A DNA stretch of 64,000 nucleotides from Streptomyces sp. ALI-76-A (lineage in GTDB: Bacteria > Actinomycetota > Actinomycetes > Streptomycetales > Streptomycetaceae), in NCBI RefSeq assembly GCF_030287445.1, contig NZ_JASVWB010000002.1, forward strand, positions 1,240,001 to 1,304,000, read 5' to 3'. Below the pieces are notes generated by a model that had not been told where the DNA came from, ran no database searches, and saw nothing but the letters and a program-made list of their open reading frames with translations. Position 1 is the first letter of the stretch. The number at the start of each line of letters is the position of its first letter. Shown here piece after piece: positions 1 to 64,000 of this stretch. The position numbers were made by a program, and so were the translations under genes.

Positions 1-923
1 CCCAGGGTGTGTCCGGTCATCGCCTTGATGGCGGTCATCCGCGGACCCGCACCCGCGCCCTGGAATATCTGGCGAAGGACGCTCGCCTCCGTCGTGTCGT
101 TGCGGGGGGTGCCGCTGCCGTGCAGCATCACCAGGTCGATGTCGCTCGCCCGCACCCCTGCTCTGCGGTAGGCGTCCAGCACCGCGCGGGTGATGCCGTG
201 GGGGTCGGGCGCGGTGGCGTGGTGGGCGTCGCAGCCCATGGACACACCGCGCACCCGGGCGTGCACGGGCCCGCTCCCGGTACCGGCGCGCTGGAGGACG
301 ACGGCCGCCGCGCCCTCACCCATCAGCATGCCCTTGTGTGTGGCGTCGAAGGGGCGCAGCGCGTCGGGGAGGTCGTTCTGCACCCGGTCGAGCGTGCCGA
401 AGCCGCCCTCGGTAGCGGCGTCGGTGCCCGCGACGACGACCGTGTCGGCCAGGCCGCCCTCGATCATGTCGGTGGCCATGCCGAGCGCGTACAGCGACGC
501 GGAGCAGGCGTTGGCGAAGGTGTACGTGGTGGACGCCCCGAAGGCCGCCTTCAGCGCGGTGCCGAAGTGCAGCTCCTCAAGAGCGACGTCCGCGCCGTCG
601 CGCCACCACAGTTCGAGGCTGCGCTGCTCGCGCATGGTCGTCCCGACCAGCACGGGCACCTGGGCCAGGTCCTCGCCCAGGCCCGCGTCGTCGGCCGCTT
701 GGCGCACGACGGTGGTCAGCCAGCGGGTGGCACGCCGCGGCAGGTCGCCGCCGCCCTCGGGCCGGTCGTCGATCTCGTAGGCGTACGCCGCCCGGTACTT
801 GTCCGGGTCGAACGCCATCAGGGGCCTGCGGCTCTCCCGACCCGTGCACAGCGCGGCGAAGATCTCCCCGGGGGTGGCGCCGACGTTGGCGACGGCCGCC
901 ATGCCCGTGATGTCCCAGGTCAC
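1..923 (-). CDS. beta-ketoacyl synthase (KAS II/FabF-like), 3' end outside window
   Basis: Decarboxylative Claisen condensing enzyme of the thiolase fold acting on carrier-bound acyl chains. Reading the minus strand from a GTG at 923, the active-site Cys lies in NACSASLYALGMATD, the first catalytic His in LHGSGTPRNDTTEA, and the conserved Lys in IKAMTGHTLG just before the window edge. The last catalytic His would lie beyond base 1, so the gene is cut. The GTG start overlaps the TGA of the upstream ACP-ligase gene as GTGA, which implies translational coupling. The partner is therefore probably the ACP of that fused protein, in an acyl-chain or small polyketide pathway. It was identified from continuous homology on the minus strand and has no stop inside the window. 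Family assignment is firm; substrate is unknown. Confidence 0.9.
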   Translation of the reverse strand, partial: MTWDITGMAAVANVGATPGEIFAALCTGRESRRPLMAFDPDKYRAAYAYEIDDRPEGGGDLPRRATRWLTTVVRQAADDAGLGEDLAQVPVLVGTTMREQRSLELWWRDGADVALEELHFGTALKAAFGASTTYTFANACSASLYALGMATDMIEGGLADTVVVAGTDAATEGGFGTLDRVQNDLPDALRPFDATHKGMLMGEGAAAVVLQRAGTGSGPVHARVRGVSMGCDAHHATAPDPHGITRAVLDAYRRAGVRASDIDLVMLHGSGTPRNDTTEASVLRQIFQGAGAGPRMTAIKAMTGHTL

Positions 924-2710
924 GATCGGGCTGCCGCCTTCCTCAGCTCGAAGGCGGCCACCTTGCCGGTCGACGTGGTCGGGAGCTCGTCGAGGAACTC
1001 CAGACGGGCGGGGCGCTTGAAGGCGGCGAGCCCGCCACGGATCGCGGCGATCACCGCGCGCCGCACCACGGCCTCGTCGGATCCCGGCCGGGCCACCAGG
1101 TACGCCACGGCCTGCTCCAGGCCGTCGGCGTCGCGGCCACCGACCACCACGCAGTCCTGGACCCCGTCGACACCGCGGACGACGCTCTCGATCTCACTCG
1201 GCACGACCTTGTAGCCGCCCAGGTTGAGCATGTCATCGGCGCGGCACAGATGGGTGAACGTACCGTCCGGCGCACGGCGCACCACGTCGCCGGTGTAGGC
1301 GCCGCCGTCAGCGAAGGTGACCGCCGCGGCCTCCGGCCAGCCGATGTAGCCCAGGGCGACGGTGGGGCCGGCGATGTGCAGCCGGCCCCGCTCCCCGTCG
1401 GCGACGGGCGTGCCGTCCGCCGCGCGGACGGTCGCGGTGATCCCGGGCACCGGGACCCCGAAGGTCCCCGGCCGGTCCTCCTTCGGTGGGGTGCCGACGA
1501 CGATGTAGAGGACCTCGGTCGCGCCGAGGCCGTTGAGCAGCTCGGCCTGGAATGCGGCGCCGATCCGCTCGCTGAGCGGACCGGGCAGGTTCTCGCCCGC
1601 CGCCACGCACAGCCGCACGGAGTCGACACTGCCGGGGGCGAGCTCCGTCCCGGAGGCGTTCAGCAGCGCCGCGTACAGCCGTGGAACGGAGAACAGCACG
1701 GTGGGCCGGTGGTGCTGCAGCGCGGCGGCGAGGGAGTGTACGTCGACCGTGCCGCGGAGGAGCGCGACGCGGGCGCCGGCCGCCAGGGGGCACAGCACGG
1801 AGCTGCCGAAGCCGTAGCCGAAGGACATGCGGGCGCTGGACAGCACGGTGTCATCGGGCGTCAGCGTCAGGACCATGCCGACGCCGTCGGCCATGGCCGC
1901 GATCGCGCCCGCCGAGTGCCGCACCCCCTTGGGCATGCCAGTGCTGCCGGAGGTGTACTGCACGAGCGCCTCGCTCCCCGCACTCCACGCGGCGGGGAGC
2001 CCGGCCTCCTGCGGGCGGTGCGCGGGGCCGGCCGAGGCCGTCGCCAGAGCAGCGCGGACGTCAGCGCCGGCGAAGCGGGTGGTCGTGGTGAACAACTCCT
2101 CCAGGGCGCGCTGGCGCGCGGGAGCTGCGTCCAGGTGCACCATCGCGGCGGCGCAGTCGGCGGCGATGTAGCGGACTTCGTCGTCCGTGAGCACCGGGCT
2201 GATCACCACGGGGATGCAGCCGTGCCACCACAGGCCGAGGACGGCGGCCACGGTCGCCACGGAGTCGTCGGCGACCAGGAGGCCGCGGGCGCCTTCGGGT
2301 ACTCCTGCGGCCCGCAGGGCGCCCGCGTACCCACGGGCTGCCTCCAGGAGGCCCGCGTAGGTGATCGCCCCGGCCTGGGGGTCGAGGTAGCTGGCCCGGT
2401 CACCCCGGCCGGCGCCGACATGGCGCGCCACCAGGCGGTCGATCAAGTCGACATCGACACCCTGGCGGCTCCTCGCCCGCTTGCCGAGCACGGCCACCGC
2501 GGCGTCTAGGCTGGTGAAGGCTGCCGCTTCCTGCGCGGACAGGGCCCCGAACTCGCGCTCGACCGCGACCAGGACCTCGGTCTTCTCCAAGGAGCTCATG
2601 CCGAGTTCCTCGTAGAACTGGGCACCAGGCTCGATGGCTTCCTTGTCCACCTCAAGGACAGACGCCACGATCTCTCGCAGCCTGTCGCGCGCTATGTCGA
2701 TGTGTTCCAC
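920..2710 (-). CDS. acyl carrier protein fused to AMP-dependent acyl/aryl ligase
   Basis: A two-domain protein of 596 residues. Residues 1-80 form an acyl carrier protein with the phosphopantetheine serine at Ser40 in EELGMSSLEK. Residues about 95-590 form an ANL adenylating enzyme with the P-loop-like YTSGSTGMPKGVRH, AYTGDVVRRAPDG, the hinge region GGYKVVPSEIE, and the C-terminal catalytic lysine in TSTGKVAAFEL. The adenylation part resembles benzoate-CoA ligase-type enzymes more than NRPS A domains. I chose GTG at 2710 because GGAAAGGA lies 8 bases upstream and the ACP helix I begins there; the frame is open further upstream but without domain homology. Inference: the ligase loads an acyl or aryl acid onto its own ACP for the coupled ketosynthase. 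N-terminal rather than C-terminal carrier fusion is uncommon. Confidence 0.88.
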   Translation of the reverse strand: MEHIDIARDRLREIVASVLEVDKEAIEPGAQFYEELGMSSLEKTEVLVAVEREFGALSAQEAAAFTSLDAAVAVLGKRARSRQGVDVDLIDRLVARHVGAGRGDRASYLDPQAGAITYAGLLEAARGYAGALRAAGVPEGARGLLVADDSVATVAAVLGLWWHGCIPVVISPVLTDDEVRYIAADCAAAMVHLDAAPARQRALEELFTTTTRFAGADVRAALATASAGPAHRPQEAGLPAAWSAGSEALVQYTSGSTGMPKGVRHSAGAIAAMADGVGMVLTLTPDDTVLSSARMSFGYGFGSSVLCPLAAGARVALLRGTVDVHSLAAALQHHRPTVLFSVPRLYAALLNASGTELAPGSVDSVRLCVAAGENLPGPLSERIGAAFQAELLNGLGATEVLYIVVGTPPKEDRPGTFGVPVPGITATVRAADGTPVADGERGRLHIAGPTVALGYIGWPEAAAVTFADGGAYTGDVVRRAPDGTFTHLCRADDMLNLGGYKVVPSEIESVVRGVDGVQDCVVVGGRDADGLEQAVAYLVARPGSDEAVVRRAVIAAIRGGLAAFKRPARLEFLDELPTTSTGKVAAFELRKAAARS

Positions 2711-2873
2711 CGGCGGGAGTCCTTTCCGTATCTTCGTAGCCGAGAAGCGGGGTCGGGTTGGACAGAGAGGACGAGCGGGCGACCTGTTCCGGGAACTGCA
2801 CCGTTCACCGAAACCTGATCCGGGCGAAGATTCGGGAACGGGGTGGGGTGCGGCAGTCCTCAGAGGGTTGGGC

Positions 2874-3653
2874 TCAGGTGCCCAGGCCCACCTCGCAGGG
2901 GAAGGAGACCGACACGCCCTGGGGCTCCTCCGTGAAGATGACCCTCTTGGCAAGCGCGGACATGAAGCCGAGCTCGAAGATCGTGCCGCTTCCGACGCGA
3001 CCGCCGGGGTTGCATACGACAACAGCGTCGGCTTGTCTGAACGCGTCCATGTGCACGTACTTGTGCCGCCACGTGTCGCGTTCGTTCTTCAGGAGATCCT
3101 GGTAGTCGAAGAGGATGAAGTCGGTGCCCGCGGTCTCCGGCTTGATCCTTGTGGACCGCGGGCTCAGCACTACGGTGCCGATCTCGCGCAGACGGGCGAT
3201 GGTGTCCTCGATGTATCCCAGGGATTGCTGGAAGCTGCCACAGACAACAGCATTCCGGAATTCCCGCCGGATCAGGCCTTCCATCATGTCGTTCGATCCG
3301 CACGCGGACATGCCCGTTTCCAGGTAGAACTGCTCCAGCTCAGGCCCGACTATGTTGAAATAGAGACCGGTGTCGACATAGACGCTGTTGACCAGTGCGG
3401 ACGCATCCGGCTGCAGGAGCTGCTGAAATACCCCGGTGGCATACAATCGCGTTCTCTTGTTGTCAACGACCTCGTTGAACTCCTTGAGCCCGGCGCAGAA
3501 CTCGCCGACTCTGTCTGCCAGCACCTCGGCGGCGAGGCTGTCTTCGAACGCGAGCCGCTCCCATTTGAGTAGTTTTAACTCGCCGCTCTGGGAGCGGTAT
3601 ACGCTCGCGCGTTCCGAGTCGAAGTGGACCAGGACCCTGCCTTCTATCGCCAA
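2874..3653 (-). CDS. nucleoside 2-deoxyribosyltransferase-like protein
   Basis: Predicted 259 residues if started at TTG 3653, which has GAAGGAG about 8 bases upstream. An in-frame GTG at 3764 would add 37 residues and overlap the preceding gene. The C-terminal half has a Rossmann-like N-glycosidase/NDT pattern: VVCGSFQQSLGYIEDTI, then MDAFRQADAVVVCNPGG, then GSGTIFELGFMSALAKRVI. The Glu in FELG matches the NDT nucleophile and the preceding Asp (ADAVVV) the sugar-binding position. The N-terminal 100 residues are unrecognised. NDT enzymes cleave or exchange N-glycosidic bonds of deoxynucleosides. Whether this one acts on nucleosides, nucleotides or only binds them cannot be read here. It lies between a glycosylase-like gene and the ACP-ligase gene, with gaps of 94 and 163 bases. 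Base composition of 2.9-5.8 kb looks less GC-rich than its surroundings. Confidence 0.6.
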   Translation of the reverse strand: MAIEGRVLVHFDSERASVYRSQSGELKLLKWERLAFEDSLAAEVLADRVGEFCAGLKEFNEVVDNKRTRLYATGVFQQLLQPDASALVNSVYVDTGLYFNIVGPELEQFYLETGMSACGSNDMMEGLIRREFRNAVVCGSFQQSLGYIEDTIARLREIGTVVLSPRSTRIKPETAGTDFILFDYQDLLKNERDTWRHKYVHMDAFRQADAVVVCNPGGRVGSGTIFELGFMSALAKRVIFTEEPQGVSVSFPCEVGLGT

Positions 3654-3747
3654 TGTACTGTTCTCCTTCTCGTTCCGGCGCGTTGGGAGCCTACGGTCTT
3701 CGTCGAATCGGCTGAGAGGTCGGCAAACGTTCCGGAGGAGGCCGCGA

Positions 3748-4464
3748 CTAATCGCCTTGTCCACGGAAGGCGCTGAGGTACTTTTCGGCGAATTCTTCCT
3801 CTCTGTCCCGGTTGTATTGAGTGATGAAGCGCGGGTGCTCCAAGGGGACGATCCTTTGGAAGAAACGCTGACCCTCGTTTACCTTCGAGAGGAACGCGAA
3901 GTTCTCGCCACTGCCGATGCAGTAGCACACCGTGGTGTCAGTTCCGAATGCCAGCTGGTGTTCCAGGGTGTCCACGAGGAAAGAATGCAGGAGCTCCAGC
4001 AGCTTCTTGTTCTCGTAGTAGTTACAGTTGACCTCTTTTCCGTTGGGTTTCGTTCTCACCAGGCCAAGGGGACACACAAAACTCATAACGAAGTCGGCAT
4101 AGAACTTGTCGCGGCCCCCGTAGCGCCTGATGACGTCGTGCAGAAACCCGGAGGAAGGCCGGTTCACCGCATAGCCGTCGACATCGACTCCCGTTTCGCT
4201 TTCGAGGAGCTTGGCGTCTTCGAACGGGACCCCAGTCACGGCCGTGCCGCGGCGGGCGGGCGAGCTCCCCAGTACCAGTCGGCGCGGCTTATCGTCGTCG
4301 TAGTACTTGTGGTAGAACGCAGTCGTCACCTCCCGGACACGCTCCTTCTGGGGGCCGCTGAACGGGTTGATGACCGTGAATCCGGGAGGCAGTTCCAGCG
4401 TCGTTTCCGCAAGTTCCTCGTTGAACTGCAGGATCCGATGGGCAACAGTCGTTCGCCCGTTCAT
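3748..4464 (-). CDS. SMUG2-type (DUF4918) uracil-DNA-glycosylase-like protein
   Basis: 238 residues, ATG at 4464 with GAAGGA 8 bases upstream. It shows the signature blocks of the SMUG2/DUF4918 branch of the uracil-DNA glycosylase superfamily: FTVINPF near residue 28, motif I LGSSPARRGTAVTGVPFE near 64-81, SFVCPLG, VNCNYY, then CIGSGENFAFL and the terminal motif PLEHPRFITQY with the DNA-intercalation His-Pro. In SMUG-type enzymes motif I normally reads G-x-N-P-G. Here the Asn position is Ser (GSSP), so the usual water-activating residue is absent. The family is known mainly from Bacteroidetes, so presence in a Streptomyces biosynthetic-looking operon suggests transfer. It could be a base-excision self-resistance enzyme or a recruited base-binding protein. 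Family assignment is good; activity uncertain. Confidence 0.75.
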   Translation of the reverse strand: MNGRTTVAHRILQFNEELAETTLELPPGFTVINPFSGPQKERVREVTTAFYHKYYDDDKPRRLVLGSSPARRGTAVTGVPFEDAKLLESETGVDVDGYAVNRPSSGFLHDVIRRYGGRDKFYADFVMSFVCPLGLVRTKPNGKEVNCNYYENKKLLELLHSFLVDTLEHQLAFGTDTTVCYCIGSGENFAFLSKVNEGQRFFQRIVPLEHPRFITQYNRDREEEFAEKYLSAFRGQGD

Positions 4465-4593
4465 TGCAGAAGTCCTTCCTTCGCGCTGGTCACTCCGAAC
4501 AGTCCGGTCGCACCCGGCCGCCTACGATTCGGCCTTCCCGCGGAACTGATGGGACGTCGCGAACGTGGCCGGCTGGAGGGGACGGTGGAAGCG

Positions 4594-5841
4594 TTAGGCG
4601 GTGACAGCGGACAGGTAAATCTCGGTACTTGTTGGGAACATTCGGATATCTTTGAATCCGGCACAGTCGAGCTCTGCGCCAATCAGATTGGCTGTGTCCA
4701 TCCCGCGATAGAGGTCGACGAATTCAGTGCCGGGGATGATCAGTCCTGGCACGACGCAGCCTCGCTGAGTATACAGAAATCCGTTGGCTACGGAGACGAT
4801 GATCACCGCGCCGGGTTTCAGTACTCGGTGCGCCTCTGAGGCCGCTGCGGACGTATCGAAGAACGACGAGTTGTACGTTCTCAAAGAGACATACAGATCG
4901 TAACTGTTTTCCGGTAGGGCAGACAGGTCTTCGGCGCTGGAGACGACGGTTCTCGACGAGGGAATGCGTCCGTTTATATTCGCAAGGCCACGTTCCGCGA
5001 TGTCGACAAAGGTGATCTGCGGGCAATCTGAAAACAAAGCTGCTGCCTCGTAGCCGGCTCCGACGCCGACGTTGAGGATGCTGACGGTAGACAGAGACCT
5101 TGTGGACGACCTCGTGTAAACCGACATGAAGTCTTCGGTCCACCTCAAGTTGGCGGCACGAGCGTCGTACGCGTAGTCATAGGTGCCGTACTTCGCGTCA
5201 AACGCTTCGGACAGCACGTCGTTTACGGCGCGATCAGCTTCTTTGTACCCGATCCCATATCTCTGACAGATCAGCGAAGCGAGCGCTAACCTCCCCCTGT
5301 TCGCATTGACATCACTCCTGGAAAGCGCGAACCCCCTCGACTTTAGCCCGGTGGAGACGGCTTCACTGATGCGATGTGTGGAGTAGTGGGGGTTGCACTC
5401 GATATTTTGCTCGCTCACTGCGTAGAGGTCTCGGTTCTGCTCGAGGATCTCGCGCTGCAAATCGTCGGGGAAGCGGTGTACATGACCTCGTGCAGTGACG
5501 GGATCGTCATCGAGGTAATTCGTCAGCGCGGGGTCTGGCAGACCGATGTAGACCCTGTCGATGCGCACTTCCTTCAAGAGCTCGGCGAGCTCAAACGACC
5601 GGTCCGCAGACAGGGTATTGATCGTAAGATATGCGCTGTGTGCGCTGGATGTTCCGATTTCTTGCATCCTGTACCGCAGAGTGCGGTACCAGGACGCGCC
5701 GCGCACTTCGCCCTCGAAGGCTGAGCAAATCAACTCGTTGTGTTTAGACACGAGCGCAACGCCGACTCGCCGGCCTGATTGTGGCGCCCTTTGTGCGAGG
5801 CTAATGGCGTATTTCATCCAATGGGTACTGTCTGGGCTCAT
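4594..5841 (-). CDS. degenerate deaminase-like domain fused to SAM methyltransferase
   Basis: 415 residues. The C-terminal part (about 235-415) is a class I SAM-dependent methyltransferase: motif I is ILNVGVGAGYEAAALF, the acidic loop ITFVDIA, then SYDLYVSLRTYNSS and EAHRVLKPGAVIIVSVANG. The N-terminal ~150 residues have the order of a cytidine/RibD-type deaminase fold (VGVALVSKHNELI, then RVYIGLPDPALTNYL). I see neither an H-x-E nor a P-C-x-x-C zinc signature in the expected places, so this domain is probably inactive or a divergent relative. That assignment is inference from pattern and is weak. The middle (about 150-235) is unrecognised. The gene precedes the SMUG2-like gene by 129 bases on the same strand. 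The methylation substrate is unknown; a nucleobase is a guess from the neighbours. Confidence 0.65.
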   Translation of the reverse strand: MSPDSTHWMKYAISLAQRAPQSGRRVGVALVSKHNELICSAFEGEVRGASWYRTLRYRMQEIGTSSAHSAYLTINTLSADRSFELAELLKEVRIDRVYIGLPDPALTNYLDDDPVTARGHVHRFPDDLQREILEQNRDLYAVSEQNIECNPHYSTHRISEAVSTGLKSRGFALSRSDVNANRGRLALASLICQRYGIGYKEADRAVNDVLSEAFDAKYGTYDYAYDARAANLRWTEDFMSVYTRSSTRSLSTVSILNVGVGAGYEAAALFSDCPQITFVDIAERGLANINGRIPSSRTVVSSAEDLSALPENSYDLYVSLRTYNSSFFDTSAAASEAHRVLKPGAVIIVSVANGFLYTQRGCVVPGLIIPGTEFVDLYRGMDTANLIGAELDCAGFKDIRMFPTSTEIYLSAVTA

Positions 5842-5930
5842 GTGGGCCTCTGTGTCACCTTGCGCGGCACGGGGGGGGTGTCATCGCTCCTCGGGGATGT
5901 GGGCAGGCCGACTCGGCTCGGTCCGGGGAT

Positions 5931-7046
5931 TCATGTCACGGACGCCGCATCCCTTGAGCGGAGCTGGCCGAGCTCTACCAGCTCGGCTCGCAGGGCCGCG
6001 TACGCGGCGCCGACGAATTCGTAGTCCGGTTCGCTCAGTTCGGTCGTGAAGCCCTGGTAGTTCGCGGCCACCTGTTGTGAACTGGTGAATCCGGTCAGAA
6101 CGATCGAGTCCGGGCAGCGCTTGAGGCAGTAGTGAAGGGCGACCCGGGCCAGGTCTTGCGGGGTGGATTCGAACCGGTCCCGCAAGGGCTGCAGGCCTCG
6201 CTGGACGGCGTCCAGCATCGGCGCGGTGATGCGGGAGCGGACGTCCCCAGAACCGAAGGCCGTGCCCGGAAGGTATTTGCCGGTGAGCAGTCCCTGGCCC
6301 AGAGGCTTGTAGATCATGGTTGCGACGCCGTGGCGACGGGCGAAGCTGAAGATGTCCTCGTCCTCTTCGCTGTCGGTGGCCTCGGATTCGGGTGGCTGGC
6401 TGAGGGCGTTGAAGGGGGTGGTGATGACCTTGGGACCGAGCTGTTGGACGAGGAAGGCGAACCGAGCCGCGCCTACCTGGTTGTGATCGTCCGAGGTTGC
6501 GGTGCCGGCTCCCAGCCGGTTGGGTGCCCGCATTCCGAGCGCCTTGACAATGCCGAGGTCACGCAGGGCCTCCAGGGTCTCCCGCGCCTCCTGGAGGTAC
6601 TGGTCGCGCGGGCCGAAGTCGGTGTGATGCAGAGTCAGGACGTCTAGCCATTTGACGCCGAGGTTCTCCAGGCTCTGCTCTACCTGTCCGTGCAGGTTGA
6701 GGGAGCTGTATGCGTTGACGCCAGTACCCTTGAAGGCCCCGACCGTGCAGGTGATGCGGACGTTTTCGCGCGGCACTTGGGCAAGCATGCGGCCCAGCAA
6801 CCTCTGGGAGTGGCCGAGACCGTATACGTCCGAGGTGTCGAAGACTGTTGCCCCCTCCGCGCAGGAGCGCAGGAGGGCATCGACCGCGCTGTCGTCGTCC
6901 ACGGGTGCCCATCCTGCGGCGTGGCCCAGGTTGGTTGCCGGTCCCCCGATAGGCCTGCAACCAACGCCGAGAGGATGCTCGTCCCATCCGGCGACCAGGC
7001 GTCGCCGGGGCAAGTGTGAAGCGGTCACGACGGGGCTCGCTCTCAT
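5931..7046 (-). CDS. aldo/keto reductase
   Basis: 371 residues, TIM-barrel NAD(P)H-dependent reductase family. Visible landmarks: PLGVGCRPIGG near the N terminus, the catalytic Asp and Tyr in TVFDTSDVYGLGHSQ, the substrate-pocket His in LTLHHTDFG, and the C-terminal cofactor region around SIVLTGFTSSQQV. The strand that normally carries the catalytic Lys (usually A-T-K) reads ITCTVGAFKG, so the exact Lys is unclear. It is the most upstream gene of the apparent minus-strand operon that continues with the deaminase/methyltransferase gene 89 bases downstream. It probably reduces a carbonyl intermediate of that pathway; the substrate is unknown. Confidence 0.85.
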   Translation of the reverse strand: MRASPVVTASHLPRRRLVAGWDEHPLGVGCRPIGGPATNLGHAAGWAPVDDDSAVDALLRSCAEGATVFDTSDVYGLGHSQRLLGRMLAQVPRENVRITCTVGAFKGTGVNAYSSLNLHGQVEQSLENLGVKWLDVLTLHHTDFGPRDQYLQEARETLEALRDLGIVKALGMRAPNRLGAGTATSDDHNQVGAARFAFLVQQLGPKVITTPFNALSQPPESEATDSEEDEDIFSFARRHGVATMIYKPLGQGLLTGKYLPGTAFGSGDVRSRITAPMLDAVQRGLQPLRDRFESTPQDLARVALHYCLKRCPDSIVLTGFTSSQQVAANYQGFTTELSEPDYEFVGAAYAALRAELVELGQLRSRDAASVT

Positions 7047-7786
7047 CGCGAAGGACAGGGCGCCGGCTCGGCTCGCCGTAGTGCGGCACAGCAGCGAGGC
7101 GTTGAGCCCGGGGAATCTGTAGGAAAGAGGGGCGGAGCGCGGCTCTGGTCAGCCCCGCTCCCACCGTCGCATTTGTCCGAACGGGAAGTCCAGGTGCCCA
7201 GCGACTCATACCGGGGGTCATTCCCAAGGAGAGATGACTGCTCTCTCGTGTAATTGGACCCGAATTGCTCAGATTTGGGATTGCGTGCCGTGTGGTCGAA
7301 GGCGTATCTGAATGACCCTCGATATGAGCCTCGGTGCGTCTGGCCCGACAGATGACGGGCAGGGCAGGCTGGTGATCAGACCCAAGTGGTCAAGACGCAC
7401 CGGCAGTTCGAGACATACCGGCGTTGTCAGAGTGGCCGCGTGTCAATAGCACAGAGCACTCTTTCGCCCCTGTTCCCCGTTCACCCCTAGCCGCCGGGAC
7501 TTCGGACGTCAGGCACCCCGTGGTGACCTGGCCTCACCGCCTGCCTCCGAAGCCCCGGTGTCACTCCCCGAGGACCCCTTCCCCGTGACTGGAGGTACCA
7601 CCGTGGTTCGGCCGTTGCCGCCGCCGTCCGCCCTCGCCGTCCGACCACCCCTGTAGCCGGTTGCCGGGCGGGGGTGGCCGTTGTTCCCCCGCATCGACCA
7701 GCCTGCCCCGGCGACCCTTCTCCCGCGCGTTTCCCTGCAACCGGACCGAGCTCGCGTTCTGCGTCCACGTCCTCTGAGGTCTCTTG
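7047..7786. other. 740-base divergent intergenic region
   Basis: Lies between the aldo/keto reductase (leftward) and the cvn operon (rightward), so it must hold promoters for both. I see no tRNA, strong palindrome, or convincing coding sequence; reading frames here lack recognisable motifs. The stretch 7230-7450 is noticeably less GC-rich than flanking genes, as expected for promoter DNA. Confidence 0.4.
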
Positions 7787-9568
7787 ATGTCTGATTCTCC
7801 ACCGGCTACACGCTCCGAGCGCCGACGGCACGGCAAGTCGTGGGCGCGCAGGGTGAATACCTCTGAAGGGCTGCGCGCACGGCTGAGCCAGCTAGTCCTT
7901 CTTCCGCCGGCCACTGTGCTGTTGCTGATAGTCCTGCCCGCATACCTCCTGCGGATCGAGCACGCCGGATCTAGTACGCGATGGTTGGTGTGGTCGGCGG
8001 TTGCCGTGGCTTGCGCAGCGGTGCTGGTTGTCGCCTGGCGGGTGTCCCGTACGACCGCCGATGCGGTGCAAAGGCACCGCATCGCTGGTGTTGAGGCGGT
8101 ACAACAACAAGGGGCGGCTCACCTCCAGGCCCTGGAACAACAGCAAATGACTGACCGCCAGGCCGTATCCCAGTGGATTGCCCGTCTGCGGTCCGTGATG
8201 GCCGATGGCCTCAAAGAGGTTGATGCGACGCTGGGCCAGCTGCAGCGCGGTGAGCAGCCCCAGGTGCGCGAGCTGCCGCCGGAACCCGTTGCCCCGCACG
8301 CGTTCGCCACGCTGGAACGGGAACTGCTCGAATTCGTGTACGGCGTGCAGACGGCTCTCACCGACAGCTCAGCCCGGCAGGAGAAAGCTGCTGTCCTTAG
8401 CATCGCCCGGCGCATCCTGACCTCGATCAATCACACGTTGAACGCGTTCGACGGGCTTGAACGCGAGATGGAGGACCCCGAGGTCCTCCAACCCTTGTTC
8501 AAACTGGATCACGCGGTCACGCGGCTGCGTCGCCTGGCGGAGAGCTTGACGTTGGCGGGCGGCGCGCTTCCCCGGCGCTCCAGCAAACCGATGCTGCTCT
8601 CCGACGTGATCGGCCACGCGATCTCTGAGATCGAGCAGTACGGGCGCGTCAAGCTGGTGTCCCCCGTCGAAGGCATGGTCGACGGACGGGCAGCGCCTGG
8701 ACTCGTCCACGCGATGGCTGAGCTCCTCGACAACGCTGCCAACTTCTCCAAGCCCCCAGCAGACGTGCTGGTCCGGGTTGAGAAGGTCGCCTCGGGAGTG
8801 GTCATCCAGATCGACGACCGCGGAAAGCTCATGTCGCAGGACACCCTGAAACAGCTGAACGACCTGCTGTCCGAGCCGTCCCGGCACCGGGCCGGCGACT
8901 ACCTGCGGGACGGACGCATGGGGGTGTGGGTGGTAGCGGAGTACGCCCGCCGACTCGGGTTCCACGTCAGGCTCCATGGCAACATCTACGGTTCCAACCA
9001 GGCCGAAGTCCTGGTCCCCTTCGACCTCTTCAGCACGGCACCGGATAGCCAGGAGCGGACCCCACGGCCTGACCTCCCGTCGCCCGAACCGGTTCACGCC
9101 CTCGACCGGGGAGCACCTGCGGCAGGGACCCGCGCCGGCGACCGTGCGGAGATTCCGGTGGCACGCGGCCCGGCGGCATCCCTGACGGCAGAGCCAAGCT
9201 CCAGCGAGGCAGCCGCCCCGGGCGGCGGGGTTGCGCCTCTGCCCTCACGTCGAGCGAACGCCGTGCCCCACCCCGCTATAAAGCTCGCCGCGAGCGGAGC
9301 GCCGGACACATCCGCGTCCGGTGACGGCGCTGCGCTGCCGAAGCGGGACCTTTCACGCTCCTACCTGGCTCCCGAGTTGCAAGACACAGCCCCTGCGCCC
9401 CGTGGACACATAGAGCCGTCCGCGCCGCCCAGCGCGGGCCTGATGTCCCAGCTCGCCGAGGCACGGCGTCGCGCCGAGCAGGACGCCGTGCCGGATGCCT
9501 CCCAGTCCCCCGAACCAACTGACCCCCCACATCCCTTGGAGGTCCCCCGTGACCACGCAACAGAATGA
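7787..9568 (+). CDS. cvnA: CvnA, conservon sensor-kinase-like ATPase
   Basis: 593 residues from ATG 7787 (an in-frame TTG sits directly before it; GAGG upstream). Two membrane segments lie near the N terminus (LVLLPPATVLLLIVLPAYLL and WLVWSAVAVACAAVLVVAW), then a helical linker rich in Gln. An HATPase_c domain has N-box AELLDNAANFSKPP, IQIDDRGKLM and GRMGVWVVAEYARRLG. The C-terminal ~170 residues are a Pro/Ala-rich, low-complexity tail. There is no obvious phospho-His dimerisation motif. Conservons in Streptomyces are membrane-associated heterocomplexes of CvnA-D thought to signal like G-protein receptors. It is first in a tightly packed operon and overlaps cvnB by 20 bases. The call is firm from domain content and gene order. 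Confidence 0.92.
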   Translation: MSDSPPATRSERRRHGKSWARRVNTSEGLRARLSQLVLLPPATVLLLIVLPAYLLRIEHAGSSTRWLVWSAVAVACAAVLVVAWRVSRTTADAVQRHRIAGVEAVQQQGAAHLQALEQQQMTDRQAVSQWIARLRSVMADGLKEVDATLGQLQRGEQPQVRELPPEPVAPHAFATLERELLEFVYGVQTALTDSSARQEKAAVLSIARRILTSINHTLNAFDGLEREMEDPEVLQPLFKLDHAVTRLRRLAESLTLAGGALPRRSSKPMLLSDVIGHAISEIEQYGRVKLVSPVEGMVDGRAAPGLVHAMAELLDNAANFSKPPADVLVRVEKVASGVVIQIDDRGKLMSQDTLKQLNDLLSEPSRHRAGDYLRDGRMGVWVVAEYARRLGFHVRLHGNIYGSNQAEVLVPFDLFSTAPDSQERTPRPDLPSPEPVHALDRGAPAAGTRAGDRAEIPVARGPAASLTAEPSSSEAAAPGGGVAPLPSRRANAVPHPAIKLAASGAPDTSASGDGAALPKRDLSRSYLAPELQDTAPAPRGHIEPSAPPSAGLMSQLAEARRRAEQDAVPDASQSPEPTDPPHPLEVPRDHATE

Positions 9569-9971
9569 CCTGACCTGGCTGCTGACCGACTTCGTCGACA
9601 GGACGAAGGGCGCGGTCAGCGCCCTGGTGACCTCCCGCGACGGCATGAAGGTCGCGAGCCTGAACCACGATGCGAAGGGGGAGGCTGACACGCTGAGCGC
9701 CATCACCAGCGGCCTGCACTCCCTGGCCGACGGCGCTGGTCGGCTGCTTAACGGCGCCGGTGGCGTGCGCCAGGTCGTCGTGGAACTCGACGGAGGCCAC
9801 CTGTTTGTCATGGCGGCGGGGGCGGGCGCGCTCCTGACCGTCCTGGTCAATGCTGATGGGGACGTCGGACAGGTCTCCTACGAGATGACACTGCTGGTCA
9901 AACGGGTTTACGACCACCTGACCGTCGCGCCACGGTCCGTGCCCGCCGAGGCGGACACGGCGGTCCAGTGA
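9549..9971 (+). CDS. cvnB: CvnB, roadblock/LC7 domain protein
   Basis: 140 residues from GTG 9549, inside the end of cvnA. The fold is a roadblock/LC7 (longin-like) regulator: LTWLLTDFVDRTKGAVSALV, SRDGMKVASL, VVVELDGGHLFVMAAGAGAL and a helix ending in LLVKRVYDHL. In conservons this protein binds the GTPase CvnD, by analogy to MglB, and probably modulates nucleotide turnover. The start is decided by homology: the conserved domain begins right after VTTQQND. The next gene begins 2 bases after its stop. Confidence 0.9.
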   Translation: MTTQQNDLTWLLTDFVDRTKGAVSALVTSRDGMKVASLNHDAKGEADTLSAITSGLHSLADGAGRLLNGAGGVRQVVVELDGGHLFVMAAGAGALLTVLVNADGDVGQVSYEMTLLVKRVYDHLTVAPRSVPAEADTAVQ

Positions 9972-9972
9972 G

Positions 9973-10338
9973 GTGGCCGGTGACGACGCCCTGGTCGACG
10001 ACGGGTACGGGCCGGTGCGACCCTACGCGCTGGTCCACGGACGGGTTACGCCCTCACAGGACCTGGACCGGGCATCCCTGGTCAAGGCCAGAATCGAACT
10101 GCCGTCCAAGCCCTTGCAGTCGCACTACGCGCAGGCGTTCGAGCACTGCCGGGCCGGGGCGGTCTCCGTCGCGGAGATCACGGCGAGGCTCGGGCATCCC
10201 TTGCAGATCGTCAAGATCTGGCTTTCGGACCTTCTTGACGACGGTTACCTGATCAATGCGATGCCCGACAACAGCGGCGGAGCAGCCACCGACCCACGGA
10301 TCTTGGGAGAAGTCCTTGCTGGCCTACGCCGAATCTGA
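9973..10338 (+). CDS. cvnC: CvnC, DUF742 protein
   Basis: 121 residues from GTG 9973, one base after the cvnB stop. It shows the DUF742 pattern: VRPYALVHGRVTPS at the start, then a winged-helix-like part SVAEITARLGHPLQIVKIWLSDLLDDGYLI. It always sits between the roadblock protein and the GTPase in cvn operons, and its biochemical role is not established. Its 3' end overlaps cvnD. Confidence 0.9.
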   Translation: MAGDDALVDDGYGPVRPYALVHGRVTPSQDLDRASLVKARIELPSKPLQSHYAQAFEHCRAGAVSVAEITARLGHPLQIVKIWLSDLLDDGYLINAMPDNSGGAATDPRILGEVLAGLRRI

Positions 10339-10921
10339 GCTGACGCTCTCACTGAAGATCGTCGTAGCGGGCGGCTTCGGGGTCGGGAAGACGACCTTCG
10401 TCGGTGCGGTGAGCGAGATTGAGCCCTTGCGGACGGAGGAGACGCTCACCGAGGCCGGCCGCGGCACCGACAACCTGACGGGCATCGAACAGAAGGCGGC
10501 CACCACCGTCGCCATGGACTTCGGCCGCATCACGCTCCACAGGGACCAGCTGATGCAGCTGCCCCATGAGGTGCAGCTACTGCTGTTCGGCACGCCCGGC
10601 CAGGAGCGCTTCTGGTTCATGTGGGACAACCTTTCGGAGGGCGCGGTTGGCGCGGTCGTCCTCGCCGACACCCGACGGCTGGAGGACTGCTTCGCCGCCG
10701 TCGAGTACTTCGAGCGCCGCCGGATGCCGTTCCTGGTCGCGCTCAACCAGTTCCCCGACGTACGCCCCCGCACCGAGCAGGAAGTGCGAGACGCCCTGGG
10801 AGTGAGCCCCGAGGTTCCCCTCGTCTGGTGCGACGCACGTGACGGCGCCTCGTCCCGCGGCGTCCTGGTCGATCTGGTCGCGCATGCGCGTGACCGTGCC
10901 CAGCTCGTCCCTTCCGCCTAG
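10316..10921 (+). CDS. cvnD: CvnD, conservon small GTPase
   Basis: About 201 residues from a TTG at 10316 with GGGAGAAG just upstream; it overlaps cvnC by 23 bases. The G domain has the Walker A GGFGVGKTTFV, switch region TTVAMDFGRITL, the G3-like LFGTPGQERFWFMWDNL, and VALNQFPD in the place of the usual NKxD motif. This is typical of conservon GTPases. It acts with CvnA-C at the membrane in signalling linked to antibiotic production and development in Streptomyces. The start is less certain than the rest because no ATG or GTG lies nearby in frame. Confidence 0.9.
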   Translation: MLAYAESELTLSLKIVVAGGFGVGKTTFVGAVSEIEPLRTEETLTEAGRGTDNLTGIEQKAATTVAMDFGRITLHRDQLMQLPHEVQLLLFGTPGQERFWFMWDNLSEGAVGAVVLADTRRLEDCFAAVEYFERRRMPFLVALNQFPDVRPRTEQEVRDALGVSPEVPLVWCDARDGASSRGVLVDLVAHARDRAQLVPSA

Positions 10922-10958
10922 CCCGTCCCTTCCTGCTGCTTCGCTTATGGAGTCCACG

Positions 10959-11573
10959 ATGCCCACCTTTGACCTTGCCACCGGCCTCCACGACCGGGTA
11001 CCCGCGGACGAAGAACGGATCCTGCGCTTGGAGCTGTTGCAGCGTAAGGACCTGCTCGCAGACCGTCCCGTTCCGTGGTTCGACAGCCTCGCGCATGACG
11101 CTGCACAAGAGGCGGCTGACCTGGTCAAAAAGCCGGACGGGTTCCTCGCCATGGTCAACCTCATGAAGGACGGCTACCAATACTTCGCCGGCATGTGGGC
11201 GCCCGCCGGCATCAGCGGCGGCGAGAGCCAGGCCACATCGGCCGATACGCCGCCGGAGGAGCGGTTCATGGAGCGCACGAGCGGGTGGTGCGTCCACACC
11301 ATGGACCGCCGCAAGGCCCTGCCGCTCAACAACGTCTTCGACTATCCACGCTGGCTAAACAAGGCCATCCACCAGCTCGGCGCCCGCACCTACCTGGGCA
11401 CACCCCTGATCCACCAGCCCACCGGCATCGCGCTGGGCACGTTGTGCTTCGTGGGCCGGGAGACGACGAGCTGGGGCCGCCAGGAAGTCGCCCTGATCAA
11501 GCACTACGCCGCCCAAGCCCTGGAGCACATCGACGAACTGCCCGACAACACCCAGCCCCCCTCGGAGCACTAG
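10959..11573 (+). CDS. GAF-domain protein downstream of conservon
   Basis: 204 residues from ATG 10959 (GGAG six bases upstream; another in-frame ATG at 10947). A GAF-type sensor fold is suggested by RTYLGTPLIHQPTGIALGTLCFVGRE and the C-terminal helix WGRQEVALIKHYAAQALEHI. The middle contains RTSGWCVHTMDRRKALPLNNVF, resembling the conserved Cys region of GAF proteins found beside cvn operons. It probably binds a small ligand and feeds the conservon complex. It lies 37 bases after cvnD on the same strand, so it is likely cotranscribed. Confidence 0.75.
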   Translation: MPTFDLATGLHDRVPADEERILRLELLQRKDLLADRPVPWFDSLAHDAAQEAADLVKKPDGFLAMVNLMKDGYQYFAGMWAPAGISGGESQATSADTPPEERFMERTSGWCVHTMDRRKALPLNNVFDYPRWLNKAIHQLGARTYLGTPLIHQPTGIALGTLCFVGRETTSWGRQEVALIKHYAAQALEHIDELPDNTQPPSEH

Positions 11574-11630
11574 CGCTACCGCCCGTCGTCCAGCACAGCG
11601 CCCGTAAGACCAGAGGGAGGGGACGGACCG

Positions 11631-12860
11631 ATGTCCACGTACACGTACTTGACGGACGACCACCTGCGCCTGCGCGACCAGGCGCAGGACTTCGGCCGCG
11701 AAGTGATCGCCCCCCACGTTCCGCACATGGAAGCACAAGGAACACACACCGACCTTGAACTGCCCCGCCTGATGGGCGCACAGGGCTGGTGCGGCGTGAT
11801 CATCGGCACCGAGTACGGCGGCATGGGCCTGGACCATCTCTCCAAGACGCTCCTGATCTCCGAGGCCAGCTACTTCAGCGGTGCCGCCGGCGGCATCCTG
11901 CAAGCCTCTCTCATCCCGACCGCCGCGATCCTCTACCTCGGCAGCGAGGAGCAGAAGCGGCGTTGGCTGCCGCAGATCGCCGAAGGGCTGTGGACGGCCA
12001 TCCTGGTCACCGAGCCCGACAGCGGCAGCCACGTTCTCGGCATGGACGGCACGGCCCGCCGCAAGGGAAAGCACTGGATCATCAACGCCCGCAAGTGCTT
12101 CATCGGCAACTCAGCCATAGCGGGCCTGCACGTCGTCGTTGTGCGAACCGGTCGGCCCGGCGATCCACGGAGCCTGTCGGCCTTCCTCGTCGAAGCCGAC
12201 CGGAACGGAATCGAGGTGAGCCAGCCGGATTTGGTCGGAATGCACGGCTTCACCTGCGGCAATGTGCAACTGCGCGACGTCCGGGTGCCCGAGACCCACC
12301 TCCTTGGGGAGGTCGGCGATGGCCTCGCCGCCGCCTACACCGCCTCCGTCGTCTGCGGCCGCCCCAACCTTGCCGCGGCCGCTCTGGGCCTTCACCGCAG
12401 GGTCATGGACGAGGCCCTTGCCTTCCTCCAGACACGCCGCCGCAAGACAGGCCGGCACCACCGCGAGACGCGGAAGCTCTCCGAAAACCCCATCGTCAGA
12501 TACCGCCTCGCGGACATGCAGTCCCGGCTGATGACCGCTGAACGGCTGGCGTACGACGCCGTGCAGCTGCTGGACGAGGGACGAGCGTGCGATGCGGAAC
12601 TCGTCCAGTCCAAGCTGTACAACAGCGTGGCGGCAAGCGAGTCCCTGCGGGATGCGAGCTCGCTCCACGGCGGCTACGCCGCCCGCACCGACCGCCCCAT
12701 CACTCGACTGATGCGTGACATCCAGCTCGTCGGCGCGCCGGCAGGCCCTGACGATATCCAGCGCCACCGGCTAACCGAAAAGGCACTCGGAGCCGACCGC
12801 ACCCAGTGGTCCGAAGACTTCATCCGCCGCACGAGGTCAGCCGAGGTACGCGCCGCCTGA
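11631..12860 (+). CDS. acyl-CoA dehydrogenase family flavoprotein
   Basis: 409 residues, ATG with GAGGGAGGGGA upstream. FAD-dependent acyl-CoA dehydrogenase fold: LRDQAQDFGREVIAPHV at the N terminus, the flavin-binding strand LVTEPDSGSHVLGMDGTA, mid-domain TCGNVQLRDVRVPETHLLG, and a C-terminal helical domain ending DIQLVGAPAGPDDIQRHRLTEKALG. The position of the usual catalytic Glu could not be fixed by eye. The substrate could be an acyl-CoA or acyl-ACP. The gene follows the cvn operon by 57 bases, an unusual place for a metabolic enzyme; conservons more often carry a P450 downstream. Confidence 0.85.
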   Translation: MSTYTYLTDDHLRLRDQAQDFGREVIAPHVPHMEAQGTHTDLELPRLMGAQGWCGVIIGTEYGGMGLDHLSKTLLISEASYFSGAAGGILQASLIPTAAILYLGSEEQKRRWLPQIAEGLWTAILVTEPDSGSHVLGMDGTARRKGKHWIINARKCFIGNSAIAGLHVVVVRTGRPGDPRSLSAFLVEADRNGIEVSQPDLVGMHGFTCGNVQLRDVRVPETHLLGEVGDGLAAAYTASVVCGRPNLAAAALGLHRRVMDEALAFLQTRRRKTGRHHRETRKLSENPIVRYRLADMQSRLMTAERLAYDAVQLLDEGRACDAELVQSKLYNSVAASESLRDASSLHGGYAARTDRPITRLMRDIQLVGAPAGPDDIQRHRLTEKALGADRTQWSEDFIRRTRSAEVRAA

Positions 12861-12904
12861 CCCTACTGCTCCGTCCCTCATCCGCCCATGGCCGAAAGAC
12901 CTTC

Positions 12905-13693
12905 ATGATCAGCATGTACGTCCAGAACGAAACGCCTCAAACCGAGGAACTGGCCGAGCAGATACACCAGTTACTCACACAGGCGACCCCATGGGTGGAG
13001 ACGACCAGCGGCCTGCTCCTGCCGACCGTCAGGATCGAACTCGTCGGAGTAGAAGGACTGGCGACGGCGTACGCGGCCTTCGTCCGCCGCCAGGTCGAGC
13101 GCGACACCGAGGGCCTGGATCTCACCGAGCAAGAGCACAAGAAGGCGGCCGCCCTGCCGCTAACCGCCCGCATGTCTGCCCGCACGATATGGATGGTCGA
13201 GGAGTCCATCCTCATCGCGACCAGCGTCGGCCAGCCGTCGACCCTGATCGTCCCCGAAGCCCTGGAACACCTGGGGCTGACCGGTGCCCCGGATCTGCTG
13301 TGCGACGCCTTGGTCCGCGCGCTCGCCCGGCAGGCCCAGGTCGCCGCCTGCGGGGGCACCCGCATACCGGCCCCGGAATGGCCTATAGACCGGCCCGCCC
13401 AGGATGCCATCACCCAGCTCAGCGACGGCCATGCGCAGTGGACGCGCGACCAAGCGACCTCGCAGATACTCGGCAGACCCGTCGACTACACCCAGCGCCG
13501 CCGGCCCAGAACCTTCCTGATGCGCCGCGCGTTCCTCCGTATCGCAGCCGCTGGAGCGGGCAGGCGGCGGGCCCGCGCTACCGCCCTTGTCGACAAGGCC
13601 GTGAACGCCGTAGGCCTGGACGCCTTCAACCAAGTGTGGAGCATTTCCGGCCTGGCCCCCACCCTTGGCAAACTCCGATGTCCTGAGGACTGA
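12905..13693 (+). CDS. unrecognised protein following acyl-CoA dehydrogenase
   Basis: 262 residues from ATG 12905. It is predicted soluble, largely alpha-helical, with no signal peptide or membrane segment and no catalytic motif I recognise. Segments such as LLCDALVRALARQAQ, DGHAQWTRDQATSQILGRPVD and a basic patch near residue 200 (RRRPRTFLMRRAFLR) are distinctive. The order of helices recalls actinobacterial zinc-metalloprotease-like proteins, but no HExxH is present, so I do not assign that. Codon usage is GC3-rich like its neighbours. It ends just before a strong hairpin, so it probably closes the cvn transcript. Confidence 0.55.
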   Translation: MISMYVQNETPQTEELAEQIHQLLTQATPWVETTSGLLLPTVRIELVGVEGLATAYAAFVRRQVERDTEGLDLTEQEHKKAAALPLTARMSARTIWMVEESILIATSVGQPSTLIVPEALEHLGLTGAPDLLCDALVRALARQAQVAACGGTRIPAPEWPIDRPAQDAITQLSDGHAQWTRDQATSQILGRPVDYTQRRRPRTFLMRRAFLRIAAAGAGRRRARATALVDKAVNAVGLDAFNQVWSISGLAPTLGKLRCPED

Positions 13694-13756
13694 ATCAGCC
13701 GCCTGCCCGGATGACGCCTCAACCGTGCGGCGGCCTCGACGCCGTCGACACAGACC

Positions 13757-13798
13757 CCGTCCTCGTTGTCCGCCGACGGCGGCGGACAACGAGGACGG
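13757..13798. terminator. 18-bp perfect hairpin, probable terminator
   Basis: The arms CCGTCCTCGTTGTCCGCC and GGCGGACAACGAGGACGG are perfectly complementary with a 6-base loop. It lies 63 bases after the stop of the 12905-13693 gene, with no U-tract, as usual in Streptomyces. Confidence 0.7.
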
Positions 13799-13896
13799 AC
13801 CCAACGCCGGCGCGCAGGGCAAATCCGTCTACAGGCTCCTCGCCTACCACAATCCTCCGCGCAGGCCCCGCCCACCCCGCACCGAACGGCTCCTCC

Positions 13897-14421
13897 GTGA
13901 CCCTCCTTTCCCGCACCCGCCTGCGGCCGACCAGCCTCTCCGGTCGGTCCCGACCTGATGACCCGGCGCTCGCCTGGGAGATCCCCGTCCTGGGCGATAA
14001 CGATCCGGGCCAGGAGGCGTACATGCTGCTGGGCGCGGCCTGGCGGAGCTCCACCGCCCGACTCGTGCGCACCGGGGACGGGTTCGACGCGGTCCGGGTG
14101 CCGCAGTCGTACGCCGCCGCGGCCCTGGAGGTTCTGCGTCGCTGCGGCGCGCGCCGCGGCGCGGTGCCCTCCGACAGCGGTCTCTGGACCTTCTTCGTCC
14201 CGCCGGACTCCGGCAGTCTCCCCTGGCCTACCTGGGTCACGTACCTCAGCGGGCCCACGGTCCGCATCCCACCGCGCCCCGCCCGCAGCGACGGCCTCAA
14301 CCTGCGGTGGATCACTCGCGGCGAGCCGACCGGACAGCTCCTGACGGCGCCCTTCGTGCTGTGCCCCATCTTCACCACCCTCGTCCTGCCGAGCCCCGAT
14401 CCGACCCTTGACCGGGCATAA
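13897..14421 (+). CDS. small unrecognised protein before SAM methyltransferase
   Basis: 174 residues from a GTG at 13897. The frame is open upstream through the hairpin but without coding character, so I start it after the hairpin. The recognisable part begins at LAWEIPVLGDNDPGQEAYMLLGAAWR and continues with FDAVRVPQSYAAAALEVLRRCGA, SGLWTFFVPP and WPTWVTYLSGPTVRIPPRP. This resembles the small domain related to the N-terminus of bifunctional DNA primase/polymerase-like proteins common in Streptomyces, but the match is loose. It is followed 19 bases later by the methyltransferase gene, so the two are likely cotranscribed. No function assigned. Confidence 0.5.
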   Translation: MTLLSRTRLRPTSLSGRSRPDDPALAWEIPVLGDNDPGQEAYMLLGAAWRSSTARLVRTGDGFDAVRVPQSYAAAALEVLRRCGARRGAVPSDSGLWTFFVPPDSGSLPWPTWVTYLSGPTVRIPPRPARSDGLNLRWITRGEPTGQLLTAPFVLCPIFTTLVLPSPDPTLDRA

Positions 14422-14440
14422 CGCTTCCGAAGGAGACCCC

Positions 14441-15217
14441 GTGAACACCAAGATCGACACGTCCGTCCCCCACTCGGCCCGAATCTGGAACTACTGGATG
14501 GGCGGCAAGGACAACTACCCCGTCGACCAGCAGGCCGGCGACGATTACGCCGAGATCGCCCCCCAGGTCAAGACCATGGCCATCGCGTCCCGCCATTACC
14601 TGATCCGCGCGGTCACTCACCTCACCCGCGAGTGCGGCGCCCGCCAGTTCCTCGACATAGGCACCGGCCTGCCGACGTACGACAACACCCACCAGGTCGC
14701 CCAGCGGATCGCCCCGGCCGCCAAGGTCGTCTACGTCGACAACGACCCGATCGTCCTGGCTCACGCCAACGCCCTGCTCTTCAGCGCGCCCACGGGAGTC
14801 ACTGACTACATCGACGCCGACCTGCACGACCCGGAGGAGATCCTGGGCCAGGCCGCGCGAACACTCGACTTCAGCCAGCCCGTCGCCCTGATGCTGATGG
14901 GCATCCTCGGCCACATCGAGGATTACACCACGGCGACGGCGATCGTCCACCACCTTCTTGCGTCCCTGCCCGCGGGCAGCTACTTCGTGCACTACGACGG
15001 CACCAACACCGACGTCGACCTCGTGAAAGCGCAGGCCGGTTACGACGACACCGGTGCCGTCCCGTACGTCCTGCGCAGCCCCGAACAGCTCGCGGTCTTC
15101 TACGAAGGGCTCGACCTGCTGGAGCCGGGCTTCGTCTCCTGCCCGCTGTGGCGCCCTGCCCCGGGCACCTCCCCGGCGCCGACGGGCGTCTACGGAGGCG
15201 TGGCCGTCAAATGGTAG
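14441..15217 (+). CDS. S-adenosyl methyltransferase (DUF574/PF04672 family)
   Basis: 258 residues from GTG 14441, with GAAGGAG placed ideally upstream. It begins with the family hallmark SARIWNYWMGGKDNYPVDQQAG. Motif I is FLDIGTGLPTYDNTHQVAQ, followed by VVYVDNDPIVLAHANALL and YIDADLHDPEEIL. This family is heavily expanded in Streptomyces and its substrates are mostly unknown; structures show SAM binding. The start is clear from ribosome-binding-site spacing and because the hallmark falls at residue 10. Confidence 0.9.
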   Translation: MNTKIDTSVPHSARIWNYWMGGKDNYPVDQQAGDDYAEIAPQVKTMAIASRHYLIRAVTHLTRECGARQFLDIGTGLPTYDNTHQVAQRIAPAAKVVYVDNDPIVLAHANALLFSAPTGVTDYIDADLHDPEEILGQAARTLDFSQPVALMLMGILGHIEDYTTATAIVHHLLASLPAGSYFVHYDGTNTDVDLVKAQAGYDDTGAVPYVLRSPEQLAVFYEGLDLLEPGFVSCPLWRPAPGTSPAPTGVYGGVAVKW

Positions 15218-15246
15218 AAGGGCTGCTGCCCTCCCTCCGGAGAACG

Positions 15247-15378
15247 ATGCACATGTTCGAAATGACCAATCTTGTCCCGGTACACCTGCGCGACTGGCGG
15301 TGCCGCTTCTGCCGAAATCGGCACGATGCCTTGGCCACAATTTGTCGCTTCACCCAGGTTCCTCGGGACTTCCTGTGA
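15247..15378 (+). CDS. possible small CxxC protein
   Basis: A 43-residue reading frame from ATG 15247 with GGAG five bases upstream, following the methyltransferase by 29 bases. It contains RDWRCRFCRNRHD, a short Cys-x-x-Cys segment with a following His that could bind metal. The size and lack of known homologues make this tentative; it may be chance. Confidence 0.22.
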   Translation: MHMFEMTNLVPVHLRDWRCRFCRNRHDALATICRFTQVPRDFL

Positions 15379-15496
15379 ACCACCGCCACTTCCCGACGCC
15401 GGCCCAGCGGCCAGCGACACACCCACCAGTAGCCCGCGGAGACCGTTCACAAAGACGCTCGCCCGTTCAAGCAGCCGGCCTTTGAAGGAGACAACC

Positions 15497-16423
15497 ATGA
15501 CGGCACGTAATGACGCGACCGACCTTGACCTGTTGGGCTGGAACCTACTGAACGGGGGAATCGACGGGGAGGAGGAGTACCGCCGCGAGCGGCAAATTGA
15601 CTTCCTCGCGTCCCTCTCTGGGCTTGACCTCTTGTGGATCACGGAGGCCACGGACTGGGAGAAGAGGAACCGCTTCACCGACCTCGCCGACGCCACAGGG
15701 CTGACCGCGCTCCCGTACGTGACCTCGCACAACGGCGACGGCCGCAACCACAGCTGCCTGTACTACCGAGCCGACAAGCTCCGGCTTGCGTCCCGTTCCG
15801 GCGTGCTGGCCCGGGGCGCCTTCCACCACGGGGTCGCGCGCGCGGAGTTCGAGGTGAACGGCGTCCGCCTGCTGGTGTTGGGAGCGCATCTGACGTACAG
15901 CAGCCCCGATGCCCGAGTTCTGGAAGTGCCGCACCTGGCTGATTACGGGAGGAAGTTTGGGGACTGGCCAGAAGACAGTGTTCTGATCATGGACTCGAAC
16001 GGCCCCGACCTACACGATCCGGAGCCAGAGGACTGGTCAGAGGTGCCGCGGAACCTCTGGCACCGCTACCGGGAGCGGCTGCCCGATGGATCGTACGGCG
16101 GATGGGACACCCAGGTTCTGCGGATGCTAATGGAGGCCGGCTGGCGTGACCCACAGGCCGACGTGACGATTCGGAGGAAGCCCACAGTCGGCTACTGGTA
16201 CGAGAACGAGAAGGTTCCCCTCCACCTCGACCAGGCTCTCGTCACCGGCCAGCGGATCGAAGTGGTCGACTACCGCACCCTAGGCGCACCCTACTGGTTC
16301 GCACCGAACATCCCTACCCCTGATGTCTCCGGCACAGATCTCATTTTGACCGACCTGTCTGACCACTTGCCGGTCCACGTCTGTATCCGCCTCCACCACA
16401 ACCCAATCCGTTCGGCGGTCTGA
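15497..16423 (+). CDS. endonuclease/exonuclease/phosphatase-fold protein
   Basis: 308 residues, ATG 15497 with GAAGGAG upstream. The order of motifs fits the EEP superfamily (DNase I, AP endonuclease, sphingomyelinase, inositol phosphatases): LDLLGWNLLNGG (Asn), DLLWITEATDWE (metal-binding Glu), LLVLGAHLTYSS (His), DSVLIMDSNG (Asp-Asn), and terminal LTDLSDHLPVHV (Asp-His). All catalytic positions appear present. No signal peptide, so cytoplasmic. Whether it cleaves nucleic acid or a phosphoester metabolite cannot be told. The ISL3 element begins 60 bases after its stop. Confidence 0.8.
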   Translation: MTARNDATDLDLLGWNLLNGGIDGEEEYRRERQIDFLASLSGLDLLWITEATDWEKRNRFTDLADATGLTALPYVTSHNGDGRNHSCLYYRADKLRLASRSGVLARGAFHHGVARAEFEVNGVRLLVLGAHLTYSSPDARVLEVPHLADYGRKFGDWPEDSVLIMDSNGPDLHDPEPEDWSEVPRNLWHRYRERLPDGSYGGWDTQVLRMLMEAGWRDPQADVTIRRKPTVGYWYENEKVPLHLDQALVTGQRIEVVDYRTLGAPYWFAPNIPTPDVSGTDLILTDLSDHLPVHVCIRLHHNPIRSAV

Positions 16424-16482
16424 GCGGGAGTAGGGCGCCAGACCCGTGCCCCACGTGTGCCACGTGTTACAGCGCCTCGTCG

Positions 16483-18236
16483 GAGTTGGCAATGATGGCG
16501 ATTCTTGAAAACGGTTCTGGCCGCAGTTCCGTGAAGCTCATGGTCGGGTGAGGATGCGGATCCGGAGGAGCCGGAAGGATGCCCGGTTGTACATGCTCCT
16601 CTTGATCGTTTTGACTCTGTTCACGTTGCCCTCGACGACGCCGGAGCTCCATTCCAGGGTGAGGCCGGCGGTGACGGCAGCGAGGTCCTGGCGGAGGAAG
16701 CCGCCGAAGCCGCGAACGGGTGCGGGAGCATCCTGTTCGGCCTGGCGGATCCAGTCCATCAGCAGGTGTCCGCGGCGGTATGTGACCAGGTCGTGGAAGG
16801 TGCGGGCGAGGTCGCAGGCGCGGGTGATGTCCGGGCAGGCGAGCCGGACTTGGAGGAGTCGTTCGTCGTCTTTCGTGCTGAGGTCTTCCCGGCGGCACAT
16901 GATCCACGAGGTGATCTTCCGGGGGCTGGGGATGTCGGCGCGTACGGGTTCGGCGGTGCCGTCGCGGAGGGATGCGAAGTGTTTGCGGATGGCCTGGACG
17001 CTGCCGCGATAGCCCTGTGTACGGATCTCGGCGAGGACCTGGGGTGCGGTGACGCTGCCGCCGGTGTCGGTGAAGCGTGCGGTGGTGTATGCCTTGAACG
17101 GGGCGAGGACGCCGGTGGGGCGGCGGTCGCGGGCAGAGGCCAGGAGGATGTCGAGGCCCGTGTCGCGGAAGCGGCGCACGGTCTTGCGGTCTAGGTGGAG
17201 ACGGCGGGCGATGGCACTGATGGTCCAGCCGGCGTCCACGAGCCGGTGGACGTCGGCGTGACGCTGCCGGGTCCGCTCGATGATCTGGGTTCGGGGCAGC
17301 TCGGCGGGCGGCAACTCGGTGATCGTGACGGCCGCTGCCAGGGGCACCGCAGTCTCCTCCTCGGCATGTTTCCGCAGGCAGGAGCGGTGTTGATGACAGG
17401 TCTTCTCCACGGCCGCGCCGAGGTTCTGCAGCAGATGCCAGCGGTCTGCGACCTCCAGGGCGTCCGGCGCGGCTTCCTTGATCGCTTTGCTGTAAGCGGT
17501 GGCACGGTCCCTGCAATGATCTCGGCGCCGGGATGCGCGGTGAGCCAGGCGGCGAAGGTGTCGGACTCGCGGTCGGGCAGGACATCAACCACACGTCCGG
17601 ATTCCACGTCGACCAGCAAGGTGCCGTACCGCTTCCCCTTGCGGAAGGCGAAATCGTCGACACCGAGCACGCGCGGCGCCTGCTCGGGCACGGCCGGCTC
17701 CGTGAGCAGGCCCAGCAGCCGCGTCCGGCCCGCCCTCAACCGCAGCCGCCGACAGAGCCGTTGACCGGGGCGACCACCCAGCTCGACCGCAACCGCATGC
17801 TGCCACTGCTTCAGTCCGAGGCTGGAGCGGCGGTACCGCTCGCTGAGCTTGGCGACCTGCTCGACGAACGTCCGCCTCGGACACCGGCCGCGGTCGCAGA
17901 AAAACCGCCGGACCCGTAACCGCACGGTCAGGCTGCGCCCGTTCATCGGCAGCCCGGGCAGGCCCCGCTCGTACGACGAATGCACTCTCGATGCCTGCGA
18001 GTTACACCCCGGACAACGTGGTGGCGGCCCGCACGCGACCGCCTCGACGACCAGCCCCTCGGCGACCTCGGTGACGCGCGTCAACCGCACATCGAAACCG
18101 GAGAACAGAACATCAGCGAGCGATTCGACCCCCATGCACAGGATGTCCCATAGAGGAACGTTCCTGCATGCCGCCTCTGACCTGGTCATTCACGGAACTG
18201 CGGCCAGAACCAGATTCAGATATCGCCATCAGCAAC
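16483..18236 (-). mobile_element. ISL3-family element with visible inverted ends
   Basis: The two ends share GGTTCTGGCCGCAGTTCCG in inverted orientation (about 16511-16533 and 18188-18210), extending outward to GAGTTG at 16483 and its complement at 18231-18236. The length of about 1.75 kb fits ISL3. I see no convincing target duplication. The transposase inside is frameshifted. Confidence 0.75.
16538..18135 (-). pseudogene. ISL3 transposase, frameshifted
   Basis: N-terminal part from ATG 18135: [16 protein letters not shown], zinc-binding [27 protein letters not shown] and [21 protein letters not shown] (first Asp of the DDE site). The frame breaks near 17519, where one base is missing (GAGATCAT-TGCAGG). 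In the -1 frame it continues as [16 protein letters not shown] and [15 protein letters not shown], then DLTLEWSSGVVEGNVNRVKTI with the terminal Glu region. Otherwise full length, so a recent inactivation. Confidence 0.88.
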
Positions 18237-18683
18237 TCTCAGTGAATCTGATGTCCGTGGTCGCAGCGCCGCCCACGCCACCGAAAGGGACCGCATATCC
18301 AGACCGCGTCCCACTGAGCGTCGGCGTAGCGCTGCCCGTGCTCGACCTGCTCTACGCCGACTCTAGTGCTCTGACCGCATAGGTTCGCCGGGTCGGTGGT
18401 CGTGGCGGTTGGATGTGGGGTGACGTCCGATCCGACCGCTGGAGGCGCGGTGGCCGAGCCTGTCCGTGTGCGCAGACTGACCGACCAGGAGGGGCAGAAG
18501 CTGCAGCAGATCGTGCGCCGGGGAAGTACCAACTCGGTGCGCTATCGGCGCGCGATGATGCTGCTGGCCTCGGCCGGCGGGAACCGGGTGCCGGTGATCG
18601 CCCAGCTGGTGCAGGCTGACGAGGACACCGTCCGGGACGTGATCCACCGGTTCAACGAGATCGGCCTGGCCTGCCTGGACCCT

Positions 18684-19119
18684 AATTCGTTGGTAGCGGC
18701 ACCGGCGCGGCTCTTGGAGCAGTGCCGGACTGTTCGAGTACGGGACTGTGACGCCTTTCTGGACCCAGGCTGATTGAGGCCTTCACTGAGAGCGGCGCAC
18801 GGTCCGAGTGCTCGAGGTGAATGGCGGTCGCGTGGACGAGGTGGACAACCTATACAAGTCCCGGCCTGCGAGGCCTCTAGGTAGAGCGGTGACGTTCGTC
18901 GTCTTCACGGCCGCCATCACCCGCGGCGCATTCACTCGTTGGAGTTGGTGGTGCGAGCCCGTTTCACGGTGACCTCTTACCAGTCCCGAGCCCTCGAGCT
19001 CTGGACAAGACCGAGGCCCGTGGGATGCGCTGGTGCCGCGAACGGCTTGTGAGATGTCGGACCGAGGAGTCCTGGAATTAGGGAGCCGCGTGGCCCGCTT
19101 GCGCTCGTGACCAGCGCAG
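18684..19119 (+). ncRNA. candidate IS110 bridge RNA region
   Basis: IS110 recombinases are guided by a bridge RNA transcribed from the non-coding end of the element. This 436-base leader lies at the 5' side of the recombinase, as in IS621. It contains CTGGACCC at 18759-18766, matching the left target flank CTGGACCC at 18675-18682; with the upstream GCCT the match is 12 of 14. CCGAG at 18804-18808 is complementary to the right flank CTCGG. These are the positions and polarity expected of left and right target guides. Folding was not computed. Confidence 0.45.
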
Positions 19120-20372
19120 ATGCCGGCGCCGAAGGGGAGAAGCAACTTGATCTACTGCGGGATTGACTGGGCTGAGAAGCATCACGACGTCGCCCTGATT
19201 GACGACACCGGGCAGCTGCTGGCCAAGCGCCGCATCACCGACGATATGGCTGGCTACCGGCTGCTGCTGGACCTGCTCGCCGAGTACGGCGACGCGATGG
19301 ACGACCCGATCCCGATCGCCATCGAAACCAGCCGTGGCCTCCTGGTCGCGGCTCTGCGGCAGAGCAATCGGAAGGTCTTCGCGATCAATCCGATGGCCGC
19401 TGCCCGCTACCGCGACCGGCACGGCGTATCCCGCAAGAAGTCCGACCCTGGCGACGCTCTGGTGCTGGCCAACATCCTGCGCACCGATATGCCTATTCAC
19501 CGGCCGCTGCCGGCCGACACCGACCTTGCACGCGCCATTGCCGTCCTCGCACGCGCCCAGCAGGACGCGACCTGGAACCGGCAGCAGATCGCCAACCAGC
19601 TGCGCTCGCTGCTGCGCGAGTATTACCCCGCCGCCCTGGACGCCTTCGCCGGATGGACCAACGGGCTGTGCCGTTCCGAAGCACGCGAACTGCTGAAGCT
19701 CGCCCCACCCCGAGCCAGGCCGCCCGGCTCACCCGCGCCCAGCTCCGGTCCGCCCTCAAACGCTCCGGGCGCAGCCGCGGCATCGAAGCCGAGGCCGACC
19801 GGCTCCGCGAGGTCTTCCGGGGTGACTACGCGAGCCAGCCGAAGCTGGTCGAAGACGCGCTCGGCAAGCAGGCTTTCGCCCTCCTCCGGCAGTTGGAAGC
19901 CGCCTGCCTTGCTGCTGACGAGCTCGCTGAGGCGGTCGAGGAGTCTTTCGTCCAACACCCGGACGCCAAAGTCATCTTGAGTTTCCCCGGTCTCGGGGTC
20001 CAGCTCAGCGCCCGGGTGCTGGCCGAGATCGGCGATGACCGCCAGCGGTTCGTCGACGCACGTGGCATGAAGGCCTATGCAGGGTCTGCCCCCGTCACCC
20101 GCGCATCCGGCAAGAAACACCACGTCGGACGTCGCATGGTCAAGAACGACCGGCTTAACCATGCCGGCTACCTGTGGGCCTTCTCCGCTCTGCGGTCCTC
20201 TCCCGGAGCGGATGCCCACTACCGGCGCCGACGCGAGCAAGGGGATTGGCACGCGGCAGCCCAACGTCACCTGTTCAACCGCATGATCGGCCAGCTCTAC
20301 CACTGTCTTCAGGCAGGCGAACTGTTCGACGAACACATCGCCTTTCCCTCCGAACTGGCCGCAGCAGCTTGA
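19120..20372 (+). pseudogene. IS110 transposase/recombinase, single frameshift
   Basis: The N-terminal RuvC-like DEDD domain has YCGIDWAEKHHDVAL (Asp), IAIETSRGLL (Glu) and RKKSDPGDALVLANIL (Asp, Asp). After about residue 198 the frame is lost near 19711: one base is missing in GCTCGCCCC-ACCCCG. It continues in the next frame as TPSQAARLTRAQLRSALKRSG. The C-terminal transposase_20 domain has ILSFPGLGVQLSARVLAEIGD and GSAPVTRASGKK with the likely catalytic Ser, ending PSELAAAA. A one-base restoration would give a full-length protein. Confidence 0.9.
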
Positions 20373-21304
20373 CGAGTTGGCATCGTGAGATGTCTCGGTG
20401 GGCGGGAGGCCGTCCCCGCCAACTCGGCCCTGACGACGAGGACTTCGTCATCCAGACGGCCACCACCCGCCCCACCAAACTCGGCCAGCCCTTCACCCGC
20501 TGGTCACTGCGCAAACTCGTCGCCTACCTACGGAAAATCCACGGCCGGCTGATTCGCATCGGCCGCGAGGTGTTACGCGGCCTGCTCGCCCGCCGCGGTG
20601 TCACCTTTCAGCGCACCAAGACTTGGAAGGAATCCCCGGACCCCGAGCGCGAGGCGAAGCTGGACCGGATCGAGAAAGTCCTTGACCGCTTCCCGGACCG
20701 GGTCTTCGCCTTCGACGAGTTCGGCCCCCTCGGGATCCGACCCACCGGCGGCAGCTGCTGGGCCGCGCAGACCAGGTCCGACCGGGTGCCGGCCACCTAC
20801 CACCGCACCCACGGAGTGCGGTACTTCCACGGCTGCTACTCGGTCGGCGACGACACCCTGTGGGGCGTCAACCGCCGCAGGAAGGGCGCCGCCAACACGC
20901 TGGCCGCACTGAAGTCGATCCGCGCCGCCCGACCCGACGGCGCCCCGATCTACGTGATCCTGGACAACCTGTCCGCCCACAAAGGCGCCGACATCCGCCG
21001 TTGGGCCAGGAAACACAAGGTCGAACTGTGCTTCACCCCGACCTACGCCTCCTGGGCCAACCCGATCGAAGCCCACTTCGGACCACTGCGGCAGTTCACC
21101 ATCGCCAACTCCCACCACCCCAACCACACCGTGCAGACACGGGCATTGCACGCCTACCTGCGGTGGCGCAACGCCAACGCCCGCCACCGCGACGTCCTGG
21201 CCGCAGAACGCAAAGAACGCGCCCGCGTCCGCAGCGAGAAGGGCATCCGCTGGGGCGGACGCCTCAGCGCATCCGCAGCCTGACACCGCCCAACGGCCAG
21301 TGAC

Positions 21305-21715
21305 TCAGAAGCCTCGGAAGACGCCGTCCTCGTCGACGGCGCCGGCGAACTCCTCGAAGTCCATGTTCGCGCCCGAGAGGTTGTTCTCAATGCTCCACAG
21401 CTGGGCTGCCACAACGCGGACACTACGCCCACGCTCACCCTGCAGGCCCAGCACGAGGAGCGGCCGTTCAGTCGAGGCGAGGGCTACAGAGTCCGCTAGG
21501 ACAAGAAGCGGATGCTGGTACTCCACGGGGATCAGGTCGAGGGCCTGGTCGGATGTCAACCCCTCGTACCTCCGGTCATCGACGACTGCGACGTTGGCCA
21601 AGAAACCGTCCTTGCTGGGCGAGAACAGCGACGCCCGCAGAGCGTCCCACGCACCGTCTGCCGAGAAGTCGGTGCGCACAACGAGGGCTTCCAAAGTGCA
21701 GGGGAGCTGATTCAT
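21305..21715 (-). CDS. DUF6924-like small protein
   Basis: 136 residues from ATG 21715. The pattern matches a small actinobacterial family of unknown function: LVVRTDFSADGAWDAL at the start, FLANVAVVDDRRYEGLT in the middle, and the strongly conserved end LWSIENNLSGANMDFEEFA followed by GAVDEDGVFRGF. No catalytic motif or membrane segment. It sits alone between IS630 and IS21-type elements and appears intact, a stranded passenger gene. Confidence 0.65.
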   Translation of the reverse strand: MNQLPCTLEALVVRTDFSADGAWDALRASLFSPSKDGFLANVAVVDDRRYEGLTSDQALDLIPVEYQHPLLVLADSVALASTERPLLVLGLQGERGRSVRVVAAQLWSIENNLSGANMDFEEFAGAVDEDGVFRGF

Positions 21716-21844
21716 GCGCGGACAGTACCGCCAACCCGGTGAACCAATCCGGTCACAGCACTAGCCGGTACGTGACCACCTCGGTGGCCAACCACATTCA
21801 CGACATCGCCTTCGATGACCTGGACTAGCCTCGATCTTTCGTGA

Positions 21845-21871
21845 CGGTCCGCCGACGGAGTCGGTGGGCCG
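21845..21871. terminator. hairpin with following T-rich tract
   Basis: CGGTCCGCCGAC, loop GGA, GTCGGTGGGCCG forms a 12-bp stem with two G-T pairs, followed by TTTCGCTTT on the plus strand. A terminator-like structure with no clear intact gene upstream. Confidence 0.45.
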
Positions 21872-21943
21872 TTTCGCTTTCGGTGGCTGATGCCGGGCAG
21901 GCTGTGGGCCCGAGTGTCGCGTCGGGTGGGCGCCGGGTTCCAC

Positions 21944-23449
21944 TGCTCCGGGTGGGGTGGTGCTACTCGCAGGGGTAGGGAAGCTGCTGGTCAGCCCGGG
22001 TTCGGCAGGAGTGCGAGCCGTGCGAGGGCGTCTGTGATCTCCCGGGTCCAGGGCCAGTGGCGGGCGAGGCGGAGCCAGCGGCGGCGGCCGGTGGTGACCA
22101 GTTGGGCGGCGGCAGAGAACAGGCGCAGGCGAAGCCGTTTGGGCTCCCAGGCCGGGTCATGGCGGCCGGCGCCGGTGGGCAGACCGTCCCAGTGGGTCTC
22201 ATCCACGATGCGGGCACCTCGGCCGACTGCCCTGGGATGGGCGGCCAACAACGTCTGACCGTTCGCGTCGGCGACGGTGGAATGCAGTGTGATCTGGGAC
22301 TTCGTGGCCCGGATCTCGACCAGCTGGCGAGGGCGGACCTTGCGAGCGGGAACCGAGTAGAGGTTCGCGTCGAACGCAACCAGGCAGTCCTTGCCGACAT
22401 GCCGCAGATGCCGCTGTGTGACCACATACGGAGTCGTCGGCAGCGGCCGGAGAGCCGTGTGATCGCGCACGGCCCGGTGTCCGATGATCTCGCCGTGGGT
22501 GCCATGGACCTTCGCTCGCCGCAGTGGCACCCAGGAGGCGAAGGCGGCGTTCATCTCCTCGATGGAGGAGAAGGCCCGCCCGGCGAGCACGTGGTCCCGG
22601 ACGATGCCGACCTGGCGCTCGACCCGGCCTTTGCCCTGGGGCCGGTAGGCGGCCAGCACGTCGATGTCGAAGTCGTAGTGCCCGGCGAAGGCGACCGCTT
22701 CCGGGTGCAGCGGAACTGCCTCGCCCGGGGCGACGTGCCGGCGCACGACTGTCTTGGTGCGGTCGTAGACGATGCTCATCGGCACTCCGCCGAAGTGCGC
22801 GAACGCCTGCCGGTGGCAGTCGAAGAACGTCGCCAGGTCCTGGCTGGTGGTGAAACAGCAGAACGGATCGCGCGAGTACGACAACGTCATGTGGAACGAG
22901 TAGACCTTCGGGATGCCGACATGGGCGAGGATCTTTCCTTCGTCGCCCCAGTCCACCTGGGCCTGAGCACCCGGAACGACCTCGAACCGCCGGTGCAGAC
23001 CCGCCAGCTCGCCGGGACTGATGCCCAGTTCCTCCGCGATCCGTGGCCGGGCTTCTTGCACGTAAAGCTTCACCCGTTGGTAGTTGATGGTGACCGCGTA
23101 GTCCTGGATCAGACGTTCATGGATCACCGACGCCTTGAGCAGGACCTCGGACCTGAGCATCGAGTCGATCAGCGGCGCGACCTCGTCCACCACCCGGCGA
23201 TGCCGGCGACCGGCTGTTTCCCGCTTCGGCGGCGCGGCCGACGCCGGATTCTTCAGGTACTTGCTGACCGTCCGGCGGTTCAGCCCCGTCTCCTTAGCGA
23301 TCTCCCGCAGGCTCATCGCACCGGACTCATACAGCGGACGAAACCGCCTCAACTCCAGCCACCGATGTGGATCCAGGACCACCGTCAGTCGCCTCCCTGC
23401 CGCCCCGAACCGACAGCAGCAGACTCACGGTCTCCACCCCACCCCCGCA
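21944..23449 (-). mobile_element. IS21-type element carrying istA only
   Basis: Ends begin TGC and share GGGTGGGGTGG in inverted orientation (21951-21961 and complement at 23432-23442). The flanks show a CCAC direct repeat at 21940-21943 and 23450-23453, a 4-bp target duplication. At 1506 bp it has room for istA but not istB, which is absent. Confidence 0.7.
21991..23382 (-). CDS. istA: IS21-family transposase IstA
   Basis: 463 residues, apparently intact. N-terminal helix-turn-helix SLREIAKETGLNRRTVSKYLK, then the DDE integrase core: PGAQAQVDWGDEGKI (Asp), MSIVYDRTKTVV (Asp) and QGKGRVERQVGIVRDHV (Glu). The C-terminal Mu-transposase-like beta domain has DANLYSVPARKVRPRQLVEI. Starts at GTG 23382. 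IstA normally needs the ATPase IstB encoded directly downstream; no istB follows, so autonomous transposition is doubtful unless IstB is supplied in trans. Confidence 0.92.
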   Translation of the reverse strand: MVLDPHRWLELRRFRPLYESGAMSLREIAKETGLNRRTVSKYLKNPASAAPPKRETAGRRHRRVVDEVAPLIDSMLRSEVLLKASVIHERLIQDYAVTINYQRVKLYVQEARPRIAEELGISPGELAGLHRRFEVVPGAQAQVDWGDEGKILAHVGIPKVYSFHMTLSYSRDPFCCFTTSQDLATFFDCHRQAFAHFGGVPMSIVYDRTKTVVRRHVAPGEAVPLHPEAVAFAGHYDFDIDVLAAYRPQGKGRVERQVGIVRDHVLAGRAFSSIEEMNAAFASWVPLRRAKVHGTHGEIIGHRAVRDHTALRPLPTTPYVVTQRHLRHVGKDCLVAFDANLYSVPARKVRPRQLVEIRATKSQITLHSTVADANGQTLLAAHPRAVGRGARIVDETHWDGLPTGAGRHDPAWEPKRLRLRLFSAAAQLVTTGRRRWLRLARHWPWTREITDALARLALLPNPG

Positions 23450-25074
23450 CCACAAACGGCGCACATTCCTCCGTACGAGGTGGTGCACGTGCACTTGTAC
23501 GCCGACAGGTGCCGGTGTTGCCACCGGTCCGTTTCTGCGGGCCGCTCGCCGAACCCGGCGTGCGCGTTTCCACGCACCGGGCTCTCCACGGTCTCTGCCG
23601 TCAGAGCGTGGTTGGCCAGGGTCCAGGGATTTGGGATCTTGTTGCCGCGGTACCGGTATCGCTCGGTTGGCACCCGGCCGAGGTTGAACAGTTCGACCCC
23701 GTCTGATGAAGGCATTCGCCACTGGCCGGTGTGGTCGGTGAGGTGCCTTCGAAGATCGGTCCAGCTCCAGCGGTGCAGCCGCATCCACCACCGGGCAACC
23801 CGCCGCCAGACGAAAATGGCGAGGGTTTGCATGGTGCTCTTGGCGACTGCGTATCTGAAGTAGTTGGACCAGCCGCGCATGACTCGGTTGAGCCGTCTCA
23901 GCACGTCCCTGGGTGGCTGTTGCGACAACCTGGGTGTCAGGGCACGAATCTTGTCCTTCAGGGACCGGATGGGCCGGTCGGCGATGAAGGTGTAGATGTA
24001 CCACTTGTCCGTACCTCGCTTGCGTTTCCACTGGAGGCGGAAGCCAAGGAAGTCGAACCCTTCACTCATGTGCACGATGCGGGTCTTGGCTTCGGAGAAC
24101 CGAAGTCCCAGCGGCGCGAGCACATCAGCGATTTCCTCGCGCAGGGCTTTCGCATCGTCGCAGCTGCCGAACACGAGCACGACGAAATCGTCCGCGTAGC
24201 GGACGATCCGCCAGTTCGGCAATTCCCTCCGGCGGCGGAGGGCGCGACTTACGGGGCTGCCCATCGCCCCGCCCGGCTGCCACGGCCCGTGGGCGTGCTC
24301 ATCGAGCGCGCTCAGGGCGATGTTGGCCAGCAGCGGGGACAGGACGCCTCCTTGCGGCGTGCCGGTCGGGTTGTCCTCGAAGTGACCGGTTTCGGTCATC
24401 ACCCCGGCCTTGAGGAACGCCTTGACCAGCAGCAGCACATGCTTGTCCTTCACCCGAGTCCGCACCCGGTCCATGAGGGCCGTGTGGTCGATCGAGTCGA
24501 AGCAGGCTTCGATATCCGCATCCAGCACCCAGCGGTAGCCTTTGGTGCCGAAGTACTGAATCTCCGCGACTGCATCGTGTGCCCGTCGCTTCGGCCGGAA
24601 ACCGTATGAGACCGGCAGGAAGCCGGCCTCGAAGATCGGCTCCAGCACCAGCTTCAGCGCCGCCTGAACCACCCGATCCGCAATGGTCGGAATTCCCAGC
24701 TTCCGGACTTTTCCGCTGCCACCCGGCTTGGGGATCTTGCGTTCCCGCACCGGAATCGGACGAAACGATCCGTCCTTCAACTGGGTTCGCAGGTCGTCCA
24801 GGAACCCGGACATCCCGGCGATCTCCTCAATATCGGCGACGGTCAGGCCGTCGATTCCGGGAGTTTTCGCGCCGGTGTTGCCCGCGACCCGATCGAACGC
24901 CACCAACAGCGTCGCCGGATCGTGCACGAGGTTGAACAGGTCGTCGAACCTGCGGCCGGGATCGGCCACCGCCAAACGGTGAAGCTTGGCCTGCATCCTC
25001 GATACCCGGGCGCGCGGCCCCACCGGGTCCGTCGCGTTCGCGGCGCCGATGTTCACCGGCGCGTCTTTCGACAT
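23425..25074 (-). CDS. ltrA: group II intron reverse transcriptase/maturase
   Basis: 549 residues as read. RT domains in order: GNTGAKTPGIDGLTV (RT0/1), RPIPVRERKIPKPGG, KLGIPTIADRVVQAALK (RT2), PVSYGFRPKRRAHDAV, LDADIEACFDSIDH (RT3), TPQGGVLSPLLANIAL (RT4) and the catalytic IVRYADDFVVLV (RT5). A maturase X domain follows (NRVMRGWSNYFRYAVAK). The endonuclease HNH is not evident. The frame runs through domain V and past the intron end into flanking DNA up to the IS21-type end, so the last ~55 residues are probably not the native terminus. It promotes splicing and retrohoming. Confidence 0.92.
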   Translation of the reverse strand: MSKDAPVNIGAANATDPVGPRARVSRMQAKLHRLAVADPGRRFDDLFNLVHDPATLLVAFDRVAGNTGAKTPGIDGLTVADIEEIAGMSGFLDDLRTQLKDGSFRPIPVRERKIPKPGGSGKVRKLGIPTIADRVVQAALKLVLEPIFEAGFLPVSYGFRPKRRAHDAVAEIQYFGTKGYRWVLDADIEACFDSIDHTALMDRVRTRVKDKHVLLLVKAFLKAGVMTETGHFEDNPTGTPQGGVLSPLLANIALSALDEHAHGPWQPGGAMGSPVSRALRRRRELPNWRIVRYADDFVVLVFGSCDDAKALREEIADVLAPLGLRFSEAKTRIVHMSEGFDFLGFRLQWKRKRGTDKWYIYTFIADRPIRSLKDKIRALTPRLSQQPPRDVLRRLNRVMRGWSNYFRYAVAKSTMQTLAIFVWRRVARWWMRLHRWSWTDLRRHLTDHTGQWRMPSSDGVELFNLGRVPTERYRYRGNKIPNPWTLANHALTAETVESPVRGNAHAGFGERPAETDRWQHRHLSAYKCTCTTSYGGMCAVCGAGVGWRP

Positions 25075-25660
25075 TGCAGCCTCCTTCCCTTCTCGAAACC
25101 GCTGCCGTCCTTCTCCATGCGCCGGGCTTTCCCCGGCTCGGAGTACTACGACGGCTCCGCCCCATCCCGGCCCGGTCAGCGGTCGGTGCGCTCAGCCACC
25201 CCTCCGGGCTGGCGGCCCGGCCGGGTGGGAAGACCCGGATGGTTCCCCGTGTTCACTGTGATTCGCTCGACGGAGGAGGAGCCCGACTCTGCCCCTGCGG
25301 CATCACCACGGCTACCCCGCAGCATTTCGCCGTGGTCTCCCGACCAGCCGTCCTATCCGGCCCAGGAGTTACCCGCCGATATCCGGTGGGTGCGCACCGC
25401 CCCGGCCCATATCCGCCAGATTTGAGCCGGTGCAAGATGAAGGGACGTAAACGCCGGTTCCTCTCGTACTCCTTTCCGTCCCGCTCGCCGGACCCGCACC
25501 ATCTGGCAGTGCTGACACGTCCCGGCTTTGTCAGGGCCGCTTCCCGCCCTCACCGGCACCACCCGGATCGGACTGCCCTCAGCTCCACCGTCCTGCTGCG
25601 ACAGGATCAGCGACGAAGGTCTCCCACCTCCGTTCGAATCAACAGCGCCTCACGGCGCAC
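23500..25660 (-). mobile_element. group II intron
   Basis: The 5' end reads GTGCGCCGTGAGGCGC from 25660 leftward (the GTGYG consensus), immediately after the IS1380 coding sequence ending GAACGACCG. A canonical domain V lies at 23551-23584. The multifunctional reverse transcriptase is encoded in the domain IV position. The exact 3' end is uncertain; domain VI should close about 40-55 bases past domain V, near 23500. The region 25075-25660 is the domain I-III ribozyme core and holds no gene. Confidence 0.85.
23551..23584 (-). ncRNA. group II intron domain V
   Basis: On the minus strand the 34 bases start GAGCCCGGTGCGTGG, have a GAAA tetraloop, and end ACGCGCACGCCGGGTTC (joined through the loop). 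This is the canonical length, with an AGC catalytic triad at positions 2-4 and the two-base bulge. It confirms the intron's orientation and that the ribozyme core is present. Confidence 0.85.
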
Positions 25661-26680
25661 CGGTCGTTCCTTGCGGACGATCAGCCGCATGCCCACCGGC
25701 AGAGGAGAGGTCGGGCACGTTGGTGATCTCCGCGACCCAGGCGCCGGGCCGCTCGGTGCCGCCGGAGTCGTAGGCCGGTGTCCATGCTTTCTTCGGGATC
25801 TTCAGGACGTCCTGGTGGATGGCGTCGGTGATGGTCATGCCGACGGAATACGACAGCCACCGGCCCGGCCTGGAGAGCCAGTCAAGGAAGGCGTGGGTGC
25901 CGCCGGCGGAGTCGGTGCGGATCAGTGTCCGACGTCCCCGCCGCAGGTGTCTGGGCAGCTGGGCCAGGGCGAGTTGGGCGGTTTCGATGTGGTCGGTGGC
26001 GGTGTTGGAGCCGGCGTTGCCGGGCCGGAGCAGCGCGGCCACCGGTTCCCCGGACCCGGCCTCGCCGTGGTCGACGAACGCGACGAGCGGGTGATGGCCG
26101 AAGGTCTTCTTCCAGGTCGCGGTGGCGTCCTGTTTCTCGGAGTGCGCGAGCACCAGCACGCCGTCGATGTCCACGATCACCGATCCGTCGGCGGCCGGAC
26201 TTTGCGCACCGGCCAACTCCCAGACTCGCGTCCGCACTTCGGCCCGTGCCGTCCGGACCGCGGCCAGTGCCTTGGGCCCGGCTGTGGCAAGGGTGTGATC
26301 AGACGGGAGACCATCGGGTCGGACGCCACCGGGCCGAACACCTCAGGCTCGGCCCGCAGCATGGAGACATCGGCGAGGCAGTCCCCGCCCAGGGCCGTCG
26401 CGAGCGCGACATCCAGCAGGATCTTCCCCGGGTCGTGCACCGCCCGCGGCTTGTGCCACGGCGCCAGCGCCGCCGATATCGCGGTGTCCAGGCCGGACTT
26501 TCGGACCGTCTCGACCAGCAGCACCGCCCCGGCCTGCGAGACTGCCCCGCGGCCACCGCCCCCGACGCGGACACGCGGGTACGCCCCGCTACTCTTCTTC
26601 ACCTTCAGTCCCCATATCCCTGCGGTGACGCCTGGCCAGGCGTGAAAATGGGGCGGGGCCGTCCGCTCGACGCCGGTCAC
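25661..26680 (-). pseudogene. IS1380 transposase 5' part, interrupted by group II intron
   Basis: Reads leftward: GRGAVSQAGAVLLVETVRKSG, VHDPGKILLDVALATALGGDC, VFGPVASDPMVSRLI. A one-base loss near 26296 follows, then ADGSVIVDIDGVLVLAHSEKQ, FGHHPLVAFVDHGEAGSGEP, LIRTDSAGGTHAFLDWL and WVAEITNVPDLSS. Another frame change near 25715 leads to GMRLIVRKERP, where the intron begins. The C-terminal third of the transposase is not found beyond the intron and IS21-type element. The transposase was therefore already broken or has decayed since. Confidence 0.82.
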
Positions 26681-26835
26681 TTCTTGGACACAGAGCCCGT
26701 ACCTGAGTCTGGCGTTGGGAGCCGTTCCGAGGCCTACGCACTGTCGCCTTGAGCACGCCGTTCAGACTCTTACCTGTCCCTCAGCTCCTCGGGCGGCCCT
26801 GCCTGGAGCAAGTTCGGCGCTGGGAGGGAGGATCC

Positions 26836-27364
26836 GTGGAGGATCCGCGGTGCATGGAGGAGAGCGAGCACAACGAGGAGCCCCTGGCTCGTGTCGCGGC
26901 GATCGATGTGGCGAAGGCGACCGGGATGGTGTGCACGCGGGTGCCCCACGCGAGCGTGGCGGGGCGGCGTGTGCAGCGGGTGTGGAATGTCGGAGCGACG
27001 ACGACGCAATCCTGGAGTTGGGTGACCATCTGGTCCGGGAAGGCATCACCCGCGTCGTGATGGAGGCGACCGGCACGTACTGGAGGTCCTGGTTCTATCT
27101 GCTGGAGTCCTGTGGCCTGGATTGCTGGCTGGTCAACGCCCGCGATGTGAAGAACGTCCCGGGGCGGCCGAAGACCGACAAACTGGATGCCGTCTGGCTC
27201 GCCAAGCTCACCGAACGCGGCATGCTCCGAGCCTCGTTCGTGCCACCCAAGCCTATCCGCAACCTGCGGGACCTGACCCGCCTGAGCACGGTGTTCACCC
27301 GGGAGCGGACGCGGACCCGGCAGCGGGTGGAGAAGCTGTTGGAGGATGCCCAGATCAAGTCCGC
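26836..27364 (+). pseudogene. IS110-family transposase, N-terminal fragment
   Basis: Starts near GTG 26836: EEPLARVAAIDVAKATGMV carries the first Asp of the RuvC-like domain. A frame change near 27000 leads to ITRVVMEATGTYWRSWFYLL (Glu), then KNVPGRPKTDKLDAVWLAKL (Asp, Asp) and FTRERTRTRQRVEKLLEDAQIK. It is then truncated by a different transposase remnant. It is a separate IS110 lineage from the element at 18.7-20.4 kb. Confidence 0.8.
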
Positions 27365-27495
27365 GCCCGCGTCGAGCACGCCTTTGCCCCATGAAGAGCT
27401 GGAAGATCCTGCGCGACTGCCGATTGAAAGGAAACGGCGTACACCGGGCCATGCTCGGCGTCGCTCGACTGCACAACCTCGCACTTGCCGGATAG
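27365..27495 (+). pseudogene. IS5-type transposase C-terminal remnant
   Basis: RVEHAFA, a one-base frame break near 27388, then MKSWKILRDCRLKGNGVH and MLGVARLHNLALAG followed by TAG. This is the typical C-terminus of actinobacterial IS5-family DDE transposases, including the catalytic Glu in VEHAF. Only about 44 residues remain. Confidence 0.7.
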
Positions 27496-27555
27496 GCAAA
27501 CGGGCCGGTCAGCGACCGGCCTCGCCCACGACGACTCGAAGATCAGTTACGGGAC

Positions 27556-27657
27556 AAGCTTGAGGTGGCGGCAGCCGTGCTGTTCCTGCTGAACAGCACG
27601 GCCTTGTTTATCGACGGGCAGACCGTACACGTCAACGGCGGAGCGCACTTCGGCTGA
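27556..27657 (+). pseudogene. short-chain dehydrogenase C-terminal remnant
   Basis: 33 residues, LEVAAAVLFLLNSTALFIDG followed by QTVHVNGGAHFG and TGA. This is the characteristic end of an SDR oxidoreductase (VNGG). The rest was lost, presumably with the IS insertions immediately to its left. It may mark a former gene of the biosynthetic cluster that starts here. Confidence 0.65.
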
Positions 27658-27660
27658 GCA

Positions 27661-28773
27661 CTACGCGAGGGCGGTCAGGTAGAAGTCTTCGATCCGGGAG
27701 CTCATCCTCTCCACCCCGTACTCACTGTGCGCGTGTCTTCGCGCGAGCACAGTCTGCTCGGAACCTCGCAGGCGCAATGCCCGAAGGACCCCGGCGACCG
27801 CACTCTCCTCGTCGTCCCCGGCGGTCAGCGTCCCGTACTTGCCGTATCCGAGCAGGTCCGGGACCCCGCCGACGGCGGATGCCACTACCGGCACCCCGCA
27901 CGACATAGCTTCGAGCACCACCCGCGGCGTCGCCTCCGTACGGGACAACAGGACGAGGGCGTCCGCGGCGGCGTAGACCGTACCCATATCCCGCACCAGA
28001 CCTGTGAAGGTGACGCGCCCGCTCAGTCCGCGGCGGGCGGCTTCCTCACGCAGGCTGCCCAGTTGCGGTCCGCAGCCGACGAACAAGGTGTGCACGGGGA
28101 TCTGCCTGCTCCCCAGCACCGCTGCCACCCGCAGGACACGCGAAGGGGCCTTCTCAGGAGCGAGCCTGCCGACGTAGCAGAGAAGCGGAGGAGAGCTGGG
28201 CACGCCGAAGCGCTGCCTCAGTGCCTGCCGTGCCAGGGGCCGCTCGGGCAGGTCCGGCACCTCTACTCCATTTGGTATATAACCGAGCCGAGCCCGCTTG
28301 TTCCAGTGCCGCATCCGGGGCACCAACCCGTCGGCGCAGGCGATGAGTCCGTCCGCCCGGCGCGCTGCCAATGACTCCGCCCGTACGCGCAGCCTCCCGA
28401 CCCACGTGTCCTCGGATGTGCCGTGGTGGGTGAACACGAGGGCCTCGGTGCGGAGTTGACTGCTCAGCATGCACGCGACCGATGCCGCCACCGAGGCCAA
28501 GCCGCCGTGAGCGTGGACGACGTTCGGTCGGTTGTAGTCAGCCGCGCGCATCAGCGTGCGCGCGGCTCCATACGGATCCGGAGCTCCGTGAGGATGCACA
28601 ACCAGTCCCCTCGCGCGGGCACGGACGAAGAACTCCGAATTCCTGCAAGCGATCACGGACGGCCGATGGCCGGCAGCCTCTTGGCAGACCATCAGTTCCA
28701 GTACATGGGTATCCACCCCGCTGAGTTCACCCGGGGCATCACGACTGAGCACGTGCATGATCTGTAGTGCCAT
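27661..28773 (-). CDS. glycosyltransferase family 4
   Basis: 370 residues, GT-B fold, ATG 28773 with GGAAGGA upstream. N-terminal acceptor domain: MHVLSRDAPGELSGVDTHVL and NVVHAHGGLASVAASVA. C-terminal donor domain: LLCYVGRLAPEKAPSRVLRV, TLFVGCGPQLGSLREEA, and the E-x7-E motif region LLSRTEATPRVVLEAMSCG with VPVVASAVGG. It is predicted to transfer a sugar from an NDP- or UDP-donor; the MshA-like layout would fit an N-acetylglucosaminyl donor, but that is inference. Last gene of a minus-strand set with the ROK and DUF5107 genes, 117 bases after the former. Confidence 0.88.
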   Translation of the reverse strand: MALQIMHVLSRDAPGELSGVDTHVLELMVCQEAAGHRPSVIACRNSEFFVRARARGLVVHPHGAPDPYGAARTLMRAADYNRPNVVHAHGGLASVAASVACMLSSQLRTEALVFTHHGTSEDTWVGRLRVRAESLAARRADGLIACADGLVPRMRHWNKRARLGYIPNGVEVPDLPERPLARQALRQRFGVPSSPPLLCYVGRLAPEKAPSRVLRVAAVLGSRQIPVHTLFVGCGPQLGSLREEAARRGLSGRVTFTGLVRDMGTVYAAADALVLLSRTEATPRVVLEAMSCGVPVVASAVGGVPDLLGYGKYGTLTAGDDEESAVAGVLRALRLRGSEQTVLARRHAHSEYGVERMSSRIEDFYLTALA

Positions 28774-28890
28774 CGGTCATTCCTTCCTCGGGCCAAGAGG
28801 TGCTCCGCAGCTTGCCAAGGGGGATTCCTCGCCACTCGCACGGCCTTGCCCGTCGTGGTCGGGCAGGCACGGTCGGAACCCCAGGAAGCA

Positions 28891-29856
28891 CTACCCCTTC
28901 GAGGAATCGCAGAAGGGCCCTGAACCGGGCTCTCTCTTTCCCACGAGGTCCCAGGCCAGCAGCCCCGCCCCGAGGCAGCCAGCGTTGTCTCCCAGCGCGG
29001 CGGCGATCAACGGTGGGCGGTTCTGGAGGCCGCCTCTGTCCGCCACGGCCTGCCGCAATGGAACGAAAAGGGTGTCGCCCGCCTCGGCGAGTCCCCCACC
29101 GATGATCAACGCTTCCGGGTCAAGGAGATTCGCGCACATGATCAGGGCATCCGCGAGCGCGCTCAACCCATCGTCCCATATGGCAGCAGCCCTGGTGTCC
29201 CCTGCCTCCACGGCACGCGTCAGGTCCCGGGCCGAGGCGTTCGGGTCGCCGGTGGCCTGCGCCCAGGCGTGGGCCAGCGCGGCAGCTGAGGAGATCGTCT
29301 CCAGGCAGCCGGACTGGCCGCAGCCACAGGCGCGCCCGCCGGGCCGTACGACGACATGGCCGACTTCCCCGGCGTAGCCGTGGGCTCCTCTCTCGAATCG
29401 GCCGTTGAGGGCGATGGCTGCCGCGATCCCCGTCCCGATCGCCATGAAGAGGAAACGTTCCAGCCCCCTCGCCGCGCCCAGCCTCCCCTCGGCCAGGCCA
29501 CCAACACGCATGTCGTGCCCGATCGCCACAGGTACTCCGCCGAGGCGGTCACCGATGATGCTGCCGATCGGAGTGTCGCGCCAACCGAGATTCGCCGAGA
29601 GGATGACCTCGCCCTGTTGCTCGCAGACCACTCCGGGTACGCCTATGCCCACACCGGCCGGCTCGGAACCGAACACGCGGTTGCCGACCGAACGCAGTTC
29701 ACCAACAAAGTCGACCACGGTCCCTAGCACGGACTCCGGACCGTTCTTCCGGCCCGTGGGGCGCCGTTCCTCATACAGCAACGTGCCGTCCTCGGTGATC
29801 AGGCCCGCTTTCATCAGGGTGCCGCCTACATCTACGGCGATCACATGCCGCACCAT
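28891..29856 (-). CDS. ROK-family sugar kinase
   Basis: 321 residues from ATG 29856 with AAGGAGG ideally placed; a longer frame from 29889 exists but lacks a ribosome-binding site. Phosphate-binding loop IAVDVGGTLMKAGLI, catalytic Asp in VAIGHDMRVGG, ATP-binding FLFMAIGTGIAAAIAL, and the ROK zinc signature CGCGQSGCLE after GEVGHVVVRPGGRA. It probably phosphorylates glucose, N-acetylglucosamine or a related hexose in the cytoplasm. It lies 45 bases after the DUF5107 gene, so they are likely one transcript supplying or recycling a sugar. Confidence 0.9.
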   Translation of the reverse strand: MVRHVIAVDVGGTLMKAGLITEDGTLLYEERRPTGRKNGPESVLGTVVDFVGELRSVGNRVFGSEPAGVGIGVPGVVCEQQGEVILSANLGWRDTPIGSIIGDRLGGVPVAIGHDMRVGGLAEGRLGAARGLERFLFMAIGTGIAAAIALNGRFERGAHGYAGEVGHVVVRPGGRACGCGQSGCLETISSAAALAHAWAQATGDPNASARDLTRAVEAGDTRAAAIWDDGLSALADALIMCANLLDPEALIIGGGLAEAGDTLFVPLRQAVADRGGLQNRPPLIAAALGDNAGCLGAGLLAWDLVGKREPGSGPFCDSSKG

Positions 29857-29901
29857 GACGCCCCTCCTTGTCCGTGGCACACGCCACACCGGCCATCCGT
29901 C

Positions 29902-31917
29902 TCATGAACGCTGAGCACGGAGCTGACTCATAATCAGGGCAGCCCGGTCCATCACGTGCATCCGGAAGTCGTACCGCTGCGGCAGCGGCTTCCCCGGGAA
30001 GACGTCGGCCCATATCCGGGTGAGGCTGTCTTCGCCTTCCCGCAGGTCCTCGACCTCGATCCCATCCTGAAGCAGTCGCGCTGCACGGTCGTTCTCGCCC
30101 GCGACCAAGGCGGCCCGTACCTCAAGAAGCCTCATGCGCCCTCGCTCGCGATGCTCCTCGGGTACCTCTTCCAGGAGACGGAGCGCCCGGCGCCCGTCCC
30201 CCGCCGAGAGGAGTGCTTGGGCCGCCTCCGCTCCGAGCTGCCAGATGGCGGCACCGGCTTTGTGTTCGTGGGCGAGCACTAGGTCCTCCGCCGCCTCCGC
30301 GGACTTGCCTTCGGCACTGCTCACCCAGGCCAACGCCCTGCGTGCCCAGGGGGATTCGGCTTGCTGCAGCGACTCTTCATACAGCTCGCGTGCCCGTACC
30401 AAGTCACCGCGCGCATGGGCGATGACGCCCAGTTGGTAGGAGCGCTGCCAATGAGCGGGGGCGGACTCCAGCAACCCGGTCCATTCCTCGCCGAGGACCG
30501 ACAAGGGCGGCAGGCTGGGCTCCACCGCCGGAAGTGCTCCGGTGACGGCCAACTCCCGCCAAATCTCCTGAAGTTCGCGCATAGCGGACGCGTTGAACGG
30601 TGTGGCGGGAAAGTTGATCTCCAGGTCCCCGGCGGCCGTTCGCCGTAGGCACTCCAGTGCTCCCCACCCGCTGCCGATGGCTACGTGTCGTTCTGGTGGC
30701 CGCTCGGCGAGCTCGTCGTACTCGGTGAGGACCCGCTTCATCCGCTCCGGGGGGCAGACAGAGGGAATGCGGTCAGACACCGCGCCCACCGCGTGGCTCC
30801 AGTTGCTTCCGTGCACGGCGCATCTGTCCGCCTGGACCGGCCCGTAGGTTTCCACCCAAGACAGCATCGACTGCGCGGGCATACGGAGGTGCTCGTACTG
30901 CGTGGCCGTCAGTCCCGCCTGTATCTCGCAGTACGAGGCGAAATCCTCGCCAGAACCGCCCGAATCCGCGGAGCCCCCGCTGATCCACTCCTGCCAGCGC
31001 TGCCCTCCGGCAGACGCTCCCCAGGAGAACATCTTCCGTCCGCCCAGCGCTTGGCTCGATGTATGCAGCAGACCGTATCCCTCGGAGTCCAACGCGGCGA
31101 TCCAGGGCCGGTCGAGTTCGGGCGGCAAGTCGTAGAAGTAGTCGCTGGCATGTGGGATCGCGGCGGGATAGCTGGCGTCCAGGCCGCCGTGGACCGGGAC
31201 GCCCACCGTGTCGAGACGTCCGCTGTAGGAGGCGAAGAACGCCCGGTCAGCGGGCGCGATCACACGCAGTCCCTCGGTCTGCCGGACCGCTGCGTTGGAC
31301 CACCAGTACATGGGGACGTCGTGCCGCTGGGGATTGCGGATCCGTACGCCCATATTGAGCGTATTCGAGTCATCGGGAATCCAGGCGTCGATCTGGAAGA
31401 TGACTCGGCGCATTCGCTCCCATTCCCACATGCGCAGTACGGGTGTCCCGCCGGGACCGGTGACGATCGCGGCGTGCAGCGGCGCGCAAGTGGTGGGCGA
31501 GTGTCCGCGAGTGGAAATGTTCCACTCTACTCCCCCGGCGAACCAGGCATTTCGCAGGCCGAAGTTCGTCGGCTGCAGAACTTTCGGCGTGTGGAGCAGC
31601 TCGCGGCCGGTGGCACGGTCCGTCAACGACCAGAGCCTCCCGCCCAGCCCGGGAAGGAATACGGCACGTAGCGCAGCATTCTCTATCGCCACCGCCTCGA
31701 TCGACGACGGCCGGGGGTCGCGCCGGTAGTTGTCCAGGGGCAGATACGGGAGGATGGAACCGACCCGCCCGTATGCGGCCCCCGCGGCGATCTGCTCCGG
31801 CATGCTCGATACATCGAGCTCATAGGGCTGGCCCAGGCCGGCAAGGGACGGCAGCGGATTCTCTCGCCCCACCTCGGAGACGGGCAGTTCGAGGGTAGTG
31901 CGATAGAGCTCACCCAT
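29902..31917 (-). CDS. DUF5107 protein with TPR-like C-terminus
   Basis: 671 residues. The first ~330 form a galactose-mutarotase-like beta-sandwich (DUF5107): AVFLPGLGGRLWSLTDRATG, FGLRNAWFAGGVEWNISTRG, WIPDDSNTLNMGVRI, MYWWSNAAVRQTEGLRVI. From about residue 470 are tetratricopeptide-like helices: RSYQLGVIAHARGDLVRARE, ARRALAWVSSAEGKSAEAAE, GAEAAQALLSAGDGRRALRL. Carbohydrate binding or processing is expected from the fold, but catalysis is unproven in this family. No signal peptide, so cytoplasmic. First gene of the sugar operon, divergent from the carrier-protein gene. Confidence 0.78.
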   Translation of the reverse strand: MGELYRTTLELPVSEVGRENPLPSLAGLGQPYELDVSSMPEQIAAGAAYGRVGSILPYLPLDNYRRDPRPSSIEAVAIENAALRAVFLPGLGGRLWSLTDRATGRELLHTPKVLQPTNFGLRNAWFAGGVEWNISTRGHSPTTCAPLHAAIVTGPGGTPVLRMWEWERMRRVIFQIDAWIPDDSNTLNMGVRIRNPQRHDVPMYWWSNAAVRQTEGLRVIAPADRAFFASYSGRLDTVGVPVHGGLDASYPAAIPHASDYFYDLPPELDRPWIAALDSEGYGLLHTSSQALGGRKMFSWGASAGGQRWQEWISGGSADSGGSGEDFASYCEIQAGLTATQYEHLRMPAQSMLSWVETYGPVQADRCAVHGSNWSHAVGAVSDRIPSVCPPERMKRVLTEYDELAERPPERHVAIGSGWGALECLRRTAAGDLEINFPATPFNASAMRELQEIWRELAVTGALPAVEPSLPPLSVLGEEWTGLLESAPAHWQRSYQLGVIAHARGDLVRARELYEESLQQAESPWARRALAWVSSAEGKSAEAAEDLVLAHEHKAGAAIWQLGAEAAQALLSAGDGRRALRLLEEVPEEHRERGRMRLLEVRAALVAGENDRAARLLQDGIEVEDLREGEDSLTRIWADVFPGKPLPQRYDFRMHVMDRAALIMSQLRAQRS

Positions 31918-32062
31918 GGGTACAACCTGCCTTCTTCAACCGGCTTCGTGGAGGACCCGCGCGCACCGTCCGACTTCAACAACTACCCCTGCGCGAAGGG
32001 CTGTTAAAGAGTATCATGAGGCTATCGGATTCCCTGTCGACTCGGATAGTTAGGTGTGAGGA
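31918..32062. promoter_or_regulatory. divergent promoter region, DUF5107 operon / carrier protein
   Basis: 145 bases between divergent starts. AT-rich for this genome around 32004-32050, with TATCAT at 32012-32017 as a possible -10 and an interrupted CTATC...GATAG repeat (32022-32026, 32045-32049). TGAGGA precedes the carrier-protein ATG. Confidence 0.4.
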
Positions 32063-32323
32063 ATGCACGTCGAAAGCCGCTTTGACCAGTTCGAACAAAT
32101 ACTGAAGGACACCCTTCCTGAAGCTCCTCCCGCCCGGCTGAACAAGACTGAAAAGCTGGTCGACCTGGGCATGAACTCCTTGCTCCTCATTCAGCTAGTC
32201 GTCCAGCTCGAAGACGCCTTCCGCATTAGCATGCCCGACGATGCGATGACGGCCGAGACATTCGAGTCGGTCGGCTCGTTGTGGGAAGCACTTAGTGAAG
32301 TCCTCGGTCGGCAGGCGCAGTAG
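32063..32323 (+). CDS. stand-alone acyl/peptidyl carrier protein
   Basis: 86 residues. The phosphopantetheine site is Ser39 in VDLGMNSLLLIQLVVQLED, followed by helix II and FRISMPDDAMTAETFESVG. Length and motif fit a free-standing carrier. The cluster's adenylation protein at 48.5 kb has no carrier domain of its own, so this is a plausible partner, holding an amino acid as a thioester for modification or transfer. It is alone on the plus strand, convergent with the aminotransferase gene 50 bases on. Confidence 0.88.
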   Translation: MHVESRFDQFEQILKDTLPEAPPARLNKTEKLVDLGMNSLLLIQLVVQLEDAFRISMPDDAMTAETFESVGSLWEALSEVLGRQAQ

Positions 32324-32373
32324 TCAAGCGAGGAGGGGCAACTGGGCGGCCGCGGCGCGTTTCGGCCCGGCCG

Positions 32374-33660
32374 TCAGATGCTGCCGATGAATCTTGCCAG
32401 TCTGTGCGTTCCCTCCTCGATTTCCTCGGCGTCGAGATAGCTGCAGGAGAGCCTAATCTCATTCCTCCCTCTGCCGCCCAGGTAGAAGGGAGACATCGGT
32501 GTCCACAAGACCCCATAACGTGAAGCGGATTCTTTGAGCAATGATTCATTTGCCGACACCGGCAATCGCATTCTGACGAAGAAGCCTCCTTGCGGACGGT
32601 TCCACACCACCTTCGGCGAATGTCCCGGTCCATGGGACAGATGCTCGTCGAGCGCGCCCAGCAAGAGCTGGAGGTTCTGCCGGTAGAGCTCGGACTTCCG
32701 CTGTCCCAGGGCCGCGAACGAACCGCCGTGTTCCAGCAGCATCCCCCCGACAACCGCTTGGCAGATCGGCGAGGTATTCACCGTGACCATGCTCTTAACC
32801 GCCGCGAGGTCGGCCGCCAGCCGGTGCTCGGCACCGTCGTCCGAGCGCACCCGCTGACCGGCCACCACGAAGCCCACCCGCGTGCCCGGCAAACACAGCT
32901 TCGCGAACGTGCCGATGAAGAGCACTCGCTGGGGGGCGAGCGACTTTAGCGTGGGCAGCTCGGCTCCTGGTGCCGTGGTGAATCCATAGGCGTTGTCCTC
33001 GATGAGCAGCAACTCCCGGCGGGCCGCGAGGTCAACGAGACGGTGCCGGGCCTCCCGCGGCATCACTGTCCCCGAGGGGTTCGAGTGGTCCGGCGCGACA
33101 TAAAGCGCCCTGATCCGCCGGCCGGTGGCCTCTGCTGCGTCGCACTCAGCGTCGAGCCGGTCCACGTCGACCCCCGACTCCCCTTCGTCCACCGGGACCA
33201 TCTCGATGCCCAGCAGCTCTGCCGCGCCCATGATGCCGACGAACGATGGATTGACCACGGCGAGCAGGTCGCCGGGCGAACGGAACAGGGCACGCAAGGT
33301 GATCAGGAACGCCTCCTGCGCCCCGACGGTCACAACCACGTCGTCCGGAGTCGTCTTTGTTCCGAGGGCTGCACACAGGGCGTCAGCGATCAGGTCATTG
33401 ATCAGGCCGGCGGTCGGCCCGTATTCGTAGAGCAGTTGGCGGGCGCCGTCCTCACTGAGCCCCCATGCGCCCCGCGCATGCGTAAGCCAGCGCACTACGC
33501 TGCGTTCGAGGTCGGTCTCCGCGACGTACCTTGTGTGAGGCGCCCCGGGCGCGAACGAAATGGCGTCCGGGTAGCGGGACATCACCTCGTTGAGGAAGGG
33601 GATAGCCCCCAGCACCGGGCTCGCCAGCGACGGGTGCAGGCTCTCTAGTGGCAACTCCAT
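32374..33660 (-). CDS. hpgT: PLP aminotransferase, 3,5-dihydroxyphenylglycine-forming type
   Basis: 428 residues, fold type I aminotransferase (class I/II, MocR-like catalytic domain). YEYGPTAGLINDLIADAL at the N side, VVVTVGAQEAFLITLRAL, APDHSNPSGTVMPREAR (Asn), LLIEDNAYGFTTAPG (Asp), PLP-binding Lys in LFIGTFAKLCLPGTRVGF, and the terminal Arg in NEIRLSCSYL. In Dpg pathways this enzyme aminates 3,5-dihydroxyphenylglyoxylate made by DpgC to give the phenylglycine. Its ATG follows the dpgC stop directly (TAG-ATG), so the two are translationally linked. The assignment rests on context as well as fold. Confidence 0.8.
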   Translation of the reverse strand: MELPLESLHPSLASPVLGAIPFLNEVMSRYPDAISFAPGAPHTRYVAETDLERSVVRWLTHARGAWGLSEDGARQLLYEYGPTAGLINDLIADALCAALGTKTTPDDVVVTVGAQEAFLITLRALFRSPGDLLAVVNPSFVGIMGAAELLGIEMVPVDEGESGVDVDRLDAECDAAEATGRRIRALYVAPDHSNPSGTVMPREARHRLVDLAARRELLLIEDNAYGFTTAPGAELPTLKSLAPQRVLFIGTFAKLCLPGTRVGFVVAGQRVRSDDGAEHRLAADLAAVKSMVTVNTSPICQAVVGGMLLEHGGSFAALGQRKSELYRQNLQLLLGALDEHLSHGPGHSPKVVWNRPQGGFFVRMRLPVSANESLLKESASRYGVLWTPMSPFYLGGRGRNEIRLSCSYLDAEEIEEGTHRLARFIGSI

Positions 33661-35031
33661 CTACGGCCTCCCTTCCTGCCCGTGGGCCGGGCGGGACCAG
33701 GAGCGGCCGACCTTGTCGAGCACGTCGTCCGCATAGAGCCGTACGGCCTGCTCGTAGGCGAACTCCGCCAGGTACGTCCGCAGCGCGTACCTGGGTTCCT
33801 CGGCCAGGCTGAGCATCCGCCGGTTGGCCACCACGGCCGGGTTGTCCAGGCGCAGCGCCGCGGCCCGGGCAACGTCGCCGACGTTCCCCGCGGGAACTAC
33901 CTCGTCGCACACCAGGTGCGCCTCCGGTGCGGCACTCCGGATCCGGTGCCCACCAAGGATGATCCGGCGTGCCAGGCGGCTGCCGGTGAGCCGCCCGAGC
34001 CGCAGGTTCCCCAGACCGGGGACGATCCCTTCCTGGGCTGCGGGCAGGCTGAAGTAGGCGTCGTCCGCCGCCACCACCCAGTCCGCGGCGAGGACCAACT
34101 GCATCCCGCCGCCGATCGCGAAAGAGTCCACGGCCGCCACCCAGGGCTTGTGCAGGCTCCCTTCGTTGAACGGCGCGTCAGGGTCGATAAGCAGACCGTG
34201 GATCATCTTGCTGATGTAGCCGAGCTCCCGGCCCATCAGGAAGTCCACGAAGCTGATGCGGCCCGCGTGGAGCTCGCGCAGGTTGATCCCGGCGCTGAAG
34301 ACCCGTTTGCCGCGGTATCGCGGATGGCTCATGATGCCTCCGCGCATCACCCCCACATGGACGTGATCGTCTAGCAGCACGAGATCGATCGCCGTCTCCA
34401 TGTCGTGGATCAGCTGGTCGTCCTCTGCGTTGAGGCAGTGGTCGTTCTGGAAGGTGAGGTCGGCGATGTTGCCGTGCCGTTCGAGCTTGAGCGCGTCGAA
34501 TTCCAGGACTCCGTCCTGGCGGAAGGTGTCCAGCAGCTCCATGGCCCGTGGCGTCGCCATCCGCATAGCATCCATCAGGTGCGTGCCGGCCACCGGCGAG
34601 GCGAGAATGCCGCGCAGGAAGATGCCTTGGTCTATTTCCAGGCCGTCCTTGTCCGACTGCGGACGTGCGCGTTCCGCCGCGATTTGGTCGCGTGCCGGCG
34701 CGAGCCCGGGAAACCTCTCCGCCGCGGCGTGGACGAGGTCGGGCAGGCGGCGGTGGAGTGTGCGGTCTTCGGTCAGCATGTCGTAGATGCGCTCGGCGTG
34801 TTGGCTTACGAAGCGGGTACGGGCGCTGCGCTGGGCGCCCAGGACGCTGGCGGCCACTGACTGCTCTGCTTGGGTGCGTTTCGGCTTCGGCGGCAGCCCG
34901 GCCAGCAGGTGGTCTCCGGAGGCCAGATACGTGGTGAGTTCTTCGGCGCTGTCCAGCAGTTCCGTGCCGGAGGGAGGCGGAATGGCCCGCCACAGCTCCA
35001 CCTGCTCCAGCAGTGGTACGTCGCTGGTCAC
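33661..35031 (-). CDS. dpgC: DpgC, 3,5-dihydroxyphenylacetyl-CoA dioxygenase
   Basis: 456 residues with the crotonase fold and the long helical N-terminal extension typical of DpgC. Oxyanion-hole segments are RGGIMSHPRYRGKRVFSAGI and SFAIGGGMQLVLAADWVV, with YFSLPAAQEGIVPGLGNLRL. The cofactor-free enzyme uses O2 to convert 3,5-dihydroxyphenylacetyl-CoA to 3,5-dihydroxyphenylglyoxylate with release of CoA. The GTG start overlaps the dpgB stop as GTGA. The order dpgA-B-C-aminotransferase is as in glycopeptide-type Dpg loci, without dpgD. Confidence 0.92.
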   Translation of the reverse strand: MTSDVPLLEQVELWRAIPPPSGTELLDSAEELTTYLASGDHLLAGLPPKPKRTQAEQSVAASVLGAQRSARTRFVSQHAERIYDMLTEDRTLHRRLPDLVHAAAERFPGLAPARDQIAAERARPQSDKDGLEIDQGIFLRGILASPVAGTHLMDAMRMATPRAMELLDTFRQDGVLEFDALKLERHGNIADLTFQNDHCLNAEDDQLIHDMETAIDLVLLDDHVHVGVMRGGIMSHPRYRGKRVFSAGINLRELHAGRISFVDFLMGRELGYISKMIHGLLIDPDAPFNEGSLHKPWVAAVDSFAIGGGMQLVLAADWVVAADDAYFSLPAAQEGIVPGLGNLRLGRLTGSRLARRIILGGHRIRSAAPEAHLVCDEVVPAGNVGDVARAAALRLDNPAVVANRRMLSLAEEPRYALRTYLAEFAYEQAVRLYADDVLDKVGRSWSRPAHGQEGRP

Positions 35032-35777
35032 CTGACCTCCTGTGCGGAAGCCCCGTCGGACGCGTCGGCCATTTCGTCAAGCGACGGCGCAGCGGCGGCT
35101 AAGCGGCGCAACTCACGGTCACAGGCGGCTAAATGGACACCCAGGGCCTCCTCGAAGCTCGTATGGGAGGCTTCGAGCAGCAATTGGCGCCGCATCGCTT
35201 TGTCATGGCCTGCTTCCCGGCCCAGCATCACGGCCGCCGCCGACACCGCCTGGTCCACGTCGGTGGTGATTTCGTCGACGAGACCCAGTTCCAGGGCCCG
35301 CTTTCCCGGAATGTCATGGCCCCAGAGCACCAGCTGCCGGGCGTGGGCGCCTCCTACCTGATGGACGAGCCGGTGCATCACCATGCCTGGCCAGAACTGT
35401 CCATTGTTCACAGGCAGGACGATCCGCAGATCCGCTGTCGCGATGCGGTAGTCGGCGGCGAGCAGGAGATCCAGGGCGGGTCCGCAGCTGGTGCCGCGGG
35501 CGACGGCGACGCTGACGGCAGATAGCCGTTCTAGGCGTCGTACCGCGCGCTCCCACCGGTTCATGTCATGGGTACCTGCCGTTCCGGGCCAGGCCCCGGT
35601 TCTGGGCTTGTCCCCGCCGATGCGCAGGACGACCACGGCCACGCCAGGTTTCGCCTCTGCCTGGTCGCAGAGGTCATTGAGCGCCTGGACGCATCCGCCG
35701 GGCGGGCCCTCGTCGCCCACGTCCAGACAGAAGCCGATGCCGCTGGTCAGCTCTTCCATACCGTCTCCGCCGTGCAT
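35028..35777 (-). CDS. dpgB: DpgB-like enoyl-CoA hydratase family protein
   Basis: 249 residues, crotonase superfamily. VAVVVLRIGGDKPRTGAWPG, then VSVAVARGTSCGPALDLLLA in the first oxyanion region and GQFWPGMVMHRLVHQVGGA in the second. DpgB assists the type III PKS DpgA in dehydration/aromatisation to 3,5-dihydroxyphenylacetyl-CoA. Start ATG 35777 has GGGAGCG upstream; a second ATG at 35759 with GGCGGAG is an equal candidate. 27 bases follow the dpgA stop. Confidence 0.85.
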   Translation of the reverse strand: MHGGDGMEELTSGIGFCLDVGDEGPPGGCVQALNDLCDQAEAKPGVAVVVLRIGGDKPRTGAWPGTAGTHDMNRWERAVRRLERLSAVSVAVARGTSCGPALDLLLAADYRIATADLRIVLPVNNGQFWPGMVMHRLVHQVGGAHARQLVLWGHDIPGKRALELGLVDEITTDVDQAVSAAAVMLGREAGHDKAMRRQLLLEASHTSFEEALGVHLAACDRELRRLAAAAPSLDEMADASDGASAQEVR

Positions 35778-35804
35778 GCCACGCTCCCCGCGCTATGTCA
35801 TCCG

Positions 35805-36860
35805 TCACCAATGAATCAGGGCCAGCTCCACCGTCGATCCGGGCCCCATGGTCATCATCACTCCGTAGTCACCGGCCGCCGCGACGCGTTCGTCCAGCAG
35901 GCGCTCGTACGAAAACAGGAAGGAACCGCTCGACAGGTTTCCGTAGTCCCGCAGCACGCCGGTCGTGTGGCGTACGTCGTGGCGGGTCAGACCGAGGTTG
36001 ACGCGCACCGAGTCGATCACCTTCTTGCCACCGGAATGAATGATCCAGTGCGCGATGTCCGAGGGCCGCAGGCCCTTGCCCTCAAGGAGCCTGGCGAGGG
36101 GCTCCTCAACGTTCGCTCCCACCACGTACGGCACGTCCCGGTCCAAATAGAAGCTGAACCGTCCCTTCTCGTCGTCCCAGTCGTAGCGCATCGCGTCAAC
36201 GGCGTCCGGGACGATCCAGCTGGCGAAGTTCTCGATGGCTGGCCCCGGCCCCGAACCGTCGCGGCGCGCTGTTAGTGCCAACGCCGCCGCGCCGTCGCCG
36301 AACAGGCTGTTCACCACTGACGTGCGCATCGTCCCGTCGAAGGCGTATGCGGCCGAGCAGACCTCGATGCACACCATCAAGGCCAGCTCCCCGGGGTGCG
36401 CACTGACCCATCCCGCCACCGCGTTGAGCGCGTTGAGTCCGGCGTTGCAGCCCATTCCCACCACGTCGACGCGGGCGCAGTCCCTGCGCATGCCGAGCTC
36501 CTTGATCAGCAGCGCGCTGAACCCCGGCGTCATGAAGCCCGTCGAGGAGACGCAGCACAGGTAGCCCACGTCGTCCAGGCCAGCGTTGGCCCTTTTCAGG
36601 GCGGCCTCGATCGCCGTGCGTCCGATGTCGAGGCCGTACGCGGAGTGCTTGGCAAGGAGGTCCTTCTGTGTCTCCTCGATCCAGCCGTCCGGTCCCGCAC
36701 CGGGGAGGACCAGATGACGGCGCGCTATACCGCTGTTGAGGAACACCGACCTGATGCGCTCGTCCGGGACCTCGATGCGTTCCAGTACCTCCTCCTGCGT
36801 GTAGGAGGACGGAGGCACGCCGGTCCCCACCCCCGAAATCCGCGGAACTAATCCGTCCAC
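35805..36860 (-). CDS. dpgA: DpgA, type III polyketide synthase
   Basis: 351 residues. Chalcone-synthase-like ketosynthase: nucleophile Cys in VDVVGMGCNAGLNALN, His in HWIIHSGGKKVID, Asn in RDYGNLSSGSFLFSYE, plus SLFGDGAAALALTA. The protein is closest in motif style to DpgA, which condenses four malonyl-CoA to 3,5-dihydroxyphenylacetyl-CoA without a separate starter. GTG start at 36860, 18 bases after the amidinotransferase stop. Part of a seven-gene operon. Confidence 0.93.
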   Translation of the reverse strand: MDGLVPRISGVGTGVPPSSYTQEEVLERIEVPDERIRSVFLNSGIARRHLVLPGAGPDGWIEETQKDLLAKHSAYGLDIGRTAIEAALKRANAGLDDVGYLCCVSSTGFMTPGFSALLIKELGMRRDCARVDVVGMGCNAGLNALNAVAGWVSAHPGELALMVCIEVCSAAYAFDGTMRTSVVNSLFGDGAAALALTARRDGSGPGPAIENFASWIVPDAVDAMRYDWDDEKGRFSFYLDRDVPYVVGANVEEPLARLLEGKGLRPSDIAHWIIHSGGKKVIDSVRVNLGLTRHDVRHTTGVLRDYGNLSSGSFLFSYERLLDERVAAAGDYGVMMTMGPGSTVELALIHW

Positions 36861-36878
36861 GTCGTCACCGCCGGCGCG

Positions 36879-38036
36879 TCATCGCAGGTATTCCTCCGGA
36901 CCGCCTTCCCTGACCGTGTCGAGCGTGAAGCAGTGAAAGCCTCCGCCGAACAGGCGCCGGTGCCGGTGCCGGACAGGTACGACCGTGAACTTGTGCTGTT
37001 CGAGGGTGCGTATCAGCTCTGGGCACGCGTCGTTCACCAACACAGTGTCGGGGCTGACCGACAGCACGTTGAGGTCGATGAAGGGGCTGGTGAGGATGAG
37101 GTCGTCGTCCTCGTACCGAGGGAACTGGTTCTCACCGGGGGCTGGCGGGACGATCATGTCCCAGGATCGCAGCGCCTCGGGAAGGAAGTCCGCGACCTCC
37201 TTGGAGCGCACCAGCAGGGTTCCCGGACGCAGGGCGAGGACCATGCTGTCGATGTGGCTGTCGCTGAGTCGGTGGACACGGTGGATACGGAACCGTCCTT
37301 CGAGGTGCCGCTCCAGCCAGTCACAGGCCAGTGCGTGGTTGTCGGTCGAAACGTTGACGATCAGGTCCCGTCCCAGGCGCAAACACTGCGCTCCGTCGAA
37401 CATCATCTCGAAACCGACGTCGTACGGCGAAAGCTGCGGGTCCTTGATGGGTTCCATCGGGCCGCCGGCCGTGGCGGATTCCGCGTAGGAGAGGTCGAAC
37501 GAGGCGTCGGTCATCAGGGGCCGCGGCATGACGCTCCACCGTGCGCCCTGCCGGAAGTATTCTGCAAAGACCTTGGTGAGCAACTGGGTCTCGAAGTACC
37601 TCGACCGGATCATGGGGGGCGTCTCGATGATCTCGTCTCCGAGGATCAGCGTGTTGTCACGGATGTTCAGAGGCGGCACCACCGCGGCGGACCAGGCTGG
37701 AGTCCGTACCTCGGTGCTCTCCGGGGCGAGGGCCATCGGGCGCAGCACCTTGACGCCCAGCGCCTCCAGCGCCTGCACCATCCCCTCCAGGTCCTCGTTG
37801 AGTTCGTCCACGTAACGTTGCTTGATCGGGACACGGCCACTCTTCTGCCCGCCCGATCCGGTCCCGCCGGGTACGGATAACCGCGGGTAGTACCACTCGG
37901 AGCGGGTGATGTTGTCGTGGAAGAACAGGTCAAAGGACAGCTCGCGTTCGTGGGACGTGTAGTTGAGTGCCGATCCCACGACGGCCTCTTTGAGCGGCGA
38001 CCATTCATCGAAGCTGTTCAGATGCATCCGGCTCAC
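36879..38036 (-). CDS. amidinotransferase (guanidino group transfer)
   Basis: 385 residues, glycine-amidinotransferase/StrB1 beta-propeller family. SFDEWSPLKEAVVGSALNY at the N terminus, AWSAAVVPPLNIRDNTLILG, catalytic His in HRLSDSHIDSMVLALRPG, and nucleophile Cys in LFGGGFHCFTLDTVREG at the C terminus. Transfers an amidino group, normally from arginine, to an amine. Next to the dpg genes the likely acceptor is the alpha-amine of a dihydroxyphenylglycine, as in the 2-guanidinoacetate units of pheganomycin and resorcinomycin. 41 bases after the ligase gene. Confidence 0.9.
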   Translation of the reverse strand: MSRMHLNSFDEWSPLKEAVVGSALNYTSHERELSFDLFFHDNITRSEWYYPRLSVPGGTGSGGQKSGRVPIKQRYVDELNEDLEGMVQALEALGVKVLRPMALAPESTEVRTPAWSAAVVPPLNIRDNTLILGDEIIETPPMIRSRYFETQLLTKVFAEYFRQGARWSVMPRPLMTDASFDLSYAESATAGGPMEPIKDPQLSPYDVGFEMMFDGAQCLRLGRDLIVNVSTDNHALACDWLERHLEGRFRIHRVHRLSDSHIDSMVLALRPGTLLVRSKEVADFLPEALRSWDMIVPPAPGENQFPRYEDDDLILTSPFIDLNVLSVSPDTVLVNDACPELIRTLEQHKFTVVPVRHRHRRLFGGGFHCFTLDTVREGGPEEYLR

Positions 38037-38077
38037 TCTCCATCTCTCATGGGCGGTCGGGGACTCGGGCTTCCCCG

Positions 38078-39385
38078 TCAGAACAGTGCTTCGACGACGT
38101 CCTGCTGGGCCCTGCCGGCCTCGACGCTCCGGGCGACGATGCAGTAGCGGATGGAGCTGTTCGTGGGGTTGTAGGGCATGATTAATACGACGCCGCAGCG
38201 CGTGTCCGGGTCATACAGCAGTCCCTTGCCGGAGAGAGCGTCGATGGCGGACCGGAAGGACGGCACAGGCCAGCCCTCGCGCTCCAGGAGGATGCGTTCC
38301 CGGGCGTAGTCCTTGCCTACGAGCTGGGCCCCGATGATGCCGTACACATGCGTGGAGCCGGTCACGCGGGCGTTGTACTCGGTGAACAGGAGCCGTTCGT
38401 CCGGGGTCACGACGGCGTCGGCACTGAGCAGCCCGCGGTAGCCGAAAGCTTGGAGCGGGGCGCAGAGCTTGCGTCCCCCCTCCAGCAGTCCGTCCAGCAC
38501 CCGTTCCGTGAGGTCGGGCGCCGGGATGATCTCAGCGGCGGCCAGTGGCGCCGATATCATCTCGCCTTGCGCGGCGAACTCGACGCCGTCGTCCGACAAC
38601 GCGAACTCGGCGAAGACCGCGCGGCTGTCGGGGATGTACTCCTCGACCACGACCGGGTTCTTTCCCTGACTGCTCAGCCAGTCCCACCGCGTGCCCAAGT
38701 AGGCCCGCAGCGCCGAGGGCTCGGGCACCACGACGGTGCGGTGCGCGCCTACGGGCAGGACGCCTTCGACTGGGCTCAGGATCTCGTTTCCCCGTCCCCC
38801 CGCTCGGAACTCGTGCTTCAGAATGACGGATTTGCCTTGGAAAAGCAGGTGCCCGATCAACGCGTCGGCCTCCGGCACGTTCGTACACACCCCGCCCTCG
38901 GGCAACGGGATACCCGTGCCGCCCGCGATGGCACGGAAGGCGGGCTTGCTGTTCACCAGTCGGCCACCACCCTGTGCGAGGAAGCCGTAACCGGGCAGCG
39001 CCGACTCCACTCCGAGTGCCCGTGCCAGCCGAGCGACGGAGGCGTCCGGGTGCAGGAAGAACACCTCGTCGACCGGCCGTTCGCCGAGTACGGTCCGCAG
39101 CTCGGCGAGAAAGGAGGGGGCCACCAAGCGATCTGCGCTGAGCACCGCCACGCCCATGGAGCCCGGGGGCGGCACCACGATCGTCAGCGCTTCGGGCCGC
39201 GCTCCTGTCAACGAGGTTACATAGCGCAGGTATTCCTCATCCGGGGCAACCGCCATGACCAGAACGTCATGGTCCCGAGCGAACCAGATCAGTCGCTGGG
39301 TCCACCAGGCGGTCTTCTTCTGCCTCGCATCAGCCAGGGCGGCGCTGTCCTCGTTGAACTCATTGCCGATCAGCAGTCTTGGCAC
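38078..39385 (-). CDS. PGM1-like ATP-grasp peptide ligase
   Basis: 435 residues. Pre-ATP-grasp domain with LLIGNEFNEDSAALADARQK and QTRLIWF-type start, then SKPAFRAIAGGTGIPLPEGG, ATP-grasp lysine strand VILKHEFRAGGRGNEILSPV, hinge VVVEEYIPDSRAVF, and metal-binding end LLFTEYNARVTGSTHVYG. In pheganomycin biosynthesis PGM1 activates a guanidino-phenylglycine carboxylate as acyl-phosphate and joins it to the N terminus of a peptide; the resorcinomycin homologue uses glycine. Here the same role is likely because the amidinotransferase and dpg genes follow in one operon. I find no precursor peptide nearby, so the amine partner is open. Confidence 0.82.
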   Translation of the reverse strand: MPRLLIGNEFNEDSAALADARQKKTAWWTQRLIWFARDHDVLVMAVAPDEEYLRYVTSLTGARPEALTIVVPPPGSMGVAVLSADRLVAPSFLAELRTVLGERPVDEVFFLHPDASVARLARALGVESALPGYGFLAQGGGRLVNSKPAFRAIAGGTGIPLPEGGVCTNVPEADALIGHLLFQGKSVILKHEFRAGGRGNEILSPVEGVLPVGAHRTVVVPEPSALRAYLGTRWDWLSSQGKNPVVVEEYIPDSRAVFAEFALSDDGVEFAAQGEMISAPLAAAEIIPAPDLTERVLDGLLEGGRKLCAPLQAFGYRGLLSADAVVTPDERLLFTEYNARVTGSTHVYGIIGAQLVGKDYARERILLEREGWPVPSFRSAIDALSGKGLLYDPDTRCGVVLIMPYNPTNSSIRYCIVARSVEAGRAQQDVVEALF

Positions 39386-39433
39386 GCAGATATACCTTTC
39401 CCCTTGACACGGGTCTGGGCCCGGCTCGGCCGG

Positions 39434-39949
39434 TCAATGCTGTGCGCGCTCGTGGATTCCTCGCACGAAGAGAGCCTGTCCGGCGTGCTGGAGGTTGTCG
39501 CTCAAAACACTCACGAGACGGACGCCCACGCTGACCGCGGGCGTATAGGAGTAGTCGAGGAGCCGGTCGAGTTCGGCGGATTCGAGTTCGGCGAGATAGC
39601 CAAAGGTCCGCGTCATGACAGTGTCGTGATAGGCGAGAAGGCCGTCCGGAGACGGGGGTTGAATCGCCGCGACTTCAGCGGGCCCATCCCCTTGCCCGCG
39701 ATCGGTCACATCCCTCTCGATGCCAGTACGGGTTTTCCACGTCGGATCGGACCAGATTTCCGGAGCCGCCAAGATATCGGCGACATGGTTATCTTGAATA
39801 CGCGTCAGATGCCAGACGAGCCAGGCAATAGAGTTCGTAGCCGCACTGATCCGAAAGGCCAGGGCACTAGCATCTAGCCCTTCTGCGGCATCGTGAACGA
39901 GCTTGTTGATTCGACCGTACGCTTCGGTGAGAACCAGTCCAGGCGTCAC
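39434..39949 (-). CDS. DinB-superfamily (possible thiol-dependent) protein
   Basis: 171 residues, four-helix DinB/YfiT fold. Metal-ligand pattern: His in IAWLVWHLTRIQDNH and His in LSDNLQHAGQALFVRG. In actinobacteria DinB proteins include mycothiol-dependent isomerases and S-transferases, such as the lincomycin enzyme LmbV; others are of unknown role. Start ATG 39949. It is the first gene of the dpg/ligase operon and its upstream region is cut 69 bases away by an IS1182 element, which may affect expression of the whole operon. Confidence 0.72.
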   Translation of the reverse strand: MTPGLVLTEAYGRINKLVHDAAEGLDASALAFRISAATNSIAWLVWHLTRIQDNHVADILAAPEIWSDPTWKTRTGIERDVTDRGQGDGPAEVAAIQPPSPDGLLAYHDTVMTRTFGYLAELESAELDRLLDYSYTPAVSVGVRLVSVLSDNLQHAGQALFVRGIHERAQH

Positions 39950-40023
39950 GGGAATCTTTGTACCATACAGCGTGACGCCGCCAACACCCTACTAGATGAA
40001 TGAGTCCGATGTCTTCATTGAGC

Positions 40024-41595
40024 GACTCTGTCGGGGATCTTGGAGTTCTCAGGACAGGGGCTTTCGGTGGTTGGAAACGCTTCGGACGGTCCTGCGTGGT
40101 TCCGTCCTCCTGAGGTGATCAGTGTCCGTTCGTCCCCGGTCCGGTGCAGTAGTTCCCGAGCTCACAGCCCGGATGGCGCGGGCCAGCAACCCCCGCGGCG
40201 CCACGGCAATGTGGGTACGTGATCACCTCGACGGGCTCTGGGACCACAGGGACTTCGCCTCCTGGTACCCGCGCGACGGCCGCCCCGGACTCTCGCCGGC
40301 CCAACTCGCCACGGTCTGTGTCCTTCAGTTCTTACTCAACCTCTCCGACCGGCAGGCGGCCGAGGCGGTGCGATGCCGCATCGACTTCAAGTACGCCCTG
40401 GCCCTGGAACTGGACGACCCGGGGTTCCACCACAGCGTGCTGACCGACTTCCGTGATCGTCTGTGCGAGGACGATCGCGCGGACCAGCTGCTGTCCCTGT
40501 CGCTGGAGCGGATGCGGGCGGCCGGCCTGGTCACTGAGCGCGGGAGACAGCGCAGTGACTCCACCCAGGTCCTCGCTGCCGCACGGGACCTCACCCGCCT
40601 GGAGCTGGTCCTCGAAGCAGTACGCGCGGCGTTGGAGGAAGCCGCTCAGCGGGCACCTGAGGTCCTGGACGGGCTGGTGGATGCTGAGTGGGCCACCCGC
40701 TACGGGCGTCCGGTGCGCCTTCCCAGCCAGCCGACTCACCCCGTCACCCGGCTCAAACAGGCCGGCGCGGACGCCCGCCGACTCCCGGAACGCTTGACGC
40801 CCCACCAGCGCGGTCCTCGCGCGGAAGCACTACGGCAAATCGTGGTGCAGAACTTCCTCCTCGACGCCCGTGGCAGGTTACGCCCGCGCACCGAGAAGGA
40901 CGGACAGCCCAAAGGGGCCTTGCGGATCGTCACTCCCTACGACTGCGAAGCCCGCCGAGCCATCCGGGGCAATACCCGCTGGAGCGGCTATCTGGTCCAT
41001 GTCACCGAGACCTGCGATACCGGCGCCCAGGCCAACCTGATCACGGACATCGCCACCACCAAGCCGACCCGGGACACCGAGGCCCTCCCTGGCATCCACG
41101 CCCAACGGCGAGACCAGCCACATCTGGCTCGAGCCACCGGCCATGGCGCCCTGCACCGTGGCCCGGTTCCACCCACACCAGTGCAACCCGTGCCCCGACC
41201 GGTCTGCCTGCACCCGCGGCACCGCCGCCCGCACCGTGAACTTCCTCCCCCGCCCCCTCCACGAGCTCCAGGCTCGAAACCGCACAGACCAGCAAGACCC
41301 CCAGTGGAAACGGCTCTACGCCACCCGGTCCGGCGTCGAAGGCTCCATCTGCGAGTTCATCAACGGACACCAGGCCCGACGCAGCCGCTACCACGGCATC
41401 GCAAGACACACGTGCAGCGCGTCCTGACCGGCATCGCGATCAACATCGAACGCCTCGCCTCACGCACAACTCAACACCCCCACCGCCCTCGCTCCCCCAC
41501 GACCTTCCAGCAGTACCTCAACACCCGTGGCCTGACCTGGGAATGCTGGTGGCGACAAGGAAAATGAGGTCACGCTCAAGATCCCCGACAGAGTC
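40024..41595 (+). mobile_element. IS1182-family element
   Basis: Perfect terminal inverted repeats GACTCTGTCGGGGATCTTG at 40024-40042 and complement ending near 41595. They extend outward as TGAGC/GCTCA, suggesting a short palindromic target. About 1.57 kb. The same end sequence recurs at 54113. Confidence 0.82.
40122..41567 (+). pseudogene. IS1182 transposase, multiply frameshifted
   Basis: N-terminal part intact: LDGLWDHRDFASWYPRDGRP, LSDRQAAEAVRCRIDFKYAL, QRSDSTQVLAAARDLTRLEL (first Asp). The frame shifts near 41100 to SHIWLEPPAMAPCTVARFHP, then RSGVEGSICEFINGHQARRS (Glu), and again near 41405 to RVLTGIAINIERLASRT at the end. At least two indels, so inactive. Confidence 0.85.
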
Positions 41596-41597
41596 GC

Positions 41598-42470
41598 TCA
41601 GTGGTCGTACGCGATCAGCGAGCGTTTGACCGTTGCTCCGGTGTGCCAGTTGTGCCAGATCGCGGTGGCCAGGGCGAGCAGGCGTTGGGCGGTGCGGGCG
41701 AAGACTCCGGCCGGGGTTCTGCCTCCGTGCTGTTCCAGGCTGAGCTGGCCCTTGAGGGTGTCGATGACGGCCTCGATTCACTGGCGGACACGAGCGATCT
41801 TGCCGAAGCGGGCCGGTTCGTCCTTGCGGTCCGGCCGCACCAGGTGAGCGCCGAGCCGGTCGGTGACGAAGGCTTCGAACTCCCGGCCGGCGAAGCCCTT
41901 GTCGGCCAGGATCACCTGCCCGGCCCGGGTCAGGTGGTGGTCGCGTTCCAGCAGAGCAGCCATCACCTCTCGTTCCCCGAGTTCGGGATTGGCCAGGCAC
42001 CAGGTGACGGGCATTCCCTCGGCGGTGGTGACCAGGTACAGGCGAAAGCCCCAGAAGTAGCGGGAGTGGCTGCGGCAGTAGCCGTATCCGGCGTGCCCGG
42101 CCAGGTCGGAGCGTTTGACGGTCTCGCGGGAGGCGGCGCAGGGCAGGGGGGTGGAGTCGATCAGCCGGCGGCTGGCGTGCCAGGTCGGCACCTGCCGGGC
42201 GAGCATCTCGATCACGTGGCTGATCAATGGTCCTGCGGCGTTGAGGCGCTTGTTGTAGGCCGACTGCTGGGGCAGGTAGCGGAAGAGGTGGCCGAGCCGG
42301 GCGTGGGCGAAGCGGATCCAGTGCCGGGCGGAGGGGAAGCCGAGCAGGACCTGGGCGACCGCCAGGAACAGCAGTTCGGCGAGGCAAGCCGCGGCGGGCG
42401 GCCGCGCCGGGTTTCGCCGTCGAGGGCCAAAGCTCCTGTGAGGGCATCCAGTTGTTGCCGGGACATCCCG
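41598..42470 (-). pseudogene. IS982-type transposase with nonsense codon and broken 5' end
   Basis: Central part reads LLFLAVAQVLLGFPSARHWI, RRLIDSTPLPCAASRETVKR (Asp), GYGYCRSHSRYFWGFRLYLV, QVILADKGFAGREFEAFVTD (Asp), then RVRQ-TGA where the family has Trp, followed by IEAVIDTLKGQLSLEQHGGR (Glu) to LIAYDH. The 5' part is out of frame around 42390. A point nonsense plus a frameshift, so inactive. Confidence 0.75.
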
Positions 42471-42479
42471 GTCAGGGCG

Positions 42480-43510
42480 GGATCGGACAGCAGGGCCTGG
42501 TCCCACCGCGGGGCCGGCGCCTGCGGAGACCCGGCCGCCGGAACGGCTGGGCGGGGCTGCGGATGCAGGGCATAGTTCCAGTCGCCGTGGATGCGTGTCG
42601 GGTCAGTGGCAATGCAGCCATCTCGGCGTCATCGATTCGGACTCCGGTGGGATAGGCATTGGTGTCGAGTGCGGCACTCACGTGCAGTCCGGTGCGGGTG
42701 GTGGTCGCGGCGATGGACTGGACTGGACGATGACTTCGTGGCTGGTCAGCGGGCGGCCGCGCCAGTTCATGTTGATCCAGCCGGTGTCCGCCGCCAGATC
42801 GTAGATGCCGTAGGGGACGGCCTTGCCCAGCTGCGGGTCGGCGAAGTCATGCACGCTCACCAGCACCGGCTCACCGGTCGGCCGCCACTGACGGCCGTTG
42901 TTCTTGAACTCGCCAACGAGCTCCTTCTTCTTGGTGTCCACGCTGATCACCGGCTGGCCGGTCTCCCGGTGCTCGCGGGCCTGCTCATTGAGATAGCGGA
43001 ACTGGGCATCCCGGTCCGGGTGCTGGCTGCCCTCGATCGTCTTGGCGTTGGCCTGCAGGCTGAACCCTTCCTCTCGCAGCAGGCCGGCGACGGTGTCGGC
43101 ACTGACGCGGTGTCCGGCCCGGGTCAGCTCCTGCGCAAGCGTGCGGGTGGACTTCACCGTCCACCGCAGCGGCGACATCGGGTCACCCCGCTCGTCCGGC
43201 TCGACCAGTGCCAGCAGTGCGGGCCGCAGCCCGGGGTCGAGGTCCGCGACCCCGTTTACGTCCTCCACCTGGCCGCCGGACCCTCCCCAGCGGGGCCTCG
43301 CCAGCCTCCAGCTCGAACACACCCTTGCGGATCGTCGTCTCGCTCACCCCGGCCGCCCGTGCGACGGCCCGGACGCCGCCGCGTCCCAGCAGCCGGGCCT
43401 CCGCTGCCATCAGCAAGCGTCGCTGCCGCTCGTCGAGATGCGGAAACAACACAGCAAACTTCACAGCTAGTTGGGCACGAGTCTCGTCCGGGATGCGCTT
43501 ACCACACCAA
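42480..43510 (-). pseudogene. ISAzo13-type transposase with internal deletion
   Basis: Reads leftward from about 43510: LAVKFAVLFPHLDERQRRLL, a frame change near 43270, then RTLAQELTRAGHRVSADTVA, QPVISVDTKKKELVGEFKNN (Asp) and AVPYGIYDLAADTGW. That runs directly into INMNWRGRPLTSHEVIVQS, which normally lies more than 100 residues further on, so the middle catalytic part is deleted. A further frame change leads to LDTNAYPTGVRIDDAEMAAL and HGDWNYALHPQP. Confidence 0.72.
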
Positions 43511-43841
43511 CGAGCTTCAGGACGGGAAGCAACACCTTGATTCCCTGCAAGCCCTAAGCACACGGCCCTGGGGCACTACATGGCCTCAGGAGCACCACCT
43601 CAGTCGCGCCGCGGGGACATGACGTACGGCGTATTGATCGCACGGATGTTCTCTGCCATGGTAAGGAAAGGCATGCTGGCAAGGCCAGCACACTCGGACC
43701 ACGGTCCGACGGTTCAGCGTGAGGCCGAACCCTAAGGCCCGCAGGCCCTCGGCGGTGCCTTGGGGCGCACTAACCCCGCCTACACAGCGCGGAATTGCGG
43801 GTTCCGGATCCCAAATGTGGTCCCAACGGGAGAGGAAACAC

Positions 43842-44885
43842 ATGCCGGCGAACGCATCGGATACCGCACGTGCTCTGGAACGCTTCCAACTCATCGCCAA
43901 CGGCCCAGCACTCTTCAATGCCGTGGTTACCGGTCTGGAGTTGGACATCTTCGGATACCTTGCCCGCCATCCGCACGCCGCCTTCGAAGACCTTGAGAAG
44001 AGCACCGGTGTCACAGGCCACAAGCTGAGAGTGCTGCTCCTCGCACTCTGTTCCACCGAACTTGTTGAACGGGCAAACAGCACGTACGCGAACTCACCGC
44101 TGGCAAATGAATTGCTGGCCTCGGACCGTGCCGACAGCTGGCGGCACATCCTCATCGGCTGGCAGAGGATCTACTATCCAGCCTTTCCCCACACCACGGA
44201 CGCACTGCGGTCCGGCACGAACACCGCACTCTCCACCTACCCCGGGTCCGAAAGCACTCTGTACCAGCGCCTGTCCCAACAGCCGGACCTTGAAGCGATC
44301 CTGCACAGTTCCATGTCAGCTTTCACACTCCAATCCCTTCCCGCGCTGTTGGACAATCCCGAAGTGGCCACGGTGCGGCATCTGATCGACGTGGGCGGCG
44401 GCGCCGGAGTGACGGCCGTCGAGATCGCGACCCGTTATCCGCAGACCGCGGTCACCATCTTCGACATGCCCAGCGTGACTCGGCTCGCTCAGGACGGCAT
44501 CCCCGCGCACCTGTCGGACCGGGTGCGCCTCAAGGCCGGCGACATCTTCAGCGACGAGCTGCCCGGCGATGCCGACGCCGTCCTCTTCAGCCACTTCCTG
44601 GAGGTCTTCTCTCCCGAGGAGATCCTCACCATCCTCCGCAAGGCGTATGACGCTCTGCCACCCGGCGGCAAAATGCTGCTCTACGGTTTCAACGCGACCG
44701 AGGAGGAGCAAGGCGGCGTGCTTGCCGCGCGGCTCTCTCTATACCTGAACGTCCTGGCCACGGGGCAGGGCATGGCCTATCCCGCCGCGGACTACGAGAA
44801 ATGGCTGCGCGAAGTGGGGTGCGGTGAGGTCCGGTCGTACGTAGGTCTGCCGTACGAGCACGGACTCACAGTGGGCACGAAGTAG
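43842..44885 (+). CDS. SAM methyltransferase with dimerisation domain (O/C-methyltransferase type)
   Basis: 347 residues from ATG 43842 (GAGAGGA upstream). The N-terminal winged-helix dimerisation domain (ALFNAVVTGLELDIFGYLA, TGVTGHKLRVLLLALCS) is followed by a Rossmann MT domain: RHLIDVGGGAGVTAVEIATR (motif I), AVTIFDMPSVTRLAQ, DADAVLFSHFLEVFSPEEIL and GGKMLLYGFNATEEE. The family methylates small aromatic or keto-acid substrates at O or C. No His-Glu pair of plant-type O-methyltransferases is obvious, so C-methylation is possible. It diverges from nothing nearby and converges with the P450, 27 bases apart. It may methylate the dihydroxyphenyl ring. Confidence 0.85.
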   Translation: MPANASDTARALERFQLIANGPALFNAVVTGLELDIFGYLARHPHAAFEDLEKSTGVTGHKLRVLLLALCSTELVERANSTYANSPLANELLASDRADSWRHILIGWQRIYYPAFPHTTDALRSGTNTALSTYPGSESTLYQRLSQQPDLEAILHSSMSAFTLQSLPALLDNPEVATVRHLIDVGGGAGVTAVEIATRYPQTAVTIFDMPSVTRLAQDGIPAHLSDRVRLKAGDIFSDELPGDADAVLFSHFLEVFSPEEILTILRKAYDALPPGGKMLLYGFNATEEEQGGVLAARLSLYLNVLATGQGMAYPAADYEKWLREVGCGEVRSYVGLPYEHGLTVGTK

Positions 44886-44912
44886 CTGTGCCCACCGCTG
44901 CCGGGTGTCCGT

Positions 44913-46133
44913 CTACCACCTGACCGGAAGACCGGCCAAGGCATACCGTCCGGAGTCGCCGGCGAAGGAAAGCTCGTGCGGGTCCACGGCGAGCTCCAGC
45001 TGCGGGAATCGCCGGAACAGTTCCGCATAGGCGATCCTCATCTCCAGGCGCGCCAGGTGTTGGCCGAGGCATTTGTGGATGCCGTGCCCGAGCGCGAGAT
45101 GCCTGCTGGCGGCCCGCGCGATGTCGAGCTGGTCAGGGTCCTCGAAGTAGTGGGGGTCGCGGTTCGCCGTGGAGAGCACCAAGGTCACCGCCTCCCCCGC
45201 ACGGATCTGCCGTCCCCCGAGCTCAAGGTTCTCTCGTGCCGTACGAGGAAGGCCAAAGTGGAACACCGTCAGATACCGGAGAAGTTCCTCAACCGTGTTC
45301 TCGATGCCCGCCGCCCCCGCGCGCAGGGCAGCGAGCTGCCTTGGGTGGGTGAGAAGGGCGTAGACCCCGAGTCCCAGCATGCCGGCGACCGAGTCGTGTC
45401 CTGCCGTGAGCAAGAGGACGCCCGCTCCCGCGAGTTGCTCATCGCTCAGCTCCGTCCTCGCGGCGAGGTCACCCAGCAGGTCGTCCCGGTGGTGGCTGCG
45501 CCGGTACGTGACCAGTTCACGGATCAGTTCCGTCAGCGATCGCAGCGCGGCGGCCCCTTCCTCGGCGGTGGCCCGCAGGCTCAGGAGCATCGCGCTGTCA
45601 CGCTGGAACCGTGCCCGCTCCGTGTCCGGGACTCCCAACAACTCGCAGATGACCAGGGACGGTATGGGGATGGCGAGATGCTGCACCAGGTCAGCGGGGG
45701 GCCCCGCAGCTGCGAGGGCGTCCAAGCGCTCGCAGACGATCTGCTCGACTCTGGGGCGGAGTGCCTCCATGCGCTGCTCGGTGAACCGGCCGGCCAGCAG
45801 CCTGCGGAAGAGTGTGTGTTCCGGGGGGTCCATGTCCACGAACCATCCTGGCTGCGCCGACCGCCCGAAGAACAGCTCGGCGCCAGGTCTGCTCACCGGA
45901 AGGTGAATGACTTCCGCCCGGGAACTCAACCGGGCATCGCTGAGTGCCGCCCGCACCATCTCGTATCCCGTCACGAGCCAGCCTGTGTGGCCGTCCGGAT
46001 AGACCATCCGGCATACCGGGGATTCCTGGCGCAGACGAGCGAGATCATCGGGGGGATCCAGCGGGTGACTTCTCCGCACAGGGAAGGTCACAGGGTTGTG
46101 GGAGGCTTCGGCCGCTTCATCCCTCAACGTCAT
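44913..46133 (-). CDS. cytochrome P450
   Basis: 406 residues from ATG 46133. I-helix AGVLLLTAGHDSVAGMLGLG, in which the usual Ala-Gly-x-x-T reads AGHDS (Ser in place of Thr). ExxR in NTVEELLRYLTV, meander ANRDPHYFEDPDQLDIAR, and haem ligand Cys in HLALGHGIHKCLGQHLARLE. A soluble bacterial monooxygenase needing ferredoxin, none of which is encoded nearby. Together with the adjacent methyltransferase it could convert an aryl methyl to hydroxymethyl, as required for the pheganomycin amino acid; this is inference. Confidence 0.92.
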   Translation of the reverse strand: MTLRDEAAEASHNPVTFPVRRSHPLDPPDDLARLRQESPVCRMVYPDGHTGWLVTGYEMVRAALSDARLSSRAEVIHLPVSRPGAELFFGRSAQPGWFVDMDPPEHTLFRRLLAGRFTEQRMEALRPRVEQIVCERLDALAAAGPPADLVQHLAIPIPSLVICELLGVPDTERARFQRDSAMLLSLRATAEEGAAALRSLTELIRELVTYRRSHHRDDLLGDLAARTELSDEQLAGAGVLLLTAGHDSVAGMLGLGVYALLTHPRQLAALRAGAAGIENTVEELLRYLTVFHFGLPRTARENLELGGRQIRAGEAVTLVLSTANRDPHYFEDPDQLDIARAASRHLALGHGIHKCLGQHLARLEMRIAYAELFRRFPQLELAVDPHELSFAGDSGRYALAGLPVRW

Positions 46134-46398
46134 GCGCCGATTGTAAGTGAAGAACCGGCACCGGTACAGATACCAGGCAAGAGCGCTAGGAGTCCGACTA
46201 CAGGCGTTCGCGTATTTACGGCACCACGGCATCCATGAACCGCACGGCACCGCAAGCGGCAGCCTGACTTTTAGGGAGAAAGGACGGCCTTCGGAGCAGT
46301 TTTGGTCCGCGGTTCGCGATCTCGCGCCAGACACAAGTTGCGAGCGAGGCTGCCTCCGAACCTCGAACACAGCAGCTGCAGTGACAGGAGGGACTGAC
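46134..46398. promoter_or_regulatory. divergent promoter region, P450 / PLP enzyme
   Basis: 265 bases between divergent genes, comparatively AT-rich around 46140-46300. No clear palindrome. AGGAGGGA at 46386-46393 is the ribosome-binding site of the rightward gene. Confidence 0.35.
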
Positions 46399-47601
46399 AT
46401 GGCAACCCCGTTTGAATCTGTCAGCGTCGAATCGCTGCACCGGAGACGCACTGCGAAGTGGACCGAGTTCGGCGACACGGTTCTCGCGGCCCAGATAGCG
46501 GAGATGGACTTCGATATCGCGGCGCCAATTCGTGACGCACTGACGGAGGCCATGGATCGCGGCGAGTTCGGATATTCGCCCCATCAAATCACTGGTCTGC
46601 GCGAGTCCTGTGCAGCGTTCATCGCCGAAAGTTACGGATGGCACCTCGGAATCGACCAGATATTCCTCGTACCGGATGTTCTGGAGGGAGTGTCCAAAGC
46701 GCTCGATCTTTTCAGTCGACCGAGTGGCGGCGTCATCGTCCCGACCCCGGCGTTTCCTCCCTTCTTCGAGATCATTGCTTTGACCGGACGCACCCCGGTC
46801 CAGGTCCCGATGATCGACCAGGAGACAAAGCCGGCGCTCGACATGGCGGGTATCGACCGCGCTTTAGCCTCCGGAGCTGACACCGTGCTGCTCTGCAACC
46901 CCCATAATCCGACGGGCCGCCCCGCAAGCCCCGATGAACTCGAGGAATTGTCACACATCGTGGCGCGCCACGGCGCACGCGTCATCGCGGACGAGGTATA
47001 CGCCCCTCTTTCCTACCCCGGCAGCCGTCACTTCCCGTATGCTCAGGTCTCGGCAGGGGCCGCCGCGCACTCGGTCACCCTCACCTCAGCTTCCAAGGCT
47101 TGGAACATCGCCGGGCTCAAATGCGCGCAAGTCATCCTCACGCACGAGGCCGACCGGGAACGCTGGCAGCGGCTCCCCGTCTTCGCGATCGGTGGTATCA
47201 GCCCCTTGGCCATTGCCGCGAGCCAGGCTGCTTACTCGGCGGGGCGGCGCTGGCTACGCGACGTAGTCGCCTATCTCGACGGCAACCGGCACCACTTGGC
47301 GAAGCTCCTGGCAACGGAGCTGCCGGAGGCAGGGTTCCGGATTCCCGAGGCCACGTATCTGGCGTGGCTGGACTGCCGTGCACTCGGGATTGCCGAACCG
47401 GCGTCGTTCTTCCTCGACCGTGCCCAGGTCGCCCTTAGCGACGGCGCGGCGTTCGGCACCGTGGGCCAAGGTTTCGTACGACTCAACTTCGCCACGTCCC
47501 GCCGAGTTTTGACTGAGATCGTCACCGCGATGGGAGCCGCAATAAGGGAACCATGTCCAGGTCGACACGCGGAGCGCCGGTCATCCCCGCACCCTGGATA
47601 G
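46399..47601 (+). CDS. MalY/PatB-family PLP enzyme (aminotransferase or C-S lyase)
   Basis: 400 residues, ATG 46399 with AGGAGGGA. Fold type I: RRRTAKWTEFGDTVLAAQIA with the family's E-M-D-F (AEMDFDIAAPI), FGYSPHQITGLRESCAAFIA, CNPHNPTGRPASPDELEEL (Asn), VIADEVYAPLSYPG (Asp, Tyr), and PLP-Lys in VTLTSASKAWNIAGLKCAQV. PatB proteins cleave C-S bonds of cysteine conjugates; the lincomycin enzyme LmbF is in the same family and gives the free thiol or a deaminated product. The presence of LmbE- and DinB-family genes in this cluster supports a sulfur role. A simple aminotransferase role is the alternative. Confidence 0.82.
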   Translation: MATPFESVSVESLHRRRTAKWTEFGDTVLAAQIAEMDFDIAAPIRDALTEAMDRGEFGYSPHQITGLRESCAAFIAESYGWHLGIDQIFLVPDVLEGVSKALDLFSRPSGGVIVPTPAFPPFFEIIALTGRTPVQVPMIDQETKPALDMAGIDRALASGADTVLLCNPHNPTGRPASPDELEELSHIVARHGARVIADEVYAPLSYPGSRHFPYAQVSAGAAAHSVTLTSASKAWNIAGLKCAQVILTHEADRERWQRLPVFAIGGISPLAIAASQAAYSAGRRWLRDVVAYLDGNRHHLAKLLATELPEAGFRIPEATYLAWLDCRALGIAEPASFFLDRAQVALSDGAAFGTVGQGFVRLNFATSRRVLTEIVTAMGAAIREPCPGRHAERRSSPHPG

Positions 47602-47621
47602 GAGGCCGACGTGTCCCCGTG

Positions 47622-48431
47622 CTACTCGGCCACCCACAATTGGTGCTCGCTCATCGACTTCAGCCATTGGTCGCGGCTTTGCAGATGAGGCAGGTGGGCG
47701 GCGCCCGGAATAACCACGAGCCGGGACCTCGGAATTGAGGCGGCCACAGCGGCGCATCCCTCACGTACAGGAGTATCGTTTTCGCCTACCATCACCGTGA
47801 CCGGAATTCTCAGGCTCCCGAGATCCTGCAACATGGAAGCATGTGTGCCGATTTCCACACCGAGAGCGGCGAAGGCTTCCACATCGCATCGTCCGACGTC
47901 GAACCGGTAGCGCGCACGCTGCTCCTCATCGCGTACGGCACGCGAGGGGTCGCCGATCTGCTCAAGAAGTCTGCCGAGGCCGGGCATCCCCCGGCTTCGG
48001 CCCAACTCGGCGAGGCGACCGATAACATGCGGGGGAGTCGGATCCGTCGGTTCCGCCGTGGTGTTCAACAGCACCATAGACCGGACCCGCTCGGGGCGAG
48101 CGAGGGCATAATGCATGGCTACGATTCCACCGAGAGAGTGCCCGAGCAGATCCACCGTGTCGAATCCGCGGGCCGCGACAAAACCTTCTACATCGGCCAC
48201 GAGATGACCGATGGTGTAGGCGCTCTGGCTGCCGATGTGGGTGCTCTGGCCGTGGCCTCTGTGGTCGAAAGCAATCACGTGTTGGATCGCGGAGAGTTCG
48301 TCGGCGGTGCTCGCCCAGTCACTCCGACTGCTCAGGAATCCATGCAGCAGGAGCAGCGGCGGAGTCGATCCGTTTATGCCCCATTCGTCGAAAGCCAAGT
48401 CCACGCCATTGACATGCTCGATCATCCCCAC
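47622..48431 (-). CDS. alpha/beta hydrolase
   Basis: 269 residues. LLLLHGFLSSRSDWASTADE (oxyanion HG), nucleophile Ser in VDLLGHSLGGIVAMHYALA, catalytic Asp in VTVMVGENDTPVREG, and His in VVIPGAAHLPHLQ. All triad residues are present. It could be an esterase, thioesterase or amide hydrolase. ATG at 48431 or 48425. Convergent with the PLP gene, 20 bases apart, and divergent from the adenylation gene. Confidence 0.88.
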   Translation of the reverse strand: MGMIEHVNGVDLAFDEWGINGSTPPLLLLHGFLSSRSDWASTADELSAIQHVIAFDHRGHGQSTHIGSQSAYTIGHLVADVEGFVAARGFDTVDLLGHSLGGIVAMHYALARPERVRSMVLLNTTAEPTDPTPPHVIGRLAELGRSRGMPGLGRLLEQIGDPSRAVRDEEQRARYRFDVGRCDVEAFAALGVEIGTHASMLQDLGSLRIPVTVMVGENDTPVREGCAAVAASIPRSRLVVIPGAAHLPHLQSRDQWLKSMSEHQLWVAE

Positions 48432-48549
48432 AGCATATCCGCGGAACAGGAGGATGCGCGAGCCTCGTCAGGACAAATTTCCCATCACTCGGGGCACGTT
48501 GGTCTGCTAATTTTTCATCCGAGGCGTTTCCGTTCCGGAGGGTCATGAG

Positions 48550-50274
48550 ATGCAGCAACCTCTGACAATCGGCAAGTCCGCATGGGTTCCCGTGGCAAGC
48601 TGCCACGGACATCGCTCCATCTGGCCCAGCGGTCGGACACTCCCCGTGGGATGGAGGGCAGTAGGCGGTGCCACCGACCGCGAGGACGCTCTCGACGCGG
48701 CCGTGCGTTACCACGGTTCACCGGAGGGATCGGACAGTTCACCACCCTCGCGATCCGTCGGGGGCGGCGACGGGACCGTCGACTCCGCATTCTTCCGGCA
48801 GGCCGGGGAGACTCCCGCGCACACCGCGGTGCTGAGCTCAGCGGGGGGCCTCTCCTACCGGCAACTCGCCCTCCGCGCACAACAGATACGCGCCAGCTTG
48901 GAGCAGATGGGGGTGGGCCGGGGCGCGTTCGTCGGCGTCTGCCTGGACCGGGGCACCGAGGTACCGGCGGTCCTGCTGGCCATCCTCTCGGCGGGCGCGG
49001 CGTATGTGCCGCTCGGCAGTCAACTGCCGAGCTCCCGGCTGCGGTTCATGGCTCGCGACGTCCGCATGACGCTTGTAGTGGCGGATACCAAGTACGTCGA
49101 GGCTCTCTCGTGTACGGGTGTGCGCACGGTAACGACCGCCGATTTCCCGGACGTACCGGCCCAGTGGCGGTCTGGTGCGAGCAGTCCGGACGATCTCGCT
49201 TACGTGATGTACACCTCCGGCTCCACAGGGCACCCCAAAGGCGTCGAGGTCACCCACCGCAACGTGCTGACCTTCCTTTCCGCGATGAGCGAGCTACTTC
49301 CGGCCGGCGCCCCCCGGCGAGTGCTGTTCAGTACCCAACTGTCATTTGATATAGCGGGACTTGAGATCTACCTCCCGCTGGTCCATGGCGGCACCTGCGT
49401 CGTGGCGCCCTACACCTGGCTGTTCAACGCGCGCTCCATCGCCTCGTTGATCAACTCCTCTGCGCCTTCTCTCGTCCAGGCGACCCCTTCAGGGTGGCGG
49501 TTGCTCCTCGACGCTGGCGTCTCCCTCACTCAGGAGCAAACCGTCCTGTGCGGAGGCGACGCACTGCCGCCCGCACTCGCCGAGCGACTGGCCGGCCTGC
49601 CCGGCGACGCCTTCAACGTCTACGGCCCCACCGAAGCCTCAATCTGGGCCACGGCCTGGCGCATCACCGGCCCCCCCGTCAAGGTCGGCGCCGCGCTCGG
49701 CCATGCCCGCGTCCACGTACTGGACGACAACCTAGTCCCGGTGCCCGAGGGGCAGGAGGGCGAAGCTTATATCGCAGGCCCGGCCGTGGCGCGGGGGTAC
49801 CACGGACAGCCTCGCCTGACAGCGGACCGCTTCCTCCCTGACCCATACGGCGAGGACGCGGGCCTACGCATGTACGCGACGGGGGACATGGTGCGCCGCG
49901 TCGACGGTGCGCTGCAGTGGCTCCGGCGCCGTGACACGCAGGTCAAAGTCAACGGGCACCGGATCGAACTCGGCGAGATCGAGACCGCGGCCGTGGCCTG
50001 TGAGGGCGTGCGAGAGGCGGCAGCGGTTCTCTGTGATGGGGCGTCCGGCCCCGAACTGCGGCTGTATGTCGTCGGCCCGCTGGACACTCCGGAGATGGGT
50101 CGGCTCCTGCGCGCACGACTGCGGGCCCTGTTGCCCGCGGCGATGCTGCCCAAGACCGTGAACTTTCTCGACGACCTGCCATTGACCAGCAATGGGAAAG
50201 TCGACAGACGATCACTCAGGGAGCGTTCAGCCGATGCATGTACTGATCACAGCGGCACACCCGGACGACGTTGA
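48550..50274 (+). CDS. MbtH-like domain fused to NRPS adenylation domain
   Basis: 574 residues from ATG 48550. Residues about 20-55 look like an MbtH-like protein: SIWPSGRTLPVGW followed by an acidic helix (ATDREDALDAAV). Adenylation domain from about 80: LSYRQLALRAQQI, YVMYTSGSTGHPKGVEVTHR (A3), SFDIAGLEIYLPL (A4), NVYGPTEASIWATAW (A5), YATGDMVRR (A7), RDTQVKVNGHRIELGEIE (A8), LTSNGKVDRRSL (A10, Lys). No carrier domain. Aligned by eye to GrsA the code reads D-I-L-Q-V-C-V-I-W-K, nearest the glycine code DILQLG(L/M)IWK. NikP1 and SlgN1 have the same MbtH-A layout. It likely loads the free-standing carrier. Confidence 0.85.
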   Translation: MQQPLTIGKSAWVPVASCHGHRSIWPSGRTLPVGWRAVGGATDREDALDAAVRYHGSPEGSDSSPPSRSVGGGDGTVDSAFFRQAGETPAHTAVLSSAGGLSYRQLALRAQQIRASLEQMGVGRGAFVGVCLDRGTEVPAVLLAILSAGAAYVPLGSQLPSSRLRFMARDVRMTLVVADTKYVEALSCTGVRTVTTADFPDVPAQWRSGASSPDDLAYVMYTSGSTGHPKGVEVTHRNVLTFLSAMSELLPAGAPRRVLFSTQLSFDIAGLEIYLPLVHGGTCVVAPYTWLFNARSIASLINSSAPSLVQATPSGWRLLLDAGVSLTQEQTVLCGGDALPPALAERLAGLPGDAFNVYGPTEASIWATAWRITGPPVKVGAALGHARVHVLDDNLVPVPEGQEGEAYIAGPAVARGYHGQPRLTADRFLPDPYGEDAGLRMYATGDMVRRVDGALQWLRRRDTQVKVNGHRIELGEIETAAVACEGVREAAAVLCDGASGPELRLYVVGPLDTPEMGRLLRARLRALLPAAMLPKTVNFLDDLPLTSNGKVDRRSLRERSADACTDHSGTPGRR

Positions 50275-50920
50275 TTTCTCCTGCGGCGGCACGGTCCGCT
50301 CTCTGGCGAACGGCGGAGCCGCCATCACCCTCGTCGTGGCGACGAGCGGGGACGCCGGTGTGCCGGACGGGGCAGAGGGGGCGTCCCTGCGGGAAAGGGA
50401 ACAGGAAGCCGCTGCAAAGATCCTGGGCATCGAGGCCGTGCGGTTCCTGCGCCTTCCCGATGGCGACGTCGAGCCGACACGCCAGCTGCGCCGCCGACTG
50501 ACCTCCGCCATCCGTTTGTGCCGACCCGGCCTGGTCATCACTCACACGCCGACGCGCAATCTACGCAGCGTGCGGTCGAGCCACCGCGACCACCTGGCGG
50601 TAGGTCAGGCCACTCTCGAAGCCGTTTACCCCGACGCACGCAACGGTCTGGCCCATCCCCGCCTTCTGGAGCAAGGGCTCGCACCCCATACGGTGCCAGA
50701 GGTCTGGCTTCACGGCACCGACACGCCGGACTTCACTGTCGACATCACCACCACATTTGACAGCAAAATGCGGGCCGTGAACTGCCACGCGTCCCAGAAG
50801 GCCGCCGTCGGGGACTCGCCGGAGGAGTTCTTCCGCGAGTGGGGAGCCGGAGTGGCGGCACGGCACGGACTGCCGCGAGGGCGGCTCGCCGAGGAGTTCA
50901 TGCGACTGGACACCCGCTGA
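50234..50920 (+). CDS. PIG-L/LmbE-family zinc deacetylase
   Basis: 228 residues from ATG 50234, overlapping the adenylation gene by 41 bases, so coexpressed. Zinc-binding AHPDDVDFSCGGTV (His, Asp-Asp) at residues 8-21 and the second His in SSHRDHLAVGQATLEAVYPD. The family includes MshB (GlcNAc-inositol deacetylase) and mycothiol S-conjugate amidases such as LmbE of lincomycin biosynthesis. With DinB- and PatB-family proteins in this cluster a mycothiol-conjugate amidase is an attractive idea. With the GT4 and ROK genes an amino-sugar deacetylase is the alternative. Confidence 0.87.
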   Translation: MHVLITAAHPDDVDFSCGGTVRSLANGGAAITLVVATSGDAGVPDGAEGASLREREQEAAAKILGIEAVRFLRLPDGDVEPTRQLRRRLTSAIRLCRPGLVITHTPTRNLRSVRSSHRDHLAVGQATLEAVYPDARNGLAHPRLLEQGLAPHTVPEVWLHGTDTPDFTVDITTTFDSKMRAVNCHASQKAAVGDSPEEFFREWGAGVAARHGLPRGRLAEEFMRLDTR

Positions 50921-50945
50921 CCTCACTCCTGCCGGTTTCATCTCC

Positions 50946-52112
50946 CTAGCCCGGCGTTCGCACGACCAACCCCCTGACCATCACCAACGACGGATCTGTC
51001 AGCAGCACTGGTTCGACCAAGGGGTTGCCCGGAACCGCGATGACGTCGGCGTCCGCGCCTGGGAACAAGTGGCCCTTACGCTGCCCGACTCCGCATGCCC
51101 TGGCTGCTTCCAGCGTCGCCGCCACCAGCGCGTCGGCCGCTGGGAGTCCCGCCGCCACCAGAGAGACGACGCTCCAGGCGTGGCTGTCGTGGCGCAGGCC
51201 CTGTTTCACACCCGCATCGGTTCCCGCGGCGATGCGGACTCCGGCTTCGTGTAAACCGGCGACGATCGAGGAACGCCAGGAGAAATGCGGCGGGTCCCAT
51301 TCGACCCCTGGTCGGACCACATAGGTGGGCGAAACCCAACGCTTCGACTGGGCCAGCTCTTCGATGAGGGAATCGTCCCTGTCGAAGACGGTTTCACTCG
51401 CGAAGGTGCAGTGCTCGATCGTGTCCACCCCCGCGTGCAGCGCCAGGCGTATTCCCTGCGTCGAGTGGGCATGCGCGGCAACGCGCCGCCCCTGGGAATG
51501 GGCGGCCGCTACCACGGCCTCCACTGTTTCGGCGGAGAACTGAAGCTGTCCGGGATCGGAACTCCCCGTGAGAATGCCCCCGGTCACCATCACCTTGATC
51601 AGGTCCACTCCATGCGCGCAGTGCCGCTTCACCGCCGCCACGGCGGCTTCCGTGTCACGGACCTCCCCACCGAGGTAATGGCAGTGCCCGGAGGGAGAAG
51701 TCAGCGGCGGCCCGGACGAGACGATCGTAGGCAGATCAGCTGTACCGCTCTGTGCGAGCCGCCGCGCGAGGTAGTTCCGGTCGCCGAGATCGCGGATGGT
51801 GGTGACGCCTCGGGAACTCGCCAGCCTGGCACGCCGCGTCATTCCTGCGAGGAGCTGCGCGTCGTCCTGCGCGAGTAGGTGGCTGACGCAATCGGGTTGC
51901 TCCGGATCGAAACACAGGTGCACGTGGCTGTCCACGAGCCCGGGGACGAGAAAGTGATCCGGCAGCTCGATCTCGGTCGCACCCCGAGCGGCGTTCGGTA
52001 CGTCAGGCCCTGTCGCGATGATCCGGGACCCCTCGACCACCAGGCAGCCCGGCCTGACGATGTCGCGAGTGAAGACGTCGAACAGTCCTGCGGCCCTGAG
52101 CACGATGGTCAT
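50946..52112 (-). CDS. metal-dependent amidohydrolase
   Basis: 388 residues, imidazolonepropionase/prolidase-like TIM barrel. Metal ligands: LVDSHVHLCFDP (His-x-His), Lys in GVDLIKVMVTGGI, His in VAAHAHSTQG, His in DTIEHCTF, and Asp in RIAAGTDAGVKQG. Signature beta-sandwich at both ends (FLVPGL and VRGLVVR). It hydrolyses a cyclic amide, peptide or related C-N bond; the substrate is unknown. No signal peptide. Divergent from marR with 157 bases between, so it may share the palindromic operator control. Confidence 0.85.
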   Translation of the reverse strand: MTIVLRAAGLFDVFTRDIVRPGCLVVEGSRIIATGPDVPNAARGATEIELPDHFLVPGLVDSHVHLCFDPEQPDCVSHLLAQDDAQLLAGMTRRARLASSRGVTTIRDLGDRNYLARRLAQSGTADLPTIVSSGPPLTSPSGHCHYLGGEVRDTEAAVAAVKRHCAHGVDLIKVMVTGGILTGSSDPGQLQFSAETVEAVVAAAHSQGRRVAAHAHSTQGIRLALHAGVDTIEHCTFASETVFDRDDSLIEELAQSKRWVSPTYVVRPGVEWDPPHFSWRSSIVAGLHEAGVRIAAGTDAGVKQGLRHDSHAWSVVSLVAAGLPAADALVAATLEAARACGVGQRKGHLFPGADADVIAVPGNPLVEPVLLTDPSLVMVRGLVVRTPG

Positions 52113-52231
52113 GCACCGTCTCTACCAGACGGTGGTCGCGCTGTCGATGCCCCCCAACTCTCGCTGGGCCAGGGCCCATCGGACCGACGCGAGCACCGCG
52201 TCCCCCCACGTCATGACCACACGACCATCCA

Positions 52232-52261
52232 TGTAACAGCACTTATACAACCGCTGTTACA
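52232..52261. promoter_or_regulatory. perfect palindrome, probable MarR operator
   Basis: TGTAACAGC (52232-52240), 12 bases, GCTGTTACA (52253-52261): a 9-bp perfect inverted repeat ending 8 bases before the marR ATG. TTATAC within the spacer may be a -10 box. Typical of MarR autoregulation of a repressor-transporter pair, and placed to affect the divergent amidohydrolase. Confidence 0.75.
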
Positions 52262-52269
52262 ATTCTCCC

Positions 52270-52770
52270 ATGGGCGAAAACCATGCACTCGACCCCACCC
52301 AGCAAAGCCTGTGGCGTCCCCTGCGCCTGCTCCAGGCCTCGATGGATGCGGACATCTTCCAGATCTACTCGGAAAGGCGGATCGAAGGACTCAAGCCGAG
52401 CTTCGTGCTGGAGGTGCTTCGCCTCCATGCCTCCGGGCCAATGACCATCACGGAGCTGGCCGAGTCGGTCGACCGGACGCACTCGGCGCTCAGCCAGAAG
52501 GTGGCCGCCATGCGCGCGGCTGGCTGGGTCCGAACCGTCGCGGGTGACGACGCTCGCAGCAAGAAGGTGACGCTCACTGAGCGGGCCCTCGCGATCGTCG
52601 ACCGCTTGGGGGCGGAGTGGCGCGCCACCGAGGCAGCCCTCGCGGAGATCGAGGCAGAGATCCCTTACCCGCTCAGCCAGGTCGTCGCCGATATCGAGCA
52701 GGCCCTCGATCGCAAGTCCTTTCACGATCGGATCGCCGAAAAGCTGGCCCAGGACCCCGCATGGCGCTGA
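52270..52770 (+). CDS. MarR-family regulator
   Basis: 166 residues. Winged helix-turn-helix: MTITELAESVDRTHSALSQK as the recognition region, wing VRTVAGDDARSKKVTLTERA, with dimerisation helices at both ends. The last codons overlap the MFS start (ATGGCGCTGA), so translation is coupled. Likely represses itself and the exporter until the cluster product or an intermediate binds. Confidence 0.9.
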   Translation: MGENHALDPTQQSLWRPLRLLQASMDADIFQIYSERRIEGLKPSFVLEVLRLHASGPMTITELAESVDRTHSALSQKVAAMRAAGWVRTVAGDDARSKKVTLTERALAIVDRLGAEWRATEAALAEIEAEIPYPLSQVVADIEQALDRKSFHDRIAEKLAQDPAWR

Positions 52771-54017
52771 AACACGTACTGCTCGATGTGGCCCCACTGC
52801 GATCGTCACCGCCGTTCCGGCGACTGTGGATCGGTCAGACCTTATCCGGGCTCGGCAGTCAGATGACGATCATCGCCGTGATGTTCCAGGTCTGGCAGAC
52901 CACCGAGAGCACCGTGTGGACCGGCGCGGTCGGCCTGGCACAGGCGATCCCGCTCGTCGCGCTTGGGCTCTTCGCCGGCTCGATCGTCGACCGCGTCGAC
53001 CGGCGCAAGTTCTACCTGATCGCGACCAGTGGCCAAGCCATCTGTTCACTCGCGCTGGCGCTTCAGGGATTTCTAGGACACCTGCCGGTCGGCGGGGTAC
53101 TGGCGCTGGTCGCGCTGTTGTCCTGCTTCACCGCCGGGGCCGGCCCGGCATCCCGCACGTTCATCCCCCACCTCCTGCCCAAGCGTCAGTTGGCCGCCGG
53201 TCTGGCGCTACGCCGAATCGCGTTCCAGGGCGCCGTGCTCATCGGGCCCGCCCTGGGCGGGCTGATCACGGGTGGGCTGGGCGTGGGCGCGTGCTACGTG
53301 ATTGACGCGCTGACGTTCAGCGCCGCGCTCTACGGTGGGTTCGGCTTGCCGCCGATGATCCCCGGCGACGAGCCCGCCCGGCCCGGTCTGAGGGGGGTCC
53401 TGGACGGCCTGTCCTTCCTGGTCAAGACCCCCGTCATCCGTGGCGCCCTGATCACAGACCTGGCCACCACCGTGCTATCGATGCCGATCAGCCTGTTCCC
53501 TCTCATCAATTCGGAACGGTTCGGGAACAACCCGCGCACGCTCGGGCTCTTCCTCACCGCCATTGCCGTCGGCGGCGGCGCCGCCTCACTCTTCTCCGGC
53601 GCCTTCACCCGGCTCGCCCGCCCCGGTCTGGTCATGCTGGGAGGATCCGCCGCCTGGGGCCTCTCCCTCACGCTGTTCGGCATGTCGTCTGATCCATGGG
53701 CCGGGCTGGCGTTCCTCGCCCTGGCCGGCGCTGCCGACACCGTTTCCGTGGTGTCCCGGAGCACGATCGTGCAGATGCACACACCAAGCGAACTGCTGGG
53801 CCGCGTCAGCGCCGCTGAGCAAGTCGTCGGGGAAGCTGGGCCTGACATCGGCAACATGCGGGGCGGTCTCGTCGCGGAAGCCACGTCAGGCGCGACAGCC
53901 CTGATCAGCGGCGGCCTGCTATGCGTCGGTGCCATCATCGCGGTGGGAGCCACCACCCCCAGTCTGCGGTGGTCGTCCAGGACGTTGTCCTCTCCTGCGG
54001 CTTCGAGCGGCACCTAA
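52761..54017 (+). CDS. MFS exporter
   Basis: 418 residues with about 12 membrane segments, for example MTIIAVMFQVWQTT, AQAIPLVALGLFAGSIVDRV and FLTAIAVGGGAASLFSGAF. The loop 2-3 signature D-R-x-x-R appears as DRVDRRKFYLIATSGQ. Closest in style to macrolide/enterobactin-type efflux permeases (MFS_3). Coupled to marR, it likely exports the cluster product and may give self-resistance. A small palindrome, TTGACCT-CCC-AGGTCAA at 54053-54069, follows and could end the transcript, though it lacks a U-tract. Confidence 0.9.
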   Translation: MALKHVLLDVAPLRSSPPFRRLWIGQTLSGLGSQMTIIAVMFQVWQTTESTVWTGAVGLAQAIPLVALGLFAGSIVDRVDRRKFYLIATSGQAICSLALALQGFLGHLPVGGVLALVALLSCFTAGAGPASRTFIPHLLPKRQLAAGLALRRIAFQGAVLIGPALGGLITGGLGVGACYVIDALTFSAALYGGFGLPPMIPGDEPARPGLRGVLDGLSFLVKTPVIRGALITDLATTVLSMPISLFPLINSERFGNNPRTLGLFLTAIAVGGGAASLFSGAFTRLARPGLVMLGGSAAWGLSLTLFGMSSDPWAGLAFLALAGAADTVSVVSRSTIVQMHTPSELLGRVSAAEQVVGEAGPDIGNMRGGLVAEATSGATALISGGLLCVGAIIAVGATTPSLRWSSRTLSSPAASSGT

Positions 54018-54112
54018 GGGCTCGCAGAGAATTAACTTGTGGGTTCCGGGACTTGACCTCCCAGGTCAACGCACTGCTCGCACGCATGTTGTTCTTCTGC
54101 GAGCCCTAGCTT

Positions 54113-54757
54113 GACTCTGTCGGGGATCTTGGTGGTCTGTTCAGTCTCTGGCGGACCGCCAAGATCTCGGCCGGGTGATTCCGCGCTGGTCCAGGTAGAT
54201 CTGGAAGGCGGTCGGCGGCCGGGACGGGGGTGCTTGTCCGGTCGGCGGCCGTCGGCTGAGGCGCTCGATGTTTGCGGCGATGGCTGTGAACACGTGCTGT
54301 AAGTGGGCTTTGTGTTGTCCCCGGTAGCGGCAGTGCCGTATGCCGTGTCCGTGGGCGAGCTCGTTGATGGTGCCTTCCACTCCGGAGCGCACCGCGTAGC
54401 GGGCCTGCCATTCGGGTGTCTGCTGCTCGGCACGGACGCGGAGTTGCAGGTCACGGAGTTCTCGCGGGGGAAAGCCCACGCTCCGGGCGCTGTCGGCGGT
54501 GGTCCTGCAGCGGCCTCGGTGACCAGTTCCAGCCGGGTCAGGTCGCGCACTGCGGCCAGGACGTGGGTGGAGTCCGTGCGCTGGGTGGTGCGCTCGCGGA
54601 CGAGACCGGCCTCCTTCAGGCGCGCGAGCGCAAGGTCGAGGAGACGGTCGGCTCGGCCGTCCTCGGCCAGACGCTCACGGAAGTCACCCAGCACGCTGTG
54701 GTGGAAGCCGGGATCGTCCAGTTCTATGGCCAGCGCGTACTTGAAATCGATGCACGA
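54113..54757 (-). pseudogene. IS1182-family remnant (second copy)
   Basis: Terminal repeat GACTCTGTCGGGGATCTTG at 54113 matches the ends of the 40.0-41.6 kb element. Coding remnants on the minus strand: CIDFKYALAIELDDPGFHHS, QRTDSTHVLAAVRDLTRLEL, then a jump to RYAVRSGVEGTINELAHGHG and FTAIAANIERLSRR. The middle is deleted and the 5' end is cut off by the IS3 remnant near 54757. Confidence 0.8.
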
Positions 54758-54759
54758 CT

Positions 54760-55612
54760 GCAAGATCGCCCCTTCCACCTACTACGCCCACCACAAACGT
54801 CGGAGCACGCCGTCGGCCAGGACCGTGCGGGACGCCGAGCTGAAGGAACAGATCAGCGAGGTCTTCAAGGCCAACTACCACGTCTACGGGGCGAGGAAGA
54901 TCTGGCGTGAGCTGAACCGGCAGGGCCGCCGCGTGGCCCGCTGCACCGTCGAACGCCTGATGCGTGAACTCGGCATCACTGGGGCGGTCCGTGGTAAACG
55001 CGTGATCACTACCTGCCCGGCGGGCAGGCCGAACGGGCGCCGGACCTGCTGGACCGCGACTTCGTCGCTGCCGCCCCGAACCGCTGCTGGGTCGCGGACT
55101 TCACCCACGTGAAGACCTGGGCCGGTGTTGTCTATGTCGCCTTCGTCGTGGACACGTTCTCCCGCCGGATCGTCGGCTGGTCCGCGGCCGCCGTGAAGGA
55201 AACGGTCTTCGTCCTGGACGCCCTTGAGATGGCCGTGTGGCAACGTGACCGCGACCAACACCCAGTTCAGCCAGGCGAGTTGATCCACCATTCGGATGCC
55301 GGGTCGCAATATACGAGTTTCCGGCTCGCCCAGCATCTGGACGCCGCCGGCATCGCCGCCTCGATCGGATCGGTCGGCGACGCCTACGACAATGCCCTGA
55401 TGGAGAGCACGATCGGCCTGTACAAGACCGAGCTGGTCAAGCCCCGACGGCCCTGGAAGTCGCTCTCCCAGGTCGAGTTGGCCACCGCAGAGTGGGTTGA
55501 CTGGTACAACCACCGCCGACTCCACGGTGAGATAGGGCACGTTCCGCCCGTCGAGTACGAAGCCAACCACTACATGGAATCCACGAAACCGCAGGTTACA
55601 ACCATAATCTGA
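54760..55612 (+). pseudogene. IS3-family OrfB, 5'-truncated and frameshifted
   Basis: Begins at CKIAPSTYYAHHKRRS, with VYGARKIWRELNRQGRRVAR (HTH_21), then a one-base loss near 55012 (ACTACC-TGCCC). It resumes in a new frame with RDFVAAAPNRCWVADFTHVK (Asp), IHHSDAGSQYTSFRLAQHLD (Asp) and DNALMESTIGLYKTELV (Glu) to the terminus. OrfA is missing. Confidence 0.85.
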
Positions 55613-55651
55613 GATCTCTATCGAACCCGGGGCGGTTCAGTCCGGCAGTGG

Positions 55652-56160
55652 TCAAGAGCTTGTTCTGGCCTTGTGGTCGAAGAGTTTGCTGAGGTTGTGG
55701 ACCGCTCCGAGGAGTTTGATCTCGGTGTCCACGCCGTCTTGTCCGCGGTAGTTGAGCCGACGTCCGAAGCGTTGGAAGAGCTGGGCGAATCCGGGTTCCA
55801 CCAGGGCACTTCGTTGTCGGTACTGCTGCCGGCCCAGAGGTGTGGCGAGGCGGGCTGCCATCTCGTGCTGGCCGCCGCGAGGGCCTTCGCGTTTCGCTTC
55901 GAAGCCTGCCTGGTGGGCCTCGCTGGTCACGGAGACAAGGAGCGGGAGACCAGCGAGGGCCTCGAATGCCGAGGTAGAGGCGTCTCCGCTGTCGGCGAGC
56001 CAGAGCAGGATGGGATGTTCTATCCCGGCGGCAAGGCGGTTGACCTGTGTCTTGTTCACCATGGGGACGAGGGCTGTCATGTCGGACGGGTTGTCCTGAA
56101 CCTCGATCGCCAGGAGGAGCTGGCGGCGGGCGCAAGCTATCTGGATGTTGTACTGCCGTC
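55652..56160 (-). pseudogene. IS1182/IS4-like transposase C-terminal remnant
   Basis: Reads leftward: ALVPMVNKTQVNRLAAGIEH, ILLWLADSGDASTSAFEALA (Asp), RQQYRQRSALVEPGFAQLFQ (Glu), YRGQDGVDTEIKLLGAVHNL. These are the last two catalytic blocks of a DDE transposase; the N-terminal half is missing. Confidence 0.6.
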
Positions 56161-56309
56161 CCGATGCCCCGCGACCTGTTTGACGGTCCGCGGGATCGCC
56201 GCTGGGTCCCGAACGCGGACCGCACCGCGCTGGTCTCGCTGCCCGGCACCGCCGAAGGCTGAAGCCAGAACTCACTGCCCGGCGGCGATTGCGCCGGCAG
56301 CACCGCAGC

Positions 56310-56790
56310 GTGGGCACACCGGGCTCTGCTCCTCGCGCGCAGGCGGCCCGAGCCGCACATCCTTGCTACCGCGTGCTCGCCGACGGCACCGAGGTCGGCG
56401 CCGTCGCCCCCGTCCGGCAACGCAAGACCAACACCGTCCGGTGGACCGCCACCCACCGGCGGCGCACGCTCGGGCGCGGCCCGGCCCACGCCGGCCGGGA
56501 CACCGCCGCCCGGGCCGTGATCACGGCGGAAGGCTCCTGGGTGCCGCTGCCCGACCTGGACGACAACGCCTACCAGCGCATCCCGGCGGAACTGCGCAGC
56601 ACCCTCCACAGCGCAGCCGAGCGCGTCGACCTGCGGCGCGGACGCCTCGCCCAGATCCAGCCCGGCGCCTACCGCCAGCAGCTCCATGCCGCGATCGGCC
56701 AGGCTCGGCGCACGGACAGTCGTCGGATCCGCGGCCAGCACCTGACCGTCCTGCTCAACGCCGCCCGTGATGTCGACGTTCCAGTTTTTC
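56310..56790 (+). pseudogene. unrecognised gene fragment
   Basis: The frame shows sustained GC3-rich coding character: HPCYRVLADGTEVGAVAPVR, VITAEGSWVPLPDLDDNAYQ, RSTLHSAAERVDLRRGRLAQ. It ends abruptly near 56790 against other remnants, without a natural start visible. Possibly a plasmid- or phage-derived hypothetical protein. No function assigned. Confidence 0.35.
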
Positions 56791-57009
56791 GGCTCTGTCG
56801 ACGATCTTGTGATGCTGTCCGGCTGAACTGGGCATCTACCGGGTGTGCGGTCAGGGGATTTGGGGCGGTTGCTGCCTCATTTAGCGGGTGTGGTCGTGGA
56901 GCCCGTCGAGCGGGTGGCCGTGGTGGTCACGTTTCGTACATCGTGCCGGACGCTCCCGGCGAGATGTACGTCCTGTGCGATGCCTCGTCCCTCTGATGGA
57001 TGAATGAAA

Positions 57010-57194
57010 AAGACGTTGGTGACCAGCTCGCTGACCACCAGCTGGGTCAGGTCCATCGCGCGTGCGGACACCGGCAGGCCGTGCTCGGCCTGCACGCGGG
57101 TGAGGAAGTCCACCGCGCGGTGGCGCGCCTCGGCGATGCAGGATCCGTCGCCGTCCAAGGCGATGGTGTCTTGTACCGGAGGGGCGTCAGGCAT
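57010..57194 (-). pseudogene. anti-sigma-factor-like ATPase, N-terminal fragment
   Basis: From ATG 57194: MPDAPPVQDTIALDGDGSCI, AEARHRAVDFLTRVQAEHGL and MDLTQLVVSELVTN. The last carries the N-box start of the RsbW/SpoIIAB-like HATPase family so common in Streptomyces. Homology ends at VTN, just before the ATP-binding Asn block is complete, so the gene is truncated. Confidence 0.6.
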
Positions 57195-57394
57195 GACGCT
57201 GTCCTCACCATCGGGGACTGATCCCGCCGGATCCACCCCGAGCCGGTGATCGGAACGGACACGTGAACCGGTGCCCGGCGTCCATCCCTCCCACCACGAC
57301 GCCCGAGCGTCACAGCCGCAGCAGGTGCTCACGCGTCGCACCTGTGCGCGGGGCGGCCCGATCCGCCGCTGATCGAGGGGGGATCCGTCGCGGC

Positions 57395-58298
57395 GTCGCC
57401 GCCCGGGGAGGTTGAGCCAGCAGGCACCGACCGGGATGAACACGTGCCTGATGCGGGGGTGATCCTCGAGCCAGGTTCGGGTGGACACGCTGTTGTGCGA
57501 GGACAGATTGTCGGTGATCACATAGATGTCCCCGACGGGGTTGGCATCCTCTACCAACTGAAGGAATTGCTGGTAGAAGGCGCTGTTGCGGGAGGTGGCG
57601 GTCATCGTGAGCTGGTCCGCAGGAGTAGTCGATCTCGTTCTTGATGCGGTGTCCGTCCGGTGACCAGCCCGGTGCCGGCGGGAAAGTGCGTGGGATCACC
57701 GGGCCGAGCTCGTCGGCGCAGACGACCGTCGCGCCGGCGGGCGGGCTGGTGTAGAGCTCGACGATCCGCGTCCTTTTCCCGCGAAGTCCGCATCTCTCGG
57801 GCGTGTCCACGAGCGCGTGCGCCGCCAGCGCACGCCCTCGGCCAGCAGGATGCGGCGCACCTGGGAGCGGCTGACCTCGATTCCCAGGTCCTGGGCCGCG
57901 GCAGCTAGTGCGTCCAAGGTCCACTCCGAGGGTCCCGACTCGTCCGCGGCCCACATCTCGTTCGACGGCTGCACCTCAAGCCGGCCGGGCGGGGTCTGCT
58001 TGACCATCGCGATGATCCGGGAGCGCTCGGCCTCGGTGATCCGTCGCTTGCGGCCCTGCCCGCCCAGATCCTCCAGGCCATCAAGCCCCAAGCGGTTGAA
58101 GCGGTGCAGCCAGCGGCGCACCGTCCTCTGACTGCACCTCAGCTCGTCGGCGATCTGCGGGACCAGCCAGCCGTCCCAGCTCAGCTCCACCATCCGGCAC
58201 CGCTCCACCAGAACCTTCGGCGCCTTCCTGGCAGCCGCCAGACGGTGGACCACCGCCTGCTCGCCCTCATCACGGCCCGGCCGTACCCGTAACACCAT
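57395..58298 (-). pseudogene. IS630-family transposase, frameshifted and truncated
   Basis: N-terminal helix-turn-helix from ATG 58298: DGWLVPQIADELRCSQRTVR, FNRLGLDGLEDLGGQGRKRR, SRSQVRRILLAEGVRWRRTR. The frame changes near 57770 to TRIVELYTSPPAGATVVCAD (Asp) and SPDGHRIKNEIDYSCGP, and again near 57605 to QQFLQLVEDANPVGDIYVIT, NLSSHNSVSTRTWLEDH (Asp) and FIPVGACWLNL, where it is cut before the Glu. It is a different IS630 lineage from 18.4-21.3 kb. Confidence 0.82.
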
Positions 58299-58580
58299 CG
58301 TCCAGCACCCGCCCCCGAGCACCCGCAACCACCCCGCTACCAGCAGCTATACCCACCGAAAGCGGAATTCAGCACTAGTCAAGCCGGCAAGCACCGACTG
58401 TCCGCACCCCACTATCACGCCCCTGGTCGACGGCAGGCATGTCTCGTATGCGGCGGGCCAGGCGCCGCACACTGGAGAACGGCAAGCCGATCGCGTTCCG
58501 CTGCCGTCAAAGTGACTCTTCGGCGCCAGCCCGGCGACAGGTGATCTCATAGCCGCTTGCGGTGATGGCGATATGATCAC
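58299..58580. other. intergenic, IS630 remnant to integrase
   Basis: 282 bases between the IS630 remnant's start and the integrase stop. I see no gene or clear structure here. Confidence 0.35.
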
Positions 58581-60137
58581 TCACTGGGCGCCGCCCTTCG
58601 GCTCGATGAGCACAGAGGCCGGGTTGAAGTAGCCCTGGTTTCTGCCAGGTACGAAGCCTGCTGGCCGTCCCTGCCGGGCGCGCACCAGGGTAACCGTGGC
58701 CAGCATGTCCAGAATCTTGCGTCGCCGTTCAAGGGAGTACACCTCACGCCACCAGGCCAAGGCATCGTCCGGGTCGGCAGCATGCCGCCGGGCGAGTTCC
58801 GGGCGGTCCACGTCACCGAGCTGGTCTGATCCTCTCGCTGAGGCCGCGAACGCTACCGCCTCAGCGATCTCCTTCTCGACGACCCCAATCCTCTCCCTGA
58901 GCTTGCGGGATGCGGCGCGGTACTCGACGGGGTCGGCGTCGTCATCGTCAGCGAAGGCGGATGCGAGGGCATCGAGGCGGGCGGTAAGGGTTGCGTGCCG
59001 AACGGTCAGGGCAGCCGAGTCCGGACCGGTGATGACCGTCGGCGTCTGGAACAGGTCGTAGGCGTCGACTCGACAGAGACGGGCCACGATGACGCGCTCG
59101 ACAAAGTTGTCGATAGGGGCGGCGATCCGGCTCACGTGACCTCCTTGGGTGCAGCGGTACAGCTGGGGCTGTCCGCTCTTGGCCCCACCCGGTCGGACTA
59201 CGGCACCGCAGTGGCACCGGTAGAGGCCGGAGCCGAGATATCGCACAGTCTTGCCATCGTGCTGTGCACTGAGATGTGTGTAGCGGGCGGGGTCGGTCAG
59301 CACGGTGCGCACTGCGAGCCACGTGTCGTACTCCAGGATCGGCTCCCACTGGGCGGAACCCACGTCCTGGCCCTTGTGCGCAATGCGTCCAGCGATGCGC
59401 GGGGAGAGCAACATCTTGCGCAGACTGGGCACCGTCCACGGGTTGCCGCGCGGTGTGGTCACCTTCTTCGCGTTCCACGCCCGGCAGATGCCAGCGAGGG
59501 TCAGGCCCGTCTCCGGGGCGGCGGAACGGGCGAGCACAGAGTTCGCCGCATCGCGAATGAGCTCGGCTTCACGTGGATCAATCTGGGGGACCTGCGGGGC
59601 CTCCCCCTTCGCATGCGGACGGACCTTCTGGTAGCCGAAAGCGCGGGGGCCACCGTGGTTGGTGCCCGCCGCGCGGAGGTCTTCCTTCTTGTCGCGCATA
59701 CGTTCCTTGGCGCGTTCCACCTCATGAGTCGCCACGGCCGCCAGCATGCGCGCCACCATCCGGCCGGAGGCGGAAGTGAGGTCAAGTGCGCCAGTCTCGA
59801 CCGGGTAGACCATCGCGTGCGTCTTCTCGACGACATCGATGAGTGGCTCAAGGTCGCGGCTCTGGCGGTACAGGCGGTCGGTGTGCAGACACAGCACAGC
59901 ATTCGCCGCTCCGGAGACGAGCATGTCGACAGTCTCATCGTACGCGGGCCGGTCGGCCCGTTGACCGTTCTTCCCCATGGCAGTGCGGTCGTCGTCAACC
60001 TTCACGGCCACAATGTCGACACCCAATCGGGCAGCAAGTTCGCGGCAGCGCCTCACCTGTGACGGAGTGTTGGCCGACCCATCAGACAGCCGGGCATAGA
60101 TGACCCCCCGTATCCGGGAGTTCGCGGTGATAGCCAT
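58581..60137 (-). CDS. large serine integrase
   Basis: 518 residues. N-terminal resolvase domain with nucleophile Ser18 in GVIYARLSDGSANTPSQ, and LCLHTDRLYRQSRDLEPLID with conserved Arg residues. Then SASGRMVARMLAAVATHEVE and a recombinase domain (GPRAFGYQKVRP, GLTLAGICRAWNAKKVTTPR, LRKMLLSPRIAGR). A zinc-ribbon domain (GLYRCHCGAVVRPGG and YRCTQGGH) and a coiled-coil insertion (ASRKLRERIGVVEKEIAEAV) follow. Phage/ICE-type integrase that recombines attP with attB without high-energy cofactor. Its start lies 15 bases from the split acylase gene, the usual position of an integrase next to an attachment junction. It appears intact. Confidence 0.93.
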   Translation of the reverse strand: MAITANSRIRGVIYARLSDGSANTPSQVRRCRELAARLGVDIVAVKVDDDRTAMGKNGQRADRPAYDETVDMLVSGAANAVLCLHTDRLYRQSRDLEPLIDVVEKTHAMVYPVETGALDLTSASGRMVARMLAAVATHEVERAKERMRDKKEDLRAAGTNHGGPRAFGYQKVRPHAKGEAPQVPQIDPREAELIRDAANSVLARSAAPETGLTLAGICRAWNAKKVTTPRGNPWTVPSLRKMLLSPRIAGRIAHKGQDVGSAQWEPILEYDTWLAVRTVLTDPARYTHLSAQHDGKTVRYLGSGLYRCHCGAVVRPGGAKSGQPQLYRCTQGGHVSRIAAPIDNFVERVIVARLCRVDAYDLFQTPTVITGPDSAALTVRHATLTARLDALASAFADDDDADPVEYRAASRKLRERIGVVEKEIAEAVAFAASARGSDQLGDVDRPELARRHAADPDDALAWWREVYSLERRRKILDMLATVTLVRARQGRPAGFVPGRNQGYFNPASVLIEPKGGAQ

Positions 60138-60170
60138 ACTTCACAATATGCCTTGATCATGCTCTTGGAG
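60138..60170. other. probable attachment junction (attL/attR)
   Basis: Acylase homology begins abruptly at about 60160 (ENSNDSAWLANADRP) directly after the integrase start. Integration inside the acylase gene would give exactly this arrangement. The crossover dinucleotide cannot be fixed without the empty site. Confidence 0.55.
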
Positions 60171-61061
60171 AACTCCAACGACAGCGCCTGGCTGGCCAAC
60201 GCGGACCGGCCGCTGACCGGCTACGAGCGGATCTTCGGCACGGTCGGCACGCCGCGTTCGCTGCGCACCCGGGGCGCGATCGAGGACGTGGCGGCGCTGG
60301 CCGGCAAGGGCCGTCTGACCGTACGGGACCTCCAGGCACAGCAGTTCGCCAACCGGGTGCCCGCGGCCGGTCTGGCCGTGTCCGACGCGGCGAAGGCGTG
60401 TGCCGCGTTGCCGGGCGGTACGGCGACGGGCAGTGCCGGCACGGCCGTCGACGTGCGTGAGGCGTGCGGGGTGCTCGCGGCGTGGGACCGCTCCATGGAC
60501 ACCGGCAGCCGGGGCGCGCTGCTGTTCGACCGGTTCTGGCGGAGACTGACGGCGACCGTGCCGGCGGCCCAGTTGTGGAAGGTGCCGTTCTCGGCCGCCG
60601 ATCCGGTCCGCACCCCGCACACGCTGAACACGGGTGCGCCGGGCTTCGCCACGGCCCTCGCGGACGCGGTCGCCGAGCTGCGGGCGGCCGGCATCGCGCT
60701 GGACTCCCGGCTCGGGGAGCACCAGTTCGTCGTGCGGAACGGCCGGCACCTCCCCGTGCACGGCGGCACCGAGTCGCTGGGCGTGTGGAACAAGGTGGAG
60801 CCCGTGTGGAGTCCGGCGTCCGGCGGCTATCCGGAGGTGACGACCGGGTCCAGCTACGTGCAGGCCGTGGGCTGGGACGGCGGCCGCTGCCCGGTGGCCC
60901 GCACGCTGCTGACGTACTCCCAGTCGTCGAACCCGGACTCGCCGCACTTCAGCGACCAGACGCGGCTGTTCTCGGGTGAGCGGTGGGTGACGTCCCGGTT
61001 CTGCGAGAAGGACGTCCTGTCCGCGCCCGGACTGCGGATCGTCCGGGTACGCGAACGCTGA
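60153..61061 (+). pseudogene. penicillin-acylase-family gene, 3' part only
   Basis: About 300 residues: LLENSNDSAWLANADRPLTG, RIFGTVGTPRSLRTRGAIED, LFDRFWRRLTATVPAAQLWK, GVWNKVEPVWSPASGGYPEV, VQAVGWDGGRCPVARTLLTY and SNPDSPHFSDQTRLFSGERW. This is the C-terminal portion of an Ntn-hydrolase acylase (PvdQ/penicillin-amidase type). Family members are about 750-850 residues and begin with a signal peptide and the maturation Ser; none of that precedes it. The 5' part should lie at the other end of the inserted element, outside this window. Confidence 0.82.
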
Positions 61062-61066
61062 CCGCG

Positions 61067-61120
61067 GCGTCGGCGCGTACCGGCGTCGACCGCCGGCGTC
61101 CGGGCCCCGGGCGCCGACGC
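61067..61120. terminator. GC-rich inverted repeat between convergent genes
   Basis: GCGTCGGCGC (61067-61076) and GCGCCGACGC (61111-61120) are perfect complements, with further pairing GCGTCCGGGCCCCGGGCGC inside. Sits between the convergent acylase remnant and sigma factor; likely a bidirectional terminator. Confidence 0.55.
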
Positions 61121-61159
61121 TGTGGTCCCGTCACCCATGTGGCGGGACCACACGGCCCG

Positions 61160-62026
61160 TCAGGCCGAGACATGGCCGAGCTTGTCCGGGTTGAGGATCG
61201 CGTAGATGCCCCCGATGCGGCCGTCGCGTACGTCGACCGTGACCACCTGGTCGACCCCGTCGACCGTCAGGGCGACGGCGGGCCGGCCGTTGACGTGCAC
61301 GGGACGGGCCGATCCGAACGGGTGGCGGGCGGTCAGGCCGGTGACGAACGTGATGACCTGGTCGCGGCCCTCGATCGGCCGCGGGGCGGCCCTGACCCTG
61401 CCGCCGCCGTCGTTCCAGGCGCCCACGTCGTCGGCCAGGATGTCGGCCAGCGTGGCCCGATCGCCGCTCTGCGCCGCCTCCAGGAAGCGCGTCAACAGTT
61501 TGGCGTGTGCATCATCCGCAAGAGTGAACCGGTCACGTCCGGCGGCGAGTCGGCGGACGGCCCGGAGGTGTGTCTGGCGGCAGTTGGTCTCGGTGGCGTC
61601 GAGGATGCGGGCGGTCTCGCCGTAGCCCAGTCGGAAGGCCTCGCGCAGGACCAGCACCGTCCGCTCGGGCGGTGACAGCCGCTCCATCAGATGGACGGTG
61701 GCGTAGGCCACGGTGTCCCGCAGCTCGGCCGTGTCCAGCGGGCCGAGCGCGTCGGTGGCCACGGGTTCGGGCAGCCAGGGCCCGGGGTACGCCTCGCGGG
61801 TCGTCCGCACCGTCCCGAGCTGGTCGAGGGCGAGCCGCGAGACGACGGTGACGAGGAAGGTCCGGGGTTCTCGGGTCCCGGCGCGATCGGTGCCGGTCCA
61901 CCGCAGACGGGCGGCCTGGACGATGTCCTCGGCCTCCCGCATGCTGCCGAGCAGCCGGTAGGCGAGCCCGAGCAGCAGGGGACGGTAGGTCTCGAACTGC
62001 TCGGTCGCCGGTTCCGGGGTTTCCAA
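61160..62026 (-). CDS. ECF sigma factor with SnoaL-like C-terminus (SigJ/ECF41 type)
   Basis: 288 residues from TTG 62026 with GGAAGGA nine bases upstream; the frame is open much further but sigma region 2 begins here. Region 2: YRPLLLGLAYRLLGSMREAE followed by DIVQAA and RTFLVTVVSRLALDQL. Region 4: RLSPPERTVLVLREAFRLGY with GETARILDATETNCRQTHLR. C-terminal SnoaL-like domain: LLTRFLEAAQSGDRATLADI through GIYAILNPDKLGHVS. In ECF41 factors this C-terminal domain regulates activity in place of an anti-sigma factor. A chromosomal flank gene. Confidence 0.92.
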   Translation of the reverse strand: METPEPATEQFETYRPLLLGLAYRLLGSMREAEDIVQAARLRWTGTDRAGTREPRTFLVTVVSRLALDQLGTVRTTREAYPGPWLPEPVATDALGPLDTAELRDTVAYATVHLMERLSPPERTVLVLREAFRLGYGETARILDATETNCRQTHLRAVRRLAAGRDRFTLADDAHAKLLTRFLEAAQSGDRATLADILADDVGAWNDGGGRVRAAPRPIEGRDQVITFVTGLTARHPFGSARPVHVNGRPAVALTVDGVDQVVTVDVRDGRIGGIYAILNPDKLGHVSA

Positions 62027-62462
62027 TGCCCGTGTCCTTCCCAGTCGTTCGACGGACGGTCTGATGTGTGCGGTGGGCGCGTCCAGCGCGCGGTGACCGC
62101 CCCAGTCAACTCCGCCGCGTACCCGTCGCGCCACCCGGTGTGACGAGGAGGCCGATTCGGGGTAAGGGCCACGCGCGCGTTGCCCGCACCGAGCGGTCCG
62201 TGCGGGAAGGCCACGCTTCCGCCACCGACCGCGACCGGGAGAGGGCGGCGGGCGCCTTCTCGGGCGGGGGCCCGCCGAGCGGGCACACCGGTTCGGGCAG
62301 CCGTGCGTGCGAGGGGTACGGGGGTGTCGTCGACGACGGTGAGCGGACCGCCCACCGGTTTGCCGGGCGCGATGGCCCGCGTCCAGGGCGTGGGTGGAGG
62401 AAGCACCCAGCACCGGCCGGCGTCCACTGCGTCCAGGGCCGCCGCCACCCTTGGGCGTCCCG
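62027..62462. other. 436-base intergenic region
   Basis: Between the sigma-factor start and the acyl-CoA synthetase stop, both leftward. It should contain the sigma-factor promoter. Very GC-rich, with long open but uncharacteristic frames; I find no supported gene. Confidence 0.4.
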
Positions 62463-64000
62463 TCACACGGGCCGGGCGCGCCCCTGCCAGTACGGGTCCC
62501 GCAGCCGCCGCTTGTAGAGCTTGCCGTTGGGGTCGCGGGGCATCTCGGCGACGAAGTCGACGCTCTTGGGCCGCTTGTACCCGGCGAGCCGCTCGGCGCA
62601 GTGGCCGAGGAGCGCGGCGGCGAGGGCGGGGCCGGGCTCATGGCCGGGCGCCGGTTCGACGACGGCCTTGACCTCCTCGCCCCAGTCGTCGTGCGGGATG
62701 CCGAAGGCGGCGGCGTCGGCGACGGCGGGGTGGGCGAGCAGGGCGGACTCGATCTCGGCCGGGTAGATGTTGACCCCACCCGAGATGATCATGTCGATCT
62801 TGCGGTCGCGCAGGAACAGGTAGCCGTCCTCGTCCAGGTGACCGAGGTCGCCGACGGTGAAGAAGTCACCGATACGGTTCTTCCGCGTCTTGGCCTCGTC
62901 CTTGTGGTAGGAGAAACCGCCGGTGTTCATCTTCAGGTACACGGTGCCGAGTTCGCCCGGAGGGAGCCGGTTGCCGTCGTCGTCGAAGATCGCGAGTTCG
63001 CTGATCGGCCAGGCCTTGCCGACGGTGCCCGGCTTCTTCAGCCAGTCCTCGGCGGTGGCGAAGGCACCGCCGCCCTCGCTGGCCGCGTAGTACTCCTCCA
63101 CGCAGTGGCCCCACCAGTCGATCATGGCCCGTTTGACGTGGTCGGGGCAGGGGGCGGCGCCGTGGATGGCGTGGCGCATGGAGGAGACGTCGTAGCGCGC
63201 CCTGACGTCGTCCGGCAGCGCCAGCAGGCGGTGGAACTGGGTCGGGACCATATGGGTGTGCGTGCACCGGTGGGTGTCGATGAGACGGAGCATCTCCTCG
63301 GGCGTCCACTTGTCCATCAGCACCAACTGGTGGCCGATGTGCAGGGACGCGCCCGCGAACTGGAGGACGGCGGTGTGGTAGAGCGGCGAGCAGACGAGGT
63401 GCACGTTGCCGTCGAACGGACGGATGCCGAAGATGCCGAGGAAGCCGCCGAGGTACGCCTCCTCGGGCGGCTTGCCGGGCAGCGGGCGCCGGATGCCGCG
63501 CGGGCGGCCGGTGGTGCCCGAGGTGTAGTTCATGACCCAGCCGAGGGTGCGGTCGGCGGGCGCCGACTCCGGCTGCCCGTCGAGGAGTTCGGCGTACGGC
63601 CGGAAGCCCTCGACGGTGCCGACCGCGTATCGGTGGGTGGCGGGCAGGCGGGCCTCGTCGGCGGCGTGACGGGCGGGGCCGGCGAAGCGTTCGTGGGCGA
63701 GGAGCACCTTGGCGCCCGAGTCGGACACGATCCACGCGATCTCGGGGCCGACGAGGTGGTGGTTGACGGGGACGAGGTAGAAGCCGGCCTGACTGGCGGC
63801 GAGGTAGGCGGCGAAGAACTCCGGGCCGTTGGGCAGCACGACCGCGAAGGCGTCGCCCCGTTCCAGTCCGGCGGCGCGCAGGCCGTGGACGAGACGGTTG
63901 GCGGCGGCGTGCAGACGTCCGGCACTCCACTCGGCGCCGTCGGGGGCGACCATGACCGTGCGGTCGGGATCCTGGACGGCCTGGGCCCAGAAACCGACGG
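62463..64000 (-). CDS. acyl-CoA synthetase, 5' end outside window
   Basis: ANL-superfamily AMP-forming ligase, at least 512 residues within the window. The frame continues past the ATG at 63953 as FWAQAVQDPDRTVMVAPDG to the window edge, so the true start lies outside. Core motifs: MNYTSGTTGRPRGIRRPLPG (P-loop), YYAASEGGGAF, VGDLGHLDEDGYLFLRDR, SGGVNIYPAEIESALLAHP, and the catalytic Lys in DPNGKLYKRRLRDP. Probably a fatty-acid or aryl-CoA ligase of primary metabolism. Ends PYWQGRARPV. Confidence 0.9.
   Translation of the reverse strand, partial: VGFWAQAVQDPDRTVMVAPDGAEWSAGRLHAAANRLVHGLRAAGLERGDAFAVVLPNGPEFFAAYLAASQAGFYLVPVNHHLVGPEIAWIVSDSGAKVLLAHERFAGPARHAADEARLPATHRYAVGTVEGFRPYAELLDGQPESAPADRTLGWVMNYTSGTTGRPRGIRRPLPGKPPEEAYLGGFLGIFGIRPFDGNVHLVCSPLYHTAVLQFAGASLHIGHQLVLMDKWTPEEMLRLIDTHRCTHTHMVPTQFHRLLALPDDVRARYDVSSMRHAIHGAAPCPDHVKRAMIDWWGHCVEEYYAASEGGGAFATAEDWLKKPGTVGKAWPISELAIFDDDGNRLPPGELGTVYLKMNTGGFSYHKDEAKTRKNRIGDFFTVGDLGHLDEDGYLFLRDRKIDMIISGGVNIYPAEIESALLAHPAVADAAAFGIPHDDWGEEVKAVVEPAPGHEPGPALAAALLGHCAERLAGYKRPKSVDFVAEMPRDPNGKLYKRRLRDPYWQGRARPV

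Follow-up and report, generated by a model that had tools for sequence, protein, structure and literature searches.

A predicted guanidino-phenylglycine gene cluster with candidate glycine-loading and mycothiol-type genes in Streptomyces sp. ALI-76-A

The window, which is the whole stretch of 64,000 nucleotides from Streptomyces sp. ALI-76-A that was analysed, contains a cluster of 17 genes that extends over about 22 kb, from 32063 to 54017 (Table 1). Its left half includes a minus-strand operon of seven genes, which encode a DinB/mycothiol-S-transferase (MST) family protein, a PGM1-type ligase, an amidinotransferase, DpgA, DpgB, DpgC and an aminotransferase. From the aminotransferase gene to the DinB gene, the intergenic gaps are 0, -4, 27, 18, 41 and 48 bp. 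A preliminary description of this DNA had proposed tight spacing of dpgA-B-C with the aminotransferase, amidinotransferase and ligase genes, and all of them lie where it placed them, on the minus strand with gaps of 48 bp or less. However, the range that it gave, 32374..39949, is too narrow, and it overlooked the carrier protein gene that stands convergent to the aminotransferase gene. The two halves are separated by a gap of 3.9 kb with an insertion sequence (IS) element and transposase debris. The inverted ends of this element (40016-40042 and 41577-41603) are 96% alike, and its transposase frame scores 147 bits against NF033551, below the cut-off of 270. It lies inside the cluster but outside the pathway. 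To the right of the gap are genes for a methyltransferase, a cytochrome P450, a PatB-type lyase, an alpha/beta hydrolase, an adenylation (A) domain, a PIG-L protein, an amidohydrolase, a MarR regulator and an MFS transporter.

Table 1. Features of the cluster, with positions counted from the first letter of the window
Feature	Position	Strand	Family or structure match
Discrete carrier protein, 86 aa	32063..32323	+	PF00550 at 4.5e-10
Aminotransferase, predicted for the guanidino acid	32374..33660	-	PF00155
dpgC, dihydroxyphenylacetyl-CoA dioxygenase	33661..35031	-	NF042432
dpgB	35028..35777	-	NF042431
dpgA, type III polyketide synthase	35805..36860	-	NF042429
Amidinotransferase	36879..38036	-	1bwd, SxtG
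PGM1-type ATP-grasp peptide ligase	38078..39385	-	PF18604 + PF18105
DinB / mycothiol-S-transferase family protein	39434..39949	-	NF047843
IS element, 27-bp inverted ends, IS1182-like transposase frame	40016..41603	+	
Methyltransferase of pheganomycin-type clusters	43842..44885 (start uncertain; frame opens 43719)	+	PF00891
Cytochrome P450 of pheganomycin-type clusters	44913..46136 (start uncertain)	-	PF00067
PatB/MalY-type C-S lyase	46399..47601 (start uncertain; frame opens 46147)	+	TIGR04350, 3fdb
Alpha/beta hydrolase	47622..48431	-	PF00561
Stand-alone A domain, weak MbtH-like N-terminus	48550..50274	+	PF00501
PIG-L/LmbE-fold hydrolase	50234..50920 (frame opens 50192)	+	PF02585
Metal-dependent amidohydrolase, Xaa-Pro dipeptidase / ochratoxinase group	50946..52112	-	PF01979
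MarR-type regulator	52270..52770	+	PF12802
MFS exporter	52761..54017 (frame opens 52617)	+	PF05977, PF07690

The operon encodes a predicted supply of guanidino-dihydroxyphenylglycine. DpgA, DpgB and DpgC score 594.7, 230.7 and 576.3 bits against NCBIfam equivalog cut-offs of 425, 140 and 530, respectively, while DpgD has no match above the cut-off in the genome of this strain. The aminotransferase is closest to MocR/PdxR- and MppQ-type models, far under their cut-offs, and is 57-61% identical to relatives on plasmids of S. decoyicus and S. globosus and 53.6% identical to one in G654, a genome of another family. The amidinotransferase matches nothing in Pfam or NCBIfam. It does match inosamine-phosphate amidinotransferase (1bwd) and SxtG, both at E ~6e-46; it carries the motifs GGGFHC and HIDS and is 77.7% identical to its G654 relative. 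These enzymes together would supply the guanidino acid, and the PGM1-type ligase, which possesses both PGM1 Pfam domains and matches the PGM1 structure (PDB 3wvq) at E 1.9e-132, would form the amide. As judged from the sequences, the product very probably has a guanidino-dihydroxyphenylglycine core.

The assignment of this core to the pheganomycin type is borne out by the S. globosus plasmid NZ_CP030864.1, where the same eight genes are grouped: dpgA-B-C and those for the aminotransferase, the amidinotransferase, the PGM1-type ligase, the methyltransferase and the P450. The S. globosus cluster adjoins a gene whose annotation reads 'pheganomycin family RiPP precursor'; besides a ribosomal precursor, it includes a radical SAM methyltransferase and a pair of ABC transporters. 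While the shared genes would suit a standard cluster for pheganomycin or resorcinomycin that carries passenger genes as well, that reading is very improbable. Neither the precursor nor the radical SAM enzyme was found in the window, the ligase belongs to another clade, and G654 retains the added genes. Specifically, with the S. globosus precursor as query, the loci L011 and L006 are found but the window gives no match at E <= 1; the radical SAM C-methyltransferase likewise has no match in the window (E <= 1) but finds L011 (97%) and L006 (77%). The NVKD motif is absent from all six frames of the window, though a precursor with a different sequence could escape this search. Near-identity to a known cluster, which the preliminary description held would refute its novelty, was not seen: the ligase is 49% identical to that of the S. 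globosus plasmid and 65% identical to its best relative with an organism name, and the tree places it in a different clade from the pheganomycin-type ligase. The clade of the window ligase has 19 rows and includes Streptomyces sp. LZ34, Streptomyces sp. GMR22 and Dactylosporangium sp. CA-233914. Ligases 48-51% identical occur in 2 of 250 genomes of another family, around genome G393. The literature on four named strains held nothing on the present cluster among the matches listed. Seven genes of the window, those for the carrier, DinB, PatB, the hydrolase, the A domain, PIG-L and the amidohydrolase, have no match in the S. globosus locus at E <= 1e-3.

A second point of comparison is the NRPS-linked Dpg/PGM1 cluster on the S. 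decoyicus plasmid NZ_CP108348.1, which shares the core, methyltransferase, P450, MarR and MFS genes. It also encodes a ferredoxin and several large proteins with adenylation domains, and within its 41-kb stretch DinB, PatB, PIG-L and the amidohydrolase are unmatched at E <= 1e-3. The methyltransferase is 62.5, 56.8 and 54.8% identical to its relatives on the S. decoyicus plasmid, on the S. globosus plasmid and in G654, respectively, and the P450 is 57.4, 56.0 and 56.7% identical. Based on the 4-hydroxymethyl group of pheganomycin, these two enzymes would methylate and oxidise ring position 4. The MarR protein, which would provide control, is 77.6% identical to the product of a gene adjoining the ligase gene on the S. 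decoyicus plasmid, and the MFS protein, which would serve export, is 47.8% identical to that of a gene near the same ligase gene.

The genome G654 groups relatives of 15 of the 17 cluster genes in a changed order, and its ligase has the same sequence as the one from Verrucosispora sp. WMMD573. The genes missing there are those for MarR and MFS, both of which adjoin the ligase gene in S. decoyicus. In G654, as in the window, the A-domain and PIG-L genes overlap, while the hydrolase and DinB are fused in a single frame of 447 aa. Because members of both cluster halves are interleaved in G654, the possibility that two unrelated clusters are neighbours by chance, linked through insertion elements, was rejected. 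The 3.9-kb gap with its IS element and debris would fit such a junction, but the methyltransferase and P450 of the right half also occur in Dpg/ligase clusters, and the MarR and MFS genes of the right half adjoin the ligase gene on the S. decoyicus plasmid. The best matches outside the window for the ligase and for PatB are each listed with a longest contig of 26,610 bases, a length shown by none of 120 listed PIG-L relatives. Family membership and co-conservation thus indicate that the region is almost certainly one biosynthetic gene cluster. The suggestion that the DinB gene and the genes to the right point to a further product is upheld in part: co-conservation in G654 supports it, but the methyltransferase and P450 are already part of the gene set known from pheganomycin-type clusters.

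The A domain scores above the cut-off of TIGR01733, has a match to PF03621 at 27.9 bits and is 50.6% identical to its G654 relative. Its specificity code, read by eye, resembles what we take to be the glycine code, and glycine is its probable substrate. The discrete carrier, which shares 50% identity with a G654 carrier, would receive this glycine; a scan of 39000-58000 found no carrier motifs, and the window carrier sits outside that stretch. If glycine is loaded in this way, the amine partner of the ligase would be glycine or glycyl-carrier, rather than a ribosomal peptide. Resorcinomycin is a guanidino-phenylglycine joined to glycine; the guanidino acid would be common to both products, as would glycine if the code has been read correctly.

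The remaining genes include four candidates for the processing of mycothiol conjugates. DinB, PIG-L, PatB and the amidohydrolase all carry the expected catalytic residues. DinB scores 182.6 bits against the NCBIfam 'mycothiol transferase' cut-off of 170, matches a mycothiol-S-transferase structure (8fx9) at E 8.1e-31 and is 66.9% identical to the DinB part of the G654 fusion; the N-terminal part of that fusion is 46.9% identical to the window hydrolase. A DinB match at E <= 1e-30 is present in 164 of 248 relatives, and one at E <= 1e-35 in 119 of 394 genomes of the class; the two samples overlap, and the closest outside the window is 50% identical among the matches listed. Since a second copy, 47% identical, lies elsewhere in the genome of the strain, the copy in the cluster is the dedicated one. 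Plasmid searches returned four records for DinB and two for PIG-L, all below 60% identity. The PatB-type protein scores 300.8 bits against TIGR04350, under the cut-off of 340; its closest solved structures are C-S lyases, with the putative beta-cystathionase 3fdb matched at 4.4e-88, and it is 54.5% identical in G654. The amidohydrolase matches 3be7 at 2.6e-41 and is 53.4% identical in G654.

The PIG-L protein, 57.5% identical in G654, is absent from the Mca-model matches in its own genome, and its predicted model is closest to LnmX and diacetylchitobiose deacetylase. A fold search with this model gave no Mca structure among the matches listed, a result that carries no weight. The genome does encode an Mca above the cut-off, which makes mycothiol metabolism in this strain likely. 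A role shared with the PIG-L proteins of the loci L003 and L007 was discarded, as those are 25-27% identical; at L007 the neighbours are carbamoyltransferase, DegT and polysaccharide-type genes, and at L003 likewise by clustering. At 29 other Streptomyces loci (PIG-L 41-48% identical), no further cluster gene was found within loci of just ~3.7 kb, a size that rests on five lengths. A partnership of PIG-L with the glycosyltransferase encoded at 27661-28773 was not supported, since the best match of the latter in G654, at E 1.9, is not convincing.

The lincosamide synthetase comprises an A domain, a carrier, a DinB protein, a PIG-L protein and a PLP enzyme, according to the accessible parts of two papers (PMC4351081; PMC5518657). 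The window resembles it in kind, with a stand-alone A domain, a carrier, DinB, PIG-L and a PLP lyase, the likeness of DinB to LmbV of lincomycin being at the family level (NF047843, 8fx9). By analogy, the P450 would turn the hydroxymethyl resorcinol into an electrophilic quinone methide, to which DinB/MST would add mycothiol, as LmbV does for lincomycin. PIG-L and the amidohydrolase would cut this adduct back to the cysteine conjugate (compare LmbE, a deacetylation), from which the PatB-type lyase would release the thiol (compare LmbF). The two systems differ in several respects. The amino-octose of lincomycin has no counterpart in the window, the PLP protein set against the role of LmbF is of the MalY/PatB type, and the amide would come from an ATP-grasp ligase. 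Moreover, LmbE is Mca-like, with 32% identity to Mca in the accessible text of PMC4351081, whereas the PIG-L of the window is not, which counts against the sulfur step. We favour a product in which guanidino-dihydroxyphenylglycine would be joined to glycine and would carry sulfur from mycothiol, with a probability of roughly 45%; the sulfur route taken by itself falls somewhat short of even odds.

Two alternatives would leave the active product of the same cluster without sulfur. In one, DinB is a metal-dependent isomerase or a transferase for some other group, the substrate of PatB as a PLP enzyme is glycine or the guanidino acid, and protecting or acyl groups are taken off by PIG-L and the amidohydrolase. 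This is a serious though less likely account. It agrees with the LnmX- or deacetylase-like character of PIG-L, with the place of the amidohydrolase in a group that cleaves amino-acid amides, with the PatB score below the C-S lyase cut-off and with the inclusion of isomerases in the DinB family, as stated in the accessible part of PMC4351081. Against it, DinB exceeds the MST cut-off, PatB comes closest to C-S lyases among solved structures, and all four mercapturate-type processing families are retained in G654. In the other, the same four proteins clear reactive intermediates as exported mycothiol conjugates for self-protection. For granaticin, the mycothiol conjugates are considered to arise from detoxification by its producer (PMC8733708, in its accessible part), and the present cluster has an MFS exporter. 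However, housekeeping MST and Mca copies exist elsewhere in the genome, mercapturate excretion needs no C-S lyase, and 11 of the 13 methyltransferase genes of Dpg-bearing relatives stand without DinB, PIG-L, the amidohydrolase or PatB. Self-protection is rather unlikely.

Overall, the cluster is of a known kind, that of guanidino-phenylglycine, to which predicted glycine-loading and mycothiol-type genes have been added that are absent from its known counterparts compared here. PGM1-type ligases first became known for joining guanidino-phenylglycine to ribosomal peptides. The partners seen for them here are pheganomycin-type precursors and NRPS-linked clusters. Biarylitide precursors likewise occur with PGM1-type ligases, as noted in the accessible part of PMC13417212. 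Here, a cluster retained in two families combines the same acid supply with an A domain, a carrier and mycothiol-type genes, and the ribosomal part of pheganomycin-type clusters was not found in it. If the sulfur route holds, the cluster would provide a further example of lincomycin-type chemistry and one more partner system for PGM1-type ligases, and its steps would be individually testable, as its parts span a single 22-kb stretch and another genus offers a naturally fused hydrolase-DinB protein. It is conceivable, though doubtful, that this is a second system besides the lincosamides in which NRPS-style glycine loading is combined with mycothiol-derived sulfur, here on guanidino-dihydroxyphenylglycine and with the ligase acting on carrier-bound glycine. 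If so, Streptomyces and Micromonosporaceae would share a family of guanidino-phenylglycine peptides that contain sulfur.

All seven genes of the preliminary description were found, and its claim of a tightly spaced operon holds: every intergenic gap is at most 48 bp, and dpgC directly abuts the aminotransferase gene (0-bp gap) and overlaps dpgB by 4 bp. In an NCBIfam profile search, dpgA, dpgB, dpgC and the DinB gene scored above the cut-offs. The ligase possesses both Pfam domains of the pheganomycin ligase PGM1 and matches PGM1 itself (3wvq) with an E-value of 1.9e-132. Pfam and NCBIfam searches returned no match for the amidinotransferase, which aligned with 1bwd and SxtG at E-values of about 6e-46.

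The cluster extends past this seven-gene range. It includes a small carrier protein gene and, across a 3.9-kb gap beyond the DinB gene, genes for a methyltransferase, a P450, a PatB-type lyase, an alpha/beta hydrolase, an adenylation (A) domain, a PIG-L protein, an amidohydrolase, a MarR regulator and an MFS transporter. The gap holds an IS1182-like element and further frames resembling transposase debris. Three genes bordering the cluster on the left were excluded because they had no convincing relatives in the related cluster of genome G654. On the left flank, a group II intron reverse transcriptase/maturase sits amid transposase genes; more transposase-like frames follow on the right.

Coordinates of features in the window and in related loci
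Feature	Location	Remarks
Seven-gene operon	39949-32374	minus strand
Carrier protein	32063-32323	86 aa; PF00550; convergent to aminotransferase gene
IS1182-like element	40016-41603	27-bp inverted ends, 96%; transposase model below its cut-off
Left border	27661-31917	GT4 glycosyltransferase, ROK-family protein, DUF5107/TPR protein
Group II intron reverse transcriptase/maturase	23425-25074	RVT_1 + GIIM; amid transposase genes
Right flank	54032-60137	more transposase-like frames
Putative serine recombinase	58581-60137	resemblance by eye
Hydrolase-DinB/MST fusion	L124:888-2231	G654; single 447-aa frame
E1-alpha, E1-beta and E2-type genes	L124:8351-11470	G654
Further carrier	L124:13877-14182	G654
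Enoyl-CoA-hydratase-type gene	L123:17085-17894	G654; between dpgA and amidinotransferase
Enoyl-CoA-hydratase-type gene	L007:4604-5443	between dpgA and amidinotransferase
Other PatB relative	C4:100768-101919	own genome; in-frame TGA

A search of 392 genomes from the window's genus at E <= 1e-90 found related ligases in 16, counting the window's own genome; outside that genome, identity nowhere exceeded 53%. Among 300 genomes around a Micromonospora genome, 11 possessed a related ligase at E <= 1e-100. One of these, G654, belongs to another family; its ligase is about 59.4-60% identical to that of the window, and the surroundings contain relatives of 15 of the 17 cluster genes. The identities are 66.8, 53.9 and 55.5% for DpgA, DpgB and DpgC, 53.6% for the aminotransferase, 77.7% for the amidinotransferase, 59.4% for the ligase, 54.8% for the methyltransferase, 56.7% for the P450, 50.6% for the A domain, 50% for the carrier, 66.9% for DinB, 54.5% for PatB, 57.5% for PIG-L, 53.4% for the amidohydrolase and 46.9% for the hydrolase, which is fused to the DinB/mycothiol-S-transferase (MST) protein. 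MarR and MFS had no match in the G654 stretches searched. The overlap of the A-domain and PIG-L genes is common to both clusters, and the remaining gene order differs, so the set has stayed together despite rearrangement.

G654 also possesses genes for an S66 peptidase, an A-like protein and the carrier that goes with it, two glycosyltransferases and two putative ABC transporter proteins, one of the two confirmed by Pfam. Its E1/E2-type genes and further carrier look as if they load a two-carbon unit onto the carrier. Because of these additional genes, the G654 product is probably larger than that of the window. In G654 and in L007, dpgA and the amidinotransferase gene are separated by a further enoyl-CoA-hydratase-type gene, which the window lacks at this place; DpgD had no match above the cut-off in the window's own genome.

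Some of the added genes are found in known clusters. A tblastn search at E <= 1e-8 covered the neighborhoods, at most 10 kb to either side, of related ligases in 61 named loci. Within these stretches, relatives of DpgA (at least 60% identity) occurred in 17, of the methyltransferase (at least 50%) in 13 and of the P450 (at least 50%) in 10, two of the latter over short stretches. On the Streptomyces globosus plasmid NZ_CP030864.1 (L111), an annotated pheganomycin-family precursor and a radical SAM enzyme adjoin the methyltransferase and P450. These counts and the plasmid therefore place the two genes in the known cluster type. The Streptomyces decoyicus plasmid NZ_CP108348.1 (L110) carries the same core as the window together with large A-domain proteins, MarR (77.6% identical to that of the window) and MFS (47.8%).

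A search at E <= 1e-3 took in 71 stretches: the 61 loci, L110 and L111, and eight stretches from genomes, two of them G654 and at least three of them duplicates of named loci. G654 alone gave matches to DinB, to PatB and to the amidohydrolase. Beyond G654, L003 and L007 had weak PIG-L matches, L001 had a carrier match over 47 residues, and three loci had a hydrolase match over 76 residues. L003 and L007 are Dpg/PGM1-type clusters in which a DegT aminotransferase and a carbamoyltransferase occur with a distinct PIG-L gene; they probably represent a separate, sugar-bearing variant. The best matches outside the window, 67% for the ligase (P0004) and 61% for PatB (P0084), come from the same source, and the longest contig given for each measures 26,610 bases; a third lineage with relatives of the ligase and PatB is indicated indirectly. 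At E <= 1e-20, PatB has a single further relative in the window's own genome, with 41% identity.

In a maximum-likelihood tree of 68 ligases, the window ligase fell in a clade of 19 entries with P0004 and G654 (support 100/99), the G654 ligase being identical to P0013 from Verrucosispora sp. WMMD573. The loci in which the precursor and the radical SAM enzyme were detected, L111, L011 and L006, formed a separate clade with L014 and P0045. Another clade comprised L004, L005, L008-L010, L012, L013 and L017, with NRPS-type A-domain relatives near the ligase; in L009, the ligase sits amid a C-A-carrier protein, a carrier and a condensation domain. A further clade contained eleven of the loci L019-L033, whose flanks had no Dpg match.

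In the proposed pathway, the Dpg enzymes, aminotransferase and amidinotransferase would produce guanidino-dihydroxyphenylglycine, and the methyltransferase and P450 would methylate and oxidize its ring. The pheganomycin acid is the 4-hydroxymethyl compound (PMC8939145). As to the amine, the L111 precursor and radical SAM enzyme, used as queries, had no match in the window, whereas a carrier and an A domain that stands alone are both encoded there. Read by eye, the A-domain code is D-I-L-Q-L-G-V-I-W for the window and D-I-L-Q-L-G-M-I-W for G654, presumably a glycine type; in an alignment, only about half of its positions agree with those of the second LgrA domain, which is glycine-specific. For sulfur, the lincomycin route runs through exchange to mycothiol (LmbV), amide cleavage (LmbE), deacetylation and beta-elimination (LmbF) (PMC5518657, PMC4351081), and DinB/MST, PIG-L, the amidohydrolase and PatB would together provide these four steps. 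Lincosamide synthetase likewise has a stand-alone A domain and carrier (PMC4351081).

The gene combination was unreported in the titles and abstracts of the literature searched on pheganomycin/resorcinomycin, PGM1 ligases, lincomycin/mycothiol genes and amidinotransferases, a search that most subscription papers, including the pheganomycin report, lay outside. The cluster is filed as one of the pheganomycin/resorcinomycin kind in an altered form, new to the literature searched.
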